From Rudaea sp. 3F27F6 (lineage in GTDB: Bacteria > Pseudomonadota > Gammaproteobacteria > Xanthomonadales > Rhodanobacteraceae), in contig NZ_SCNG01000002.1 in the NCBI RefSeq assembly GCF_005503555.1, positions 558,001 through 622,000 on the forward strand: a DNA stretch of 64,000 nt, read 5' to 3'. The notes below the pieces were generated by a model. It did not search any database. It was not told the origin of the DNA and worked only from the letters and a program-made list of their open reading frames with translations. Made by a program: the position numbers and the translations under genes. Shown in pieces: positions 1 to 64,000 of this stretch (its first letter is position 1; every line of letters begins with the position of its first letter).

Positions 1-76
1 GCCCGGCGAGTTCTTCGCCGGAAAACAACAGCTCGGCGGTCTTCATCGCTTCGGCGAGCACAGGTCTGTCAGTCAC
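1..76 (-). CDS. Probable hypoxanthine phosphoribosyltransferase, N-terminal fragment
   Basis: Only the first 25 codons are inside the window. A GTG start at 76 follows an AAGGAG ribosome-binding site, and the peptide reads VTDRPVLAEAMKTAELLF. The start resembles the N-terminus of xanthomonad hypoxanthine-guanine phosphoribosyltransferases, and in that group hpt usually follows nagZ directly, as here. The enzyme would salvage hypoxanthine/guanine with PRPP in the cytosol. The PRPP-binding motif is outside the window, so the call rests mainly on gene order. Confidence 0.5.
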   Translation of the reverse strand, partial: MTDRPVLAEAMKTAELLFSGEELAG

Positions 77-148
77 GCTCCGCTCCTTACCATTGAAATG
101 CTTTCACTGAAAAATCCATCCACGGATGGACGTCATCGATCTTCGCGA

Positions 149-1156
149 TCAGGGAAGATCGTTCAAACTTTGCATATTTTCGACAAATCTCGCGCGTTGC
201 GGATTGTCGATCATCTCGTCCCAATTTTGCGCAACGCCGCCGAGCAGGCTCCTGAGGCGTTGCGGGTCGAACGGCGTGGCTCCGCTCGTCGTCGCGAGCG
301 ATTCGGCGACGATCTCGGGCTGGCAGGCCAGGATCAGATCGCAGCCCGCGGCGTGGTGCGCCTCGATGCGCGCGGCGATACCGCCTTCGCTGCCGCCTGC
401 GGCCATGCTGATGTCATCGCTAAACACCGCGCCCTTGAAACCGAGTTCGCCGCGCAGAATGTCGCCGATCCACACGCGGGAAAAGCCGGCCGGCTTCTCG
501 TCGACCTGCGGATAGACGACGTGCGCCATCATCACGCCTTCCGCGCCGGCGACGATCGCGTCTGCAAACGGCTGCAGATCTTCAGCGCGGATCTCGGCCG
601 GCGTGCGCGCATCGACCGCGCGATCGACGTGCGTGTCTTCGAGCACCGATCCATGCCCGGGAAAGTGCTTCAAGGTCGCGGCCATGCCGGCCAGGCGCAT
701 CCCGCGCTGATAGGCCAATCCGAGTTCGGAGACGACTTCCGGCCGCGCGTCGAATGCGCGCGTGCCGATCGCGCGATTGCCGCGGCCGAGATCCAGCACC
801 GGCGCGAAGCTCAGATCGACGCCGATCGCGCGCATTTCGCTCGCCATCACCCAGGCATGTTCCTCGGCGCGCGCCAGCGCATGCTGCGGATCGGTTTGGT
901 ACAGCGCGCCGATCCGCGCCAAGGCGGGCAGTTCGGTAAAACCCTCGCGGAAGCGTTGTACGCGGCCACCTTCCTGGTCGACACAGACGAGAAATTCGTC
1001 GCCACGCACGCGGCGTATGTCCTCGATCAGCGCCGTGACTTGTTCGCGCGAGACGAAGTTGCGCTTGAACAGCGTCACACCGACGGCCTGCGGCGCAGCA
1101 AGCTGCTCGCGTTCGTCGTCGCTGAGTTCGAGCCCGGACAAGCCGATGATCAGCAC
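149..1156 (-). CDS. nagZ: Beta-N-acetylhexosaminidase NagZ (GH3)
   Basis: A 335-aa cytosolic GH3 enzyme that removes N-acetylglucosamine from anhydromuropeptides during cell-wall recycling. The NagZ signature KHFPGHG is at residues 163-169, the flexible-loop acid/base pair lies in EDTHVD (173-178), and the nucleophile aspartate is in FSDDISM (245-251). VDQEGGRVQR (59-68) is the usual sugar-binding segment. The length matches single-domain NagZ proteins. The start lies 1 nt from the stop of the upstream CYTH gene, so the two are co-transcribed, with hpt following. There is no signal peptide, which fits the recycling role. Confidence 0.96.
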   Translation of the reverse strand: MLIIGLSGLELSDDEREQLAAPQAVGVTLFKRNFVSREQVTALIEDIRRVRGDEFLVCVDQEGGRVQRFREGFTELPALARIGALYQTDPQHALARAEEHAWVMASEMRAIGVDLSFAPVLDLGRGNRAIGTRAFDARPEVVSELGLAYQRGMRLAGMAATLKHFPGHGSVLEDTHVDRAVDARTPAEIRAEDLQPFADAIVAGAEGVMMAHVVYPQVDEKPAGFSRVWIGDILRGELGFKGAVFSDDISMAAGGSEGGIAARIEAHHAAGCDLILACQPEIVAESLATTSGATPFDPQRLRSLLGGVAQNWDEMIDNPQRARFVENMQSLNDLP

Positions 1157-1157
1157 A

Positions 1158-1670
1158 TCATTCTCCGGCCCGTTCGCGCTCGCTCCAGCGCGAATACGGG
1201 TATTGCAACAAGTTCAGATTGTAGTAGCGCAGATGTTCGCTGACCTCGCGCCCGAGCCATTCGGGCTTCGCGATCGCCTGGTCTGCCGACTGCAGCTCGA
1301 CTTCAGCGACGACCAAGTCGGCGTTGTCGCCGAAGAATTCGTCGACCTCGAACATCAGGCCCGCATGCGGCACATAGTGGCGCACTTTTTCGACGACGCC
1401 GTTACAGAAGTCGCGCAGCATGCGCTCGGCGTCGGCGACCGGGATCGGATAGTCGTACTCCTGTCGGGCAACGCCGAGCGTCGCCGACTTGATATTGAGC
1501 CACGCCTTGTCGCCGCCGATGCGCACGCGCAACGAGCAGCGCGTGCCGGTCTGCGTCGCGACGAGGCTCGCATCTATCAGATAGCCCTGCACCATGCGCT
1601 GCGCGCGGGTCGCCTGCGCACGCCATGCGTCGCTGGTCACCAGAAATTTACGTTCGATTTCAATAGCCAT
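1158..1670 (-). CDS. CYTH-domain triphosphate hydrolase
   Basis: A 170-aa protein that is one CYTH (triphosphate tunnel metalloenzyme) domain. The defining ExExK motif appears as EIERKFLV at residues 4-11. Basic and acidic residues along the following strands (SLRVRIGGDKAWLNIK, FEVDEFFGDNADLVVAEVEL) build the tunnel that binds triphosphate and metal. Small bacterial members hydrolyse inorganic triphosphate or related compounds; the exact substrate cannot be read from sequence. It is the first gene of a short minus-strand operon with nagZ 1 nt downstream. The usual CHAD domain of E. coli YgiF is absent. Confidence 0.85.
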   Translation of the reverse strand: MAIEIERKFLVTSDAWRAQATRAQRMVQGYLIDASLVATQTGTRCSLRVRIGGDKAWLNIKSATLGVARQEYDYPIPVADAERMLRDFCNGVVEKVRHYVPHAGLMFEVDEFFGDNADLVVAEVELQSADQAIAKPEWLGREVSEHLRYYNLNLLQYPYSRWSERERAGE

Positions 1671-1688
1671 AAAAACTCTTTGTCACGC

Positions 1689-1769
1689 ATTTACACAGAT
1701 GACCACTGATCAAAACAACCACGGCTCAAGACTTTTGCGTTATCCGGTTTTATCCGTGTAAATCCGTGG
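1689..1769. repeat. Intergenic inverted repeat of the ATTTACACRGAT type
   Basis: Two copies of a 12-mer face each other: ATTTACACAGAT at 1689-1700 and ATCCGTGTAAAT at 1752-1763, matching at 11 of 12 positions as reverse complements. The second copy is followed by CCGTGG. The pair fills the gap between the CYTH gene and rlmD. It resembles dispersed intergenic repeats of this bacterial group. I see no open reading frame or transposase with it. Confidence 0.45.
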
Positions 1770-1794
1770 CAAAAACGCTTGCCGCTTTCTGTCC

Positions 1795-3090
1795 TCATCT
1801 TTCAAACAGAGCAATCGATTCGACGTGCGCGGTATGCGGGAACATGTCCATCACGCCCGCACTCTTCAGCTTGAATCCATGCTTGTCGACGAGAATGCCC
1901 GCGTCGCGCGCGAGCGAGGCCGGATGGCAGGACACGTAGACGACCCTGTGCGCCGACTTGCGCGGCAGATATTCCAGCAGCGCATCGGCACCCGAACGCG
2001 GCGGATCGAGCAATACCAACTCGTAGTCGGCCTTGGCCCACGCCGTCACGCGCTGATCGGCGGCGAGATCGGCGCTGTAGAACGTCGCGTTTGCGATGCC
2101 GTTCTTGGCCGCGTTGTCGCGTGCACGCTGCACTAGGCCGGCTTCGCCCTCGACGCCGGTCACCTCGGCGGCGCGACGCGCGAGCGGCAAGGTGAAATTG
2201 CCGAGGCCGCAAAACAGGTCGAGCACGCGGTCGCCCGGCTGCGGATCGAGCAGCGCGAGCGCGTGGTCGATCATGCGCCGGTTCATGCCGCCGTTGACCT
2301 GGATGAAATCGAGCGGCCGGAAATCGAGCGTCGCCGCGTACGCCGGCAGTTCGAAATTGAGCTGTGCCGCAGCCGGCCACAGCGGCGCCACGCTGTCGAT
2401 GCCGCCTGGCTGCAGAAAGATCGCGAACGAATTCGCCTGACCGAACGCGATCAGCGCCTGAGTGTCGGCGTCCGACAAAGGCTTGAGATGGCGGAATACG
2501 AGCGCGATCAGATTGTCGCCGGCCGAGACTTCGATCTGCGCGATCTCGCGCTTGCCTTCGAGCGATTCGAGCATCGCGGTGATCTCGGCGATGCGCTCGC
2601 CGACCGCGGGATGCAGCACTTCGCAGCGCTCGATGTCGGCGACGTAGCGGCCGTTGGTTTCGCGGAACCCGACCAGCATGCGCCCTTTCTTCTCGACGAA
2701 TTTCGCGCTGAGGCGCGCGCGGCGCCGATAGCCCCACGGCGAGTCGGTCAGCGGCGCGAGCACGGTCTCCGGCTGTACTTTGCCGATGCGCTCGAAATTC
2801 TCGAACAGGGCGCGCTGCTTCGCGGCAATCTGCGCGGCCGGTTCGAGATGCTGCAAGGCACAGCCGCCGCAGGTGCCGAAATGCTTGCAACGCGGCTCGA
2901 CGCGGTCGGGCGACGCACGCAGCACTTCTTCGACCACGGCTTCGTCGTAATGCCGATGCTTGCCCGCATAGCGCAGGCGCACGCGTTCGCCGGCCAGTGC
3001 ACCCGCAACGAAGACCGCCTTGCCGGCGATGTGCGCAACGCCACGGCCATCGTGGATCAGGTCGGTGATATCGGCTTCGATCGAAGTCAT
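1795..3090 (-). CDS. rlmD: 23S rRNA (uracil-1939-C5)-methyltransferase RlmD
   Basis: A 431-aa SAM-dependent RNA methyltransferase. An N-terminal TRAM domain (about 2-58) precedes an iron-sulfur cluster site, CKHFGTCGGC plus a later cysteine in ERCEVL. The Rossmann methyltransferase core shows VLDLFCGLGNFTLPLA (SAM binding), LLDPPRSGA, and VYVSCHPASLARD, whose cysteine is the catalytic nucleophile. The ATG at 3088-3090 begins MTSIEADITDL, where family members start; the longer open frame upstream has no family similarity and overlaps the divergent response-regulator leader. RlmD rather than RlmCD is chosen from the TRAM domain and length. Confidence 0.95.
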   Translation of the reverse strand: MTSIEADITDLIHDGRGVAHIAGKAVFVAGALAGERVRLRYAGKHRHYDEAVVEEVLRASPDRVEPRCKHFGTCGGCALQHLEPAAQIAAKQRALFENFERIGKVQPETVLAPLTDSPWGYRRRARLSAKFVEKKGRMLVGFRETNGRYVADIERCEVLHPAVGERIAEITAMLESLEGKREIAQIEVSAGDNLIALVFRHLKPLSDADTQALIAFGQANSFAIFLQPGGIDSVAPLWPAAAQLNFELPAYAATLDFRPLDFIQVNGGMNRRMIDHALALLDPQPGDRVLDLFCGLGNFTLPLARRAAEVTGVEGEAGLVQRARDNAAKNGIANATFYSADLAADQRVTAWAKADYELVLLDPPRSGADALLEYLPRKSAHRVVYVSCHPASLARDAGILVDKHGFKLKSAGVMDMFPHTAHVESIALFER

Positions 3091-3177
3091 GGAACAACCG
3101 CAAAGTGGGCCGAATATGATACCAGCCCGGCCTGCTCCGCCGATCTTGCGGCGGGATCGGGCTGTTATAGTCGTTCG

Positions 3178-3930
3178 ATGGAACTCGCCAATCCTGTGCG
3201 CATCCTCGTCGCCGACGACGATCCGGTCAGCCTGCAATTCCTCGTCACCGCCCTGCGCGAACTCGGCTGCGAAGTCGTCGGCGCTGCCGACGGCGGCGAA
3301 ACTCTCGCCGCGTGCGCGCAGTCCCGTTTCGATTTGCTTCTGCTCGACCGCCGCATGCCCGATCTCGGCGGCGCAGCCCTGCTCGGCGAATTGCGCCGGC
3401 GCGGATGCACGGATACGGCGATCGCGACGAGTGCCGAACTGGATGCGGCGGCGCGTGCCGAACTCGACGAGGCTGGATATATCGACGCGGTAGCGAAACC
3501 GATCGGCGTCGAGCGGCTTGCGGCCCTACTTGCGGCACAACTGCCGCAATGGCGCCGCACGGGCGACGGGCGCACCGCAGCGACACAGACGAAACCGCGG
3601 GATATGACCACTGCGTCTGCCGTGCTCGAGGACGGCCCGGCGCTGGCCAGCGTCGGTGGAGACGCGCAGACCTTGCGCGCTCTGCGCGGTCTTTTCGTCA
3701 CCGAACTCGAGGCGGCATTGCCGCGTATCGCCGACATGCCAGCCGACGAACTGGGCGCGTGGTTGCATCGCCTGCGTGCCTCGTGCCGCTACTGCGGGGC
3801 GATACGTTTGCTTGAATGCGTCGAACGCCTCGAACTCTCACTGAAGCAATCCGCAATGCGCGGCGATGCCGAAATCGATGCCCTGCTCGACGCTGTATCG
3901 CTGACCATCGGCGCTTTGCGCGAAGCCTGA
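3178..3930 (+). CDS. Response-regulator receiver protein with C-terminal Hpt domain
   Basis: A 250-aa two-domain phosphorelay protein. The receiver domain (about 7-122) has the acidic triad D13-D15, the phosphoacceptor D57 in LLLLDRRMP, T84/S85 and K107 in AVAKP. After a linker, residues 155-250 are helical with the Hpt-type histidine H197 in LHRLRASCRYCGA, close to the H-x-[RK]-[GA] consensus. Such proteins pass phosphate from receiver to histidine or the reverse. There is no output DNA-binding domain and no kinase next door, so its partners lie elsewhere. It is transcribed divergently from rlmD, and recO points towards its 3' end. Confidence 0.8.
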   Translation: MELANPVRILVADDDPVSLQFLVTALRELGCEVVGAADGGETLAACAQSRFDLLLLDRRMPDLGGAALLGELRRRGCTDTAIATSAELDAAARAELDEAGYIDAVAKPIGVERLAALLAAQLPQWRRTGDGRTAATQTKPRDMTTASAVLEDGPALASVGGDAQTLRALRGLFVTELEAALPRIADMPADELGAWLHRLRASCRYCGAIRLLECVERLELSLKQSAMRGDAEIDALLDAVSLTIGALREA

Positions 3931-3951
3931 CTGCGCACACCGCGCAGACCG

Positions 3952-4647
3952 CTAAACCAACATGCTCCACGAACGCAGCTCGCCGCCGTCGAGATGGCCG
4001 GCGATCACCGCGCGCATCAGGCGCCGCAGCGACGGCAGATGCTCGCTCGCCGGCATTTCGTCGCGCGCGAGCGCCAGCAGCGCCGCGCCGCGCAGGCGCA
4101 CGCCGTCGCGCGTGCCGTGCCAAAGCTCCGGGCCGTGCTCGTGGCGGTAGCCGTAATCGGCCTCGGGATTGAGCGCTGCGCCGCTATCGCCTTCGACATC
4201 GAGCACGAGCCCATAACCGAGGTGCCCGAGCAGGTCGCGCTCGAAGCGGCGCAGGGTCCAGGCCTGCGGCTCACCGCGTGCGAGCCGCGCCAACGTCTCG
4301 GCATAGTCGGCAAATAGCTCAGGCTGCGGGTCTTGGCGCGGCGTGATGCGCAGCACGAGTTCATTGAGATAGAGAGAGCAGAACAAGGCATCGCCCGCGA
4401 GATCGAAGCCCGGCGCGATCGCCTCGACCTGGGTCAACGTAGCGAGCTCGCCGCGCCCGTTCCAGCCGAGCTGGATCGGGATCAGGGGCTGCAGCAGCGC
4501 GCGCGGAGTCCGTGCACGTTCACGCCGTACGCCTCGCGCGATCAGGCCGATCCTGCCGTGGTCGCGCGTGAGGCATTCAAGCAGCAGCGAGGTCTCGCGG
4601 TAGGCGCGCGCGTGAAGGACGAAGGCGGGTTGCTGTTCGGTGCGCAA
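3952..4647 (-). CDS. recO: DNA repair protein RecO
   Basis: RecO loads RecA at gaps and anneals ssDNA in the RecFOR pathway. The N-terminal OB fold (FVLHARAYRETSLLLE..., GRIGLIARGVR) and the helical C-terminal part are recognisable. The TTG at 4645-4647 gives a 231-aa product beginning MRTEQQPAFVLHAR, in line with relatives. An ATG at 4758 is in frame and would add 37 residues, but these are only the heptapeptide PLTAHRS repeated, coming from the adjacent tandem repeat, so they are unlikely to be native. Neither start has a clear Shine-Dalgarno site. It is the last gene of the lepA-lepB-DUF4845-rnc-era block, separated from era by repeats. Confidence 0.9.
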   Translation of the reverse strand: MRTEQQPAFVLHARAYRETSLLLECLTRDHGRIGLIARGVRRERARTPRALLQPLIPIQLGWNGRGELATLTQVEAIAPGFDLAGDALFCSLYLNELVLRITPRQDPQPELFADYAETLARLARGEPQAWTLRRFERDLLGHLGYGLVLDVEGDSGAALNPEADYGYRHEHGPELWHGTRDGVRLRGAALLALARDEMPASEHLPSLRRLMRAVIAGHLDGGELRSWSMLV

Positions 4648-4654
4648 GGAATGT

Positions 4655-4749
4655 GCGGTGAGCGGTGAGCGGTGAGCGGTGAGCGGTGAGCGGTGAGCGG
4701 TGAGCGGTGAGCGGTGAGCGGTGAGCGGTGAGCGGTGAGCGGTGAGCGG
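4655..4749. repeat. Heptanucleotide tandem repeat, about 13.5 copies
   Basis: The unit GCGGTGA (TCACCGC on the other strand) runs uninterrupted for 95 bp. On the recO strand the unit contains no stop in any frame, and every frame reads the same heptapeptide S-P-L-T-A-H-R. On the plus strand it contains TGA. The array ends 8 bp before the proposed recO start. A 7-bp unit gives slippage-prone length change in steps that are not a multiple of three. Confidence 0.95.
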
Positions 4750-4766
4750 GAAAAGCATATAGCTCT

Positions 4767-4850
4767 GTCATTCCAGCGAAAGCTGGAATCCAGCTTTTAT
4801 TCGTGGCGTTGAGAATCAGGTGCTGGGTTCCAGCTTTCGCTGGAATGACG
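4767..4850. repeat. Inverted pair of REP-like elements
   Basis: Two arms, 4767-4794 and 4822-4850, are near-perfect reverse complements. Each arm also folds on itself as TTCCAGC-GAAA-GCTGGAA, a stem with a GNRA loop. The pair is a BIME-like unit in the era-recO gap. Open frames across it give VIPAKAGTQ and WIPAFAGMT, familiar artefact translations of such repeats. Confidence 0.85.
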
Positions 4851-4918
4851 AGCAACTGCATATTCCGCTTACTACTTACCCCTACTGCATCCTCCGCCCA
4901 CCACTTGCCTCTAACCCC

Positions 4919-5833
4919 TCATTCCCCGTAGCCGAATTGGCGCAATGCGTTTTCGTCGTCCGACCAGTTCTCACGCACTTTGACCCAGAGCCGCAGATGC
5001 ACGCGCCGGCCGAAGAGGCGGTTCATCGCCAGGCGCGCAGCACTGCCGATTGTCTTGAGCTGCTCGCCGCCCTTGCCGATGACGATCGCCTTCTGTCCTT
5101 CGCGTTCGACCCAGATCGCCGCGTTGATCTCGCTCATGCCGTCTTCGCGATCGGTGAAGGTCTCGATCTCGACCGTCGCCGCATACGGCAGCTCCTGGCC
5201 GAGCCGCAGCATCAATTGTTCGCGAATCAGCTCCGCGGCGAGAAAGCGCTCGCTGCGGTCGGTGAACTCGTCTTCGATGAACTGCGCGGGCCCGACCGGC
5301 AGGCGTTCGATGATCGCGCGTTCGAGCGCATCGATGCCGTCGCGGCGCCGCGCCGAGATCAGGAACACGCCCGCGTAAAAACCGTCGCTGCCGACCTTCT
5401 GCAAGAAGGGCAGAAGCTGCTTCTTGTCTTTCTGCGCATCGACTTTATTGAGCACGAGCAAACGCTGCTGCGACGAGTCCGACAATATGTTGCGGACCGT
5501 CTGATCCTCGTTGGTCCAGCGCCCTGCTTCGATCAAATGTACGCAGACATCGGCTTCGCCGACCGCACTGCGCGCGGCGCGGTTGAGCTGACGATTGATC
5601 GCGCGCGCGCCGTCCGCATGGAGGCCCGGCGTGTCGAGCAGCAGAATCTGCCCGGCGGGTTTGGTCACGATGCCGAGTATGCGGTGCCGCGTGGTTTGCG
5701 GTTTCGGGCCGATGATCGACAGGCGCACGCCGACCAGGGCATTGACCAGGGTCGACTTGCCGACATTCGGCCGGCCGACGATGGCCGCGGTGCCGCAGCG
5801 ATGATCGCCGGCGGTGGAAGGGATTTCAGTCAT
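4919..5833 (-). CDS. era: GTPase Era
   Basis: A 304-aa ribosome-assembly GTPase that binds the 3' end of 16S rRNA. The G1 motif GRPNVGKST is at residues 20-28, with G3 DTPG in ILLLDTPGLH and G4 NKVD in LVLNKVDAQ. The C-terminal KH domain carries the IVIGKGGEQLKTIG loop. Length and domain order are normal. It follows rnc on the same strand, the usual arrangement, though with a 147-bp gap rather than overlap. Confidence 0.97.
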   Translation of the reverse strand: MTEIPSTAGDHRCGTAAIVGRPNVGKSTLVNALVGVRLSIIGPKPQTTRHRILGIVTKPAGQILLLDTPGLHADGARAINRQLNRAARSAVGEADVCVHLIEAGRWTNEDQTVRNILSDSSQQRLLVLNKVDAQKDKKQLLPFLQKVGSDGFYAGVFLISARRRDGIDALERAIIERLPVGPAQFIEDEFTDRSERFLAAELIREQLMLRLGQELPYAATVEIETFTDREDGMSEINAAIWVEREGQKAIVIGKGGEQLKTIGSAARLAMNRLFGRRVHLRLWVKVRENWSDDENALRQFGYGE

Positions 5834-5980
5834 GTGCGGAATAATTCTCGACGTAAATCTGAGCGGATTCTCGCGGATAAAATCGAATAAAGCGAAACAG
5901 GATAAGTTCAGGCCTCTGCCGCTGCGGCGATCCGCGCTTATCGTTTCCTGCCCGTTCCGGTCCGCCTTCGCGGCTCTTCA

Positions 5981-6631
5981 TCACGCCGATTGCAGTAGCG
6001 CCAGCACGGCCGTCGCTGCGGCCTGCTCGGCCGCCCGACGGCTGCTGCCGCGGCCCTCGGCGCGCAAATCGCGTGACTCTATGCGGCATTCCACGTCGAA
6101 TATACGCGCATGGTCGGCACCGGTGGTCGCGACCAATTCATAGCTCGGCAGCGGCTCTCCGCGCGACTGCAGCCATTCCTGCAATCGCGTCTTCGCATCC
6201 TTGTCGTCCATCGCCGCCGCCTCGGCTAGGCGAGGCGCGACGAGCTTGCGCACGACCTCGCGGCAAGCCGACCAACCGCCGTCGAGATAAACCGCGGCGA
6301 CCAGGGCCTCGAACGCGTCGGCAAGGATCGAATCGCGGCGGAATCCTCCGCTCTTCAGCTCACCGGGCCCCAGATGCAAGGCATCGCCGAGTTCGAGTTC
6401 GCGCGCGATCGCGGCAAGCGCCGGCTCGCTGACCAGGCGTGCACGCAATCGCGTCAATTCGCCCTCGGCGGCCTTGGGAAATTCGTCGAACAACAGTTCG
6501 GCGACGATCAGGTTGACGAGAGCGTCGCCGAAGAATTCCAGACGTTCGTTGTTGCCGGCGCCGACGCTGCGGTGAGTCAGCGCGCGTTCGCGCAGTTCGG
6601 CGTCGGCAAAGTGGTACGCAAGGCGAATCAA
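5981..6631 (-). CDS. rnc: Ribonuclease III
   Basis: A 216-aa double-strand RNA endonuclease that processes rRNA precursors. The RNase III signature NERLEFFGDALVN is at residues 28-40, and D and E of DAFEALVAAVYLD complete the metal site. The dsRNA-binding domain occupies about 145-213 (DAKTRLQEWLQSRGEPLPSYEL..., RRAAEQAAATAVLA). Its start abuts the stop of the DUF4845 gene without a gap, indicating translational coupling. Confidence 0.96.
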   Translation of the reverse strand: MIRLAYHFADAELRERALTHRSVGAGNNERLEFFGDALVNLIVAELLFDEFPKAAEGELTRLRARLVSEPALAAIARELELGDALHLGPGELKSGGFRRDSILADAFEALVAAVYLDGGWSACREVVRKLVAPRLAEAAAMDDKDAKTRLQEWLQSRGEPLPSYELVATTGADHARIFDVECRIESRDLRAEGRGSSRRAAEQAAATAVLALLQSA

Positions 6632-7024
6632 TCAGTACCCCGTGTTGACGCCGCCCATGTTTTCCGAATGCTCGAAATGCACGACCAGGGAGACGTTGTA
6701 CAGAAAAGGGATTTCCTTGTCGTAGGTGACTTGCAGGATGCGCGCGCCGCCCTGGGTATTGAGCTTGATCGCGCTCGGCGGCACGGTCTTGTCGCCGACG
6801 TATTGAAGATTCAAATTGAAACCGAGCTTGCCGCGAATCTGCTCGATCGGCATGTTCCCTGCGCCGGCGTCCTCGGCAACCGATTTCATCGCCCTGACCA
6901 CGCCGAAATACTCCATGTAAGTCGGCACCAGCAGCATTCCCGCATAGGCGAAGAAGCCGACGACCGCGAGCACGATGAGAAAGCCGATGAGACTGAGACC
7001 GTGTTGCCGATTGCGCATTCGCAT
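6632..7024 (-). CDS. DUF4845 membrane-anchored protein
   Basis: A 130-aa protein with one N-terminal transmembrane helix (GLSLIGFLIVLAVVGFFAYAGMLLVP) and a small periplasmic domain, typical of DUF4845 proteins found between lepB and rnc in gammaproteobacteria. The N-terminus looks like a type IV pilin-like or type II anchor segment, but no prepilin cleavage glutamate is obvious. A GGGGGA site precedes the ATG at 7024. Its role is unknown; position suggests a link with signal-peptidase or export functions. Confidence 0.8.
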   Translation of the reverse strand: MRMRNRQHGLSLIGFLIVLAVVGFFAYAGMLLVPTYMEYFGVVRAMKSVAEDAGAGNMPIEQIRGKLGFNLNLQYVGDKTVPPSAIKLNTQGGARILQVTYDKEIPFLYNVSLVVHFEHSENMGGVNTGY

Positions 7025-7063
7025 GATTCGTCCCCCGTCAGGAAAACCGATTTCTTCGAAGCC

Positions 7064-7969
7064 TTACTTTATCAGCGTACCGAGGCGTTTGAAGTCGATG
7101 CCGTCGTCCCAGTTCATCCAGATCACGAAAGCGCGGCCGACCAGATTCTGTTCGGGCACGAAGCCCCAGTAGCGGCTGTCCTCGCTGCAATCGCGGTCGT
7201 CGCCCATGGCAAAATAGTGGCCGGCCGGAACGACCCACGTGCCTTCTGCACCGCGCTGGTTCGGCATGTGCAGGATACGATGGGACACTTCCGGCAGCAT
7301 CTCCTGCTTGATCTCGGAACCCATCAGATTGCAGGTGTTCGGATCGTGGCTGAAAGGCCCGCCGAACGGCCCTATGTCGGTCTGCGGAATCTCTTTTTCG
7401 TTCACGTACAGAGTCCGATCGCGGTACGTGATGGTGTCGCCCGGCAGGCCGATCACGCGCTTGATGTAGTTCATCTTCGCCACGGGCGTGTTCTGCAGCG
7501 AGCCGCAGGAGCGCTGCATCTGCACTTTGCGGCCGTTGACCGTGCACTCGAAGCCCGGGTAGATGAACACGAAAACGTCGCCGCGCTTCGGCGAACCGAC
7601 GTCGAAGAATTTGGTATTCAGCACCGGCAGGCGCAGACCGTAGGAAAACTTGTTCACGAGGATGAAATCACCGATCTGCAAGGTCGGGATCATCGAGCCG
7701 GACGGAATCTTGAACGGTTCGGCGAGGAACGAGCGGAACGTCAGCACGATCAGGATCACCGGGAAGAACGAGCGCGCATACTCGACGATCGCCGATTCGC
7801 GCATCGCCTCGGCATTGCGTTGCTCGCGCTCGGCCTTGGTGCCGCCGAGCTTGGAAAGCGCTTCGGCGCGCGCGACGCGGCCCTTGTAAAGAAACAGGCG
7901 GTCGAACAGCCAAATAATGCCGGTGACGAAAGTCAGTGCGACCAGCAGCAGTGCAAAATCGAAATCCAT
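7064..7969 (-). CDS. lepB: Signal peptidase I
   Basis: A 301-aa inner-membrane serine protease that cleaves Sec and Tat signal peptides. Two N-terminal membrane segments (about 4-26 and 68-83) precede the catalytic box IPSGSMIPTL, with nucleophile S92. The general-base lysine is K170 in NYIKRVIGLPGD. The conserved box GDDRDCSEDSRYWGFVP follows. The ATG at 7967-7969 gives MDFDFALLL; longer upstream frame lacks family similarity. A short extra loop holds two cysteines (ECTVNG, QRSCG). It lies between lepA and DUF4845. Confidence 0.96.
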   Translation of the reverse strand: MDFDFALLLVALTFVTGIIWLFDRLFLYKGRVARAEALSKLGGTKAEREQRNAEAMRESAIVEYARSFFPVILIVLTFRSFLAEPFKIPSGSMIPTLQIGDFILVNKFSYGLRLPVLNTKFFDVGSPKRGDVFVFIYPGFECTVNGRKVQMQRSCGSLQNTPVAKMNYIKRVIGLPGDTITYRDRTLYVNEKEIPQTDIGPFGGPFSHDPNTCNLMGSEIKQEMLPEVSHRILHMPNQRGAEGTWVVPAGHYFAMGDDRDCSEDSRYWGFVPEQNLVGRAFVIWMNWDDGIDFKRLGTLIK

Positions 7970-8097
7970 CACGGTTCCTTTCGGTACGAACCCGGGTCTA
8001 TCTCTAGTCTCTCCTTCCCGCGCCTGTGGAAGAAGGTGCCGAAGGTCATCGCCGGCAAGATTGCAGGGTTGCTGCGAATCTTGTCCAGTGGGCACCC

Positions 8098-8124
8098 CGC
8101 GCACGCAGATTGCTCGCGTGCGCG
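8098..8124. other. GC-rich hairpin between lepA and lepB
   Basis: CGCGCACGC (8098-8106) and GCGTGCGCG (8116-8124) form a 9-bp perfect stem with a 9-nt loop just after the lepA stop codon. No U-run follows on the minus strand, so it is not a classical terminator; an RNA-processing or attenuating role is possible. Confidence 0.4.
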
Positions 8125-8137
8125 TGAGACGAATCCA

Positions 8138-9928
<1,791 letters not shown>

Positions 9929-9944
9929 GCGATACCGACAAACG

Positions 9945-9966
9945 AACCGGCGCACAAGCGCCGGTT
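9945..9966 (-). promoter_or_regulatory. Stem-loop in the lepA leader
   Basis: AACCGGCGC (9958-9966 read on the minus strand) and GCGCCGGTT (9945-9953) make a 9-bp perfect stem with a TTGT loop, 16 nt before the lepA ATG. It may be a leftover terminator-like element or a leader structure; nothing proves a function. Confidence 0.4.
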
Positions 9967-10014
9967 AATCCGACATTATCGCATGAATCGAAAAGGAAAA
10001 TCGGGTGTATGAAA

Positions 10015-10043
10015 GCAAAGGGCCCGACGAGTGGGCCCTTTGC
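10015..10043 (-). terminator. Terminator downstream of mucD
   Basis: An 11-bp perfect stem, GCAAAGGGCCC with GGGCCCTTTGC, encloses a 7-nt loop. It lies 48 bp after the mucD stop codon and before the lepA leader, with T-containing sequence after the stem on the minus strand. Confidence 0.75.
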
Positions 10044-10091
10044 CGGCCGAGCGAGTCGTGAACTCGCTCGAATGCCGCCTACTGTATCGAA

Positions 10092-11528
10092 TCAGCCCTT
10101 CTTGGGCGCCGTCAGCGTCACGAACTGCGCCGCGTCGCCGCGCCGGACCAGCAGCATGACGGAATCGCCCGGTTTCACGTCCTTGACCGCGTTGTCGAAC
10201 TCGGCCACATTCTTGACGTAGGAACGGCCGACCTTGAGCACGATGTCGCCGCGCTGGAGTCCGCCACGCTGTGCGACCGGACCGGCCTGCTGGATCGCCA
10301 CGCCGTTCTGGTCCTTGAGACCGAGCGTCTTGCGGTCCTCTGCGGAAATGTCTTCGACGAGAATGCCGAGCGGATTGTTCTGCGGTTTGGCGCTGCCGCC
10401 GAGGCTGGCGGTCTTGGTCGGCTTGTCCGACGACAACTCGCCGATCGTGACCGGCATATCCAAGGTCTTGCCGTCGCGATACACCTTCAGACTCGCCTTG
10501 GTGCCCGGCTTGGTGCTGCCGACCAGCAGAGGCAGGTCCGACCACTGGTCGATCGCCTTGTCGTTGTAGGCGAGGATCACGTCCTGCGGCTGGATGCCGG
10601 CCTTCTCCGCGCCGCTGCCGGGATTTACGTTGGTCACCAGCGCACCGCTGACCTGGGGCAGACCGAGCGCCTTCGCTTCGTCGCGACCGACGCGCTGGAT
10701 GTTCACGCCGAGCATGCCGCGCGAGACCTTGCCCGTGGTCTTGAGCTGCTCGACCGTATTCATCGCCATATTGATCGGCACGGCGAACGAGACGCCCATG
10801 TAGCCGCCCGAGTTCGAGTAGATCTGCGAGTTGATGCCGACGACCTGGCCGTCGAGATTGAACAGCGGGCCGCCCGAATTGCCGGGATTGATCGGCACGT
10901 CGGTCTGGATAAAGGGCACGTACTGCTCGCCCGGAGCGCGGCCGCCGCGGCCAACGTAGCTGACCACGCCGTGGGTCACCGTGTGATCGAAGCCGAACGG
11001 CGAACCGATCGCGACCACCCACTGGCCCGGCTTGAGCTTGGACGAGTCGCCGATATTGACCGCCGGCAGGCCGCTCGCATTGACCTTGAGCAGGGCCACG
11101 TCGGAATCCTTGTCGGTGCCGACTACCTTCGCATCGAGCTCGCGCCGGTCGGACAGGCGCACGATCACCTTCTCGGCACCGTCGACCACGTGATTGTTGG
11201 TCAGGATGTAGCCATCGGCCGAAATAACGAAGCCGGAGCCGTGCGACTCGCCACCGCCGCGAGGACCGCCACCGCGTGGACCGTTCGGACCGAAGAAGCG
11301 GCGGAAGAAGTCCTGCATGCCGGGCGGAACATTTTGCAAGTCGCCGCCGTCCTGATCGTCCGCATCGCTCTGCTGCTGGGCATTGCCGTCGCCCTGCGTC
11401 GCGGTGATGTTGACCACCGAGGGACCGGTCTTTTCGACCAGCTGAGTGAAATCAGGCAGATCGGCGTGCGCCGCGGAGGCAAGAGCGAACAGCGCCGCGA
11501 AAGCGCCGAATTTATATACTTTGCTCAT
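10092..11528 (-). CDS. mucD: Periplasmic serine endoprotease DegP/MucD
   Basis: A 478-aa HtrA-family protease and chaperone of the periplasm. The signal peptide is MSKVYKFGAFAALFALASAAHA. The trypsin-like domain has the catalytic triad H113 (TNNHVVDG), D143 (DSDVALLK) and S218 (NPGNSGGPLF); two PDZ domains follow. A Q- and G-rich loop at about 47-96 matches the LA loop. The ATG at 11526-11528 is chosen because it starts a good signal peptide. It follows the rpoE-rseA pair, so it is probably part of the envelope-stress response, but a hairpin separates it from rseA. Confidence 0.95.
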   Translation of the reverse strand: MSKVYKFGAFAALFALASAAHADLPDFTQLVEKTGPSVVNITATQGDGNAQQQSDADDQDGGDLQNVPPGMQDFFRRFFGPNGPRGGGPRGGGESHGSGFVISADGYILTNNHVVDGAEKVIVRLSDRRELDAKVVGTDKDSDVALLKVNASGLPAVNIGDSSKLKPGQWVVAIGSPFGFDHTVTHGVVSYVGRGGRAPGEQYVPFIQTDVPINPGNSGGPLFNLDGQVVGINSQIYSNSGGYMGVSFAVPINMAMNTVEQLKTTGKVSRGMLGVNIQRVGRDEAKALGLPQVSGALVTNVNPGSGAEKAGIQPQDVILAYNDKAIDQWSDLPLLVGSTKPGTKASLKVYRDGKTLDMPVTIGELSSDKPTKTASLGGSAKPQNNPLGILVEDISAEDRKTLGLKDQNGVAIQQAGPVAQRGGLQRGDIVLKVGRSYVKNVAEFDNAVKDVKPGDSVMLLVRRGDAAQFVTLTAPKKG

Positions 11529-11614
11529 AGTTATACCTTTATACATAGTTCCATGAAAAACCGCGGCGGCGCGATATTCGGGCGCTGCCGACGACCGCAG
11601 GATTGGAACGAGAA

Positions 11615-11645
11615 ACGCCCGTCCGGGTTCCGACCGAACGGGCGT
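11615..11645 (-). terminator. Terminator downstream of rseA
   Basis: ACGCCCGT (11615-11622) pairs with ACGGGCGT (11638-11645), extended by CCGG/CCGA, and the minus-strand stem is followed by TTTC. It lies 51 bp after the rseA stop and implies that mucD has its own promoter in 11529-11614. Confidence 0.6.
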
Positions 11646-11695
11646 CATGTGGGCTTTGGGTCAGCAAATGTTAAGACGCGAAGCCCGGAGTCCGC

Positions 11696-12370
11696 TCACT
11701 GCTGTGCCGGCGTCGCCGACTGCGGCGAATCCTGCATCGGCAAACGCTGTATGCGCAAGATATAAGGCGCACGGTTGCCCTGGATTTCCAGCCGCTCCGG
11801 CGCCACTTCGCTGCCGTTGGGCAGATAGTAGTTCGGCAACTCGTAACTCGCCGGCTGCACCGCGCCATAGTTGAATATCGGCGAATTCGTGTTCGGCGCC
11901 GGTTGCGCAAGGGGCAGATAGCGCTGCGAGGACTGATGCTGCGGCACCTGCTCGGCGACCGCAATTGCCGGGCCTCCGTCATGGTCGATCGGCCGCGAGA
12001 CGGTCAATGCGACCACGGCGACCGCCGCGGCGATCGCACCGCCGCCGACCCAGCGCAGCGCGCCGAGACCGACGCGCCGCGACGGCGCGGCGACGATGGC
12101 CGGCACCTCCGCATCGAGACGTCCGATCACGCTCTCGGCAAAATTCGCCGGCAACGCCACCGCGACGTATTCGCGCTTGAGGCTCGCGCTGATGACCTGA
12201 TAGTTCGACCAGCGCCGGGCCAGATCGGACTGCGCTTCGACGCCTCGCAGCAGAAAGCGCACCTGATCGCGCGCCAGCTCACCGTCCATCAACGCGGACA
12301 ATTGTTCGCCGAGCGAATCGGCCATGGCTTGATTGGGGTTCATTGGATGGGAAAGAAGATGTTCACTCAT
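11696..12370 (-). CDS. rseA: Anti-sigma-E factor RseA
   Basis: A 224-aa single-pass inner-membrane protein. The cytoplasmic anti-sigma domain has the family pattern LGEQLSALMDGELARDQVRFLL, then a membrane segment at about 117-133 (GGGAIAAAVAVVALTVS), then a periplasmic part rich in Q, N and P. It should hold sigma-E inactive until cleaved under envelope stress. The ATG at 12370 overlaps the rpoE stop by 8 nt, so translation is coupled. No rseB follows; mucD does. Confidence 0.88.
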   Translation of the reverse strand: MSEHLLSHPMNPNQAMADSLGEQLSALMDGELARDQVRFLLRGVEAQSDLARRWSNYQVISASLKREYVAVALPANFAESVIGRLDAEVPAIVAAPSRRVGLGALRWVGGGAIAAAVAVVALTVSRPIDHDGGPAIAVAEQVPQHQSSQRYLPLAQPAPNTNSPIFNYGAVQPASYELPNYYLPNGSEVAPERLEIQGNRAPYILRIQRLPMQDSPQSATPAQQ

Positions 12371-12962
12371 AATCGGTACCTGTGCCCTGCCCCAGCAACG
12401 GACGCAGCTTCTGGTCGATCGCATCGCGGGCGCGGAAGATGCGCGAACGGACCGTGCCGATCGGGCAGTTCATCCTTTCCGCGATTTCCTCGTAGCTCAA
12501 ACCGTCCACCTCGCGCAGCGTGATTGCCGTCTTCAGCTCTTCCGGCAACTGTTCGACCGTATCGAAAACCGTTTGTTCAATTTCCTGACGCAAAAGTTCG
12601 TGCTCGGGCGTGGCGCGGTCCTTGAGCCAGGCGCCGCCGTCGAGCAGGACGGCGTCGTCGACCGCGATATCGTCCTTCGGCGGGCGCCGACCCTGCGAAA
12701 CCAGGTGGTTCTTCGCCGTGTTGATCGCAATCTTGTAGATCCACGTGTAGAACTGGGCGTCGCCGCGGAAGTTTCCGATCGCGCGATAAGCGCGGATGAA
12801 AGCCTCCTGGGCCACGTCCTGGCATTCGCTCCAGTCGGAGACGTAACGCGATATCACGCTGACGATCTTGTGCTGATACTTACGGATCAGCAGATCGAAA
12901 GCGCGCTTGTCTCCTTTCTGTACACGTTCGACCAACTCGCGGTCGGTATCCGCCTCACCCAT
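12363..12962 (-). CDS. rpoE: RNA polymerase sigma factor RpoE (sigma-E)
   Basis: A 199-aa ECF sigma factor. Region 2 (AFDLLIRKYQHKIVSVISRYV... DVAQEAFIRAYRAIGNFRGDAQFYTWIYKIAINTAKNHL) and region 4 (EELKTAITLREVDGLSYEEIAERMNCPIGTVRSRIFRARDAI) are complete and close to classical RpoE. The ATG at 12960-12962 is preferred: GGAG lies 10 nt upstream, while the in-frame ATG at 12971 has only 1 nt between GGAG and start. An ATG at 13001 falls at the predicted transcript start, so it is unlikely. It directs envelope-stress genes. Confidence 0.96.
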   Translation of the reverse strand: MGEADTDRELVERVQKGDKRAFDLLIRKYQHKIVSVISRYVSDWSECQDVAQEAFIRAYRAIGNFRGDAQFYTWIYKIAINTAKNHLVSQGRRPPKDDIAVDDAVLLDGGAWLKDRATPEHELLRQEIEQTVFDTVEQLPEELKTAITLREVDGLSYEEIAERMNCPIGTVRSRIFRARDAIDQKLRPLLGQGTGTDYE

Positions 12963-13008
12963 CCGGGCCATACTCCGTTTGTATTCGACCCGGTTGAGCA
13001 TGACGTTG

Positions 13009-13036
13009 CTAGACCGGGATGCGCTGTGAAAGTTCC
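13009..13036 (-). promoter_or_regulatory. Sigma-E promoter of rpoE
   Basis: On the minus strand GGAACTT (13030-13036) is followed after exactly 16 nt by TCTAG (13009-13013). This matches the sigma-E consensus GGAACTT-N16-TCtgA. Transcription should begin near 13001, just upstream of the chosen rpoE start, giving autoregulation. Confidence 0.75.
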
Positions 13037-13172
13037 GTTGCTTCGGGTCGTGGCCGGTAGCATCGCCGCGATCGTTCCCGGACCTCGCGCGACAAAGCGC
13101 GTCCGATCCGTTGACCCGGGCCATCCCCAACGCCGATTATAGCCACCTCACACCGACTCAACCGGACCCGCC

Positions 13173-15218
13173 ATGTTCGAAGGACTGCGCTTCGCCCACT
13201 GGAAAACCGATCTCGGCGCCGACGGCATCCTCGTGCTGACCTTCGACCACGCGGACGCCAAGGTCAATACCTTCAACCGTGCGGCCATGGACGAGCTCGA
13301 CCAGATCGCCGAGCGCCTGTCGTTCGAGCCGCCCAAGGGCGTCGTGATCCGCTCGGGCAAGCCCGACAGCTTCATCGCCGGCGCCGATATCACCGAATTC
13401 GAGAAGTACGAGAAAGAAGGCCGCGTGCTCGCCAGTATCGAGAACGGCCAGCGCGTGTTCCAGTCGATCGCGCGCCTGCGCTGCCCGACCGTCGCCGCGA
13501 TCCACGGCGCCTGCATGGGCGGCGGCTTCGAGCTTTCGCTCGCCTGCCGCTACCGCGTTGCGACGCGCGACCCGAAGACGCGCCTCGCCTTCCCCGAGGT
13601 GATGCTCGGCATCATCCCGGGCTGGGGCGGTACGGCACGCCTGCCGCGCCTGATCGGCGCGACCGAAGCTCTGCCGATCATGCTGACCGGCAAGTCGCTG
13701 TCGGCTGACGCGGCCAAATCGCTCGGCGTCGTCGACAAGCTGACCTCGCCCGAGCTGCTCATCGCCGAGGCCAAGGAACTGATCGCACACCCGCGCCAAC
13801 GCCCGTTCGCTCAACGCGCGACCGCGTGGGCGACCAACGTTTGGCCAGTGCGGCAGATTCTCGCTCCGCTCGTCGCCAAGCAGACCGCGGCCAAGGCGAG
13901 TCCGTCGCACTATCCTGCGCCGTTCGCCCTGATCGAGGTCTGGCGCCGCGGCGGCTCGAGCATCGGCCAGCGGCTCAAGCTCGAAGCGCGCGCGGTCGCC
14001 AAGCTCGCGACTTCGTCGACCTGCCGCAACCTGGTCCGCGTCTATTTCCTGCAGGAACGTCTGAAAAAGCTCGGCGGCGGCGACTCGGGCATCGGCCGCG
14101 TGCATGTCGTCGGTGCGGGCGTCATGGGCGGCGATATCGCCGCCTGGTGTGCCCTGCGCGGTTTCGAGGTGACCCTGCAAGACCGCGAGATGAAATACAT
14201 CCAGCCGGCGCTCGACCGCGCTCAGGACTTGTTTGCCAAGCGCTTGAAGACGCCCGATGCGATCGCCCCGGCAAGCGCACGGCTCAAGGCCGACGTCGAA
14301 GGCAGCGGCATCGCCACCGCCGATCTGGTCATCGAGGCGATCTTCGAGAACCTCGAAGCCAAGGAAGACCTGTATCGCAAGACCGAAGCGCAGATGAAGC
14401 CCGATGCGCTGCTTGCGACCAACACCTCGAGCATTCCGCTCGACGAATTGCGCCAGGCGGTCACCGGCCAGGGCCGCTTCCTCGGCCTGCATTATTTCAA
14501 TCCGGTCGCACAAATGCCGCTCGTCGAAATCGTGCGTCAGGATCATCTCGACGCCGCCAACGAGGCACGCGCATTCGCGTTCTGCAAGAAGATCGACAAA
14601 CTGCCCGTGCCGGTCAAAGGCACACCGGGCTTTCTCGTCAACCGCATCCTGTTCCCCTATCTGCTCGAAGCCTTGCGTCTGTTCAAGGAAGGCGTGCCGG
14701 GCCCCGTGCTCGACAAGGCGGCGAAGAAGTTCGGCATGCCGATGGGGCCGATCGAGCTGGCCGACACGGTCGGACTCGACGTCTGCGTCTCGGTCGGCAA
14801 GGAAGTCGGCGCCTTCCTCAATCTCGAACTGCCCGATGGCGTGCAGAGTTATCTCGACGCCGGTAAGAAGGGCAAGAAGACCGGAGAGGGCCTGTACAAG
14901 TGGGAGAACGGCAAGCCGGTCAAACCCGAGGTCGACCCGAAATACGTGGCGCCGAGCGACATCACCGAGCGCATGATCCTGCCGCTGCTCAACGAATCGG
15001 TCGCCTGTCTGCACGACGGCGTGACTGACGACGCCGACCTGCTCGATGCCGGTGTGATCTTCGGCACCGGCTTCGCGCCGTTCCGCGGCGGCCCGATCCA
15101 GCACATCCGCAGTGAAGGCGCGGACAAGATCAAGGCGCAGCTCGAAGCGCTCGCGGCGAAATACGGCACGCGCTTCGCGCCGAAGCCGGGCTGGGACAGC
15201 CCGGCGTTGCGCGACTGA
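13173..15218 (+). CDS. 3-hydroxyacyl-CoA dehydrogenase / enoyl-CoA hydratase (FadJ/FadB type)
   Basis: A 681-aa bifunctional beta-oxidation protein. The crotonase domain (about 1-200) has the catalytic glutamates E120 (MGGGFELSLAC) and E142 (FPEVMLGIIPGWGGT). The NAD-binding domain starts with VVGAGVMGGDIA (GxGxxG at 314-319), and the dehydrogenase C-terminal domains follow (LGLHYFNPVAQMPLVEI, GTPGFLVNRIL, TGEGLYKWENGK, FGTGFAPFRGG). It converts enoyl-CoA to 3-ketoacyl-CoA in the cytosol. No thiolase (fadA/fadI) is adjacent in this window. It is slightly shorter than FadB. Its stop is 1 nt from the stop of the convergent protease gene. Confidence 0.93.
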   Translation: MFEGLRFAHWKTDLGADGILVLTFDHADAKVNTFNRAAMDELDQIAERLSFEPPKGVVIRSGKPDSFIAGADITEFEKYEKEGRVLASIENGQRVFQSIARLRCPTVAAIHGACMGGGFELSLACRYRVATRDPKTRLAFPEVMLGIIPGWGGTARLPRLIGATEALPIMLTGKSLSADAAKSLGVVDKLTSPELLIAEAKELIAHPRQRPFAQRATAWATNVWPVRQILAPLVAKQTAAKASPSHYPAPFALIEVWRRGGSSIGQRLKLEARAVAKLATSSTCRNLVRVYFLQERLKKLGGGDSGIGRVHVVGAGVMGGDIAAWCALRGFEVTLQDREMKYIQPALDRAQDLFAKRLKTPDAIAPASARLKADVEGSGIATADLVIEAIFENLEAKEDLYRKTEAQMKPDALLATNTSSIPLDELRQAVTGQGRFLGLHYFNPVAQMPLVEIVRQDHLDAANEARAFAFCKKIDKLPVPVKGTPGFLVNRILFPYLLEALRLFKEGVPGPVLDKAAKKFGMPMGPIELADTVGLDVCVSVGKEVGAFLNLELPDGVQSYLDAGKKGKKTGEGLYKWENGKPVKPEVDPKYVAPSDITERMILPLLNESVACLHDGVTDDADLLDAGVIFGTGFAPFRGGPIQHIRSEGADKIKAQLEALAAKYGTRFAPKPGWDSPALRD

Positions 15219-15219
15219 G

Positions 15220-18200
15220 CTAGTGCGGGCAGGGCAGCGGCGATCCAGTCAGACGGACTAGCGGCTGCTTGTCCACAAGCCAAGCGCCGCTCAGAGGCGA
15301 TCGCAACGAGAGATTTACCGACAGTTCACCACTGATCGCACTGTCGTAATCTACGTTCATAGTCCCAAGCGGCTGCGCGACGACTTTTCTATAGTCGCAT
15401 GCAGGGCAGAAACCGTTACTCTGTGTCAGCTCGATCCTATTGGAAGGCGCGAGGGCCCGAGTAGCACCCACTCCCCAGCGGGCGATACCAAGCGCATCGT
15501 AGAAATAGAACGTGGTGAATAGCTGGTCGGGCAACGCGAGCGTATCAACGCCATAACCCGATTGCATTGGCGAGTACCATGCGCCGTTGAAATTGGTTGC
15601 CGTACCGCCAAACTCTGGGCATTTTCCCGCCCCGATACGCTTAAATCGCTCACTCCCAGATTGGCCGTCTAAATGCCAAGAGAAGATGATGTCATCGTTA
15701 TTGACACGGGTAAGAATTACGTCGCCTACCTCCGTACTGGAGTTGACCCTATCCCCACTCCAGTTGACGCGATAAAGAGGAGCATTCCATACGGCGCCGG
15801 CCGGATTCGGCAATACCGCCTGAGCCGTATACCAAGTCGGAGTTCCGTCCTCGAGATATGTGTACCAACTTAAAAGCTGCTGGTTACCGGACTGATTTAG
15901 AAATATTCCGTGACCGGAACGCTCGGGATTGTAATACATGCCCGCTGCGATACCACTTGAAGCTGTTTCGTCGTACGCAAACGTTGGGATGAGATCGAAT
16001 CTGGAGTATTGACCGGTTCGAGACGCGATATACCAACGGCCCGGCGTGACGGGAATCGTCACGCTCTTGGCCGCAGTCGACGGCGTCAGAGTCCACATCG
16101 CCGATGCCTCCCGATTTGACACTGGAGCAACAGTCGCCGAGGATGAATAATCAGGGTAATCTTCTTGTATCAACTCCAGAGTGGCCGAAGAATCGACCTG
16201 ATCGACTGAAGAAAGGCTACTGTCGATTGTCAAAGCCCGGGCCCCTGGCGGCACGTCCACGTAGGCATGGCGAAAGAATGTAGAAGATCTTGACGCGAAA
16301 GACATTCCGCGCGGAGACAACGCTTCCTGTTGGTCGTCGTTTGCGTTGTTATAGTTAAGGGCAAAGGGCAGCATTGGCCCCGGTACGCCGGGAATCGGAT
16401 TTATGAATATTGCGCCGTAGTAACGTTGCCATTGCAAGGCAGCCTTACGTCCAACCCGGGCCTCCGCCCCCCAACTCAAGCGCAAAGGAAAATTGGTACT
16501 TGCCTGCGCTTGCCCTGGTCCCGTTGCGAGAACATCAACCTGCGACGACTCCGCGAGTTTACCAACTCGATGGCTGAGGAATTTGCTAGTCATATACACC
16601 GTGCTGGTGACATTGGCCTCTTGGTGCTCCAAGACCATCCAAATATTGGCCTTCCGACTTCCTTCTAGAGCACTGCGCTGATTTGCTGTACGGAGATCCA
16701 CGATACAACGCATAGGAGATGAGCTGTCTGATGAAATGGCATCCCAACAAACCTCCTCCTCTCGAGACGGCTTACCATTCCCATCGCTATCGATCCCCAC
16801 ATGCACAACAATAGGCACCCTCATCTGGGTGCTAAGCTCAGCAATGAATAGGGGAGCGTCCGCCCCGTTGGTGTCTCTAGGATCGGTTGGGTTGGAGAAC
16901 GTTAGGAATTTTCTTCCAGGCCCTGCGGGATCTAGGTACCAAAGCGCAGAGACACGCGCGCCAACTATGTCCACCTTTTCCCGCGCTCCTAACGCACTCA
17001 ATTCTGTGGTCTCGTATGTCGCGCGCGGCAAAGACGCCAATTCTGTCAGCGGCAAAATCACAGAACCCGAAGATTTGGATGCGTTGATCTCGGTAAACGG
17101 TAACTTTTTTCCTGCTTCCGCATATACATTCACGATGAAGGCGAAGTCACTTGCCGCCTTTCCATCCGTCTTGCGCAAAGCTATTCGTCCATTTATCCAC
17201 TTGCCCATCAGATGTGGATCGTTGGTGTTTATGACGATGTTGAGTTTCTGCGAAGCCCCTGCGGCCAGAGTGAATTCGCCGGGAATTACGGATATTCCCG
17301 CTTCCGGTATCGATGTACTACTGATCGTCCAGGTACCTCCACCCGACATATCGGTAACAGTGCGGAGGAAGCTACATTGCTGCAAGCAATGTTCGCTCTC
17401 TACACCAACGCGATTTAGCTGTCGCAAATCGCCACCTGACTTCGGATTTTGAGCATACAAGTCAGCAGTACTCAACGGCAGATACAGTCCCGCTTTTGCG
17501 GCAAGTGCAGGCTGCACGCGTCCTCCACCTGCCTCGCTCGGAGAAGCCGGTGTTACACCGTTTTCCTTGCGCATAGTCCCGAAAAGAGTCGTACCAATCA
17601 GGGCTGACTCAACCTGAGCAGGCGTCCAGTCTGGATGGGCTGCAAGCACGAGCGCCGCGCTACCGGCAACCTGCGGGCTAGCCATTGAGGTGCCGGTTCT
17701 TGACACGAAACCATCCCCAGTATGAGCAGCCGACAAGATGTCCGTGCCTGGTGCGGCCAGATCGGGCTTGAGCACGCCGCCACTAAACTTGGCGGGGCCG
17801 CGAGCACTTGATCTATTAACTACGTCAGCGAACTTCGCATCGATTTGACCTTTGATTCCAGATATCGAGCCACGTAGCGGCGCAGTGTTGCGAATCCAAT
17901 TCTTTATCGCAGTGCCTTCGATGTAACCGAGGTGCACTGCAGGTAAATAGTGATCCTCGTTGTGGGTAGTCTCGCCATCGATGTCCGCATTCGCGAGAAT
18001 CATGCCTCCAGCTCCCGCGGCTTTAAGGTTATAGCCGGGTTCCACCCATCCGTATTTATCCCCTCTGTCGCAGACTACGATTTCGCCATGAAAGGTACCC
18101 GGCGCCCATGGATTGCTCGACCCATTAGGTGGCCATGCTGCTTTTCCATCGGCGCATTGTGCATGGCCATAGTCGCCTGCATATACGATGGGCGCCGGCC

Positions 18201-19407
18201 CATAAGCGGCGGTGAGGCCCGCACCTGCGAAATCGGGAAACGACGTGCCTTCCGAGCCGGAAACGTTCATGATCGAGTTGAGTGCCCGATTGTGCGAAGA
18301 ATTGGCCACACCGATTACCCAAGGCGCAAGCGCGGGAAGCTGCACAGTACTTGCGCTCGGGCCGTCGTTACCGACAGATGCGACCACAACTATGCCGGCA
18401 GCGCGCGCTTGGAAGAGCGCGTAGGTATCACTTAAACGATCGGAGAGCAGATCGTAGGGATCGCGAGCGACGCCCCCGAGCGAGTAGTTGATCACATCGA
18501 CTCTGTCTACGATCGCCTGATCGATTGCCTTGATCAACGAAGATTCAAAACAATCCCCGAAGGCATTGCAGGCCCTATATGAGATCAGGTTCGCATGCGG
18601 TGCCACACCCGAAAAATTACGTGACACGTCGACCGTCATGCCATGTAGATTCGCAGCAACCGCATTACCTGCCGCAATCGCCGCGACGTGACTGCCGTGC
18701 ATAAACGAGATGGGGTCGTTTTGCTTGTCGTCACCAAAATTGTAAATCCCAATAAGTTTGGCATTGCAAATAGCGTCGCCGCTAGCACAAAGGCCTAGAT
18801 ATGTCCCACGTGGATTGACGTGCGTGTATGAATCCGCTCCAGTGGCGGCAAACGAAGGATGGGTGGGATTAATTCCGGTATCAATAACACCGATGACGAT
18901 GCCTTCGCCTTTAGTTGCGAGACCTGTTTCACCAGACCACAACGCGGTCGCACCGATCCATTGCGGTCCCGCATCCGTATGTATATGCGAAATTTGTTCG
19001 CGGCGTACGGAAAGGACACCCGGTAAGGCCGCGATCCTATCTGCTTCGGCGTCAGTCAATTCCATTGCCATACCATTGGCGGCATGGGTGTAAATCTGAG
19101 TGGGCACCAATGAGCGTCCAAGCATGTGGCTGCCCGAATCAATCACGCCGCGGCGCGCACTTTCGAGTCTAGCCAAATGCGCCGCGCTTTGCGGCGCAGC
19201 CATCCGGTTGACTAATAGCTGCTTACTGGAGAGTAGCCCCGGACTGGTAGGCAGACGATTGGTAACCTCTTCAATCAACGGCGCATCATGCAGCGCAATC
19301 AGGTAGACGGAACGCTTGTTACTAGGCTCTACCGCCCCCCCTCCCGCTCTCGCAAAAACAGCGATTGTCAAAGCCACCACGGCCAACGTCCCCTTCCAAC
19401 TATTCAT
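15220..19407 (-). CDS. Secreted subtilisin-like serine protease (S8) with C-terminal repeat domains
   Basis: A 1395-aa exported protease. After a signal peptide (1 to about 24) comes an I9-like propeptide, then the S8 domain with D176 (GVIDTGINPTHPSF), H237 (HGSHVAAIAAG), oxyanion N347 (SVGNDGPS) and S574 (GTSMASPQVAG). A protease-associated domain is inserted around 405-500 (GEIVVCDRGD..., AGAGGMILAN). A fibronectin-like region follows. The C-terminus has two related ~110-residue units, near 1156 (GMYYNPERSGHG) and near 1274 (GAWYSPMQSGYG), that may bind substrate or the cell surface. Base composition is far below its neighbours (27 of 60 G+C in 17101-17160 against 41 of 60 in 14701-14760), which suggests recent acquisition or different selection. 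Confidence 0.93.
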   Translation of the reverse strand: MNSWKGTLAVVALTIAVFARAGGGAVEPSNKRSVYLIALHDAPLIEEVTNRLPTSPGLLSSKQLLVNRMAAPQSAAHLARLESARRGVIDSGSHMLGRSLVPTQIYTHAANGMAMELTDAEADRIAALPGVLSVRREQISHIHTDAGPQWIGATALWSGETGLATKGEGIVIGVIDTGINPTHPSFAATGADSYTHVNPRGTYLGLCASGDAICNAKLIGIYNFGDDKQNDPISFMHGSHVAAIAAGNAVAANLHGMTVDVSRNFSGVAPHANLISYRACNAFGDCFESSLIKAIDQAIVDRVDVINYSLGGVARDPYDLLSDRLSDTYALFQARAAGIVVVASVGNDGPSASTVQLPALAPWVIGVANSSHNRALNSIMNVSGSEGTSFPDFAGAGLTAAYGPAPIVYAGDYGHAQCADGKAAWPPNGSSNPWAPGTFHGEIVVCDRGDKYGWVEPGYNLKAAGAGGMILANADIDGETTHNEDHYLPAVHLGYIEGTAIKNWIRNTAPLRGSISGIKGQIDAKFADVVNRSSARGPAKFSGGVLKPDLAAPGTDILSAAHTGDGFVSRTGTSMASPQVAGSAALVLAAHPDWTPAQVESALIGTTLFGTMRKENGVTPASPSEAGGGRVQPALAAKAGLYLPLSTADLYAQNPKSGGDLRQLNRVGVESEHCLQQCSFLRTVTDMSGGGTWTISSTSIPEAGISVIPGEFTLAAGASQKLNIVINTNDPHLMGKWINGRIALRKTDGKAASDFAFIVNVYAEAGKKLPFTEINASKSSGSVILPLTELASLPRATYETTELSALGAREKVDIVGARVSALWYLDPAGPGRKFLTFSNPTDPRDTNGADAPLFIAELSTQMRVPIVVHVGIDSDGNGKPSREEEVCWDAISSDSSSPMRCIVDLRTANQRSALEGSRKANIWMVLEHQEANVTSTVYMTSKFLSHRVGKLAESSQVDVLATGPGQAQASTNFPLRLSWGAEARVGRKAALQWQRYYGAIFINPIPGVPGPMLPFALNYNNANDDQQEALSPRGMSFASRSSTFFRHAYVDVPPGARALTIDSSLSSVDQVDSSATLELIQEDYPDYSSSATVAPVSNREASAMWTLTPSTAAKSVTIPVTPGRWYIASRTGQYSRFDLIPTFAYDETASSGIAAGMYYNPERSGHGIFLNQSGNQQLLSWYTYLEDGTPTWYTAQAVLPNPAGAVWNAPLYRVNWSGDRVNSSTEVGDVILTRVNNDDIIFSWHLDGQSGSERFKRIGAGKCPEFGGTATNFNGAWYSPMQSGYGVDTLALPDQLFTTFYFYDALGIARWGVGATRALAPSNRIELTQSNGFCPACDYRKVVAQPLGTMNVDYDSAISGELSVNLSLRSPLSGAWLVDKQPLVRLTGSPLPCPH

Positions 19408-19535
19408 GCAAACTTCACCCCAAAACTACCCGACGCGTAGTCTAACTGCAGAGCTTCGCTGCGGAAATCGCACTTAAGTTGGCATCGGACGCGCTCGGCC
19501 GCTAGCATCACGGGTCTTGCCACCCGTCTCCTAAC

Positions 19536-20240
19536 ATGCCCGCCATCGATCTTGTCGACACGCCGCCGCTGCTGGCCGCACACTGCCTCGCCTATGCGCG
19601 CAACGAAGAGCCGATTTTCGGCCCGCTCGACTTTTCTCTTGCGGCGGGGGAAGTCGTGCTGATTGAAGGCGACAACGGCAGCGGAAAAACTACGCTGCTC
19701 AAAGTGTTGTCCGGACTGCTCGAACCCACATCGGGCGAGGTGCTGCTCAACGGCGTGCACCTGACCTTGGCCAAGCTCTCGCATCAGGTCGCCCTGCTCG
19801 GCCATCTGGCCGGCATAAAAATGGAACTGTCCACCTTGCAGAATCTGCGCTTCGCGGTCGGCCTCGGCGGTATCCGTCCGGGCATCACGCCGCCGCTCGC
19901 GCTCGCCAGCGTCGGCCTCGCCGGCTACGAAGACCAACCCGTGCGCCTGCTTTCGGCCGGACAGAAGAAGCGCGTCGCGCTCGCGCGCCTGCTGCTCGTA
20001 CCGGCAGCGCTGTGGCTGCTCGACGAGCCCTACGCGAATCTCGACCGCGAAGGCATCGAACTCGTCAATCGCCTGCTCACGACACACGCGCAGCGCGGCG
20101 GCGCAGCTTTGATCACCTCGCACGGCGCCTACGCGTATACGTCGGGAACGCCGAGAAAGATCGCATTGAATCCGGGAACGGGGAATCGAGAGTCGGCGAT
20201 CGGACCGAAAAGCACTCCGACAAAGGACGCATCGGCATGA
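19536..20240 (+). CDS. ccmA: Heme exporter ATP-binding protein CcmA
   Basis: A 234-aa ABC ATPase that with CcmB and CcmC releases heme-loaded CcmE in cytochrome c maturation. Walker A is GDNGSGKTT, the signature is LLSAGQKKRVALARLLL, and Walker B is LWLLDEPYANLD. The last ~25 residues (ALNPGTGNRESAIGPKST...) are beyond the family end and are encoded by a GGGAACGGGGAATCG-type sequence resembling dispersed intergenic repeats. The stop overlaps ccmB by ATGA. Confidence 0.95.
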   Translation: MPAIDLVDTPPLLAAHCLAYARNEEPIFGPLDFSLAAGEVVLIEGDNGSGKTTLLKVLSGLLEPTSGEVLLNGVHLTLAKLSHQVALLGHLAGIKMELSTLQNLRFAVGLGGIRPGITPPLALASVGLAGYEDQPVRLLSAGQKKRVALARLLLVPAALWLLDEPYANLDREGIELVNRLLTTHAQRGGAALITSHGAYAYTSGTPRKIALNPGTGNRESAIGPKSTPTKDASA

Positions 20241-20920
20241 AGCCCGGCACCACTTCGGCAGCCTGCGCCGCCCTGCTCCGGCGCGATCTCGCGCTCATCT
20301 GGCGCCGGCGCGGCGACGCGCTCAATCCGCTGCTGTTCGCGGTCATCGTGGTCGCATTGTTTCCGTTCGCGCTCGGCCCCGAGGCGCAGGTGCTCGAACG
20401 CATTGCTGCGGGCACGATCTTCGTCGCCGTGCTGCTCGCCTCCCTGCTCTCACTCGACAATTTGTTCCGCAGCGATCTCGACGACGGCTCGCTCGAACAG
20501 CTCGTGCTGTCGCCGCATCCGCTGTCGTTGCTGCTCGCCTGCAAGATCGCGGTGCATTGGCTCACCACCGCGCTGCCGCTGATCGCGATCGCGCCATTGC
20601 TCTCGGTGTTCCTGCATTTGCCCGACACGGTCCTGCCCGTGCTGCTAGGCACGCTGGCACTGGCAACACCGCTGCTCAGCCTGATCGGCGCCATTTGCGT
20701 CGCGCTGACGGCCGGCATGCGCCGCTCTGGTATGCTCTTGACCCTTATCGTGCTGCCGCTGATCGTGCCCGTGCTGATCTTCGGTGCCGGTGCCTGCAAT
20801 GCGGCGCAGGCCGGTCTGCCTTACGGGGCTCCGCTGCTGTGGCTCGGCGCGTGGTTGACGCTCGCGCTCGTGCTCGCTCCGCTCGCGACCGCGGCCGCAC
20901 TGAAGATTTCGTTGACTTGA
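20237..20920 (+). CDS. ccmB: Heme exporter membrane protein CcmB
   Basis: A 227-aa protein with six hydrophobic segments, the membrane partner of CcmA. Family features include the N-terminal LLRRDLALIWRRRGDALNPLLF, the loop LDNLFRSDLDDGSLEQLVLSP, and the final helix LALVLAPLATAAALKISL. The ATG at 20237 overlaps the ccmA stop (ATGA), so translation is coupled. The longer open frame starting upstream is a shadow of ccmA. Confidence 0.95.
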   Translation: MKPGTTSAACAALLRRDLALIWRRRGDALNPLLFAVIVVALFPFALGPEAQVLERIAAGTIFVAVLLASLLSLDNLFRSDLDDGSLEQLVLSPHPLSLLLACKIAVHWLTTALPLIAIAPLLSVFLHLPDTVLPVLLGTLALATPLLSLIGAICVALTAGMRRSGMLLTLIVLPLIVPVLIFGAGACNAAQAGLPYGAPLLWLGAWLTLALVLAPLATAAALKISLT

Positions 20921-20924
20921 GCCC

Positions 20925-21698
20925 ATGAACCCACTCGTTCTCTGGTTTCACAAACTCGGTTCGCCGCCGTACTTCTACCGGCTCGCGGGGCGCTTCCAGC
21001 CGTGGCTCTATGCGCTCGCGCTGATCACCGGCGCGGTCGGCCTCTACGGCGGTCTGTTTATCGCCCCGGCCGACTACCAGCAGGGCGACTCATTCCGCAT
21101 GATCTACGTGCACGTCCCGTGCGCGTGGATGAGCCTGTTCGTCTATGTCTTCATGGCTGCGAACGCCTTCGTCGCCCTGGTCTGGCGAATCAAATTGTCG
21201 GAGACGTTGGCGATGGCGAGCGCGCCGATCGGCGCCGCCTTCACCTTTATCACCCTCGTCACCGGTTCGCTCTGGGGCAAGCCGATGTGGGGCACGTGGT
21301 GGACCTGGGACGCACGTCTCACTTCCGAACTCGTGCTGTTGTTTCTCTATCTCGGCGTGATCGGTCTCTATCACGCGATCGAAGATACGCGCCAGGCCGC
21401 ACGCGCCGCCGCTTTTCTCGCCCTGATCGGCGTCGTCAATCTGCCGATCGTGCATTACTCGGTGGTGTGGTGGAACACGCTGCATCAGGCGCAGACGGTC
21501 AGCCTCATGGGCCAGTCGAAAATATCTTCGAGCATGCTCTGGCCGCTGCTGACCATGGCGTTCGCGACCCACGTCTACTTTTTCGCCAGCCTGCTTGCGC
21601 GTTCGCGCGCCGCGCTGCTCGCGCTCGAATCGGGCAAGGACTGGGTACGCGAAATCGCGCTGCGCGAGTCGGCGCAGGAGGCGCGTGCGCATGGCTGA
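20925..21698 (+). CDS. ccmC: Heme exporter protein CcmC
   Basis: A 257-aa inner-membrane protein with six transmembrane helices that loads heme onto CcmE. The tryptophan-rich heme-handling motif WGTWWTWDARLTSE is present, and histidines in YVHVPCAWM and LPIVHYSVVWWNTLHQ match the external heme ligands. It begins 4 nt after ccmB ends and overlaps ccmD by 8 nt. Confidence 0.97.
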   Translation: MNPLVLWFHKLGSPPYFYRLAGRFQPWLYALALITGAVGLYGGLFIAPADYQQGDSFRMIYVHVPCAWMSLFVYVFMAANAFVALVWRIKLSETLAMASAPIGAAFTFITLVTGSLWGKPMWGTWWTWDARLTSELVLLFLYLGVIGLYHAIEDTRQAARAAAFLALIGVVNLPIVHYSVVWWNTLHQAQTVSLMGQSKISSSMLWPLLTMAFATHVYFFASLLARSRAALLALESGKDWVREIALRESAQEARAHG

Positions 21699-21900
21699 GT
21701 TCTTCCATATGGGCGGCTACGGCGCCTACGTCTGGGCGGCTTATGCCGTATTCGCGATCGTCCTCGTCGCCGATGCGCTGACGCCGCTCTGGCAGCGCCG
21801 CCGCACGCTGCACGATATCGCCGCACGCCTGCGCCGCGAATCCACACGCGACGGCGCGCGCAAAAACCGAGCGCCGACGACGCAGGATCCAACCGCATGA
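21691..21900 (+). CDS. ccmD: Heme exporter protein CcmD
   Basis: A 69-aa small membrane protein that stabilises the CcmABC-CcmE complex. It has the typical start [19 protein letters not shown], one transmembrane helix and a basic tail ([16 protein letters not shown]). The ATG at 21691 overlaps the end of ccmC by 8 nt and its stop overlaps ccmE by ATGA. The tail is slightly long for the family. Confidence 0.92.
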
Positions 21901-22346
21901 CCCCTACACGCAAACGCCGCCTTATCGCGGTCGCCCTGATTCTCGGCGCCGTCGGCATCGCCACCGCGCTGACCGTCACGGCGCTGAGCCAGAACATGAC
22001 CTATCTGTTCTCGCCGAGCGAAACGCTGGCCGGTCATGCCCCGCCCGGTGCGAGCTTCAAGCTCGGCGGCGTCGTGCTCGAACATTCAATCCAGCGCGAT
22101 CCGAATTCGCTCAAGGTGGACTTCGTCGTCACCGACCGCTTCAAGCAGGTACCGGTCGAATACACCGGCATCCTGCCCGACCTGTTCCGCGAGGGACAGA
22201 GCGTGATCGCGACCGGCAAGATGCAGGGCGACCGCTTCGTCGCACGCGAAGTGCTGGCCAAGCACGACGAGACCTACATGCCAAAAGAAGTCGCCGACGC
22301 GATCGCCAAGGCGAAGGCCACGCAGGGCACGCCGGCGCCGCGCTAA
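21897..22346 (+). CDS. ccmE: Cytochrome c-type biogenesis heme chaperone CcmE
   Basis: A 149-aa periplasmic heme chaperone anchored by one N-terminal helix (about 9-30). The OB-fold domain ends with the heme-attachment motif HDETYMP, with covalent-heme H123 and Y127. It overlaps ccmD by ATGA. The usual next genes ccmF, ccmG and ccmH are not in the window; an unrelated ATPase gene follows 48 bp downstream. Confidence 0.97.
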
Positions 22347-22394
22347 CGCGCCGAGACTACCGCGCCGGCCACACTCCGTCGCTTCCGTTGCGAT

Positions 22395-23117
22395 ATGGAA
22401 CGCATCCTTCGCCACATCGAATTGCTGCGCGACGGCGTTCCGGACTGGAACCAGTATCCGTTCAACATCCCCGCGGTCAAAAAGCTCAACAAAATCGAGT
22501 TCGATCCTGCGGTCACCTTTCTTATCGGCGAAAACGGCTCGGGAAAATCGACTCTGACCGAGGCGATCGCGATCAAGGCCGGCTTCAATCCCGAAGGCGG
22601 CACGAAGAGCTTCACCTCGTCGCTGCGCCCAAGCGAATCGGAACTGCACCGCCATTTGCGCATGGCGCGCGGCGTGCGTCGCGAAAAAGGCGGTTTCTTC
22701 CTGCGCGCCGAAACCATGTTCAACATTTCCACCGAAGCGGAAGACTACGCCGAATACGGCTGGGCCAAGCTGCACGAGAAGTCGCACGGCGAAGCGTTTC
22801 TCTGGGTGGTGACGAACCGTTTCCGCAGCGACGGACTGTTCATCCTCGACGAACCCGAAGCGGCATTGTCGCCCCAGCGCCAGCTCGTTCTTCTGCGCCA
22901 GATCCATCGGCTGGTGAAGAAGAACTGCCAGTTCATCGTCTCGACGCACTCACCGATCCTGATGGCCTATCCCGGCGCGAAGATCTTCGCGCTGGACGGC
23001 GACGGTGTCGCCGAGATCGACTACGAAAGTACCGAGCACTACTTGGTGACGCGCAGCTTCCTGCAGAATCCCGCGCGCATGCTTCGGCAGCTATTCGCCG
23101 AAGACGACGACGAATAG
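22395..23117 (+). CDS. AAA-family ATPase of the stand-alone SbcC/RecF-like type
   Basis: A 240-aa soluble ATPase with Walker A GENGSGKST (45-53), signature-like region YGWAKLHEKSHGEAFLWVV, Walker B LFILDEPEAALSPQRQ and an H-loop histidine in IVSTHSPIL. This pattern belongs to small ABC-like predicted ATPases of unknown role that resemble SMC/RecF heads without coiled coils. It sits after ccmE on the same strand, perhaps by read-through. No nuclease or TOPRIM partner follows, so a defence-system role has no support here. Confidence 0.8.
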   Translation: MERILRHIELLRDGVPDWNQYPFNIPAVKKLNKIEFDPAVTFLIGENGSGKSTLTEAIAIKAGFNPEGGTKSFTSSLRPSESELHRHLRMARGVRREKGGFFLRAETMFNISTEAEDYAEYGWAKLHEKSHGEAFLWVVTNRFRSDGLFILDEPEAALSPQRQLVLLRQIHRLVKKNCQFIVSTHSPILMAYPGAKIFALDGDGVAEIDYESTEHYLVTRSFLQNPARMLRQLFAEDDDE

Positions 23118-23175
23118 GTGCCGTGCGCTGAGCCCGATGCGCGAACAGCGCCGGACCGGCCCGACCGCAGCGGAT

Positions 23176-24132
23176 TCAGGAATCGCGGAAGCGATCGGTC
23201 GCACTGACCAGTTCGTGCGTAATGCCGGGCTCGAACGCCGAATGCCCGGCGTCGCCGACGATGCGCAGATCCGCTTCCGGCCATGCGCGATGCAGATCCC
23301 AGGCGCTACGCACCGGGCAGACCACGTCGTAGCGTCCCTGCACGATCACCGCCGGTATCTTTTTCAATTTGTGCGCATTGTATAAAAGCTGGTCGTCGCG
23401 CTCGAAGAAACCGCCATGCACGAAGTAGTGGCACTCGATGCGCGAAAAGGCGAGCGCGAACTGATCCGCGCCGGTCGAGCTGACGTAGTCGGGGCTCGGC
23501 GCGAGGTAGCTGGTCGAGCCTTCCCAAACCGACCAGGCCTTTGCCGCGGCGAGGCGCGTTTCCTGGTCGGCGCTGGTCAGGCGGCGATAGTAGGCGCTCA
23601 TCAAATCGTGGCGCTCGACCGGCGGAATCGGCTTGAGGTATTCCTCCCAGGCATCGGGATAAATCGCGTCGCAGCCGTTCTGATAGAACCATTCCAATTC
23701 CCAGCGCCGCAGCATGAAGATGCCGCGCAGCACGAGTTCGGTCACGCGCGCCGGGTGCGTTTCCGCATAGGCCAAGGCCAGGGTCGAGCCCCACGAGCCG
23801 CCGAATACCTGCCAGGTGCCGATGCCGAGATGCGCGCGCAACGTTTCGATGTCCTGGACCAGATGCCAGGTCGTGTTGTCGGTCAGCTCCGCATGCGGCG
23901 TCGAGCGGCCGCAGCCGCGCTGATCGAACAGTACGATGCGGTAGTGCGCGGGATCGAAAAAGCGCCGCGAATTCCGGTTGCAGCCCGCACCCGGGCCGCC
24001 ATGCAGGAACACAACCGGCTTGCCGTCGGGATTGCCGCACTGTTCGTAATAGATCGTGTGCAACGGCGACACCTGCAGCATGCCGGTGTCGTAGGGTTCG
24101 ATTTCGGGATAAAGCGTGCGGCGTTCGGTCAT
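23176..24132 (-). CDS. pip: Proline iminopeptidase
   Basis: A 318-aa cytosolic S33 peptidase that removes N-terminal proline. The oxyanion motif HGGPGAG is at 44-50 and the nucleophile elbow GGSWGS has S113. The acid is in VQGRYDVVCP and the histidine in GDAGHSAFEPG. The ATG at 24130-24132 begins MTERRTLYPEIEPYDTGML, the normal family start; the longer frame upstream is repeat sequence. It is preceded by a dispersed repeat. Confidence 0.95.
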   Translation of the reverse strand: MTERRTLYPEIEPYDTGMLQVSPLHTIYYEQCGNPDGKPVVFLHGGPGAGCNRNSRRFFDPAHYRIVLFDQRGCGRSTPHAELTDNTTWHLVQDIETLRAHLGIGTWQVFGGSWGSTLALAYAETHPARVTELVLRGIFMLRRWELEWFYQNGCDAIYPDAWEEYLKPIPPVERHDLMSAYYRRLTSADQETRLAAAKAWSVWEGSTSYLAPSPDYVSSTGADQFALAFSRIECHYFVHGGFFERDDQLLYNAHKLKKIPAVIVQGRYDVVCPVRSAWDLHRAWPEADLRIVGDAGHSAFEPGITHELVSATDRFRDS

Positions 24133-24149
24133 TGCGTTTTCTCTTTTTT

Positions 24150-24285
24150 CTTCTCCCACCGGGAGAAGTTGCTCGAAAGGCGTATGAGGGAAAAATCTGG
24201 CAGTCAATCTGCAACCACGAGGCCGGCAGCGTCCTTCCCTCTTCCGGCGCTGCCGCGCCACCTTCTCCCGACGGGAAAAGGAAAG
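24150..24285. repeat. Dispersed intergenic repeat, CTTCTCCC family, copy 1
   Basis: A left part (CTTCTCCCACCGGGAGAAG ... GCGTATGAGGGA) and an inverted right part (CCGGCGCTGCCGCGCCACC ... TTCTCCCGACGGGAAAAGG) face each other around a unique centre. A second, better-conserved copy occurs at 56852-56990. It fills the gap between pip and the FAD-linked dehydrogenase. Confidence 0.7.
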
Positions 24286-24290
24286 CAAGT

Positions 24291-25706
24291 TCAATCGAAC
24301 AACTTACCCGGGTTCATCAGCCCGTGCGGATCGAACACGCCGCGCACTGCGCGCATCAGCGCGATTTCCGCCGCGCTGCGCGTGCCGGACAAGTAGGCTT
24401 TCTTGACCAGACCGATGCCGTGCTCGGCGGAAATGCTGCCGCCATGCCGCGCCAGCACGTCGCTCAACAGTTTGGTCACGCGTTCGCACTGCGCGACGAA
24501 TTCCGCATCGGCGACGTCTGCGGGTTTCAATACATTGATATGCAGATTGCCGTCGCCGATGTGGCCGAACCAGACCACGTCGAAATGCGGATACTCGCGC
24601 GTCAGCAGCGCCGACATTTCGTCGAGAAAATCGGGCACGGCCGAAATGCGCACCGAGATATCGTTCTTGTACGGCTTGTGCGCGGCGAGGCTTTCGGTGA
24701 TGCCTTCGCGCAGGCGCCACAACGCGGCGGCCTGCGCCTCGCTCTGGCTCAACACGCCGTCGTTGACGAGGCCGTCGTTGAGGCACGATTCGAATACTTC
24801 GAGCGCCGCCTGCTGCTGCGACTCGTCGGCCGCATCGAACTCGGCGACGACGTAGTATTTCGCGATCTCCTCGAATGGTTTCTGCGCGCCGTGCGCGAGC
24901 ACATGATGCAGCGCGCGGTCGGTGAAGAATTCAAAAGCCGACAGCTTCAGGCGCGATCGGCAGGCGGCGAATACGCGCATCAGCGCGGCCATTTTGGGCA
25001 CCGCGAACAGCATCACCTGCGAGGCCGGTGGCGGATCGGTCAGGCGCAGAGTCGCCTCGACGACGAGGCCGAGCGTGCCCTCGGCGCCGATCACGAGCTG
25101 GCGCAGGTCGTAGCCGGAAGAGTTCTTGATCAGGCCGCGGTTGAGATCGAGCAGGTCGCCGTTCGCCGTCACCAACTTCAATCCGGCAATCCATTCGCGC
25201 GTATTGCCGTAGCGGATCACGCGGATGCCGCCCGCATTCGTCGCTATATTGCCGCCGATCGAGCAGGAGCCACGCGCGGCGAAGTCGACCGGGTAGATCA
25301 GGCCGTGCTCTGCCGCCGCCTTGTGCAAGGCTTCGAGGGCGATGCCGGGCTGCACGGTCAGGGTGCGGTCGACCGCGTTGAAGTCGAGCACGCGGTTCAT
25401 GCGCTCGAAGCTGACGACCAGTTCGCCGTTCGCCGCGACCGCGCCACCCGACAACCCGGTGCGTCCGCCCGACGGCACGAGAGCGATCCCATGCGTTGTC
25501 GCCCAGCGCGCGATCGCCTGCACTTCTTCCGTCGACGCCGGAAGCGCGATGGCGAGCGGCGCGGGAACCCAGCGCCGGGTCCAGTCGCGGCCGTAGTGTT
25601 CCAGGTCGGCCGGGTCGGTCAGCAGGCGCAGAGCGGGAATCGCAGCCCGCAATCCGCTGCAAAGTGCCTCCTTCGATCCCCGCGCGCCCTCACTACTCTG
25701 CGTCAT
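24291..25706 (-). CDS. FAD-linked 2-hydroxyacid dehydrogenase, probably D-2-hydroxyglutarate dehydrogenase
   Basis: A 471-aa flavoprotein of the GlcD/Dld type. The PCMH FAD-binding fold shows VPSGGRTGLSGGAVA, then GGNIATNAGGIRVIRYGNTREW and GAEGTLGLVVEATLRL. The C-terminal FAD-oxidase domain has FGHIGDGNLHINV and SAEHGIGLVKKAYL. It is divergent from serA across 122 bp. SerA-type dehydrogenases can turn 2-oxoglutarate into D-2-hydroxyglutarate, and in Pseudomonas a D-2-hydroxyglutarate dehydrogenase removes this by-product, so the pairing suggests that substrate. D-lactate or glycolate dehydrogenase is the alternative. Confidence 0.85.
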   Translation of the reverse strand: MTQSSEGARGSKEALCSGLRAAIPALRLLTDPADLEHYGRDWTRRWVPAPLAIALPASTEEVQAIARWATTHGIALVPSGGRTGLSGGAVAANGELVVSFERMNRVLDFNAVDRTLTVQPGIALEALHKAAAEHGLIYPVDFAARGSCSIGGNIATNAGGIRVIRYGNTREWIAGLKLVTANGDLLDLNRGLIKNSSGYDLRQLVIGAEGTLGLVVEATLRLTDPPPASQVMLFAVPKMAALMRVFAACRSRLKLSAFEFFTDRALHHVLAHGAQKPFEEIAKYYVVAEFDAADESQQQAALEVFESCLNDGLVNDGVLSQSEAQAAALWRLREGITESLAAHKPYKNDISVRISAVPDFLDEMSALLTREYPHFDVVWFGHIGDGNLHINVLKPADVADAEFVAQCERVTKLLSDVLARHGGSISAEHGIGLVKKAYLSGTRSAAEIALMRAVRGVFDPHGLMNPGKLFD

Positions 25707-25828
25707 GTCGTTTCCCGTGTTTCGACGCATTCTAGCAAGGGATACATCGGCGTGCCGCAGCGCAACACGAGTGAAAAATTTCTGGCATAGTTGCCGTTCC
25801 GCTTCACCCACTCCCCCGGCCGCGATCC

Positions 25829-27064
25829 ATGACCAAGACCTCGTTTCCCAAGCAAGACATCAAGGTGCTGTTGCTCGAAGGCGTCAGCCAGACGGCGCTC
25901 GATACGTTCAAGGCGGCGGGATACACGAACATCGAATTCCACAAGAAATCGATTTCGACGGAGGAACTGAAAAAATCGATCGCCAACGCGCATATCGTCG
26001 GCATCCGCTCGCGCACGAATCTGAGCGCAGACGTATTCGCCCAGGCGAAGAAACTGATCGCGGTCGGCTGTTTCTGCATCGGCACCAACCAGGTCGATAC
26101 CGACACCGCGGAAACGCTCGGCGTGCCTGTGTTCAACGCGCCGTACTCGAATACGCGCAGCGTGGCCGAACTGGTCCTGGCCGAAGCGATCCTTCTTGCG
26201 CGAGGCATCCCGCAGAAGAATGCCGAGTGCCATCGCGGCGGCTGGTCGAAGTCGGCGCTCGGCAGCGTCGAAGTGCGCGGCAAGACCCTCGGCGTGGTCG
26301 GCTACGGACATATCGGCACGCAGATCGGCGTGCTCGCCGAATCGCTCGGCATGCAGGTGATCTACCACGACATCGAAGCCAAGCTCACGCTCGGCAACGC
26401 GCGTGCGGCACACGGTCTCGACGATCTTCTCGCGCGCGCCGACGTCGTCACCCTGCACGTACCGGAAACCGCAGCGACGAAATGGATGATCGGCGCGAAG
26501 GAACTCGCGAAGATGAAGCCCGGCGCGCTGCTGATCAACGCCGCACGCGGCACCGTGGTCGACATCGACGCGCTCGCCGCGGCGCTCAAGTCCGGGCATA
26601 TCGGCGGTGCGGCGATCGACGTATTTCCGGTCGAACCCAAGGGCAATGACGACGAATTCGTCTCGCCGCTGCGCGGCATGGACAACGTGATCCTGACTCC
26701 GCACATCGGCGGCTCGACGCTCGAAGCGCAGGACAATATCGGCATCGAAGTCGCGGCCAAGCTCGTGCGCTACAGCGACAACGGCTCGACTCTGTCGGCA
26801 GTGAATTTCCCGGAAGTCTCGCTGCCCGAGCATCCGAAGAGCCAGCGCCTGCTGCACATCCATCGCAACACGCCCGGCATTCTCTCGCGCATCAACGAGA
26901 TCTTCTCGCGCGAGGACATCAACATCGATGCGCAGTATCTGCAGACCGACGCCAAGCTCGGCTATGTCGTGATCGATATCGGCGCGACGGCGGAAACCGC
27001 GGACAAACTGCGCGACGCGCTCGCCGCGATCCCAGGCACGTTGCGCGTGCGCGTGTTGTACTGA
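25829..27064 (+). CDS. serA: D-3-phosphoglycerate dehydrogenase SerA
   Basis: A 411-aa cytosolic enzyme, first step of serine synthesis. It has the NAD site VVGYGHIGTQIG, the catalytic region NAARGTVVDIDAL, IDVFPVEPKG, and the histidine in LTPHIGGST. The C-terminal ACT domain (HIHRNTPGILSRINEIFSREDINIDAQYL) suggests serine feedback control. The length equals E. coli SerA, the short form lacking the intervening domain. It is divergent from the FAD-linked dehydrogenase. Confidence 0.97.
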   Translation: MTKTSFPKQDIKVLLLEGVSQTALDTFKAAGYTNIEFHKKSISTEELKKSIANAHIVGIRSRTNLSADVFAQAKKLIAVGCFCIGTNQVDTDTAETLGVPVFNAPYSNTRSVAELVLAEAILLARGIPQKNAECHRGGWSKSALGSVEVRGKTLGVVGYGHIGTQIGVLAESLGMQVIYHDIEAKLTLGNARAAHGLDDLLARADVVTLHVPETAATKWMIGAKELAKMKPGALLINAARGTVVDIDALAAALKSGHIGGAAIDVFPVEPKGNDDEFVSPLRGMDNVILTPHIGGSTLEAQDNIGIEVAAKLVRYSDNGSTLSAVNFPEVSLPEHPKSQRLLHIHRNTPGILSRINEIFSREDINIDAQYLQTDAKLGYVVIDIGATAETADKLRDALAAIPGTLRVRVLY

Positions 27065-27096
27065 AACCCGCGCACGACGCAGAGCGTCCCCCTTAT

Positions 27097-27126
27097 CTCC
27101 GGCCCCGCAAAATCGCGGGGCCGGAG
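27097..27126. terminator. Bidirectional terminator between serA and the beta-helix protein gene
   Basis: A 12-bp perfect stem, CTCCGGCCCCGC with GCGGGGCCGGAG, encloses AAAATC. It lies 32 bp after the serA stop and 14 bp after the stop of the convergent gene, so it can serve both. Confidence 0.8.
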
Positions 27127-27140
27127 AGCCTTGCCCCGTC

Positions 27141-28820
27141 TTACTTGGCGCCGACGTTGTAGATCCAGCCGCGGGTCCAGTCGTCGCTGCCGTCGAATGC
27201 ACCGACGTAGTTGGCGCGGATGAAATAGCCTTCGTTCGGCGCCTGACCGCCACTCAGCAGCGGCGAACCGGCCTGCGGCATCCAGCCATTGAGCATCGGA
27301 TCGCCCGTACGGTTGCCAGTGCCGGCGTCCCACACCTTCTGCCCCGCACCTTCGAAATTGCCCGCCTTGCACTGGCCGACAAAGGAGTAGTGCGCGGTGA
27401 GGTCGCTCGCGGTCAGCGCGGCCGAGGACGCACCGTCGACGTTGAAGCAGGTGTCGGCGAATCCGGTGACCACCGTGTTGTAGTAGATGCCGCCGCTGCC
27501 GCGGCGAATGCGCATGCCTTCGTTGCCGTTGGCCGAGCCGATCATGGTGAGATTCGAGATCACCGGCCGCGTGCGCGGCAGCAGTTCGTTGTTCTGGTTC
27601 GAATTGTCGGACTCGACGCCGTTGCTGTCGCGGCCCTGGTCGCTGTTCTGCGAACCCTGCCAGCCGAGCAGGAATTGCAGGCGACCGCTGTAGCCGTCGT
27701 CGAAGTCGAACATATCGTCGCCGACCTGGCTGGCGACGAGGTGCCGGCCCGAGACCGTGCCGCCGAAGAACTCAAACGCGTCGTCGAGTCCGCCGTGCAC
27801 CTGCACGTAGTCCAAAGTGGTGCCGCTGCCGACGCCGCAGAGGGTCAGGCCGTTGAGCTCTTCGTTGGCGTTGATGACTTGGCCGGCCCAGAGGATGCGC
27901 ACATAGCGCAGCACACCGCTGTTGTCGTCGAGCTTGGTGCCGCCGTAGAGCACTTCGGGAATCGCTTCGAACTTGCAGCCGAGATCGGTCGTCGGCGCGT
28001 CGTTGCAGATCGAACGGCCGGCCAGCACGACGCCGGCCCACGAGCCCGGCACCGCTTCGGGGCCGGTGAAGGTGATCGGTTCTTCACGCGTGCCGTCGGC
28101 GACGATCTGGCCGTCCGCGAGCACGGCGATGAAGTTCGGCTGGCTGCGGTTGGTCGAGCCCATCACGGTCACGCCCGGATCGACGGTCAACACGCCGCCC
28201 GCACGCACGCTGACCTGGCCCTGGACGATATAGGTCTTGCCCTTCGGCAGACGCAGATTGCCGCTGATCGCACTCGGCAGCTGGCACTGGCCGTTGCCCA
28301 GATCGATCGTCGTCGCCGGGCATTGCTGGACCACGGTGCCGCAGGCATTGCTCTTCTGGAACGGTTGCAGCTTGTAGGTCGACACCGGCAGGCCGCTGGC
28401 CACGCTCGGCTGCATCTGGATATCGACGCTGTTGCAGCTGTTGATGATGAACTTCGCCGTGCCGATTTCCTGCACGTTGACCTTGCTGCGATCGAAGTCG
28501 TCGCCGAACGAGCCGCCCGAACCGACGAACATCTTCGCCGGGATTTCTTTTGCGACCGCGCTCGCGTTGCCTTCGCTCTGCAACGTCACCCACACCGGCG
28601 ATCCGCCCGCGTTGTAGGTGTAGAGCGCGGCGAACAGGGTGCCCTGATTCACCGCGTTCGCGTTCGGGATGTAACTGAAGAGGACGCCGCGGCCGCCCTG
28701 GGTCGGATTCCACCACGTGCCGTCGAAACTCGACGACAGATGCGCCTGGGCGAACGCGGAGGCGCTGGTGAGGCCGAACAACACGGCGGCGGCGAGAGAT
28801 TTGCGAAGTAGACGTTTCAT
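27141..28820 (-). CDS. Secreted right-handed beta-helix-like protein with N-terminal G-x-WWNP domain
   Basis: A 559-aa exported protein. A signal peptide (1 to about 25) is followed by a domain with DGTWWNPTQGGRGVLF (W36-P39), related to the C-terminal units of the subtilisin at 15220-19407. Residues from about 185 onward show turn-rich beta-helix features (GGVLTVDPGVTVMGS, LADGQIVADGTREEPITFTG, GMRIRRGSGGIYYNTVVTG). Paired cysteines suggest disulfides. It lies directly downstream of a TonB-dependent receptor on the same strand, separated by a terminator, so the two may act together at the cell surface. Function unknown. Confidence 0.75.
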   Translation of the reverse strand: MKRLLRKSLAAAVLFGLTSASAFAQAHLSSSFDGTWWNPTQGGRGVLFSYIPNANAVNQGTLFAALYTYNAGGSPVWVTLQSEGNASAVAKEIPAKMFVGSGGSFGDDFDRSKVNVQEIGTAKFIINSCNSVDIQMQPSVASGLPVSTYKLQPFQKSNACGTVVQQCPATTIDLGNGQCQLPSAISGNLRLPKGKTYIVQGQVSVRAGGVLTVDPGVTVMGSTNRSQPNFIAVLADGQIVADGTREEPITFTGPEAVPGSWAGVVLAGRSICNDAPTTDLGCKFEAIPEVLYGGTKLDDNSGVLRYVRILWAGQVINANEELNGLTLCGVGSGTTLDYVQVHGGLDDAFEFFGGTVSGRHLVASQVGDDMFDFDDGYSGRLQFLLGWQGSQNSDQGRDSNGVESDNSNQNNELLPRTRPVISNLTMIGSANGNEGMRIRRGSGGIYYNTVVTGFADTCFNVDGASSAALTASDLTAHYSFVGQCKAGNFEGAGQKVWDAGTGNRTGDPMLNGWMPQAGSPLLSGGQAPNEGYFIRANYVGAFDGSDDWTRGWIYNVGAK

Positions 28821-29057
28821 CGAAGGCTCCTTATGAGCGTGGCGCGTGGCGTGGAAATCGCGGTCGTCAAAACTGACGATGAAGTTAAGATTTTCCAAAT
28901 CATTGGCTACAGAAGGATTGCATCGGCGTGTCGATCCGATGTCACTCAACCTCGATATTTTGTTAATTTTTCAACAAAAACAGAAAATTATGCGACGATT
29001 TTCATAGCCTCTCGCGCGAAGCCTGCTGGCGGAGGCGAAGCCGTGGCAAAGATGTTT

Positions 29058-29076
29058 CCTGACAGAATTTGTCAGG
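29058..29076. promoter_or_regulatory. Inverted repeat, possible operator
   Basis: CCTGACA-GAATT-TGTCAGG is a perfect 7-bp inverted repeat with a 5-bp spacer, about 240 bp upstream of the beta-helix gene. The distance is long for a promoter-proximal operator, and no regulator is adjacent. Confidence 0.3.
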
Positions 29077-29154
29077 TTTCAGGTCGGCAGGCGGCGCACG
29101 ACGAACACATGGCCGAGCGCAGCGGCGCTCCGGCAAGAGGATGCGCAAAACAAA

Positions 29155-29185
29155 GCCGCCTGCGAACACACGGTTCGCAGGCGGC
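29155..29185 (-). terminator. Terminator of the TonB-dependent receptor gene at 29225-32071
   Basis: A 13-bp perfect stem, GCCGCCTGCGAAC with GTTCGCAGGCGGC, has a 5-nt loop. On the minus strand it is followed by TTTGTTTTG. It lies 40 bp after the receptor stop codon. Confidence 0.85.
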
Positions 29186-29224
29186 GGGTTTTCAACGAAA
29201 GATAAGGAGAGAAGCGAGCCCGGC

Positions 29225-32071
29225 TTACCAGGCCCACTCCATGCCGAGGCTGAACTCGCGGCCGCGGCGATAGCGCAGGGTGGTCAGGCCACCCTGCGTG
29301 TAGTTCACGTCCGGGTCGAGCAGGTTGCGTGCCTGGATTTTCATTTTCCAGCGCTCGGAGAACACCCAGGATGTCACTAAGTCGACCTGGCGGAACGGCT
29401 CTTCGTAAATGTCCGGCACGCCGTGCTCGCCGGCCTGCGAGATGCGCCGGCCGAAGACGTTGAACAACAGGGTCGATTCGAGCTTGCCGTCTTCGGAGCG
29501 GTAGCCGAGCTGCAGGTTGGCGACGTACGGCGACTGCCCCTGCAACGCGCGCCGCGTCGAGGTCTGGATGCCCGCGTTCGCGCCGAGATCGACCTGCGAT
29601 TCGATGCGCGCGTAGTTGAATCCGGCGTAGAGCTGTTCGAGCGGCAAGCGGCCAATCGCGCCCTTGTCGATCCACGACCAACGCCGCAGTTGCGCCAGGC
29701 TGCCCGTGTAGTCGATTTCGATGCCGCGATTCCTCGCGTCCGCCGCGTTCTTCAGTTCGAGCAGCGCGCCGGTGCCGGCCTGGTTCACGCGCTCGATCGG
29801 ATTGTCGAAGCGCTTGTCGAACAAGGCGACGGAAAACGATTCGGTGTCAGAGAAATAATATTCCCAGCGCAGATCGAGATTGCGGATTCCGGTCTGCTTC
29901 AAATCCGGGTTGCCGCGCGTGGCGATGTCGAGTTCGGGATCGATGAACTGCGCGCGGCTCATCTCACGGAAATCCGGGCGCGATACGGTCTTGCTGAAAC
30001 TCAGGCGCAACTGCGCGCCTTCGGCGTAGGCCCAGGTGAACGCCGCGGTCGGCAGCCAGTTGACCTGGTTGATCTCGCCGATGATCGGCGTCGGGTTCGG
30101 CGCGAACAATTGGTAGGTCTCGACGCGCTGCAGATTGTCCTCGCGGCGCACGCCGATATGCAGTCGGTAGCGATCGGCCCAGTTCAGTTCGGTGGCGAAG
30201 TAGCCCGCATCAAGTTTCTGCCACGCCCGATACGCGTCGGTGGCTTGAGTGACTTCCTGCAGCAGGAGCCCGCCCGGCCGGATGTACTCGGGCGTCAGCA
30301 CGTTCCAGATGTCGGGCGGCGCATCGGCCGGGCGCGAGCCGCGGAATTGGAATTTGCGGATGTACGAGCCGCGCCCGCGCGAAACGCGATCAAGACCCGT
30401 CTGCAGAGTCGCCGTGAAATCGTCGCTGAGCCGCAGCGGCAGCTTGGCGTCGATGCGCTTCTCGATCATCGTGTCGCCGAGGTAGGCGAACAACTGATCG
30501 TTGTTGTTCGATCCGCGCGCGAAAGCGAAGCTGCCGTCGTGTGCTTGTTCGTACTTGTAGCTGCGCGTGTTCGGCTCGTCGCGCGTCACTCCGGAGTGCG
30601 AATAAAGCCAGTCAACTTCGAGATTCGACAGCGCGTCGAACTTGTGGTCGCCGTGAACTTGCTTCACCGTCAGCGCGTTCTCGATCCAGCGCAGGCGATA
30701 GTTGTGATCGCGGTCGGTGGCCTGCGTGTCCCAACCTTCGTCGATGCGCGTCTCGTCGCTGGCCTGACGGATCTTCATGAAGGTGATGCCGACGTCGTGC
30801 TGGCGGCCACGCTTGGCGCCGAGGCTGACGAGGGCGCTCTGATCGATCATGCGTTCGGTGCGCGAGCGCTCGAAGTCCGAACGCTGTTCGAGCTGCCCGA
30901 GCGCGAGCGAATAAGAACGGCGCTGCTCTTTGCGCGTAGCCCATTCGTGCGAGTAGCGCAGCGCGCCGAGATAGCCGAGCGACCAGCCGCCGACGTCGAA
31001 GGAATCGCCGACGCCGAAGCCGAACACCGCGCCCGGATCGATCTCGCTCTTGTACGTGCGATAACCGCGCGCGGCGACCTGCTCGCTGACTTTTTCGCGC
31101 GCCGCGGGGTCGGTCGGAAACGGCGTGATGCCGTCGGGAAACTTGCGCGCGTCGAGGCCGTCGCCGAGCCAATCCTTGCCGCCGCCGCGATAACGCAGCC
31201 CCTGATCGCCCGTGGTGCCGTCGAGATATTTGCCGGTCAGCGCCACGTTCAACTGGAAATCGTTGGGCGCGCCGCGGCTGTTCAGGCCGACCGTGCCGCC
31301 GGCGAATTCACCGGGCATGTCGGCCGAGTAGGATTTCTGCACAGCGATGCTGCTCAGCACCGAGGTCGGAAACAGGTCGAGCGGCACGACGCGGCGGGTC
31401 GGATCGGGCGACGGAATCTGCGCGCCGTTGAGGACCACGCTCGAATAGCGCTCGCCGAGGCCGCGCACGTAGACATGCTTGCCGTCGACCAGACTCAGGC
31501 CGGTGACGCGCTTCAGCGCCGCGCCGACGTCGGAATCGCCCGCGCGCGAAATCTGCTCGGCACCGAGGATGTCCACGACCTGCGGCGAGTAGCGCCGATC
31601 GAGTACGACGGCGGTGTCCGAGCCGTCCTTGATCGCCTGCCCTTCCACGCTGATCGCGCCGAGTTCGTGCTGCGCATCGCCTGCACCGGCGGTTTCGGCG
31701 TGCGCCCGTTTCGACGACGGCAACAGGCGCACGTCGAGCGTCGCTCCGGCGCTCTTCACTACGCTCACGCCACGAAATATTTGTTCCTCGAATCCGTCTG
31801 CGCGCACAGTCACATCGTGCGAACCGTCACCGAGTAGCAATGCGTAGCGGCCGTCGGCGCCGGTGAGCGCAGAAAGATCTCTTCCTGCTACCGAAATTCG
31901 CGCATTCGCCACGGGCTCGCCGTTGGCGTCGGTAATTCGACCGATCAATTTTTCCGTGACCGCTGTCGCGGAGGCGGCGGGAATCACACTCTCTTTGTTT
32001 TCCGCCGAAGTAGGAACCGGATTGTCTAGCTCAGCGGCAAGCAAGGCCGCCGAAAATACTGCGCGCAGCAT
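29225..32071 (-). CDS. TonB-dependent receptor with N-terminal carboxypeptidase-regulatory-like domain
   Basis: A 948-aa outer-membrane transporter. A short signal sequence (MLRAVFSAALLAA) precedes a carboxypeptidase-D regulatory-like domain (EKLIGRITDANGEPVANARISV ... VTVRADGFEEQIF), then the plug (VVDILGAEQISRAGDSDVGAALKRVTGLSLVDGKHVYVRGLGERYSSVVLNG) and a 22-strand barrel ending in the aromatic residue typical of Bam substrates (MEWAW). The plug resembles receptors of the PUL or polymer-uptake type. The start at 32071 follows GGGGA. The substrate cannot be read; the adjacent secreted beta-helix protein may be a partner. Confidence 0.9.
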   Translation of the reverse strand: MLRAVFSAALLAAELDNPVPTSAENKESVIPAASATAVTEKLIGRITDANGEPVANARISVAGRDLSALTGADGRYALLLGDGSHDVTVRADGFEEQIFRGVSVVKSAGATLDVRLLPSSKRAHAETAGAGDAQHELGAISVEGQAIKDGSDTAVVLDRRYSPQVVDILGAEQISRAGDSDVGAALKRVTGLSLVDGKHVYVRGLGERYSSVVLNGAQIPSPDPTRRVVPLDLFPTSVLSSIAVQKSYSADMPGEFAGGTVGLNSRGAPNDFQLNVALTGKYLDGTTGDQGLRYRGGGKDWLGDGLDARKFPDGITPFPTDPAAREKVSEQVAARGYRTYKSEIDPGAVFGFGVGDSFDVGGWSLGYLGALRYSHEWATRKEQRRSYSLALGQLEQRSDFERSRTERMIDQSALVSLGAKRGRQHDVGITFMKIRQASDETRIDEGWDTQATDRDHNYRLRWIENALTVKQVHGDHKFDALSNLEVDWLYSHSGVTRDEPNTRSYKYEQAHDGSFAFARGSNNNDQLFAYLGDTMIEKRIDAKLPLRLSDDFTATLQTGLDRVSRGRGSYIRKFQFRGSRPADAPPDIWNVLTPEYIRPGGLLLQEVTQATDAYRAWQKLDAGYFATELNWADRYRLHIGVRREDNLQRVETYQLFAPNPTPIIGEINQVNWLPTAAFTWAYAEGAQLRLSFSKTVSRPDFREMSRAQFIDPELDIATRGNPDLKQTGIRNLDLRWEYYFSDTESFSVALFDKRFDNPIERVNQAGTGALLELKNAADARNRGIEIDYTGSLAQLRRWSWIDKGAIGRLPLEQLYAGFNYARIESQVDLGANAGIQTSTRRALQGQSPYVANLQLGYRSEDGKLESTLLFNVFGRRISQAGEHGVPDIYEEPFRQVDLVTSWVFSERWKMKIQARNLLDPDVNYTQGGLTTLRYRRGREFSLGMEWAW

Positions 32072-32424
32072 GATTTCCCCATACCCGAGAAGATGTATGC
32101 CCGGCGCCGACGCACTGCGCAAACAAAACGCAAGCGTGCCGGTTACCCCGCCGTAGCACTCGTCAGCCTAGAGTCGGCAATTTGCAACCAGATGACGGCG
32201 GCAACTGCGTGCCGCCGAAAACAGCGCGCATCGCTGCCCGCCGTTGCATCGATTCGACGTGATGAATCTGGCATATCCACTGCGAACAGCGTCGTGTCTT
32301 TTTTGCTTGCAGCCCTAGCCCCACGCCTGCATGCTATGTCCACCGCACCCGGCCCGGAGCGGAATGCGCCGCGCAACGAGGGATGCGCGCGCCTCGCCCG
32401 GCCTGGTCAAAACCAGACAACCAC
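32072..32424. other. 353-bp divergent intergenic region between receptor and PP2C genes
   Basis: No gene, tRNA or recognised riboswitch seen. It must hold the promoters for the receptor (minus) and the phosphatase (plus). I looked for a cobalamin-type leader in front of the receptor and found none. Confidence 0.5.
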
Positions 32425-33126
32425 ATGATCGAATTCGGACACGGCACCCACATCGGCCTGCGCCGCGAACACAACGAAGACACTTATTACGCGGATGCCG
32501 ACATCGGTCTCTGGCTCGTCGCCGACGGCATGGGCGGGCACGCGCACGGCGAAGTGGCCAGCGCGCTCGCACGCGATGCGGTCGTGCGCGAAGTCGGTTC
32601 GGGCGGCAGCCTCGCCCAAGCAGTGCAGAGCGCCGACGCGGACATACTGCAAATATCCGGCCGCCGCTCCGAAGCGCTGCCGATGGGCACGACGATCGTC
32701 GCCCTGCACGTCACCGGCGGCGAATACGAGGTCTGCTGGGTCGGCGACAGCCGCATCTATCTATGGGACGGCGCGCTCAAGCAGGTTTCGCAGGATCATT
32801 CCTACGTGCAGGAACTGATCAAGCAGGGTGCGATCACGCAGGAACAGGCGCGCACGCATCCGCACCGCAACGTGGTCACTCAGGCGCTCGGCGTCACCGA
32901 TCCGCAAAGTCTGCGCGTGGAAACTCTGCGCGGAAATTTCGCACCCGGCATGCAGGTGTTGCTCTGCTCGGACGGACTGACCGAAGAAGTCGACGACAAG
33001 CAGATCTCGGCGATTCTTGCGCGCGAAGATCTGTCCGCGCAGGAATGCGTCGACCATTTGATCCTCGCCGCGCTCGACGGCGGCGGTTCGGACAACGTCA
33101 CCGCCGTGCTCGTGCGCAATCGCTGA
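32425..33126 (+). CDS. PP2C-type serine/threonine phosphatase
   Basis: A 233-aa cytosolic metal-dependent phosphatase. The metal-binding motifs are complete: RREHNEDTYY, ADGMGGHAHGE, WVGDSRIYL, LLCSDGLTEEV and GGSDNVTAVLV. It is the short Stp1/PrpC type without sensor or membrane domain. The ATG at 32425 gives MIEFGHGTHIGLRREHNED. No Ser/Thr kinase or type VI secretion gene lies near, so its target is unknown. Confidence 0.93.
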   Translation: MIEFGHGTHIGLRREHNEDTYYADADIGLWLVADGMGGHAHGEVASALARDAVVREVGSGGSLAQAVQSADADILQISGRRSEALPMGTTIVALHVTGGEYEVCWVGDSRIYLWDGALKQVSQDHSYVQELIKQGAITQEQARTHPHRNVVTQALGVTDPQSLRVETLRGNFAPGMQVLLCSDGLTEEVDDKQISAILAREDLSAQECVDHLILAALDGGGSDNVTAVLVRNR

Positions 33127-33151
33127 CGCGAGCGCTATTCCCCGGCGGCGC

Positions 33152-33853
33152 TCACTCGCGCAGCCAGCGGCAGTTTTCCTTGCTGGTCTTCTGGATTGCG
33201 GCGAGGCGCGCCTCGTGCGCAGCCAGCTCGGCCGGATCGGCGCGGCGCACGCGGATCGCCGCGTTGACGATCGTCGAGACCGCCGCGCGCACGCGTTCCT
33301 TGGCCGGCTCACTCTGCAGTCCCAGGCCGAGATCGCCCTGCCCCGCGGTCATCGCCAGATAAACGTCGGCGAGCAACTGCGCGTCTAGCAATGCGCCGTG
33401 AAGATCGCGATGACTGTTGTCGACACCGAGGCGTTTGCACAGCGCATCGAGATTGTTCTTCTGCCCCGGAAATTTTTCGCGCGCGAGCAGCAACGTATCG
33501 AGCACGCTGACGCGCTCGACGATCCGCACGGGCTGTTCGAGACGGCCGAACTCGGCGTTGAGAAAACCCATGTCGAAGCTCGCGTTGTGCGCGATCAGTT
33601 CGGCGCCGTCGATGAAGGCGAGAAATTCGTCGGCGACGTCAGCGAACAGCGGCTTGTCGACAAGGGAATCGTCGGTGATGCCACTGACTGCGGTCGCGCC
33701 CTCGTCCATCTTGCGCTGCGGGTTGACGTAGCGGTGGAACTCGCGTCCGGTCGGCCGGCGCTCGAGCAGTTCGACGCAGCCGATCTCGACGATGCGATGG
33801 CCCTTGTTGACTTCCAGGCCCGTCGTTTCGGTATCGAGCACCACTTGTCTCAT
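33152..33853 (-). CDS. dnaQ: DNA polymerase III epsilon subunit
   Basis: A 233-aa 3'-5' proofreading exonuclease of the DEDDh class. D7 and E9 are in VVLDTETTG, the third acid in IAHNASFD, and the H...D pair in [18 protein letters not shown]. The C-terminal tail that binds the alpha subunit is present. Its start overlaps the rnhA stop by ATGA. The rnhA-dnaQ pairing is usual, though here they run co-directionally rather than divergently as in E. coli. Confidence 0.95.
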
Positions 33854-34305
33854 AGTCTTTGTTCCTGCGCGGTCAGCGCTTCACTGCGGGCGCGCTGGTC
33901 GACGCGCTCGTTTTCCTCATGGCCGGAGTGGCCGCGCGTCCAATGCCATTGCACCTTGTGCGGCGCGCAGGCGGCGACGAGCCGCTCCCACAGATCCTGA
34001 TTCTTCACCGGCTTCTTGTCGGCGGTGCGCCAGCCGTTTTCGCGCCAGCGCGGCACCCACAATTCGATACCTTGCTTGACGTACTGCGAGTCGGTGGTCA
34101 GGCGCACGCTCGACGGCCGCTTCAGCGCTTCGAGCGCGCCGATCGCACCCATCAGCTCCATGCGGTTGTTCGTCGTATCGGCATCGTGGCCGCTGACCCA
34201 CTTTTCCACGTCTTTGTAGCGCAGCAGCGCCGCCCAGCCGCCCGGGCCCGGATTGCCGAGGCAGGCGCCATCGGTGAACGCCTCGACCACCGCGGACGCG
34301 CTCAT
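33850..34305 (-). CDS. rnhA: Ribonuclease HI
   Basis: A 151-aa nuclease that cuts RNA in RNA-DNA hybrids. The four acidic residues are seen in [38 protein letters not shown] and [10 protein letters not shown]; the flexible-loop histidine is in [10 protein letters not shown]. The ATG at 34305 overlaps the methyltransferase stop (ATGA) and its own stop overlaps dnaQ (ATGA), so three genes are coupled. An ATG two codons upstream is possible. The longer open frame is a shadow of the methyltransferase. Confidence 0.96.
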
Positions 34306-35027
34306 GCGCATTCCCGGTGCGCGCCCGGCGCGAGCTGCGGACTGCGTGCGAGTTCGCGCGCGTCGCGGCGCAGGCGCAACGGCGTCAGCGCGCTGCGCCG
34401 CTTGCGCGCGAGCAGCAGCCAACTTCCGCGGAATCCGGCCAACGCGTTCGCGCCGAATCCGCTCGCGGCGTCGCCGGAGTGAGCCGGCGCCGTCTTCGAC
34501 CATGGCGACAGTGCGCCGAGATATCGCGCCTGCAGGATGTCGATGCCCTGGCCGCCCATCATGGCGGCGCAGCGCTGCGCCGACCTCGACTTGAACGGCA
34601 TGCCCGCACGCGCGGCCTTGCCGGCCAGCCACGGCTGCCACAGGCTCAACGAATTGAATCCGAGCACGAGGAGCACGCCTTCCGGTGCGAGCACACGCGC
34701 CAATTCGCTCGCGCAGGCGGCCGGGTCGTGCAGCCGCTCGAGCAGATGCTGGACGACGACGAGCTTGCAGCTCTCGCTCGCCAGCGGCAGTTCGTCGGGC
34801 AGGCAGGAAAGGCTGCCGCGCAGCTGGCGTCCGTCGTCGAGGGCGAGATCGAGCATCACGCCGAGCAGATGCGCAGGCAGAGCGGCCGGTGTTGCGGCGT
34901 GTGCGCGCAGAAACAGCCCCGCGGTGCCGTAGACGCCGGCGAGAATCGGCGCCAGCGCCGCCAACTCCTGCTCGAGCAATCGCTTCACCGCAGCGTGTTG
35001 GTAGAAAGAACTCGAATCGAAAGACAT
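34302..35027 (-). CDS. Class I SAM-dependent methyltransferase (YafS-like position)
   Basis: A 241-aa protein with a methyltransferase type 11 core: [55 protein letters not shown]. The N-terminal glycine-rich SAM loop is weak. It lies between mltD and rnhA, the place of yafS in E. coli, and overlaps rnhA by ATGA. The gloB gene usually found here is missing. Substrate unknown. Confidence 0.8.
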
Positions 35028-35216
35028 GAAAACACGGGCTTTGTGATGCGGCGCGCGGTGTCGAATTAGAGCAGATTTACGTTGCTGAAACTTGGATGAA
35101 TTGAATCGTTAAAATATCGTTATGTCTTTATGACTTTTTAATGGCATCGAATCCAGTCGCTGTTATAGTCCGCCGGTCGTTTTGACTGGGAACCCCCAAT
35201 CGCATGAATTCCGACC

Positions 35217-36677
35217 ATGGCATCCACGGTCGATAGCACACAGCGGCTCGCACGTCGCGAGCGGCGCATGCTTGCGGTCAGCGCTTGTTGCGCGACCTTG
35301 GGCAGCGCCTTCATCCTGCTTGCCGCGTGCAGTGCGCCGGCCGTCCGTCATGCGGCCACCGAACCCGTGGTGCAGGCGCCTGTGCCGCCGGTGTCCGTAC
35401 CGGATCTCGCGATCGAACCGAAGTCCTTGCAGCCGCCGGCCAAGCCGGCGTCGCCGTGGCCGCGCCTGCGCGAGCGCTATGCGATGCCCGGCTGCGACTA
35501 CAGCCCGACGGTGCGCCAGTTTGCCAGCCAGATGGCGTCGAGCCCCGCGCATCTTACCGCGGCGTTCAAAGAAGCGATGCCGTTCCTGTTGATCGTCGCC
35601 GATCAGGTCGAAAAATTCGACATGCCGGGCGAGTTCGCCTTTCTGCCCTGGGTCGAATCGAGCTACACGATGATCCCGGGCCGCGGCGACGGCGTCGCCG
35701 GCATGTGGCAGTTGATGCCGTTCACCGCGCGCGAGAACGGCCTGCGTGTCGATGCCGAGTACGACGGCCGCCTCGACGTCACCGCGTCGAGCCGCACCGC
35801 TCTCGGCCTGCTCAAGCAGTACAAGGAAAATTTCGGCGATTGGCGCCTCGCCAATATGGCGTTCAACGCCGGCGAGAACAGCCTGCGCGCCGCGCTCGGC
35901 AGGCGACGCAGCATCGCCACGGGCGAAATCGCCAAACTGCGCCTCAATCAAGTCAATTACGAGCATCTGACCAAGCTGCTCGCCGTCTCCTGCATCGTGT
36001 CCGCGCCCGAGCGCTATCACGTCGAACTGCCGGAACCGGAAGCCGACGACGTGCTCACCCAGCTCGAACTGCCCGCGCCGGTCGATCTGCGTCTCGCGGC
36101 AAAGCTCGCCGGCATGGATTTCGCCGAACTGCAGCGGCTCAACCCCGCCTATCTCAAGGTGCGCATGCCCGAGCGCGGTCCGTACCATCTGCTCGTGCCG
36201 GCGACGCAGCGCGCGGCGGTCGAGCGTACGCTCGGCATGCTGCCGCAGTACGCCTGGCAGAACTGGCACGAGGCCAGACTGCAGCAGCCGCAGAACCTCG
36301 ATACCCTGAGCATGGCCTACGACGTCGATGCGACCGCTCTTGCGCGGGTCAACCGCGTCGATGCCGCTTCAAGAACCCTCCCCGCCGGCACGCGCCTGAT
36401 GCTGCCCGGTCGCGGCGGCGAGGCGTCTCCGGCCGTCGCCTCGGTGGCACCCGCCACGGTCAGCGTCGCTGCAAAGACATCCGATGCGACGCGCACGCAG
36501 GCGGCCGGCGAAGGTACCTGCACGGTGCGCCCGGGCGACACGCTGTGGGACATCGCCCAGCGTTACGGCGTGCGCATGGAAGATCTCCTGCATTGGAATC
36601 GCCTTTCGCGCAACGCCACTCTGCGCCTCGGCCAGAAGCTCATGCTCAGCGCGCCCGAACGCGAAGCCATGCGCTGA
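35217..36677 (+). CDS. mltD: Membrane-bound lytic murein transglycosylase D
   Basis: A 486-aa outer-membrane lipoprotein that cleaves peptidoglycan with 1,6-anhydro product. A lipobox LLAAC places the lipidated cysteine at C38. The transglycosylase domain has catalytic E147 in LPWVESSY, then GVAGMWQLMPFTAREN and NMAFNAGENSL. One LysM domain is clear near the C-terminus (CTVRPGDTLWDIAQRYG...LRLGQKLML). A weaker LysM-like stretch lies around 350-395. It is divergent from the methyltransferase gene; the upstream 189 bp is AT-rich and should hold the promoter. Confidence 0.94.
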   Translation: MASTVDSTQRLARRERRMLAVSACCATLGSAFILLAACSAPAVRHAATEPVVQAPVPPVSVPDLAIEPKSLQPPAKPASPWPRLRERYAMPGCDYSPTVRQFASQMASSPAHLTAAFKEAMPFLLIVADQVEKFDMPGEFAFLPWVESSYTMIPGRGDGVAGMWQLMPFTARENGLRVDAEYDGRLDVTASSRTALGLLKQYKENFGDWRLANMAFNAGENSLRAALGRRRSIATGEIAKLRLNQVNYEHLTKLLAVSCIVSAPERYHVELPEPEADDVLTQLELPAPVDLRLAAKLAGMDFAELQRLNPAYLKVRMPERGPYHLLVPATQRAAVERTLGMLPQYAWQNWHEARLQQPQNLDTLSMAYDVDATALARVNRVDAASRTLPAGTRLMLPGRGGEASPAVASVAPATVSVAAKTSDATRTQAAGEGTCTVRPGDTLWDIAQRYGVRMEDLLHWNRLSRNATLRLGQKLMLSAPEREAMR

Positions 36678-36760
36678 CGATCCGCGTCGCCAGCGCCTAA
36701 CCCAGTCCGCTCTCTGTGCCTGCGCTAAAATGGCGCGACACACGCTATGACGGAGAACAC

Positions 36761-37543
36761 ATGGGATTTCTGCAAGGCAAACGCGCGCTGATCACCGGCA
36801 TTCTGAGCAACCGCTCGATCGCCTGGGGCATCGCGAAAGCGATGCACCGCGAAGGCGCCGAACTCGCCTTCACCTATGTCAACGACAAGCTCAGGCCGCG
36901 CGTCGACGAAGCGGCGAAGAACTTCGGCTCGAATATCGTCCTGCCTTGCGATGTGACCAGCGATGCGCAGATCGCGCAATTGTTCGCCGACCTCGGCCAG
37001 CACTGGGACGGCTTCGATATTCTGATCCATTCGATCGGTTTCGCCCCCGGCGAAGCGCTGGCCGGCGAATTTCTCGACGGCCTCACGCGCGAAAACTTCG
37101 CGATCGCGCACGATATTTCCGTATACAGCCTGCCCGCGCTGACCAAGGCGGCGCGCCCGCTCATGCAGGGGCGCAACGGCGCCATCCTCACCTTGACCTA
37201 TCTCGGCGCCGACCGCGCGCTGGCGAACTACAACGTCATGGGCCTGGCCAAGGCCAGCCTCGAATCGTCGGTGCGTTATCTCGCCTACAACCTCGGCCCC
37301 GAAGGAACGCGCGTCAATGCGATCTCGGCTGGCCCGATCAAGACCCTGGCCGCCGCGGGCATCGCCAACTTCCGCAAGATGCTCGATCACGTCGAGCAGA
37401 ACGCACCGCTGCGCCGCAGCGTGACGATCGACGAGGTCGGCAATACCGCGGCGTTTCTGTGCTCGGATCTCGCGTCGGGCATCACCGGCGAGATCACTTA
37501 TGTCGATGCCGGCTACAACACCCTCGGCATGACCGGACTTTGA
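36761..37543 (+). CDS. fabI: Enoyl-[acyl-carrier-protein] reductase FabI
   Basis: A 260-aa NADH-dependent reductase for the last step of the fatty-acid elongation cycle. The cofactor region is [20 protein letters not shown]. Catalytic residues are Y147 (TYLGA) and Y157-x6-K164 (YNVMGLAK), the FabI pattern. G93 in SIGFAP is the residue associated with triclosan sensitivity. The ATG at 36761 gives [13 protein letters not shown] after a GGAG site. A strong terminator follows. Confidence 0.96.
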
Positions 37544-37583
37544 GCCGAGACAGAGGGCCGAACGCGACAAACGGAAACAAAAA

Positions 37584-37614
37584 AACCCGTGCGAACGTTG
37601 TGTTCGCACGGGTT
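37584..37614. terminator. Bidirectional terminator between fabI and ppiD
   Basis: A 13-bp perfect stem, AACCCGTGCGAAC with GTTCGCACGGGTT, has a GTTGT loop, with an A-run before it on the plus strand (T-run for the minus-strand transcript). The flanking genes converge on it. Confidence 0.88.
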
Positions 37615-37685
37615 CATATTGTCGAATCCTTGTAGCCGTCGATTCGCGTCGAGCAATACTCGACGCGGCAAAGCACGACAGCCGC

Positions 37686-39599
37686 TTACTGCAGCATGCG
37701 TTCTTCGGCGACCTTCACGTCCGCTGACTTGCGCAGCGCGTCGAGGAACCCGCGCACCGCGTCGTTCGAGTAGCCGGCTGCGAGCTGATTGCGCGCCGCT
37801 TCCTTCGATTTCGCATCGAGCTTGGACGGATCGGCATCCTTGACCGAAGTCAGGGCGACGAGCGCGTAGGCGTCGTTGGCGAGAGCGACTTCGGCCGTCG
37901 TCGGCTTGTCCGCCGCCGGCCGCGCGAGCTTGAACACCTCGCCGACGAGCTTACCGTCGAGATTCGCCGCATTGCGGCCGATGTCCTTTTCCTGTTCGAC
38001 CTTGGCTTTTGCCACGGCCGCAATCTGGTCGAGCGTTTCGCCCTTCTGCAGGCGCGCATACAAGGTGTCAGCCTGCTCCTTCGCCTGTTTGGCGAGCTGC
38101 TCGGTGACGAGCTTGCCACGAATTTCCTCGCGCACCTGGTCGAGCGACTTCGGCGCGGGCTTCTCGTGCTGATCGAGATGCACGAAGACGACGTGATTCG
38201 GCGCCAGCGTGATCGTGTCCGACGTGCCGCCTTCGACGAGCACGGTCGGCGAGAACGCCGCCTTGAGCACCGCCGGATTCGCGGCAATGCCTTCGCCGCC
38301 CGCGCGCGTGAACAGCGTCGTCTTCTGCAGCGGCAAGTTGAACGTCTTGGCGACGTTGGTCAAGGACGGATCGTTGCCGAGCGTGTCGACGAGCTTGCCC
38401 GCCAGCTCACTGTAGCGGCGCGCGTTCTCAGTCTCGAGATACTGCTTGGTCAATTCGGCCTTCACCTCTTCGAACGACTTGACCTTGCCTTCGCGCACGT
38501 CGCGCAGCTCGATGATGTGATAACCCTCGGGCGACAGCACCGGATCGGAAACGTCGCCCTTCTTCATCGCCCATAGCGCGGTCTCGAACGCCGGATCGGT
38601 CAGGCCCTTGTCGAGCCAGCCGAGGTCGCCGCCCTGCGATTTTGAACCGAGGTCGTCGGATTTTTCCTTCGCCACCGCGGCGAAGTCCTTGCCCGCCTTG
38701 ATCTCCGCTTCGATCGCCTTGGCCTTCTCGAGCGCGGCTTTCTGCGCGTCGGCGTTGGCGTTCTTCGCCACCTTGATCAGGATGTGCGAGGCCTGGCGCT
38801 GCTCGGCCGTCGTGAACCTGGCCTTCTGGTCCTCGTAGCGCTGCTTGAGCACCGCCTCGTCCGGAACCAGGTCCGCCTTCATCTTCGCCGCATCGAGCTC
38901 GACATAGTCGAGCGACACTTTTTCCGGCGTCATGAATTCGGCGGCGTGATCCTTGTAGAACTTCTCGATGTCCGCGTCGGCGATCTTGATCGCGTCGGCG
39001 GCGGGCTTGTCGAGCTTGATGTAGCTGAAGTCGCGGGTTTGATCGCGCAGCTTGAGATAGCTGTCGATCTCTGCATTCGTCACCACGTTGCTTTGCGCGA
39101 GATCGCTCGGCAACTGGCGCGTAGCCAGATCCTTGATGACGTCGTCCTGGAACGATTCTGCCGTGCGCCCCGCCGCCTGCAGGCGCATGCGGTACACATC
39201 CGCATCGAATTTGCCGTCGGTCTGGAACGCGGGAATGGCTTCGATCGCCTCGCGAATCTGACTCACCGGCACCATCACGCCGAGCTTCGCGTTGGCGTTG
39301 GCGAGCAACTGATCGTTGATCAGCTGTTCGAGCACCTGATGCTTGCGCTCCGGCGTGTCGAACGCGGCTGCGTCGAACTGCGCGCCGAAGGCCTGCTGCA
39401 TCTGCGAGCGATAGCGGTTGTAGGCTTCGCGGAACTGGTCCTGGCTGATTTCCTTGCCGTCCACCTTGGCGACAAACGTCTCGCTCTTCGGATTCATGTA
39501 CTGCTCGATGCCGAAGAATCCGCCGAAAACGATCACGACGATGCCGAGAAGAATCTTGGCCGCGATACCGGAAAATTTGTCGTGCAATGTCTGCAACAT
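37686..39599 (-). CDS. ppiD: Peptidyl-prolyl isomerase PpiD (SurA-type, membrane-anchored)
   Basis: A 637-aa periplasmic folding factor held by one N-terminal helix (about 13-33, GIAAKILLGIVVIVFGGFFG). The N-terminal SurA-like chaperone part is followed by a parvulin domain (about 258-360: QASHILIKVAK ... DLGSKSQGGDLGWLDKGLTDPAFETALWAMKKGDVSDPVLSPEGYHIIEL) and a second, weaker PPIC-like region. The ATG at 39599 gives MLQTLHDKFSGIAAK, as in relatives. It follows the lon-hupB-tRNA block, as in other gammaproteobacteria. Confidence 0.93.
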   Translation of the reverse strand: MLQTLHDKFSGIAAKILLGIVVIVFGGFFGIEQYMNPKSETFVAKVDGKEISQDQFREAYNRYRSQMQQAFGAQFDAAAFDTPERKHQVLEQLINDQLLANANAKLGVMVPVSQIREAIEAIPAFQTDGKFDADVYRMRLQAAGRTAESFQDDVIKDLATRQLPSDLAQSNVVTNAEIDSYLKLRDQTRDFSYIKLDKPAADAIKIADADIEKFYKDHAAEFMTPEKVSLDYVELDAAKMKADLVPDEAVLKQRYEDQKARFTTAEQRQASHILIKVAKNANADAQKAALEKAKAIEAEIKAGKDFAAVAKEKSDDLGSKSQGGDLGWLDKGLTDPAFETALWAMKKGDVSDPVLSPEGYHIIELRDVREGKVKSFEEVKAELTKQYLETENARRYSELAGKLVDTLGNDPSLTNVAKTFNLPLQKTTLFTRAGGEGIAANPAVLKAAFSPTVLVEGGTSDTITLAPNHVVFVHLDQHEKPAPKSLDQVREEIRGKLVTEQLAKQAKEQADTLYARLQKGETLDQIAAVAKAKVEQEKDIGRNAANLDGKLVGEVFKLARPAADKPTTAEVALANDAYALVALTSVKDADPSKLDAKSKEAARNQLAAGYSNDAVRGFLDALRKSADVKVAEERMLQ

Positions 39600-39759
39600 G
39601 GGGAAATCGCTTCTTTTGAAAGTACGGCCGCGACGACCGCTGCTTGATCTTTGCGTTCGAGGCGAACGCGCCAAACACCCTTTATTAAGGCGGCCTCGCA
39701 GGACCGCTTCTTATTTTTGCGCTCGCGGACGCATGCGCAAGCGAGTGCAGATAAAACAA

Positions 39760-39777
39760 AGGCGCCTTGCGGCGCCT
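39760..39777 (-). terminator. Terminator after tRNA-Asp
   Basis: AGGCGCC and GGCGCCT form a 7-bp stem with a 4-nt loop, followed on the minus strand by TTGTTTTAT. It ends the hupB-tRNA transcript 10 bp after the tRNA-Asp CCA. Confidence 0.75.
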
Positions 39778-39787
39778 CGTTTTTTAG

Positions 39788-39864
39788 TGGCGGAGTGGAC
39801 GGGACTCGAACCCGCGACCCCCGGCGTGACAGGCCGGTATTCTAACCAGCTGAACTACCACTCC
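39788..39864 (-). tRNA. tRNA-Asp(GTC)
   Basis: A 77-nt cloverleaf with GGAGTGG/CCACTCC acceptor stem, GTC anticodon in CCTGTCACG, GGTTCGAGTCC T arm and an encoded CCA. The sequence is near-identical to the E. coli tRNA-Asp core. Confidence 0.97.
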
Positions 39865-39950
39865 GCGCTAACTTTCGAAATCCGGCGTGGAATTGAGTGC
39901 CGGACTTCATTTTGCCTATACCGCTACGAGTGGTGCACCCGCATCGAGTT

Positions 39951-40025
39951 TGGTGGGTGCTGAGGGTTTCGAACCCCCGACCCTCGCCTTGTAAGGGCGA
40001 CGCTCTACCGCTGAGCTAAGCACCC
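39951..40025 (-). tRNA. tRNA-Val(TAC)
   Basis: A 75-nt cloverleaf with GGGTGCT/AGCACCC acceptor stem, GCTCAGCGGTAGAGC D arm, TAC anticodon in CTTACAA, GGTTCGAAACC T arm and an encoded CCA. It starts only 17 nt after the hupB stop codon with no terminator between. Confidence 0.97.
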
Positions 40026-40042
40026 CTTGGCAGGCGAGCCGC

Positions 40043-40315
40043 TTAGTTTAGAGCATCCTTGAGCGCTTTACCAGCCTTGAACGACGGATTTTTCGAGGCC
40101 TTGATCTTGATCTGCTGACCGGTACGCGGATTGCGGCCCGTGCGCGCGGCGCGCTTGCGCGCGAGGAAGGTGCCGAAACCGACGAGCGCAACCGTGTCGC
40201 CCTTCTTCAGCGCCTTCGTGATCACTTCGATCACGGCTTCAACTGCACGGCCCGCATCGGCCTTGCTCAGTTCGGCCGAATCGGCCACCGCGGAAACGAA
40301 ATCACCCTTGTTCAT
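40043..40315 (-). CDS. hupB: DNA-binding protein HU-beta
   Basis: A 90-aa histone-like protein that bends DNA and shapes the nucleoid. The HU fold is complete with the DNA-binding arm [44 protein letters not shown]. It starts [22 protein letters not shown]. It lies between lon and tRNA-Val, the classical place for hupB. Confidence 0.97.
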
Positions 40316-40633
40316 GTTATGTCTCTCCCGAAAAGGAATTGGCGAGCGCTCGCCGTTAGGTAATCGAAATCATACGAGGCATGTGCAGGCGTCGATGATC
40401 TTTCGCTTGCTCGCCTCGTTACCCCGCGTCATTCGCGCCGAGCCAAATGGGCTGAAGCGAAGTGCGGCGCGAACTTTATACCAGCCCTCCCCAATGCGCG
40501 CAACATCAATTGCGATGCGCCCTGCAGCGATTTTCAGCACTGCGCGAAGACGATCGTTTTGCGCAAAAACCGCTTGACAGGGTGGTCGGGAATTTGCATG
40601 CCGACGGCGTCGCACCGGCATGTACGAAGGGGG
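40316..40633. other. 318-bp region upstream of hupB
   Basis: No gene seen. It holds a candidate promoter (40475-40503), a 14-bp perfect palindrome GGCGAGCGCTCGCC at 40341-40354 in the hupB leader, and the space after the lon stop. I see no clear terminator for lon here. Confidence 0.6.
40475..40503 (-). promoter_or_regulatory. Candidate sigma-70 promoter of hupB
   Basis: TTGCGC (40498-40503) and TATAAA (40475-40480) on the minus strand have a 17-nt spacer. The -10 matches at 5 of 6 positions, the -35 at 3 of 6. It would give a leader of about 150 nt containing the palindrome at 40341-40354. Confidence 0.35.
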
Positions 40634-43117
<2,484 letters not shown>

Positions 43118-43209
43118 TAGGTTTCCTGGAAACTTTGTCGTCCGCGCCGCCGGTATCGCCCTGCCAGAAATCGGACGAGACGAGGTTGACGCGGGATCAC
43201 TATCCCGTC

Positions 43210-43237
43210 AAGTGTGGACGATCGCTCAATTTGCAAG
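43210..43237 (-). promoter_or_regulatory. Candidate heat-shock (sigma-32) promoter of lon
   Basis: CTTGCAA (43231-43237) and CCACACTT (43210-43217) on the minus strand are separated by 13 nt, close to CTTGAAA-N11-16-CCCCATNT. It lies about 93 bp upstream of the lon start. The match is partial, so this is a candidate only. Confidence 0.35.
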
Positions 43238-43301
43238 CCGTCCACGGCCGCCCGGGAAGCGGCGCCCAATGCGGCGCCGCACAGGGAAATTCCATGGCCT
43301 C

Positions 43302-43327
43302 GGCCGGCCCGCAGACAGGGGCCGGCC
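43302..43327 (-). terminator. Hairpin downstream of the DUF4399 gene
   Basis: GGCCGGCCC and GGGCCGGCC make a 9-bp stem 11 bp after the DUF4399 stop codon. No U-run follows, so termination would be weak or need another factor. Confidence 0.4.
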
Positions 43328-43338
43328 CGATGGCTGGA

Positions 43339-43782
43339 TCACTTCACATGTACGGTGATCTTCTTCGACACGATAGGTGGATCGAACTGCACGTGGGCGA
43401 GATCGGCGAAATCGAGCTGCAGGGTGTGGTCGCCCGGCGCCAGCTTGATCGTGTCCTCAGTCTGTCCCTTGCCGTAGTGTTTGTGATTCGCGTCCGCCGG
43501 AATCGGCAGATTGCCCGGCGGCAGTTCTTTCACGTCGATCAGCAAATGATGATGTCCCGTGTTCGGCGTGGGATCGCCGGCCGGCTTGATCTCGATGCCC
43601 TTGACGCCGAACTTGACCGTGAATTCCTGCCCCACGGTTTCGCCGTCCTTCGGCGAGACAATGAACACCGACGCGCCGGCAGGCGCCTTCTTCTGCTCGA
43701 CGCCGGCCGGCTTGGCCGCATCCTGGGCGAAAGCGAAACCGGCAACGAGCAGGCCGGCCGCGAGCAAGATCGAATTACGCAT
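43339..43782 (-). CDS. DUF4399 secreted protein
   Basis: A 147-aa exported protein. A signal peptide (MRNSILLAAGLLVAGFAFAQ) is followed by one DUF4399 domain with the histidine-rich pattern NTGHHHLLIDVKELPPG and ANHKHYGKGQTEDTIKLAPGDHTLQL. The ordered histidines could bind metal, but this is inference. The ATG at 43782 is chosen because it begins the signal peptide. Role unknown. Confidence 0.8.
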   Translation of the reverse strand: MRNSILLAAGLLVAGFAFAQDAAKPAGVEQKKAPAGASVFIVSPKDGETVGQEFTVKFGVKGIEIKPAGDPTPNTGHHHLLIDVKELPPGNLPIPADANHKHYGKGQTEDTIKLAPGDHTLQLDFADLAHVQFDPPIVSKKITVHVK

Positions 43783-43869
43783 GACATATCTCCACAGGCG
43801 AGAGGGGGCGTTCATCATACCCTCGCCAGGCGAGCGCTGCCGAAACTCCAGTTCAACGAAAAAAGCGAA

Positions 43870-44889
43870 CTAGCCGAGCGCGTAGTTCCTCACGTTGTCG
43901 CGCAACGCCTGCACGAACTGCTGCGGATTTGTGAAACAAGCGAAGTGGCCGCCGTCGATCGCGACGAATCCTTTTGCCGGAGCATGTACCGTCTCGACAA
44001 AAGCTTCTGCCGCCGCGGTGGAGACGACGTGATCGTCGCGGCCCTGGACGACGAAGAACGGCACCGGAATTTTCCGCTCGAGCTTGCGCGCGTCGAAGCT
44101 CGTGATCGTGCGCCACAGCTTAGGCCCGGAAAATTCCCCACCGGCAATCCAATCCGCGGCGTCGCCCTTTGCATCGGCGATCGAAGGGCCGATAAAACCG
44201 CCCTGAACTCTCTTGAGATAGTCGAGATCGCCCAGCGTCATGCGCCACCTGTTCGACGCAGCAAGACGTTTGCCGTCATCCGCGGAGAGAGCCGCAGCGG
44301 CATCGAGCGCCTTGAGGGCAGCCTTGTCACCGGCGGCCTCGGCCTGGGCACGGGCGTAGCGTTCGCGATCTTCGATCGAAAGCTGCCAGTTGACCGGCTG
44401 CCCGCTGCCAACCAACGCCGCGAACGGCGCCGCGTCGCGCTGCACGGCGGCGAGGCCGAGGATCGCGCCCCACGAATGTCCGACCACGATCAAGCGCTTC
44501 TTGCCCAATCGCCGGCAGGCATACGTGGCGACTTCGATGGCGTCCTGGGCCATGCGCTCCAAACTCACGTCGGGTGTCGACTCGCGATACTTCGCATAAG
44601 TCTTGCCCGACCCGCGCTGGTCCCAATTGACGACGGTGAAATCGCTTTCCCAAGGCGCGAACTCCTTGAGGAACGGCGACTGCGCTTCCGCCGGACCGCC
44701 GTGCAGGAAAAGCAACAACGGATTCTCGCGCCACATGCCGCGGATCGAAATCCATTGCTCGATGCCGCCGATGCGGACATAGCCGCTCTCTTCAACGGAC
44801 CGGGCCGGCGCCGCGCGCGAACGCAGCGAAGCGAGGACGGGCAAGGCGCCCACACCGAACACGATGCGGCGCCGCGACAAGTCGATCAT
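43870..44889 (-). CDS. Alpha/beta hydrolase of the S33 (prolyl aminopeptidase-like) family, exported
   Basis: A 339-aa hydrolase. The N-terminus (MIDLSRRRIVFGVGALPVLASLRSRAAP) has a twin-arginine pattern and hydrophobic stretch, so Tat export is likely. The hydrolase fold has the HGGP oxyanion loop, nucleophile in GHSWGAILG, acid in VVQGRDDHVV and histidine in DGGHFACF. The HGGP motif links it to prolyl aminopeptidases, but substrate is uncertain. The ATG at 44887-44889 follows GGAG. The longer open frame upstream is a shadow of the ABC transporter gene. Confidence 0.8.
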   Translation of the reverse strand: MIDLSRRRIVFGVGALPVLASLRSRAAPARSVEESGYVRIGGIEQWISIRGMWRENPLLLFLHGGPAEAQSPFLKEFAPWESDFTVVNWDQRGSGKTYAKYRESTPDVSLERMAQDAIEVATYACRRLGKKRLIVVGHSWGAILGLAAVQRDAAPFAALVGSGQPVNWQLSIEDRERYARAQAEAAGDKAALKALDAAAALSADDGKRLAASNRWRMTLGDLDYLKRVQGGFIGPSIADAKGDAADWIAGGEFSGPKLWRTITSFDARKLERKIPVPFFVVQGRDDHVVSTAAAEAFVETVHAPAKGFVAIDGGHFACFTNPQQFVQALRDNVRNYALG

Positions 44890-45036
44890 GGCTGCTCCGA
44901 TAAGTCGGCGGCGCGCGCAGAGTAGATTCCGCAACCAGCGCTTGGAACTGCTGGAAGTCACGATCCGGCATCGGAACCACTGGATCGACGCGGCAGCCGC
45001 TTGCGAAATGGCCGCCGACGCCTCACATTGACGGCG

Positions 45037-46860
45037 ATGAATTCCCCCGAACCTGTGCAGCGCGCGACCCTGGTCGGCGCCTTCCGGCGCTTGATGCCGA
45101 CCGTATGGCGCTATCGCGGGCGCGTGTTGGCCGCGCTGGCTTTTCTCATCGTCGGCAAGCTCGCCAACATCGCCGTGCCGGTCGTGCTCAAGCATCTGGT
45201 CGACGATCTCGACGTGGCGCCCTCGCCGCTCGTCATTCCGCTGCTGCTGTTGATGGCCTACGGCGCGCTGCGCCTGTCGACCTCGTTCTTCCAGGAATTG
45301 CGCACGATCGTTTTCGCACGCGTGCTCGCACGCACCTCGCGCGAGATCACCCTGCGCGTATTCGCCCACCTGCACAATCTGAGCCTGCGCTTCCATCTCG
45401 ACCGCCGCACTGGCGGCGTCGCGCGCGACGTCGAGCGCGGCATGACCTCCGTGTCGGATCTGCTCGACTGGACGATCTACACGATCCTGCCGACCCTGTT
45501 CGAGATCGGCGTGATCTGCACGATCCTCATGGTCAATTACGACTGGAGCTTTACCGCGATCACCCTGGCGACGATCGCCGTCTACATCGCCTTCACGTTC
45601 TCGATGACCGAATGGCGCCTGCGCTTCTATCGCGCCGCGAACGAAGCCGACACCGAGGCGAACGCGCGCAACGTCGACGCCCTGCTCAATTACGAGACGG
45701 TCAAATACTTCGGCAACGAAGAGCACGAGCTCAAGCGCTTCGATGTCAGCCTGCGCAACCTCGAGGAAGCGACGGTGAAAAGCCAGAAGTCGCTCGCCGC
45801 GCTCAACATCGGCCAGACCGCGATCGTCGCGATCGGCCTGACCCTGTTGCTGTGGCGCGCGTCGGCGGGCGTGGTCGCCGGCACGATGAAGATCGGCGAC
45901 CTGGTCATGGTCAACGCCTTCCTGATCCAGTTGTCGATGCCGCTCAACTACCTCGGCATGGTCTATCGTGAGGTCAAGCAGGCGCTCACCAATATCGAGC
46001 GCATGTTCGGCCTGCTCGCCGAGCCGCAGGAAATCCGCGACGCGCCCGACGCGAAACCGCTGGCCCTGCACGGCGGCGACGTACGTTTCGACAATGTCAG
46101 CTTCGGCTACGACGCGCAGCGGCGCATTCTCTACGACGTGGATTTCTCCATTCCGGCAGGCAAGACGGTCGCCGTCGTCGGCACCACGGGCGCGGGCAAG
46201 TCCACACTCTCGCGCCTGCTCTACCGTTTCTACGACGTCGACGGCGGCGCGATCCGCATCGACGGCCAGGACATCCGCTCGGTCACCCAGGATTCGCTGC
46301 GCAATGCGATCGGCATCGTGCCGCAGGACACCGTGCTGTTCAACGATTCGATCTACTACAACATCGCTTACGGCAAACCCGAGGCGACGCGCGAAGAAGT
46401 CGTCGCCGCTGCGCGCGCCGCGCACGTCCACGACTTCATCGCCAGCCTGCCGCAGGGTTACGACACCGGCGTCGGCGAACGCGGGCTGAAACTCTCGGGC
46501 GGCGAGAAGCAGCGCGTCGCGATCGCACGCACCCTGCTCAAGAACCCGACCATCCTCGTGTTCGACGAGGCGACCAGCGCGCTCGACACGCGCACCGAAA
46601 AAGTCATCCAGGCCGAGCTTGCCGAGATCGCGCGCGAGCGCACGACGCTCGTGATCGCACATCGCCTGTCGACCATCGTCGACGCCGATGAAATTCTCGT
46701 TCTCGACCACGGCCACATCATCGAACGCGGCAATCACACGCACCTGCTCGGCCTCGGCGGCCGTTATGCGGCGCTGTGGGCGATGCAGCAACAGACCCGC
46801 GAAACTACACCGGCCTCGCCTTCGCCGTCGGCGTCCACCGAAGAATTCGTCGTCGCGTAG
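45037..46860 (+). CDS. Atm1-type ABC exporter (ABCB7/HMT1 family)
   Basis: A 607-aa half-transporter with six N-terminal transmembrane helices and one nucleotide-binding domain. The family mark NYETVKYFGNE near residue 218 identifies the Atm1 group. Walker A is GTTGAGKST, signature LSGGEKQR, Walker B ILVFDEATSALD, H-loop IAHRLST. Bacterial relatives export glutathione derivatives or glutathione-metal adducts; mitochondrial ones support iron-sulfur assembly. A Pro/Ser/Thr-rich tail follows. The ATG at 45037 is preferred over the TTG at 45001. Confidence 0.9.
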   Translation: MNSPEPVQRATLVGAFRRLMPTVWRYRGRVLAALAFLIVGKLANIAVPVVLKHLVDDLDVAPSPLVIPLLLLMAYGALRLSTSFFQELRTIVFARVLARTSREITLRVFAHLHNLSLRFHLDRRTGGVARDVERGMTSVSDLLDWTIYTILPTLFEIGVICTILMVNYDWSFTAITLATIAVYIAFTFSMTEWRLRFYRAANEADTEANARNVDALLNYETVKYFGNEEHELKRFDVSLRNLEEATVKSQKSLAALNIGQTAIVAIGLTLLLWRASAGVVAGTMKIGDLVMVNAFLIQLSMPLNYLGMVYREVKQALTNIERMFGLLAEPQEIRDAPDAKPLALHGGDVRFDNVSFGYDAQRRILYDVDFSIPAGKTVAVVGTTGAGKSTLSRLLYRFYDVDGGAIRIDGQDIRSVTQDSLRNAIGIVPQDTVLFNDSIYYNIAYGKPEATREEVVAAARAAHVHDFIASLPQGYDTGVGERGLKLSGGEKQRVAIARTLLKNPTILVFDEATSALDTRTEKVIQAELAEIARERTTLVIAHRLSTIVDADEILVLDHGHIIERGNHTHLLGLGGRYAALWAMQQQTRETTPASPSPSASTEEFVVA

Positions 46861-46871
46861 ACGACCGGGCT

Positions 46872-47888
46872 TCAGGTCGCGCGCACGACCAGCCGGCTCG
46901 GCAGGATCTCGGAAGACACCGATTCACCGCGGAACAGCGCGAGCGCCTTGCGCGCCAGCAGCACTCCGCCTTCGTGCCAGTTTTGGTGGACCGACGACAG
47001 CGCGGGAATAAAAGCCGCGCCGAGCGGCGTGTCGTCGTAGCCGATCACGGAAACGTCCTCGGGCACGCGCTGGCCGTTCTCGATCAACGCACGCACCGCA
47101 CCCATCGCGAGCAAGTCGTTGCAGGCGAACACCGCGTCGAAGCGCGCCTTCTTGCGCAGCAGCGCATGCACCGCCTCGAATCCCGATTCGGCGGTGAACG
47201 CTTTGTGGTTGACGACCAGCGGCGCGATGCCGTGCTTCTTCAGATGCCTGACGAAACCGGTATGGCGCTCGGCCATTTCCGCATGATCGGTGTCGCCGAG
47301 AAAAACCGGATGATGCCGGCCAAGCGAGACGAAACGTTCGGCCGCGTTCGCGCCGCCGAGGCGGTTGTCGCTGCCGACGACCACGTGCGCGTCGTCCGCG
47401 CCGGGCGCGCCCCACACGACCATCGGCAGGCGCAGGCGATCGAACAGATGCACCGCTTGTTGCTTCGCGCCCTGGCCGAGCAGGATCACCGCGTCGGCCG
47501 CCTGCACCGCCGGCGCAAGCGCGCCCTGGCGTGTGGTCAGCAGCACGCTGTAGTTCGCCGTGGCGAGTTCCTGGGCGATGCCGCCAAGCAGTTCGAGCGG
47601 ATACGGATCGGACATCGGCCGGTTGACGCTCGGCGTCATCTCGACGATCACCGCGATCGTGTGGCTTTGGCGCAGACGCAGGTTGCGCGCACTGACGTTG
47701 AGTTTGTAGCCATGTTCGGCGGCGAGTGCGCGCACCTTGTCGCGGGTCTGCGCCGAGACGATGCCGTTTTCGGAAAGCGCGCGCGACACGGTGATCTTCG
47801 AGACCCCCGCGAGCTTGGCCAGATCGGCCATCGTCATCGCGTTTTCCGCCGCGATCGCGGGCCTGCTGCTGCGGTTGGATTTGGCCAT
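46872..47888 (-). CDS. LacI-family transcriptional regulator
   Basis: A 338-aa sugar-responsive repressor. The HTH is in MADLAKLAGVSKITVSRALSENGIVSAQTRDKVRALAAEHGY, then the hinge ARNLRLRQSHTIAV and a periplasmic-binding-protein-like effector domain (FDAVFACNDLLAMGAVRALIENGQRVPEDVSVIGYDDT). It is divergent from the GH65-phosphoglucomutase gene, and a 42-bp palindrome lies 105 bp from its start, so it most likely controls this locus and itself. The effector is probably the transported sugar or a breakdown product. A shorter start at MTMADLAKL is possible. Confidence 0.93.
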   Translation of the reverse strand: MAKSNRSSRPAIAAENAMTMADLAKLAGVSKITVSRALSENGIVSAQTRDKVRALAAEHGYKLNVSARNLRLRQSHTIAVIVEMTPSVNRPMSDPYPLELLGGIAQELATANYSVLLTTRQGALAPAVQAADAVILLGQGAKQQAVHLFDRLRLPMVVWGAPGADDAHVVVGSDNRLGGANAAERFVSLGRHHPVFLGDTDHAEMAERHTGFVRHLKKHGIAPLVVNHKAFTAESGFEAVHALLRKKARFDAVFACNDLLAMGAVRALIENGQRVPEDVSVIGYDDTPLGAAFIPALSSVHQNWHEGGVLLARKALALFRGESVSSEILPSRLVVRAT

Positions 47889-47992
47889 GCGCCGACTACG
47901 CCCGATCTTCGATCGGCTCCGCCGACCTCGCGCCTTAGTGTGGCGTTTCGCTGCCGGCACGTCCAATTTACCGCCGCTTTCGTGTGCGTCCG

Positions 47993-48034
47993 CAGCAAAT
48001 GATATCGGTATCTTGATATCGATACCATTTGCTG
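47993..48034. promoter_or_regulatory. 42-bp near-perfect palindrome, likely LacI-family operator
   Basis: The arms read CAGCAAATGATATCGGTATC and, on the other strand, CAGCAAATGGTATCGATATC; they differ at only two positions. Within it, TGATATCGATACCA and TGATATCGGTATCT are two overlapping LacI-type sites with central CG, spaced 14 bp. It lies between the divergent regulator and GH65 genes. Confidence 0.75.
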
Positions 48035-48117
48035 TTACGTTTTCGCGAACGACAGCGTCGGCGGTCCGCGAAAGGGGTTCACGCACCAGCCGCGCGCGAA
48101 CATGGGAGGGAATATCG

Positions 48118-48216
48118 ATGCACCTGCAAAGGTTCGATGCGCTGATGCGCGCGTCTTCGCCGGCGTCCGCGGGATTCCGCTCCACGTCATCCGCTGCGAT
48201 CGGGATCTGCGCGTGA
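48118..48216 (+). CDS. Possible 32-aa upstream leader ORF coupled to the GH65 gene
   Basis: An ATG at 48118 has an ideal Shine-Dalgarno, GGAGG with 8-nt spacing, the best ribosome-binding site of the region. The frame reads MHLQRFDALMRASSPASAGF and ends at TGA 48214-48216. That stop overlaps a GTG (48213-48215) in the frame of the GH65 gene, a standard coupling arrangement (GTGA). The peptide has no known similarity. It may be a leader that couples translation, or the GH65 start may be elsewhere. Confidence 0.4.
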   Translation: MHLQRFDALMRASSPASAGFRSTSSAAIGICA

Positions 48217-51200
48217 ACGATACGGTTCCTGCCGCGCCGTCCGCAGCGATCCGCAGTGCAGATGCCGCTGCGTCCGCCACGTTGCCGGCACGCGACGCAC
48301 GCCGCATCACCCAGACTCAATGGCAGCCCGACCAGGCCGCGCGCGACGAAACTCTGTTCGCGCTCGCCAACGGCGCACTCGGTGTGCGCGGCGGCCTCGA
48401 AGAATCCGCGAGTGCGACCCAAGGCAGCTTTATCGCCGGCGTCTGGGAACGCAGCGCGATCGACTACCACGAGCGCCATCACGGCTTCGCGCGCACCACC
48501 GATACGCGTGTGCCGGTCGCCGACGCGACGGCGATCCGCATTTTCCTCGACGATATCCTGGCCGACCCGGCACAGGGCCGCGTGCTCGCCTTCGAGCGCA
48601 CGCTCGACCTGCACGCGGGCACCTTGCTGCGTAAGCTGACTTTCCAGACACCGACCGGCGCCACGTTCGAAGTGCGCGCACAGCGCATCGTCGCACTCGC
48701 CCATCCGGGCCTGCTCTGTCTGCGCTGGACCTTGCGCTCGCTCGACTACGCCGGCCCGATCGCGCTCGAATCCGCGATCGTCGGCGACGTCGCCGCGGTG
48801 GCACAGGGTGACGATCCGCGCTTCGGCACAGGCGCGGGGCTCGCGCTGCAAGTCACCGACGCGGCGGCCGACGCACACGAAGCGCGGCTCGCGCAATGCA
48901 CGCGGCAGAGCGCGATCGGCGTCGCCTGCGTGCAGCGCCATCGCGTCGTCGGCGCTGCCTTCGCCGCCGCCGAAGCCGACGCGAACGCAGCGCGGCAATG
49001 GTTCGTCGCCGAGATCGCCGCAGGCGAAGAAATCACGATCGAGAAATACGCCGCCTACGCCTGGACTCTTCCGGGCGGCAGTGAATCCGCCGCGGATTTG
49101 TATAAATCGGCACAAAGTACACTCGATGCGGCGATGCCTCTCGGCTTCGATGCGCTTGCGCGCGCCCAGGCCGACGAAGTCGCCGCGTTCTGGCGCGGTG
49201 CCGACATCGGTGTCGACACCGCAGACGGCCGCGATGAGCAGGCGCTCGCCTTCAACTTGTTCCATCTGTTCCAGTCGGCCAACCGCGACGGCCGCGGCGG
49301 CATTGCGGCCAAGGGACTGACCGGCGAAGGCTACGAAGGTCACGTGTTCTGGGATTCGGAAACTTTCGTCCTGCCGGTCTTCGCCTTCACCGCCCCCGCG
49401 CTGATGAAGCCGTCGCTGGTCTGGCGCTATCGCGCGCTCGAACGCGCACGCCTGCATGCGCGCGAAATGGGCCATGCGCGCGGCGCGCTGTATCCGTGGC
49501 GCACGATCGCGGGGGACGAATGTTCGGCGCATTACCCTTCGGGTTCGGCGCAGTACCACATCAATGCGGCGATCGCGTTCGCCGTGCGCCTCTACGTCGA
49601 TGCAACCGGCGACCGCGCCTTCCTCGCCGAGATGGGCGCGGAAATCCTGATCGAGACCGCGCGCATCTGGCTGCAGATCGGTTACTTCAATGCGCGCCGC
49701 GACGGCGCGTTCTGCATCTGCGCGGTGACCGGGCCCGACGAATACACCGCACTTGTCGACAACAACTACTACACCAATCGTATGGCGCAGGAACATCTGC
49801 GCTACGCCGCGGCAACGATGCGCACGCTAGAAGCGCAGTCGCCTGATGTCTATGCCGCGCTCGCAAACAAACTGGCGCTGAGCGCCGCGGAAATCGCCGA
49901 GTGGTCGCACGCGGCCGAAGCAATGTACCTGCCCTACGACGAAAAACTCGGCATCGTCGCCCAGGACGACACCTTCCTCGACAAACCGTTGTGGGACGTC
50001 AAGGGCACTCCGCCCGAGAAATTCCCGCTGCTGATGCACAACCATCCGCTGACCTTGTACCGCCATCAGGTGTGCAAGCAGGCGGACGCGCTGCTCGCCT
50101 TCGTTCTCGCCGATTCGGCCCAGGTCGATCCGGCGGTGAAGCGGCGCAGCTTCGATTACTACGAAGCGATCACCGTGCACGACTCGACTCTGTCGCCGTC
50201 GACTTTCGGCATCCTCGCCGCCGAACTGGGCTATGCCGACAAGGCGCAGGAGTACTTCCACGAAAACCTGCGCATCGACCTCGACGACCTGCATGCGAAC
50301 ACCAGCCACGGCGCGCACATGGCCGCGATGGCCGGAAGCTGGCTCGGCCTCGCCTGGGGCTTCGGCGGCCTGCGCGTGCGCGACAGCGCGCTGCATTTCG
50401 ATCCGATTCTGCCGCCCGGCTGGCGCGGCTACCGCTTCGGCCTCGTCTGGCAGGGCCGCAAACTCGACATCGCGGTCGCGGCAAACGCCGTGACCTACAC
50501 CCTGCGCGACGGCGCCACGCTCGACATCTTCCATGGCGACACACGTGTCGCTCTCGTCCCGCGCGAAGCACAAACCCTCGCGCTCGGCGAGCATGCTCTA
50601 CCGAATCCCCAATCCCGAATCCCCAATCCCCGCTCCTACAACGCCCTGATCTTCGATCTCGACGGCGTACTCGCCGATACGGCGCATTTGCACCACGCCG
50701 CCTGGAAGCGCCTCGCCGGCGAACTTGGGCTGGCATGGGACGATGCGATCGGCGAGCGGCTCAAAGGCGTCGACCGCATGGCCTCGCTCGATATCGTGCT
50801 TGGCGATGCGGCGAAAAATTATACGAGCACGCAGAAGCACGAACTCGCCGAGCGCAAAAACGGCTACTACCGCAAAGCGATCGAGAGCTTCTCGGCGAAC
50901 GACCTGCTGCCCGGCGCGCTCGATGCGCTCAAGGCCGCGCGCGCCGCCGGCCTGAAGATCGCCCTCGCCTCGGCAAGCCGCAGTGCCAAAGAACTCGTCG
51001 AGCGCATGGGCGTCGCCGGCTTGTTCGACCACATCGTCGACTCGGCCACGATCGCGCGCGCCAAGCCCGATCCGGAGATCTTCCTGCGCGCCGCGGCAGC
51101 GCTCGACGTCGATCCTGCCAACTGCCTCGGTATCGAGGACGCGCAGGCCGGCGTCGCCGCGATCAAGGCCGCCGGCATGACCGCGCTCGGCATCGGCGAT

Positions 51201-51308
51201 GCGCGCGTACTCACCGATGCCGATGCGGTGCTGCGCGATCTGACCGAATTCGATCTGGAGAAATTCGTTGTGAAAAAACCCGTGGAAACGCTGTCTGCAA
51301 AAACCTGA
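48213..51308 (+). CDS. GH65 disaccharide phosphorylase fused to beta-phosphoglucomutase
   Basis: A 1031-aa two-enzyme protein, counted from the GTG at 48213. The N-terminal ~790 residues are a GH65 phosphorylase of the maltose/kojibiose/trehalose group: ETLFALANGALGVRG, GHVFWDSETFVLP, and catalytic acid E510 in VTGPDEYTALVDNNYYTN; KQADALL is near the phosphate site. The C-terminal ~220 residues are a HAD-fold beta-phosphoglucomutase with nucleophile D815 and acid/base D817 in FDLDGVLADT, plus SRSAKELVERMG and KPDPEIFL. Together they turn an alpha-glucoside and phosphate into beta-glucose 1-phosphate and then glucose 6-phosphate. The linker (797-808) is repeat-derived. An ATG at 48102 in frame lacks a ribosome-binding site. 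There is no signal peptide. Confidence 0.92.
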   Translation: MNDTVPAAPSAAIRSADAAASATLPARDARRITQTQWQPDQAARDETLFALANGALGVRGGLEESASATQGSFIAGVWERSAIDYHERHHGFARTTDTRVPVADATAIRIFLDDILADPAQGRVLAFERTLDLHAGTLLRKLTFQTPTGATFEVRAQRIVALAHPGLLCLRWTLRSLDYAGPIALESAIVGDVAAVAQGDDPRFGTGAGLALQVTDAAADAHEARLAQCTRQSAIGVACVQRHRVVGAAFAAAEADANAARQWFVAEIAAGEEITIEKYAAYAWTLPGGSESAADLYKSAQSTLDAAMPLGFDALARAQADEVAAFWRGADIGVDTADGRDEQALAFNLFHLFQSANRDGRGGIAAKGLTGEGYEGHVFWDSETFVLPVFAFTAPALMKPSLVWRYRALERARLHAREMGHARGALYPWRTIAGDECSAHYPSGSAQYHINAAIAFAVRLYVDATGDRAFLAEMGAEILIETARIWLQIGYFNARRDGAFCICAVTGPDEYTALVDNNYYTNRMAQEHLRYAAATMRTLEAQSPDVYAALANKLALSAAEIAEWSHAAEAMYLPYDEKLGIVAQDDTFLDKPLWDVKGTPPEKFPLLMHNHPLTLYRHQVCKQADALLAFVLADSAQVDPAVKRRSFDYYEAITVHDSTLSPSTFGILAAELGYADKAQEYFHENLRIDLDDLHANTSHGAHMAAMAGSWLGLAWGFGGLRVRDSALHFDPILPPGWRGYRFGLVWQGRKLDIAVAANAVTYTLRDGATLDIFHGDTRVALVPREAQTLALGEHALPNPQSRIPNPRSYNALIFDLDGVLADTAHLHHAAWKRLAGELGLAWDDAIGERLKGVDRMASLDIVLGDAAKNYTSTQKHELAERKNGYYRKAIESFSANDLLPGALDALKAARAAGLKIALASASRSAKELVERMGVAGLFDHIVDSATIARAKPDPEIFLRAAAALDVDPANCLGIEDAQAGVAAIKAAGMTALGIGDARVLTDADAVLRDLTEFDLEKFVVKKPVETLSAKT
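50601..50636 (+). repeat. CCCCAATCC repeat that encodes the fusion linker
   Basis: The 36 bp consist of the alternating pattern CCGAATCCCCAATCC repeated about twice, the type of dispersed intergenic repeat whose translation is PNPQSRIPNP. Here it is in frame between the GH65 and phosphoglucomutase parts and carries no stop codon. Confidence 0.7.
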
Positions 51309-51385
51309 CCGCCGCGGACCCGCAACGCAGAATTCGCGGGCCGACGGTAACAACAAAACATATTCATATTTTGGAGGGAGAACCC

Positions 51386-54013
51386 ATGAAGCGAACGAAC
51401 ACCACGCACGCGAACGCGCCGTGCCCAAAAACGATTCGGCTGGCGCTGACCGTCGCGATCCTCGCCGCACTGACTCCGATGATCGCGCTCGCCGCCGATG
51501 CCGCACCGGCGCCATCGCCCGATCCGCAAGCCGCCGCGGCGGCCGCGCCCGCCGCCGCGCCGAAAAACGCCGCGCAGGCGGCGAAGACCGAAACCCAGAC
51601 CCTCGAAGGCATGGTCGTCACCGGCTCGGCCTCGAACAACGGCGTGAAGAAGATCGACGCGAGCTACATCATCACCGCGGTCAACGCCGAGCAGATCAAG
51701 CAGGCCAACCCGAAGAGCACCGCGGACCTGCTCAAGGTCTCGCCTGGCCTGTGGCCTGAATCGACCGGCGGTCAGACCGGCGCGAACATTGAAATCGCCG
51801 GCTTCCCGGGCGGCGGCGACGCGCCCTACTTCACCACGATGATGATGGGCTCGCCGCTGTACGGCGCGCCGACCCTGTCGTTCTTCGAGACGACCTCGGC
51901 GTTCCGCCTCGACGACACGATCGAGCGCGCGGAAATCGTGCAGGGCGGCCCGACCGTCGTGCTTGGCCCCGGCCAGATCGGCGCGACCGCGAACTTCATC
52001 CTCAAGCAGGGCACGAGCGAGCCGTCCGGTTCGATCGGCATCACCTACGGCGACGAAGGCCTGTGGCGCCTCGACGGCTTCTACGGCTTCAAGATCGCCG
52101 ACGGCTGGTACGGCAGCATCGGCGGCTTCTGGCGCACGTCCGACGGCGTACGTTCGCCGGGCTTCAAGGCCGACCAGGGCGGCCAGCTCACGGCGACCTT
52201 GACCCACGATCTCGACAACGGTTCGTTCACGCTGTACGCGCGCCGCATCGACGACAAGAACCAGTTCATCACGCCGATTCCGCTGCACCAGAACAGTCCG
52301 GGCAATTTCAGCGCTTATCCGGGCTTCGATCCGCTGACCAGTACCTACTACAGCAAGGCGATGCAGAACGTCACGCTGCAGGGCGCGTACGGCCCGGTCA
52401 ACGCCGACCTCGGCAACGGCCGCGGCGCGAAGATGAATTTCTTCGGCGGCAACTTCGACTACGAAATCGCCGGCTGGTCGATCTCGGACAAGTTCCTCTA
52501 CAACGAAGGCGACATGAACACCAATGCCCTGTTCTCGGGCAACAACACCAAGCCGCTGAGCTACTACCTCTACGGTTGCAACATTCCGAACGGAGTGTTC
52601 TGCGGCCCGGGCGGCAAGCCGCTGGATTCGGACAATCTCAACCTTGCCGCAGGCACGCCCTACTCGGCTGTCTATACGACCGGCGGCAATGTGCCGCTCA
52701 CGCAAAGCGTGGTGCACCAGGGCTGGTGGTACATCCAGAAGCATCTGAAGAACCTGGTCAACGACCTGCGCGTCAGCCGCGAGATCTTCGAGGGCAATAC
52801 GCTGACCGTCGGCCTGTATCTCGCGCACTACACCGACGACGACAAGTGGTCGCTCGGCAATCAGATGCTGATGAGCAATACGCCGAACGCCAAGCCGATC
52901 GTGCTGAGCTATCAGCAGAACGGGCATACCTACTACGTCTCGAACAACCAGGGTTTCAGCGACTTCAACGGCAACTACAACATTGCCGAGAAAGGCAGCG
53001 CCAACAACAAGGCACTGTACATTTCCGATTCCTGGCGCGTCGACCGCTGGCTATTCGATGCCGGCATCCGCGTGGAGAACCAGCAAGCCCATCTGCTCGT
53101 GTGCAACCAGAGCAAGAGTGACCTCGATGGCAATCCGTACACGCTGTACGACAATCTAGTTCCGTCATGCAACGGCACGTTCACGCGTACCGACTACGAC
53201 AAGACTCATCCGGCGTTCTCGGTCGGCGCAAACTACGAGATCGCCGACAACATGTCGGCCTATGCGCGCGCGACCAAGGGACCGCATTTCGGCGACTTCG
53301 ACAACACCCTGCGCGGCAACGCGACCGGCAATACGCCGCCCGTGCAGAAGCTGCAAAGCTTCGAGATCGGCTACAAGTTCCAGAACGAATGGATCTTTGC
53401 CGACATCAGCGCCTACCATCGTCAGTTCAGCGGCCTGACCTATCAGCCGACGACGCAGAGCGGCGTGCCGACCGGCCCGACTTCGGTCTACGGTTCGGAT
53501 TCCAAGGGCGTCAACGTCACCGGCTATGTTTCGCCGTTCGAGAATTTCCGCGTCGATTTCACCGGCAACTACCAGGACGGCAAGTACTCGCACTACAACG
53601 CCTGCCAGACCTATACCGACGTCAACACGGGCGAGCAGCTCTGTGCGGTGATCAACGGCGTGCAACTGCAGCGTCAGCCGAAAGTGCGCTTCTTCCTGAC
53701 GCCGAACTACCGGATTCCGTTCGAGTGGGGTTCGTTGATGGCCTTCGTCACCTACACGCACGTCGGCGACCACACCCAGGATCTGTCCGGCCTGCAACAG
53801 CTCGGCAGCTACAACACCTGGGACTTCGGCGTCGTCGCCAACGTCGGCAAGAATTGGGAGTTCCGCATGCAGGGCACGAACCTGACCAACGAGCTCGGCC
53901 TGACCGAGTCGAACTCGCGCTTCTTCGGCAACACCGCGGGCGTCGACGGCACCATCCTCGCGCGTCCGCTCGAAGGCCGCGAGATCAACGTGCAGGCGAA
54001 GTACAAGTTCTGA
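51386..54013 (+). CDS. TonB-dependent receptor of the carbohydrate locus
   Basis: An 875-aa outer-membrane transporter. The signal peptide (about 1-37) is followed by an Ala/Pro/Gln-rich stretch, a TonB-box-like segment (TLEGMVVTGSAS), the plug (IITAVNAEQIKQANPKSTADLLKVSPGLWP ... IEIAGFPGGGDAP ... ERAEIVQGGPTVVLGPGQIGATANFIL) and the barrel ending VQAKYKF with a terminal phenylalanine. The ATG at 51386 follows GGAGGGAG. It lies 77 bp after the fused phosphorylase gene and is followed by a strong terminator, so it probably imports the substrate of this locus. Confidence 0.92.
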   Translation: MKRTNTTHANAPCPKTIRLALTVAILAALTPMIALAADAAPAPSPDPQAAAAAAPAAAPKNAAQAAKTETQTLEGMVVTGSASNNGVKKIDASYIITAVNAEQIKQANPKSTADLLKVSPGLWPESTGGQTGANIEIAGFPGGGDAPYFTTMMMGSPLYGAPTLSFFETTSAFRLDDTIERAEIVQGGPTVVLGPGQIGATANFILKQGTSEPSGSIGITYGDEGLWRLDGFYGFKIADGWYGSIGGFWRTSDGVRSPGFKADQGGQLTATLTHDLDNGSFTLYARRIDDKNQFITPIPLHQNSPGNFSAYPGFDPLTSTYYSKAMQNVTLQGAYGPVNADLGNGRGAKMNFFGGNFDYEIAGWSISDKFLYNEGDMNTNALFSGNNTKPLSYYLYGCNIPNGVFCGPGGKPLDSDNLNLAAGTPYSAVYTTGGNVPLTQSVVHQGWWYIQKHLKNLVNDLRVSREIFEGNTLTVGLYLAHYTDDDKWSLGNQMLMSNTPNAKPIVLSYQQNGHTYYVSNNQGFSDFNGNYNIAEKGSANNKALYISDSWRVDRWLFDAGIRVENQQAHLLVCNQSKSDLDGNPYTLYDNLVPSCNGTFTRTDYDKTHPAFSVGANYEIADNMSAYARATKGPHFGDFDNTLRGNATGNTPPVQKLQSFEIGYKFQNEWIFADISAYHRQFSGLTYQPTTQSGVPTGPTSVYGSDSKGVNVTGYVSPFENFRVDFTGNYQDGKYSHYNACQTYTDVNTGEQLCAVINGVQLQRQPKVRFFLTPNYRIPFEWGSLMAFVTYTHVGDHTQDLSGLQQLGSYNTWDFGVVANVGKNWEFRMQGTNLTNELGLTESNSRFFGNTAGVDGTILARPLEGREINVQAKYKF

Positions 54014-54044
54014 TCGCTGGCGGTTTGTTCGTCCTCTCCGACGA

Positions 54045-54088
54045 GCGGTCCGGGCTGCCTCCCCGCAGATACCGGGCCGCTTTTTTTT
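54045..54088 (+). terminator. Terminator after the receptor gene
   Basis: GCGGTCCGG pairs with CCGGGCCGC over 9 bp (one wobble pair) and is followed by eight T. It lies 31 bp after the receptor stop and ends the first transcript of the locus, though read-through into the sulfatase gene is possible. Confidence 0.88.
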
Positions 54089-54118
54089 GCGGACGGACCA
54101 ACGCAAGGATCATTGCGC

Positions 54119-55558
54119 ATGACGATCAATCGCCGCGAATTCCTCGCCGCGGGCCTGGCAGCAGCAGCCACGCGCCTGCGCGCGCAGGCGCCACGCCGGC
54201 CTGACGCCGCGCACCGGCGCAACGTGCTGCTGATCGTCGCCGATGATCACGGTTACGATCTCGGCTGCGCGGGCGGCAAAGTGCGCACGCCGACGCTCGA
54301 CGCGCTCGCGCGCGATGGTGTGCTGTTTACCGATGCCTACGCGTCGGTATCGTCGTGCAGTTCGAGCCGTGCGACCTTGTATACGGGCCTGTATTCGCAC
54401 ACCAACGGCATGTACGGGCTCGCCCACGACGTACACAATTTTTCCCTGCTCGACGACGTCAAGACGCTGCCGTGGATGCTCAAGCAGGCCGGCTATGCGA
54501 CGGCGCTCGTCGGCAAGCTTCATGTGAAGCCCGAAGCCGCGCTCGCCTACGACGCGTGGCTCGAACCGGAACGGCCGCTCGTGCGCGACGTCGCCGCGAT
54601 GGGCCACGCCGCCGGCAAATGGCTGCGCGAACAAGGCCCGCGGCCGTTCTTTCTCACCGTCGCCTACAGCGATCCGCACCGCGCGGGCGACGCGTCGAAT
54701 TTCGGCAATACGCGCGACTGGCCCGAAGTGAAGCGCGAGCGCTACGCACTGGTCGACGTCGCGATCCCGTCGCATCTGCCCGACCTGCCCGGCGTGCGCG
54801 CCGACCTCGCCGAGTATTACGAGGCCGTCAGCCGCATGGACGCCGGCATCGGCATTCTGCTGCGCGAACTCAAGGACACTGGCCACGCAGACGATACGCT
54901 GGTGATCTACCTGTCCGACAACGGCCGCCCGTTTCCGGGCGCTAAGGACAATCTCTACTACGAAGGCATCCATCTGCCGCTGATCGTGCGCGCACCGGGC
55001 GCGGCGAAGCGCGGCTTGCGCAACCGCGCGATGGTCAGCTGGATCGACATCGCACCGACCGTTCTCGACTGGACCGGCGCCACGCCGCCCAAGGACTATC
55101 GTTACCTGCCCCTGCCCGGCCGCTCGATCCTGCCGCTTCTCGGCGAGGCCGATGCGACCGGCTGGGACGAAGTGTTCGCCACGCACAGCTTCCACGAGAT
55201 CGACCAGTACTATCCGACGCGCAGCCTGCGCACGCGTCGCTACAGCTATTTCCTCAATCTGCAGCCGGCGCTCGAAGTGCCGATCGCAAGCGACGTGGCG
55301 CTGTCGCCCGCATGGAAGGCAATCACCACGACGCCCGGCGCACGGCTCGGCAAGCGCACGCTCGACGCGTTCCACCACCGTCCGGCCGAGGAGCTGTACG
55401 ATCTCGCCGCCGACCCCGACGAAGTCGTCAATCTCGCCGGCAAGGCCGAGCATGCGCAGACGCTGGCCGATCTGCGCCGCCGCCTCGACGTCTGGCGCAC
55501 CGCGACGCACGATCCCTGGCAGAAAGGCGTGACCGACCCGTTCGGGCGCGCGCACTGA
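54119..55558 (+). CDS. Tat-exported sulfatase (formylglycine type)
   Basis: A 479-aa sulfate-ester hydrolase of the arylsulfatase superfamily. The N-terminus has a twin-arginine signal (NRREFLAAGLAAAATRL). Metal residues D42/D43 are in IVADDHGY; the modifiable cysteine is C80 in CSSSRATLYTG, where the usual CxPxR proline is a serine; SDNGRPFPG holds more metal ligands. The surrounding SVSSCSxSRA pattern is near N-sulfoglucosamine sulfohydrolase-like sulfatases. A maturase is needed for C80 but none is in the window. Periplasmic desulfation of the imported sugar is inferred from its neighbours. Confidence 0.88.
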   Translation: MTINRREFLAAGLAAAATRLRAQAPRRPDAAHRRNVLLIVADDHGYDLGCAGGKVRTPTLDALARDGVLFTDAYASVSSCSSSRATLYTGLYSHTNGMYGLAHDVHNFSLLDDVKTLPWMLKQAGYATALVGKLHVKPEAALAYDAWLEPERPLVRDVAAMGHAAGKWLREQGPRPFFLTVAYSDPHRAGDASNFGNTRDWPEVKRERYALVDVAIPSHLPDLPGVRADLAEYYEAVSRMDAGIGILLRELKDTGHADDTLVIYLSDNGRPFPGAKDNLYYEGIHLPLIVRAPGAAKRGLRNRAMVSWIDIAPTVLDWTGATPPKDYRYLPLPGRSILPLLGEADATGWDEVFATHSFHEIDQYYPTRSLRTRRYSYFLNLQPALEVPIASDVALSPAWKAITTTPGARLGKRTLDAFHHRPAEELYDLAADPDEVVNLAGKAEHAQTLADLRRRLDVWRTATHDPWQKGVTDPFGRAH

Positions 55559-55576
55559 AACGACGAGAGAGAGCGA

Positions 55577-56845
55577 ATGACGAATCGATTCCGCATGGTC
55601 CTGGCCCTCGCGCTGATCTACGTGATCTTCGCGATCCTGCTCAACAGCGTCGGCACGGTGATCCTGCAGTCGATCGCGACCTTCGGCGTGACCAAGCCGC
55701 AGGCGAGCAACCTGGAGCTGTTCAAGGATCTGCCGATCGCCGTCACCTCCCTGCTCGTCGCCTCGTTCCTGCCGCTGCTCGGCTACCGGCGCGCGATGAT
55801 GATCGCGCTCGCCATCGTCGGCGTGGCCTGCATCGTGATGCGGCTCTATCCGGGCTTCCACACGACCGAGCTGCTGTTCATGTGCACCGGTATCGGCTTC
55901 GCTCTGGCGAAAGTCTCGGTGTACTCGTCGATCGGCCTGCTCACGCGCGACCCGACCGAACACTCGCGCCTGACCAACACGATCGAAGGCATGTTCATGG
56001 TCGGCGTGCTCGTCTGCGGCTGGCTGTTCAGCGCCTTTATCGACGACAAGAATCCGGCGAATCCGGTCTGGTTCAACGTCTACTGGCTGCTTGCCGCGAT
56101 CTGCTTCCTCGTCGTCGGTCTGCTTGCAACCTCGCAGCTCGACGAATCCGCCGCGCACAGCGCGGCGACCAACTCGCTCAAGGGTTCGCTAGCGGAAATG
56201 CTGCGCTTGTTCCTGCGCCCGCTGATCTACGTGTTTCTCGCCTCGGCCTTCCTCTACGTGCTGATCGAGCAGAGCTTCAGCACCTGGCTGCCGACCTTCA
56301 ACAACGAGATCCTCAAGCTGCCGCACGCAATGAGTATCCAACTCGCGACCATCCTCGCCGGCACCACCGCACTCGGCCGCCTCGCCGCGGGCCAGGTGCT
56401 GCGCCGCGTGCCGTGGTACGTGCTGCTCAATATCTGCGTGATCGGCATGGGCGTGCTCGTCGTGCTGGTGCTACCGCTCGCACGCGATGTCGTCGGCCGC
56501 GCCGACGTCGGCTGGTTCGACGCGCCGGCCGCGGCCTACCTGATTCCACTGATCGGCCTGCTCATGGCGCCGATCTACCCGGTGATCAACTCGGTCGTGC
56601 TCAGCTCGCTGCCGAAGCCGGCACACGCGGCGATGATGGGCCTGATCGTGATCTTCTCCGCACTCGGCGGCACGCTCGGTTCGCGCATCACCGCGATGGT
56701 GTTCTCCGCGTTCGACGGCATCCATGCCTTCTATTTTTCGCTCGTGCCGATGACGCTCGTGCTGATCACGCTGTACTTCTTCAAGCGCGAAACCAATCGC
56801 GCGGGCGTCGGCGCGCCGGTCGAGGTGAAACTGGCGGCGAAATGA
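55577..56845 (+). CDS. MFS sugar transporter
   Basis: A 422-aa inner-membrane carrier with about 12 transmembrane segments in two halves. GLLTRDPTEHSRLTNTIEGMFMVG and LMAPIYPVINSVVLSSLPKPAHAAMMG resemble the FucP-type sugar:proton symporters. It begins 18 nt after the sulfatase stop with a GAGAGAG site, so the two share a transcript. It should import the sugar released in the periplasm to the cytosolic phosphorylase. Substrate is inferred from the locus only. Confidence 0.88.
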   Translation: MTNRFRMVLALALIYVIFAILLNSVGTVILQSIATFGVTKPQASNLELFKDLPIAVTSLLVASFLPLLGYRRAMMIALAIVGVACIVMRLYPGFHTTELLFMCTGIGFALAKVSVYSSIGLLTRDPTEHSRLTNTIEGMFMVGVLVCGWLFSAFIDDKNPANPVWFNVYWLLAAICFLVVGLLATSQLDESAAHSAATNSLKGSLAEMLRLFLRPLIYVFLASAFLYVLIEQSFSTWLPTFNNEILKLPHAMSIQLATILAGTTALGRLAAGQVLRRVPWYVLLNICVIGMGVLVVLVLPLARDVVGRADVGWFDAPAAAYLIPLIGLLMAPIYPVINSVVLSSLPKPAHAAMMGLIVIFSALGGTLGSRITAMVFSAFDGIHAFYFSLVPMTLVLITLYFFKRETNRAGVGAPVEVKLAAK

Positions 56846-56851
56846 CAGACG

Positions 56852-56990
56852 TTCCTTCTCCCCGCGGGAGAAGGTGCCCGAAGGGCGGATGAGGGAGAAG
56901 CCTTTCGGGTGGTGGCGGCATTGCGCTCTGCAATGTCTTTCCCTCATCCGGCGCTGTCGCGCCACCTTCTCCCGCCGGGAGAAGGAAAGC
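56852..56990. repeat. Dispersed intergenic repeat, CTTCTCCC family, copy 2
   Basis: The left unit (CCTTCTCCCCGCGGGAGAAG ... GCGGATGAGGGA) and right unit (TCCCTCATCCGGCGCTGTCG ... CCCGCCGGGAGAAGG) are inverted relative to each other around ~50 bp of unlike sequence. Each unit has a CTTCTCCC/GGGAGAAG stem. It lies between the MFS and secreted GH65 genes and matches copy 1 at 24150-24285. Confidence 0.8.
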
Positions 56991-57002
56991 AAAGGAAACT
57001 CC

Positions 57003-59279
57003 ATGAAACGGCGCAACCTCGCCTTCATCTCTCTTCTTCTCTCCAACGCAGCCCTTGCCGCCACCGACCCGAGCTTCCTGCTCACCGGCACGGCCAAGGA
57101 CTTCGACGCCTATTTCCCGAGCTACCTCGCCAACGGCTGGTTCTCGACCATGACTTCGGTGCGCGGCACCGAGCCGAACATGGCCTACATGGTCGCGTTC
57201 ATGGACTACAAGCAGGACGACATTTCGCGCCCCGCGGCAATCCCCGGCTGGAGCGAGATCGACTACAACCAAGGCGGCGGCTGGCTCAACTCGACCCGCG
57301 TCGCGCCGCACATCTTCACCGACTACGCGCAGACGCTGGACATGCACGACGCCACGCTGACGACGAGCTACCGCTTCGTCTATGCGAACAAGGCGACCGA
57401 CGTGAAGGTCACGACCTTCGTCAGCCAGTCCGCGCAGCATCTCGCCGCGACCCGGCTCTCGATCACGCCGCAGTTCGACGGCGACGTGCAAATCACCTTC
57501 CCGATCCGCCTGTGGAGCGAGCATGCTCCGCGTCTGCCGATCGGCAAACTGACCGGCGACCAGATGATCGCTTCGGTGATCGCGAGCGGGCAGACCCTCG
57601 ACAATAAGCCGATCCCCTACTCCGACCGCGAGGCGGTCTGGTATCACGGCGTCACGCGCGTATCGGGCGCCGACGGCGACGCGAAAGATCTGACCCTGTG
57701 GCTCGACGGCCGCGCCGAGCAAGGACTGACGATGGCCGAGGCCGCAGCGATTTCGCTGCCCAAGGATCTGACCGTCGTCGACGCCAAACTCGAAAAGAGC
57801 GAGGTGAAACTGTCGCTCAACCTCGTCGCCAAAGTACAAAAAGGCAAGACGTATACTTTCACCAAATACGTCGCGATCACGCGCGACGGGCGTGTACCGG
57901 GCGCATCGCCAAGCAAAATCCAGGGCAATGAATCGCGCAGCTACGATGCCAAGGCGACGCTAACGCTCGCCAAGGCCGCGCGCAGCGAAGGCTTCGACAA
58001 ACTGCTCGCCGCACACCAGGCCGCATGGCATGAACTGTGGAAGACCGACATCGTCGTCGACGGCGATGCGAATGTGCAGAAGGCGATTCATTCCGATCTC
58101 TACTACCTGCTCTCGAACACCACGGTCGGCACGGCCTGGGCGATGGGCGCTTGCGCGCTGACGCCGAACTACGCCGGCCATGCGTTCTGGGACTCGGACG
58201 CCTGGGTCTTCCCCGCGCTGCTGCTACTACATCCCGAGCGCGCCAAGCCGATCGTCGAATTCCGCCATCGTACGATGCAGCCCGCACGCGAGCGTGCCAA
58301 GCAGTACGGCGTCAAGGGCACGATGTATCCGTGGGAGTCCGACCCGGAAACCGGCGTCGACAACACGCCGCATTTCGCCTACGACGTGTATCGCGAAATT
58401 CACGTCAACGCCGACATCGCCATCGCACAGTGGCAGTACTGGCTCGCCAGCGGCGACAAGAAGTGGCTGCACGACAGCGGCTGGCCGGTGATCCGTGAAA
58501 TCGCCGAGTTCTGGAAGAGCCGCGTGACCTACGACCAGGGCCGCGACCGCTACGAAATCCACCACGTCACCTCACCCGACGAGGCCTACAACGACGTGCC
58601 GAACGACTCCTTCACCAACGCCGCCGCGCAAAAGGCGCTGCGCATCGCAGTCGCCACGGCCGGTCTCGTCGGCGAGAAAGCCGATCCGGCCTGGGCGGAC
58701 ATTGCGCAGAAGATGTACATCCCGTTCGATGCGAAGAACCAGCGCCATCTCGACTTCGACGAAACAGTGCCGCACGACAAGATCACCTGGATGGGCTCGT
58801 CGCTGTCGTGGTTGTCGTATCCGAATCTCGATCTGACGATGTCGCCCGAGGTGCGCAAGAACAACTACGATTTCCAATTGCACGAACTCAAGGTCCACGG
58901 CGACGACCCGAACGAGATGATGATGGTGATGCTCGCCGTGCACGCCTCGTCGATCGGCAACTACCAGGCCGCGGGCGAATGGGTCGAGCGCAACCTCGTC
59001 GGCTTCCTCAAGGCGCCGTTCAACGTGCGCACGGAAACCGTAGCGAACAATGCGGGCTACATCCTTGCCACGTCGGCTGGCTTCATCCAGAGCTTCCTCT
59101 ACGGCTTCACCGGACTGCGCATCGACAACGAGGGCCTGCACGAAGCCTATGCGCCGACCCTGCCGGCGCAGTGGAAGTCGCTGAAGCTGCAGAACGTCGC
59201 GTTCCGCGGCCAGCGCTACGACATCAGCGTCGAACGCGACGCCGCGGGCAAGACGACCCTGAAGAAAAAGAAACGCTGA
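57003..59279 (+). CDS. Secreted GH65-family glycoside hydrolase
   Basis: A 758-aa exported enzyme. The signal peptide is MKRRNLAFISLLLSNAALAA. The (alpha/alpha)6 barrel part has AGHAFWDSDAWVFPALLLLHP (391-411), GTMYPWESDPETG and the catalytic-acid region HHVTSPDEAYNDVPNDSFTN with E527. This pattern is that of GH65 hydrolases (acid trehalase, kojibiose hydrolase, ATHL1/PGGHG-like) rather than phosphorylases; the general-base residue I cannot assign. It should cut an alpha-glucoside in the periplasm before import. The ATG at 57003 is chosen for its signal peptide. The lysine-rich tail (TTLKKKKR) is unusual. Confidence 0.87.
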   Translation: MKRRNLAFISLLLSNAALAATDPSFLLTGTAKDFDAYFPSYLANGWFSTMTSVRGTEPNMAYMVAFMDYKQDDISRPAAIPGWSEIDYNQGGGWLNSTRVAPHIFTDYAQTLDMHDATLTTSYRFVYANKATDVKVTTFVSQSAQHLAATRLSITPQFDGDVQITFPIRLWSEHAPRLPIGKLTGDQMIASVIASGQTLDNKPIPYSDREAVWYHGVTRVSGADGDAKDLTLWLDGRAEQGLTMAEAAAISLPKDLTVVDAKLEKSEVKLSLNLVAKVQKGKTYTFTKYVAITRDGRVPGASPSKIQGNESRSYDAKATLTLAKAARSEGFDKLLAAHQAAWHELWKTDIVVDGDANVQKAIHSDLYYLLSNTTVGTAWAMGACALTPNYAGHAFWDSDAWVFPALLLLHPERAKPIVEFRHRTMQPARERAKQYGVKGTMYPWESDPETGVDNTPHFAYDVYREIHVNADIAIAQWQYWLASGDKKWLHDSGWPVIREIAEFWKSRVTYDQGRDRYEIHHVTSPDEAYNDVPNDSFTNAAAQKALRIAVATAGLVGEKADPAWADIAQKMYIPFDAKNQRHLDFDETVPHDKITWMGSSLSWLSYPNLDLTMSPEVRKNNYDFQLHELKVHGDDPNEMMMVMLAVHASSIGNYQAAGEWVERNLVGFLKAPFNVRTETVANNAGYILATSAGFIQSFLYGFTGLRIDNEGLHEAYAPTLPAQWKSLKLQNVAFRGQRYDISVERDAAGKTTLKKKKR

Positions 59280-59282
59280 CTG

Positions 59283-59320
59283 CCCTCTCCCTCCGGGAGC
59301 AGGTGCCCCGAAGGGACGGA
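59283..59320. repeat. Partial copy 3 of the CTTCTCCC repeat family
   Basis: CTCTCCCTCCGGGAGCAGGTGCCCCGAAGGGACGG-like sequence resembles only the left unit of copies 1 and 2. It follows the secreted GH65 stop codon directly. Confidence 0.5.
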
Positions 59321-59356
59321 TAAGGCAAAGGCGCTCTCGCGCTGCGCAATCTGTTC

Positions 59357-59374
59357 AAGCGCCGGAGCGCTTTT
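59357..59374 (+). terminator. Possible terminator of the secreted GH65 gene
   Basis: AAGCGC and GCGCTT form a 6-bp stem with a CGGA loop, followed by TT. It is short, but correctly placed 78 bp after the stop codon. Confidence 0.4.
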
Positions 59375-59387
59375 GCCTTCCCGCAAA

Positions 59388-59416
59388 GTGCCGCGTCTCA
59401 AACGAGACCGCGGCAC
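59388..59416 (-). terminator. Hairpin downstream of the sensor kinase gene
   Basis: GTGCCGCGTCTC pairs with GAGACCGCGGCAC around AAAC with a single bulge. On the minus strand TTTG follows. It lies 85 bp after the kinase stop and can end that transcript. Confidence 0.55.
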
Positions 59417-59500
59417 ACTGCGACGAAAGATGATCCGGTGCAACGGGGAACGCTTTCCCCCCGAATCGGAGATTCTTTGCGAACCGCGATGCGCTTTGCG

Positions 59501-61363
59501 TTATGGCGTAGCGAACGGCACGCCGCGCAGCGCGACGCAGGTGCGGCCCGGCGCCGAGTCGAACTCGAATTCGCCGCCGAGGCGGCGAGCGCGCGCGCGC
59601 ATGCTCGCCATGCCCGCACCGTGGCCGGACGCGGCGACGGCACCGACGCCGTCGTCGGCGACCGCGACGTCGAACGCATCGCCGATGCGGCGCACGCTGA
59701 CAGTGACATTCGCCGCGCCGCTGTGCTTGATCACGTTGGTCAGCGCTTCCTGCAGAAAACGCAGCACGTCGAGCGTGCGCGCCGAGGGCAGCTTCACCCC
59801 GTCGAGGCCGTCGAACGACCAGCGGCAAGCGATGCCTTTCGCTTCGAGCAGGCGGCTCAGGCGATGGCGCAGCGGCACGAGCTGATCGGCGAAACTGCCG
59901 CCGGCCTGCGCGTCGTGCACCGAGGTGTCGACGATCAGGCGCAGTTCGTCGCGCAGGTCGCGCAGCAGTTTGAGCAGTTGCGCCGGCGGCAGCGACTCCG
60001 GCGCATGTTCGAGCGCGGCGAGGCCGCCCATCAGCGAACTGCCGAAGCCGTCGTGCAGGTCGCGTGCGAGGCTCAGGCGCTCGCCGATGCGCGCGTGCGT
60101 CATCTCGACTTCGTGCTGGCGCTGCAGATTGTCGGCGAGTTCGGCACGCGCCGCGGCGACATCGCTCTGCAGCTGCACGTTGAAGTTCTCGATGCGGCCG
60201 AGGCTGCGCGCGTAGCGCCAGATCAGCAGCGCGGCGATGCCGATCACGTTGACGAACTGGGTGTTGTCGGCGATGTAAACGTTGGTCTGAATCACCCGCG
60301 TGAACGCGAGCAGGTCATGCACGACCGCGACGATGTGCAGCAGCGCGACCGCCGAGAGGATGCGCGGCTCGATCGCCTTGCCGCGCCAGGCGAGCACGAT
60401 GAGCAGGATGTTGACCGCGCTGCCGACCAGCCCCGAGACCGTGACGAGCTGGACCCGGTAAGCATCGTTGAACGGCATCGGCAGCACGAACAGCAGCAGC
60501 ACGCCGAGACCGATCGCGCTCCACATCGCCTTCTCGAAGCGCGGCCAGCGCCGCGCGCAGAATCGCAGCACGAACATCGTGAACGTGCCGAGGAACAGGG
60601 CGAGGCTGGCCGCACTGGCCAACGCCCAGTCGTAGTGGTGCTTGAACGGCCAGACGTCGATGGCGATATAGTTGGCGACGTAGCCGAACCAGAGCAGCTG
60701 GCTCACGCCGTACCAGCCGAACGCCGTCTCGCTGCGGCGCAGGAACCAGAGCAGCAGAAAGAAGGCGCCGAGCGTCGCCTCGATCAGTAGGGTGAAGCGG
60801 AACTGATCCTGGCGCCAGAACCGGTAGCCCTCGTAGCGTGCATGCGCCGCCGTGACCGACCCGACCGAGACCGCACCGATGCCGGGACCGAATTCGGCGA
60901 CGGCAGAAACGCGCACGAGCACTTCGTTGCGTCCCGCCTTCAGCAGCGGCGCTTCGACAACGAAGAAACGCGGGGTTTTCCACGAACGCGAAATCGGCGC
61001 GAGCAGATCCGCATCGCGGTCGATCAGGATGCCGTTAACGTAGATCGCCCCGGCCATGTTGAGATATTCGAAAACCAGCGCAACCGGTTGCGCCGCGTCG
61101 GTCTGGTCCCAGGTCATGCGATACCAAACCACGCCGTTGAATGCGGGCCAGCGCTCGTTGACGAAATCGGGTACTGCGACCGTCTGCCAGCCGCCGGCCG
61201 GCGGCTGCATCGATTGCACATCGCCGCGCACCGTCTCGGCGGAAACGATCGCCTGCAGCGCAGGCTGTGATCCATCGGCGTGCGCCGCCATGCAGGCGCA
61301 CAGAAAAAAAAGAAAAAGAACGAAACGCATGCCGCCCCCGGCTCGGCGCAGATCGAGCGACAT
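59501..61363 (-). CDS. Membrane sensor histidine kinase (7TMR-DISM type, HisKA_3)
   Basis: A 620-aa NarL-type kinase. A signal sequence (about 12-28) leads a periplasmic beta-sandwich ligand domain (to about 185, with YLNMAGAIYVNGILIDRD resembling galactose-binding-like folds), then seven transmembrane segments (about 190-385). A coiled linker precedes the HisKA_3 box with H437 in RLSLARDLHDGFGSSL and the ATPase boxes QEALTNVIKHSGA, ADDGVG and GHGAGMASMRARA. It starts 3 nt after the response-regulator stop, so they are co-transcribed. A second start at 61330 would begin at the signal peptide. The signal is unknown; it neighbours the sugar locus. Confidence 0.9.
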   Translation of the reverse strand: MSLDLRRAGGGMRFVLFLFFLCACMAAHADGSQPALQAIVSAETVRGDVQSMQPPAGGWQTVAVPDFVNERWPAFNGVVWYRMTWDQTDAAQPVALVFEYLNMAGAIYVNGILIDRDADLLAPISRSWKTPRFFVVEAPLLKAGRNEVLVRVSAVAEFGPGIGAVSVGSVTAAHARYEGYRFWRQDQFRFTLLIEATLGAFFLLLWFLRRSETAFGWYGVSQLLWFGYVANYIAIDVWPFKHHYDWALASAASLALFLGTFTMFVLRFCARRWPRFEKAMWSAIGLGVLLLFVLPMPFNDAYRVQLVTVSGLVGSAVNILLIVLAWRGKAIEPRILSAVALLHIVAVVHDLLAFTRVIQTNVYIADNTQFVNVIGIAALLIWRYARSLGRIENFNVQLQSDVAAARAELADNLQRQHEVEMTHARIGERLSLARDLHDGFGSSLMGGLAALEHAPESLPPAQLLKLLRDLRDELRLIVDTSVHDAQAGGSFADQLVPLRHRLSRLLEAKGIACRWSFDGLDGVKLPSARTLDVLRFLQEALTNVIKHSGAANVTVSVRRIGDAFDVAVADDGVGAVAASGHGAGMASMRARARRLGGEFEFDSAPGRTCVALRGVPFATP

Positions 61364-61366
61364 AGA

Positions 61367-62170
61367 TTAGTGCAAGAGCCCCAGCGTCCGCGCCTGATGC
61401 ACCGCCTGTGTGCGCGTGGATACCTGCAGTTTCGCGAAGATGTTCTTGACGTGGCTCTCGACGGTCGAGGTCGACCGCGACAGTTGCCCGGCGATCTCGC
61501 GGCTGGTCAGCCCCTGCGCGACGAACTGCAGGATCTCCTCTTCGCGCCGGGTCAGCGGTTCGGCCAGCGCGTCGGTTGCGCTTGCAGCGGAAGCTGACGT
61601 AGATCCGTGTGTCTGCGCAACGAGACGCAAAATGTGCCGGGCCACGAACGGATCGATCGGCGCGCCGCCGCCGCGGATGCTGTGCAAGGCCGCGGCAAGC
61701 TCGTCGTCGTCGCGTTCCTTCAGCAGATAACCGATTGCGCCGGCCTGCAGTGCGGAGAGGATCAAGTCCTGCGTACCGAAGGTCGACACGATCACCGCCG
61801 CCGGGGCGTCTTCGCGCCCGTGCCATGTGCGGATCAGCTCGATGCCGCTGACGTCGGGCAGTTCAATGTCGATCAGGGCGAGAGCAAAGCGGCGCTCCTG
61901 CATGCGCCTGTCCGCCTCGGCCGCGTCCGCGGCGAACGCGAGTTCGGCGTCGTCTGCGCCGAGTGTGCGCAGAACGTGCGCGAGCCGCCGCCGCGCGTTC
62001 GTGTCGTCGTCGACCACGAGAGCCGGAGTCAGTGCGAGGGGAATCGTAGCGAGATTCAAAGGTATGCCGTCGAAGAACTGCCGCGGACCGCGCGTTGCGG
62101 CGTCATTGTAGAACAACGGCAAGCGCCGGCCGCGGCGGAAAATTTCGGCGCCGTGCGATAATTCGCGCAT
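61367..62170 (-). CDS. NarL/FixJ-type response regulator
   Basis: Partner of the adjacent kinase. The receiver domain has DDD at 54-56 and phosphoacceptor D101 in ALIDIELPD (numbered from the ATG at 62170), and the LuxR-type HTH reads LTRREEEILQFVAQGLTSREIAGQLSRSTSTVESHVKNIFAKL. The start is uncertain: the ATG at 62170 (267 aa) has GGAGGGG only 2 nt upstream and adds ~45 residues not seen in the family; a TTG at 62059 would give a normal 230-aa protein. The gene is divergent from metG. Confidence 0.88.
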   Translation of the reverse strand: MRELSHGAEIFRRGRRLPLFYNDAATRGPRQFFDGIPLNLATIPLALTPALVVDDDTNARRRLAHVLRTLGADDAELAFAADAAEADRRMQERRFALALIDIELPDVSGIELIRTWHGREDAPAAVIVSTFGTQDLILSALQAGAIGYLLKERDDDELAAALHSIRGGGAPIDPFVARHILRLVAQTHGSTSASAASATDALAEPLTRREEEILQFVAQGLTSREIAGQLSRSTSTVESHVKNIFAKLQVSTRTQAVHQARTLGLLH

Positions 62171-62190
62171 CCCCTCCGGAACTGCCGTAC

Positions 62191-64000
62191 ATGTCACGCA
62201 AACTTCTCGTCACCCACGCCCTGCCCTACGCGAACGGCCCGCTGCACATCGGCCATCTGCTGGGCTACCTGCAATGCGACATCTGGGTGCGCGCGCGACG
62301 CATGGCCGGCGATACGGTGGTGTTCGTCAGCGCCGACGACGCGCACGGTACGCCGATCATGCTCGCCGCCGAGAAGGCCGGGCTCGCGCCCGAGGAATTC
62401 ATCAAGGGCATTCAGGCTTCGCACGAGCGCGACTTCGCCGATTTCAGCGTGGTCTACGACAACTACTACACCACCCATTCGGACGAGAACCGCGAACTCG
62501 CGAGCCTGATTTACGGGCGCCTGCGCGACGCGGGTCACATCGACAAGCGCACGATCCGCCAGCTCTACGACCCGGTGAAGAACATGTTCCTGCCGGATCG
62601 CTACATCAAGGGCACCTGTCCGAACTGCGGCACGCCCGATCAGTACGGCGACAACTGCGAGAACTGCGGCGCGACCTACGCGCCGACCGATCTGATCGAC
62701 CCGCGCTCGGTGGTCTCGGGCGCGACGCCGGAATTGCGCGACTCGGAGCATTACTTCTTCAAGGTCGGCGACTTCACCACCCTGCTGCGCGGTTGGCTGG
62801 CCGGAAAACTCACCGGTAGCAAGCCGGTCGTGCATTCGTCCGTCGCCGCCAAGCTCAAGGAATGGCTCGACGCCGAAGGCGGCGTGCGCGACTGGGACAT
62901 CTCGCGCGACGCGCCCTACTTCGGCTTTCCGATTCCCGATGCGCCGGGCAAGTTCTTCTACGTCTGGCTCGACGCGCCGGTCGGCTATCTCGCCAGCTTC
63001 AAGAACTGGTGCGCGAAGACCGGTGGCGACTTCGATGCCTATCTGGCCGAGAACAGCACGGCCGAGATGCACCATTTCATCGGCAAGGACATCGTCAACT
63101 TCCACGGCCTGTTCTGGCCGGCAATGCTGCACGGCGCGAAGCTGCGCACGCCGACCGCGCTGCACGTCAACGGCTACCTCACCGTCAACGGCGCGAAAAT
63201 GTCGAAGTCGCGCGGCACCTTCATCGAAGCGCGCACTTATCTCGATGCGGGCCTCGATGCGGACTATCTGCGCTACTACTACGCGACGATCCTCAGTCCC
63301 GCGCCGGTCGACGTCGATCTCGATCTCAAGGCCTTCGAGGAACGCGTCAATTCGCATCTGGTCGGCAAGTGGGTCAACATCGCGAGCCGCACCGCGGGTT
63401 TCGTGCACAAGCATTTCGGCGGCAGGCTCGCGGCGCAGTTGCCGGCCGACGAAGCCGCGCGTTATGCCGACGCCGCGCAAAGGCTTGCCCACTGTGCCGC
63501 ACAGTTCGACGCCGGCGAGTTCGCCGCGGCGACGCGCGAAATCATGGCCGTCGCCGACGAAGCGAACGCCTACGTTGCCGAGAACGCGCCGTGGAATCTG
63601 GCCAAGGACGAAGCGCGTCTCGCCCAGCTGCATACGGTCTGCACGCTCGCGCTGAATTACTTCCGCCTGATCAGCATCTACCTCGCGCCGATCGTGCCGG
63701 CCACCGCGGCGCGCGCCTCGGCCTTGTTCAACGAAACCTCGCCGCACTTCGATGCCGCGGCACAGCCGCTGCTCGGCACGCCGATCAACGAGTTCTCCGC
63801 GCTCGCCACACGCATCGACGCGAAAAAGATCGAAGCGATGATCGAAGCCTCGAAAACTTCGCTGCAGGCGAACGCGCCCGCGCCGGCCGCCGAGAAGAAA
63901 CCCGCCAAGGGCGGCAAAGCCGCCGCCGTAAGCGTGCCGGCCGCCGCGGCCGACGGCTTCATTTCCATCGACGACTTCGCCAGGCTCGACCTGCGCGTCG
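62191..64000 (+). CDS. metG: Methionyl-tRNA synthetase (C-terminus cut by window)
   Basis: The first 603 codons are present. HIGH is at 19-22, the zinc-binding cysteines C143, C146, C156 and C159 are in GTCPNCGTPDQYGDNCENCG, and KMSKS is at 336-340. The frame then passes a Lys/Ala/Pro-rich linker (near 570-590) and enters the C-terminal tRNA-binding dimerisation domain (ISIDDFARLDLRV) when the window ends. It charges tRNA-Met in the cytosol. The ATG at 62191 gives MSRKLLVTHALPYANGPLHIGH, the normal start. Confidence 0.97.
   Translation, partial: MSRKLLVTHALPYANGPLHIGHLLGYLQCDIWVRARRMAGDTVVFVSADDAHGTPIMLAAEKAGLAPEEFIKGIQASHERDFADFSVVYDNYYTTHSDENRELASLIYGRLRDAGHIDKRTIRQLYDPVKNMFLPDRYIKGTCPNCGTPDQYGDNCENCGATYAPTDLIDPRSVVSGATPELRDSEHYFFKVGDFTTLLRGWLAGKLTGSKPVVHSSVAAKLKEWLDAEGGVRDWDISRDAPYFGFPIPDAPGKFFYVWLDAPVGYLASFKNWCAKTGGDFDAYLAENSTAEMHHFIGKDIVNFHGLFWPAMLHGAKLRTPTALHVNGYLTVNGAKMSKSRGTFIEARTYLDAGLDADYLRYYYATILSPAPVDVDLDLKAFEERVNSHLVGKWVNIASRTAGFVHKHFGGRLAAQLPADEAARYADAAQRLAHCAAQFDAGEFAAATREIMAVADEANAYVAENAPWNLAKDEARLAQLHTVCTLALNYFRLISIYLAPIVPATAARASALFNETSPHFDAAAQPLLGTPINEFSALATRIDAKKIEAMIEASKTSLQANAPAPAAEKKPAKGGKAAAVSVPAAAADGFISIDDFARLDLRV

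Follow-up and report, generated by a model that had tools for sequence, protein, structure and literature searches.

Among described systems, the dextran locus FjDexUL of Flavobacterium johnsoniae combines a TonB-type transporter with a secreted GH65 enzyme, as does the locus reported here; its gene list, in the part of the source available, also includes SusD, GH66, GH31, and GH97 and, unlike our locus, lacks a cytosolic GH65, an MFS carrier, and a sulfatase (PMC10316084). Published GH65 specificity patterns (positions 64, 392, 394, 402, 416, and 585) read TRIGPP for a confirmed trehalose phosphorylase, EEAPxx for kojibiose phosphorylases, and KV[MF]NES for maltose phosphorylases. A 2023 review, in its accessible portion, reports GH65 trehalose phosphorylase in Gram-positives only and also lists beta-type activity in Plesiomonas and Bradyrhizobium (PMC10969515). 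For sulfatases, Arg282 has been reported as the replacement in SGSH for the lysine of O-sulfatases (PMC4014121). Sulfotrehalose, which carries its sulfate at C2, is known as a solute: haloalkaliphilic archaea use it as an osmolyte, and it is found in a mycobacterial sulfolipid, according to the section of the paper at hand (PMC1224877).

Gene content, layout, and regulation

The window (the whole stretch of DNA analyzed, 64,000 nt) comes from a Rudaea-type Rhodanobacteraceae genome and contains six genes with open frames at positions 46872 to 59279 (Table 1). A LacI gene, whose 3' end is position 46872, is on the minus strand and divergent from the other five, which follow on the plus strand in the order GH65-beta-phosphoglucomutase (bPGM) fusion, TonB receptor, Tat-type sulfatase, MFS carrier, and secreted GH65. 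No extra genes were called between the six; the TonB receptor is flanked by the fusion gene and the sulfatase, and no SusD-type protein adjoins it, which sets the locus apart from SusC/SusD loci. Neither a GH66, GH31, or GH97 enzyme nor a polysaccharide lyase was found among the six locus genes using Pfam and NCBIfam. The six-gene combination described in an earlier, sequence-only reading is real, every gene having an open frame and domain matches, and the compartments proposed there are coherent with an alpha-glucoside-type locus: the GH65 phosphorylase-mutase is predicted to be cytosolic and the GH65 hydrolase secreted, with export signals judged by eye.

Table 1. Features of the locus, in window coordinates
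Feature	Position	Strand	Evidence
LacI-family transcriptional regulator, 338 aa	46872..47888	-	18 NCBIfam matches, almost all to models of the LacI family
Candidate LacI operator, overlapping palindromes around TGATATCGATACCA	47998..48030		Recurrence in relatives
GH65 phosphorylase (N, m, C domains), predicted cytosolic, fused to beta-phosphoglucomutase	48213..51308	+	Pfam, NCBIfam
TonB-dependent receptor	51386..54013	+	PF00593 5.7e-21, PF07715 4.5e-10; ATG with upstream GGAGGG
Intrinsic-terminator-like hairpin, then T8	54043..54088	+	Between receptor and sulfatase genes
Tat-type FGly sulfatase, S1_8 by nearest relatives	54119..55558	+	PF00884 3e-45
MFS carrier	55577..56845	+	PF07690 1.6e-27
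Secreted GH65-type hydrolase, divergent	57003..59279	+	PF03632 2.4e-46; Sec-type signal by eye

The best NCBIfam match of the LacI regulator is the RbsR model (4.9e-43), and no model scores above its cutoff. Of 26 intergenic regions between divergent LacI and fusion genes, the window's included, 18 have as their best palindrome one bearing ATCGATA. At zero mismatches, the sole match of the operator pattern in its own genome is at window position 48014; up to two mismatches, the genome has seven matches (two being the window site), versus one for a reversed control. No regulon beyond the locus was seen at the one-mismatch site, which is located near sigma-factor-like reading frames. LacI presumably controls the locus. 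A sigma-70 promoter scan found none, versus a shuffled mean of 2.0. The hairpin between receptor and sulfatase (-26.6 kcal/mol, z = -3.23, with 0 of 200 shuffles as good) is missing from the list of a terminator scan limited to loops of 3 to 8; given this hairpin, a single transcript is not assured. Similar hairpins occur in same-genus loci in which the sulfatase is present (L069 and L071) or absent (L072 and L108).

Catalytic residues of the three enzymes

The fusion gene starts at the GTG given in Table 1 or at an in-frame ATG at 48102. Its GH65 part scores 377.5 bits in Pfam and its bPGM part 225.9 bits with TIGR01990 (cutoff, 189.4). The nearest PDB entries are maltose phosphorylase and kojibiose phosphorylase, with both of which the phosphate-site STLSPS and general-acid GPDE align. 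The specificity positions R392, I394, and A402 fit neither EEAPxx nor KV[MF]NES, and we rejected assignments as a kojibiose or a maltose phosphorylase. R392 and I394 are common to all 29 aligned fusion proteins, whose residue at position 402 is mostly Ala (22) and otherwise Ser (5) or Gly (2). T64 and P416 appear only when the alignment is hand-anchored on maltose phosphorylase; positions 64, 416, and 585 are gap dependent and read E, gap, and P in the automatic alignment. The residues are close to the trehalose-phosphorylase fingerprint, and trehalose phosphorolysis is predicted. In-frame stops were flagged in 13 fusion genes; of five re-read, L022 and L033, translated in the correct frame, have the stop at their natural end, L032 has none, and L023 and L029 were translated out of frame.

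The sulfatase has the FGly motif C-S-S-S-R and a Tat-type N terminus (N-RREFL, read by eye), and its own genome has two FGE-family matches. Among solved structures, human SGSH is the closest match (3e-96; runner-up, 2.8e-39), and the top Foldseek match of a structure model of mediocre confidence (mean pLDDT, 71.5; used solely for fold matching) is the sulfamidase 4miv. With the CSSSR motif and with SGSH and S1_8A as its best characterized relatives, it belongs to S1_8, a subfamily linked to the 2-position of sugars. The residue aligned with SGSH R282 is Lys in the window sulfatase (Lys276, counting from the ATG at 54119) and in 23 of 23 retrieved relatives, and that aligned with D399, the partner of R282, is Ala in the window and Ala or Ser in the 16 closer relatives (L109 to L124). 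From these two replacements and from S1_8 precedent, in the part of that source available (PMC12549532), we predict a 2-O-sulfatase, for which 2-sulfotrehalose would be the natural candidate substrate.

For the secreted GH65, the nearest PDB entry and the top Foldseek match are both kojibiose hydrolase 7fe3 (2.5e-72 by sequence; the structure model, mean pLDDT 67.7, is mediocre and was used solely for fold matching), and its sequence neighbors are the kojibiose hydrolase FjGH65A and human PGGHG. The general base Glu616 of kojibiose hydrolase is present, and the protein is therefore taken to be a hydrolase. At subsite +1, Trp391-Glu392 is retained and Thr407 is replaced by Asp; at subsite -1, the Lys538-Gln539 pair is missing, in a loosely aligned region where PGGHG's own pair is one column off. 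Because this pair is missing, the enzyme is probably no ordinary kojibiose hydrolase, an assignment that we rejected also on Thr407 and on a score of 346.7 bits with NF053734 (kojibiose hydrolase; cutoff, 800). In the clade of the secreted GH65, a Lys that is not invariant lies a few residues from the missing pair.

Distribution and linkage across Rhodanobacteraceae

The fusion gene occurs in 110 of 233 family genomes and the sulfatase in 13 of 233, leaving 97 of the 110 fusion-bearing genomes without it. In all 13, a distance of 2.8 to 4.1 kb separates the sulfatase from the fusion gene, and the secreted GH65 shares the contig of the sulfatase (hypergeometric P for co-presence, 3.9e-5, from presence alone and ignoring kinship); the combination is not accidental. 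Of 29 fusion-bearing loci inspected, 28 have the TonB receptor. The GH65 locus is thus independent of the sulfatase but, within the family, not vice versa; the combination is therefore one version of a locus common in the family and not the new locus proposed in the sequence-only reading, whose sulfatase nonetheless always sits at the locus.

In the 11 loci viewed, the sulfatase occupies two different slots, both adjoining the MFS gene. Its distances follow those of the MFS (rho = 0.87 over 11 loci; 0 of 2,000 Mantel permutations as high) but not the divergence of the flanking pilR (rho = 0.26, 8 loci). An eight-locus subset also shows correlation of the sulfatase with LacI (0.85) and with the esterase (0.59); over 11 loci the LacI correlation is gone (0.32). 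Correlations with the secreted GH65 are uninformative, two paralogue types being mixed. Neighboring genes can travel jointly without functional coupling. On the MFS tree, clustering of the sulfatase label was not significant (8 changes versus 9.5 shuffled; 81 of 500 as low), and secure branches force at least three gains or losses. Outside the family, sulfatase relatives lie in other surroundings (13 of the 23 loci retrieved), as does a 45% partial match in G088. A relative 69 to 70% identical (L120) adjoins glucuronate isomerase, and the neighbor gene in L117 has no Pfam match.

Fusion-less genomes with a secreted GH65 (at least 40% identity) have a GH37-cluster gene in the fetched stretch in seven of seven cases and an MFS gene in none of the seven, whereas of 29 fusion-bearing loci, 6 have GH37 and 26 have the MFS (Fisher P for the GH37 contrast, 2e-4, ignoring kinship). 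One member of the GH37 cluster was checked with Pfam (Trehalase, 7.5e-97). An eighth fusion-less genome (G048, L105) has a weak GH65 match (31 to 33%), below the 40% label limit, and no GH37-cluster gene. These counts exclude that row (31% identity), L096, in which the gene caller missed the fusion gene, and L107 and L108, contig pieces from genomes with the fusion gene on another contig. No GH37 was found in the window's own genome, and the trehalase link therefore rests on relatives.

A proposed trehalose-type locus and its alternatives

Our best explanation, a tentative one, is that under LacI control the locus takes up and breaks down trehalose or a close derivative, from which a sulfatase-bearing minority would first strip a 2-O-sulfate. 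The TonB receptor would carry the sugar across the outer membrane, periplasmic enzymes would trim it, and the MFS carrier would take in the trimmed disaccharide, which the cytosolic GH65 domain would phosphorolyse to glucose and beta-glucose 1-phosphate; the fused mutase would convert the latter to glucose 6-phosphate. In the minority of species that have it, a Tat-exported S1_8 sulfatase, matured by formylglycine-generating enzyme, would remove 2-O-sulfate from the non-reducing alpha-glucose, 2-sulfotrehalose being the best candidate, and leave a product usable by carrier and phosphorylase. The gene content, the catalytic residues, and the linkage of sulfatase to locus are observed; the compartments, substrate, step order, and regulation we infer. 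The earlier reading, right in part, is in this way refined: its alpha-glucoside claim to a trehalose-type core, by the fusion residues and by the GH37 pattern in relatives, and its sulfatase to an accessory gene that is tied to the locus and predicted to be 2-O-specific. A clear role of the secreted GH65 on trehalose is missing, which counts against a trehalose reading. In the literature examined, as far as the sources were accessible, the only documented sources of sulfotrehalose are haloalkaliphilic archaea and M. tuberculosis, which counts against trehalose sulfate.

It seems somewhat unlikely that the sulfatase merely uses the locus promoter, as a passenger or for sulfur scavenging, the sugar itself being unsulfated. 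Its absence from most fusion-bearing genomes, the forced gains or losses, and the nonsignificant label clustering favor a passenger, as does a Segniliparus relative adjoining a TauD-family dioxygenase, a type associated with sulfur assimilation; yet every family copy lies within the locus, the 11 with viewed gene order in either of two slots next to the MFS gene, the sulfatase matches the MFS in divergence, pilR does not share this pattern, and five further sulfatase genes of the genome that pass the Pfam cutoff sit elsewhere. We consider it rather improbable that the locus serves alpha-1,2-linked glucosides (kojibiose, alpha-1,2-branched dextran pieces, or glucosyl-galactosyl units), the fused phosphorylase handling the imported part. 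This idea arises because the secreted GH65 resembles kojibiose hydrolase, being nearest FjGH65A and human PGGHG by sequence and FjGH65A by fold and retaining Trp391-Glu392, and FjGH65A itself belongs, according to the part of the paper available (PMC10316084), to a dextran locus that includes a TonB-type transporter. It is opposed by the fusion protein's lack of the EEAPxx residues, the low NF053734 score with loss of Thr407 and the Lys-Gln pair, and the lack of GH66, GH31, and GH97 among the six genes, and it leaves the GH37 pattern unexplained. Highly improbable is a locus for an N-sulfated or glycosaminoglycan-like glucoside with a true sulfamidase: SGSH is by far the closest solved structure, and tannase, GH95, GH39, and NAGLU genes follow the MFS in a single relative (G025, L089), but that genome is outside the 13 with the sulfatase, the six genes include no polysaccharide lyase, and loss of R282 and D399 led us to reject a true sulfamidase.

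Within the trehalose-type reading, a bolder version, which we regard as unlikely, is a dedicated locus for 2-O-substituted trehaloses, in which interchangeable periplasmic trimmers (the 2-O-sulfatase, the divergent GH65 exo-hydrolase, which may remove a 2-linked sugar, and an esterase in relatives) would unmask trehalose for import and phosphorolysis, with sulfotrehalose as food. 

Among the literature matches listed, by title or abstract start, we found none on breakdown of sulfotrehalose or trehalose-2-sulfate. If the trehalose-type explanation with its sulfatase step is true, the locus would point to a sulfotrehalose feeding route of which we found no description; a fused trehalose phosphorylase-mutase would be placed in Gram-negatives, and the S1_8 group, known for galactose, xylose, and glucosamine, would gain glucose as a further sugar. 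The cluster offers a testable enzyme set and draws attention to a clade of GH65 hydrolases whose subsite -1 is altered.

The fusion protein has in common with GH65 trehalose phosphorylase (EC 2.4.1.64) the phosphate-site serines, R392, I394, and probably T64 and P416, but it is bPGM-fused, in a Gram-negative, and mostly Ala at position 402, with its activity predicted from sequence. The sulfatase shares the S1_8-type sequence and fold, FGly, metal-site Asp/Asn, and active-site His with human SGSH and the lambda-carrageenan sulfatases S1_8A, S1_8B, and S1_8C; it has Lys at SGSH R282 like O-sulfatases, yet its identity over aligned columns is ∼44% to SGSH versus 30% to S1_8A. The secreted GH65 shares its predicted secretion, the general acid and base Glu, and Trp391-Glu392 with FjGH65A and NF053734, from which it differs in falling below the family cutoff and in the replacement of Thr407 and Lys538-Gln539.

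Gene content of the locus and its relatives

The six genes proposed by the sequence-only reading (a LacI regulator, a GH65 phosphorylase-beta-phosphoglucomutase fusion, a TonB-dependent receptor, a sulfatase, an MFS carrier, and a secreted GH65) were all confirmed in the window, which is C9:558001-622000 in a 5.70-Mb genome. Translations of the 5' flank were read as an ABC transporter and lon; genes for a histidine kinase, a response regulator, and a methionyl-tRNA synthetase-like protein make up the 3' flank. Genes that we take to be pilS and pilR border the block on either side in many other genera. Of 26 regions between divergent LacI and fusion genes that were searched, 18 had a palindrome bearing ATCGATA as their best one, and the operator-like palindrome of the window is the sole exact match in its genome.

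Coordinates of features in the window and in stretches from relatives
Feature	Stretch	Position	Remarks
Utilization locus	Window	46872-59279	Six genes
Likely LacI operator	Window	47998-48030	Double palindrome around TGATATCGATACCA, between LacI and fusion genes
Terminator-like hairpin (strong)	Window	54043-54088	Downstream of the TonB receptor gene; followed by T8
Secreted GH65	Window	57003-59279	Predicted hydrolase
Extended GH65 locus	L089 (genome G025)	1-7104	
Sulfatase and following genes	L120	10001-14195	
Sulfatase and dioxygenase	L123	8842-11430	

Genes in 40 stretches from relatives were called with a codon-usage script and labeled by BLAST against the window genes. Gene content was counted over the 29 loci in which a fusion gene was called, the window among them, with gene types taken from one member each; a further fusion gene, in L096, was overlooked by the gene caller. 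The MFS carrier was present in 26 of the 29, the secreted GH65 in 20, an Abhydrolase_3-type esterase in 17, and GH37 in 6, the absences being minimum statements because some stretches end at contig edges. At E 1e-100, 110 of 233 Rhodanobacteraceae genomes have the fusion gene and 13 the sulfatase. The sequence-only reading had treated receptor and sulfatase as belonging with the GH65 genes: this holds for the receptor, found in 28 of the 29 fusion loci, and for the sulfatase insofar as all 13 copies lie 2.8 to 4.1 kb from a fusion gene, each on a contig that also has a secreted GH65, and fails insofar as a sulfatase was called in 5 of the 29 loci, with the same limit on absences.

The sulfatase as an accessory gene

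Gene order, read for 11 of the 13 sulfatase genomes, is receptor-sulfatase-MFS in three (the window genome, its congener in the grouping used here, G008, and G011) and MFS-sulfatase in eight. By coordinates, and by these alone for G159 and G228, the secreted GH65 directly follows the sulfatase in 9 of 13; in G271 (L119) a 91-residue GH65-like piece follows, and the full GH65 lies 2.3 kb further. In loci of the same genus, whether or not they have a sulfatase, hairpins similar to that of the window come after the receptor gene, and their presence in the sulfatase-less L072 and L108 indicates that the sulfatase fills the space between hairpin and MFS gene. Pairwise distances of the sulfatase agree with those of the MFS carrier (rho 0.87; 0 of 2,000 permutations as high), compared with 0.15 to 0.32 for the fusion protein, receptor, or LacI (11 loci). 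Its presence is patchy: the MFS tree implies eight changes, and secure branches force at least three of them. This suits an accessory gained by, and lost from, a standing locus.

A scan with the sulfatase alignment, using one genome per species, yielded 23 loci, 10 of which sit in the GH65 locus (L109-L116, L118, and L119); the L112 sulfatase was overlooked by the gene caller, and its match falls between MFS and GH65. Gene calls in the other 13, of poor quality for L121 and L131, include no fusion gene, receptor, MFS carrier, or secreted GH65. One clade comprises the 11 in-locus copies, as against L117 and L120 (98/97). The L120 sulfatase, 69 to 70% identical to that of the window, is followed by UxaC (glucuronate isomerase) and what reads as a probable mannonate-type dehydrogenase. 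In L123, from Segniliparus rugosus, a related sulfatase adjoins a TauD-family dioxygenase, and the first half of the match is poorly aligned, suggestive of a change of frame. A genome from another family of the same order (G088) has a 45% partial match and lacks the GH65 locus. Searches of open-licence PMC literature by title and abstract start found no description of the locus, and no paper joining Rudaea and sulfatase was found in that literature.

Substrate of the core

Specificity positions for the fusion protein follow De Beul et al. 2021 (PMC8537180). R392 and I394 occur in all 29 aligned fusion proteins, and position 402 is A in 22, S in 5, and G in 2. The alignment places E at position 64 and a gap at 416; anchored on the maltose phosphorylase LbMP (published motif KV[MF]NES; PMC8537180), these would become T and P, by our own reading rather than tool output. 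Position 585 is P by alignment, possibly off by one. The residues thus read appear close to TRIGPP, the published pattern of a confirmed trehalose phosphorylase, and rule out the kojibiose and maltose phosphorylase patterns. De Beul et al. 2021 (PMC8537180) also has uncharacterized subgroups, and the fusion protein may therefore have a different specificity.

A trehalose-type core draws independent support from the seven fusion-less loci with a secreted GH65 (L098-L104), all of which have a GH37-cluster gene and none an MFS carrier, as if a periplasmic trehalase stood in for import and phosphorolysis. Their genomes lie outside the 32 of 119 with a fusion gene at E 1e-60. They span four genera and thus do not amount to seven independent events. 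An eighth fusion-less genome (G048, L105), with a weak GH65 match, does not fit the pattern. Among the sulfatase loci read, GH37 is present in L073, L111, L113, L114, L115, and L119; the window, L069, L071, L074, and L112 lack it.

The secreted GH65 retains the general base (Glu616) and Trp391-Glu392 of the kojibiose hydrolase FjGH65A (active-site residues from PMC8626586), which predicts hydrolase activity. It lacks Thr407 and, in a loosely aligned stretch, the Lys538-Gln539 pair, the latter assigned to subsite -1 and called conserved (PMC8626586), and was not labeled a kojibiose hydrolase. A second GH65 paralogue type differs at the same positions, and in several relatives the hydrolase clade without the Lys-Gln pair occurs as two diverged tandem copies. 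In L069, L073, L081, and others, the secreted GH65 adjoins a TPR protein that carries a 2OG-Fe(II) oxygenase domain at its C terminus, and some loci have a small stand-alone 2OG-Fe(II) oxygenase there as well. The L089 locus extends past the MFS gene with tannase, GH95, GH39, and NAGLU-type genes.

Specificity of the sulfatase

Two matches to the formylglycine-generating enzyme family lie elsewhere in the window genome. The best structure match of the window sulfatase is human sulfamidase, SGSH (3e-96; next structure, 2.8e-39), and Foldseek agrees. SGSH is a member of S1_8 (PMC5066984), and characterized S1_8 enzymes act at the 2-position of galactose-2-sulfate, xylose-2-sulfate, and N-sulfoglucosamine (PMC12549532). 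SGSH is reported to have Arg282 where O-sulfatases have a conserved lysine, and this arginine to form a bridge between Asp32 and Asp399 (Sidhu et al., PMC4014121). The window sulfatase has Lys and Ala at positions 282 and 399. Lys282 recurs in all 23 retrieved relatives; Lys is the common sulfatase state, and the sequences compared included no bacterial one with Arg282 to act as a positive control. Position 399 is Ala or Ser in the L109-L124 sulfatases. The GH65 neighbors point to alpha-glucose as the sugar, and the Lys/Ala pair at the SGSH positions, together with the S1_8 precedent, leads us to predict an O-specific sulfatase acting at the 2-position of an alpha-glucoside.
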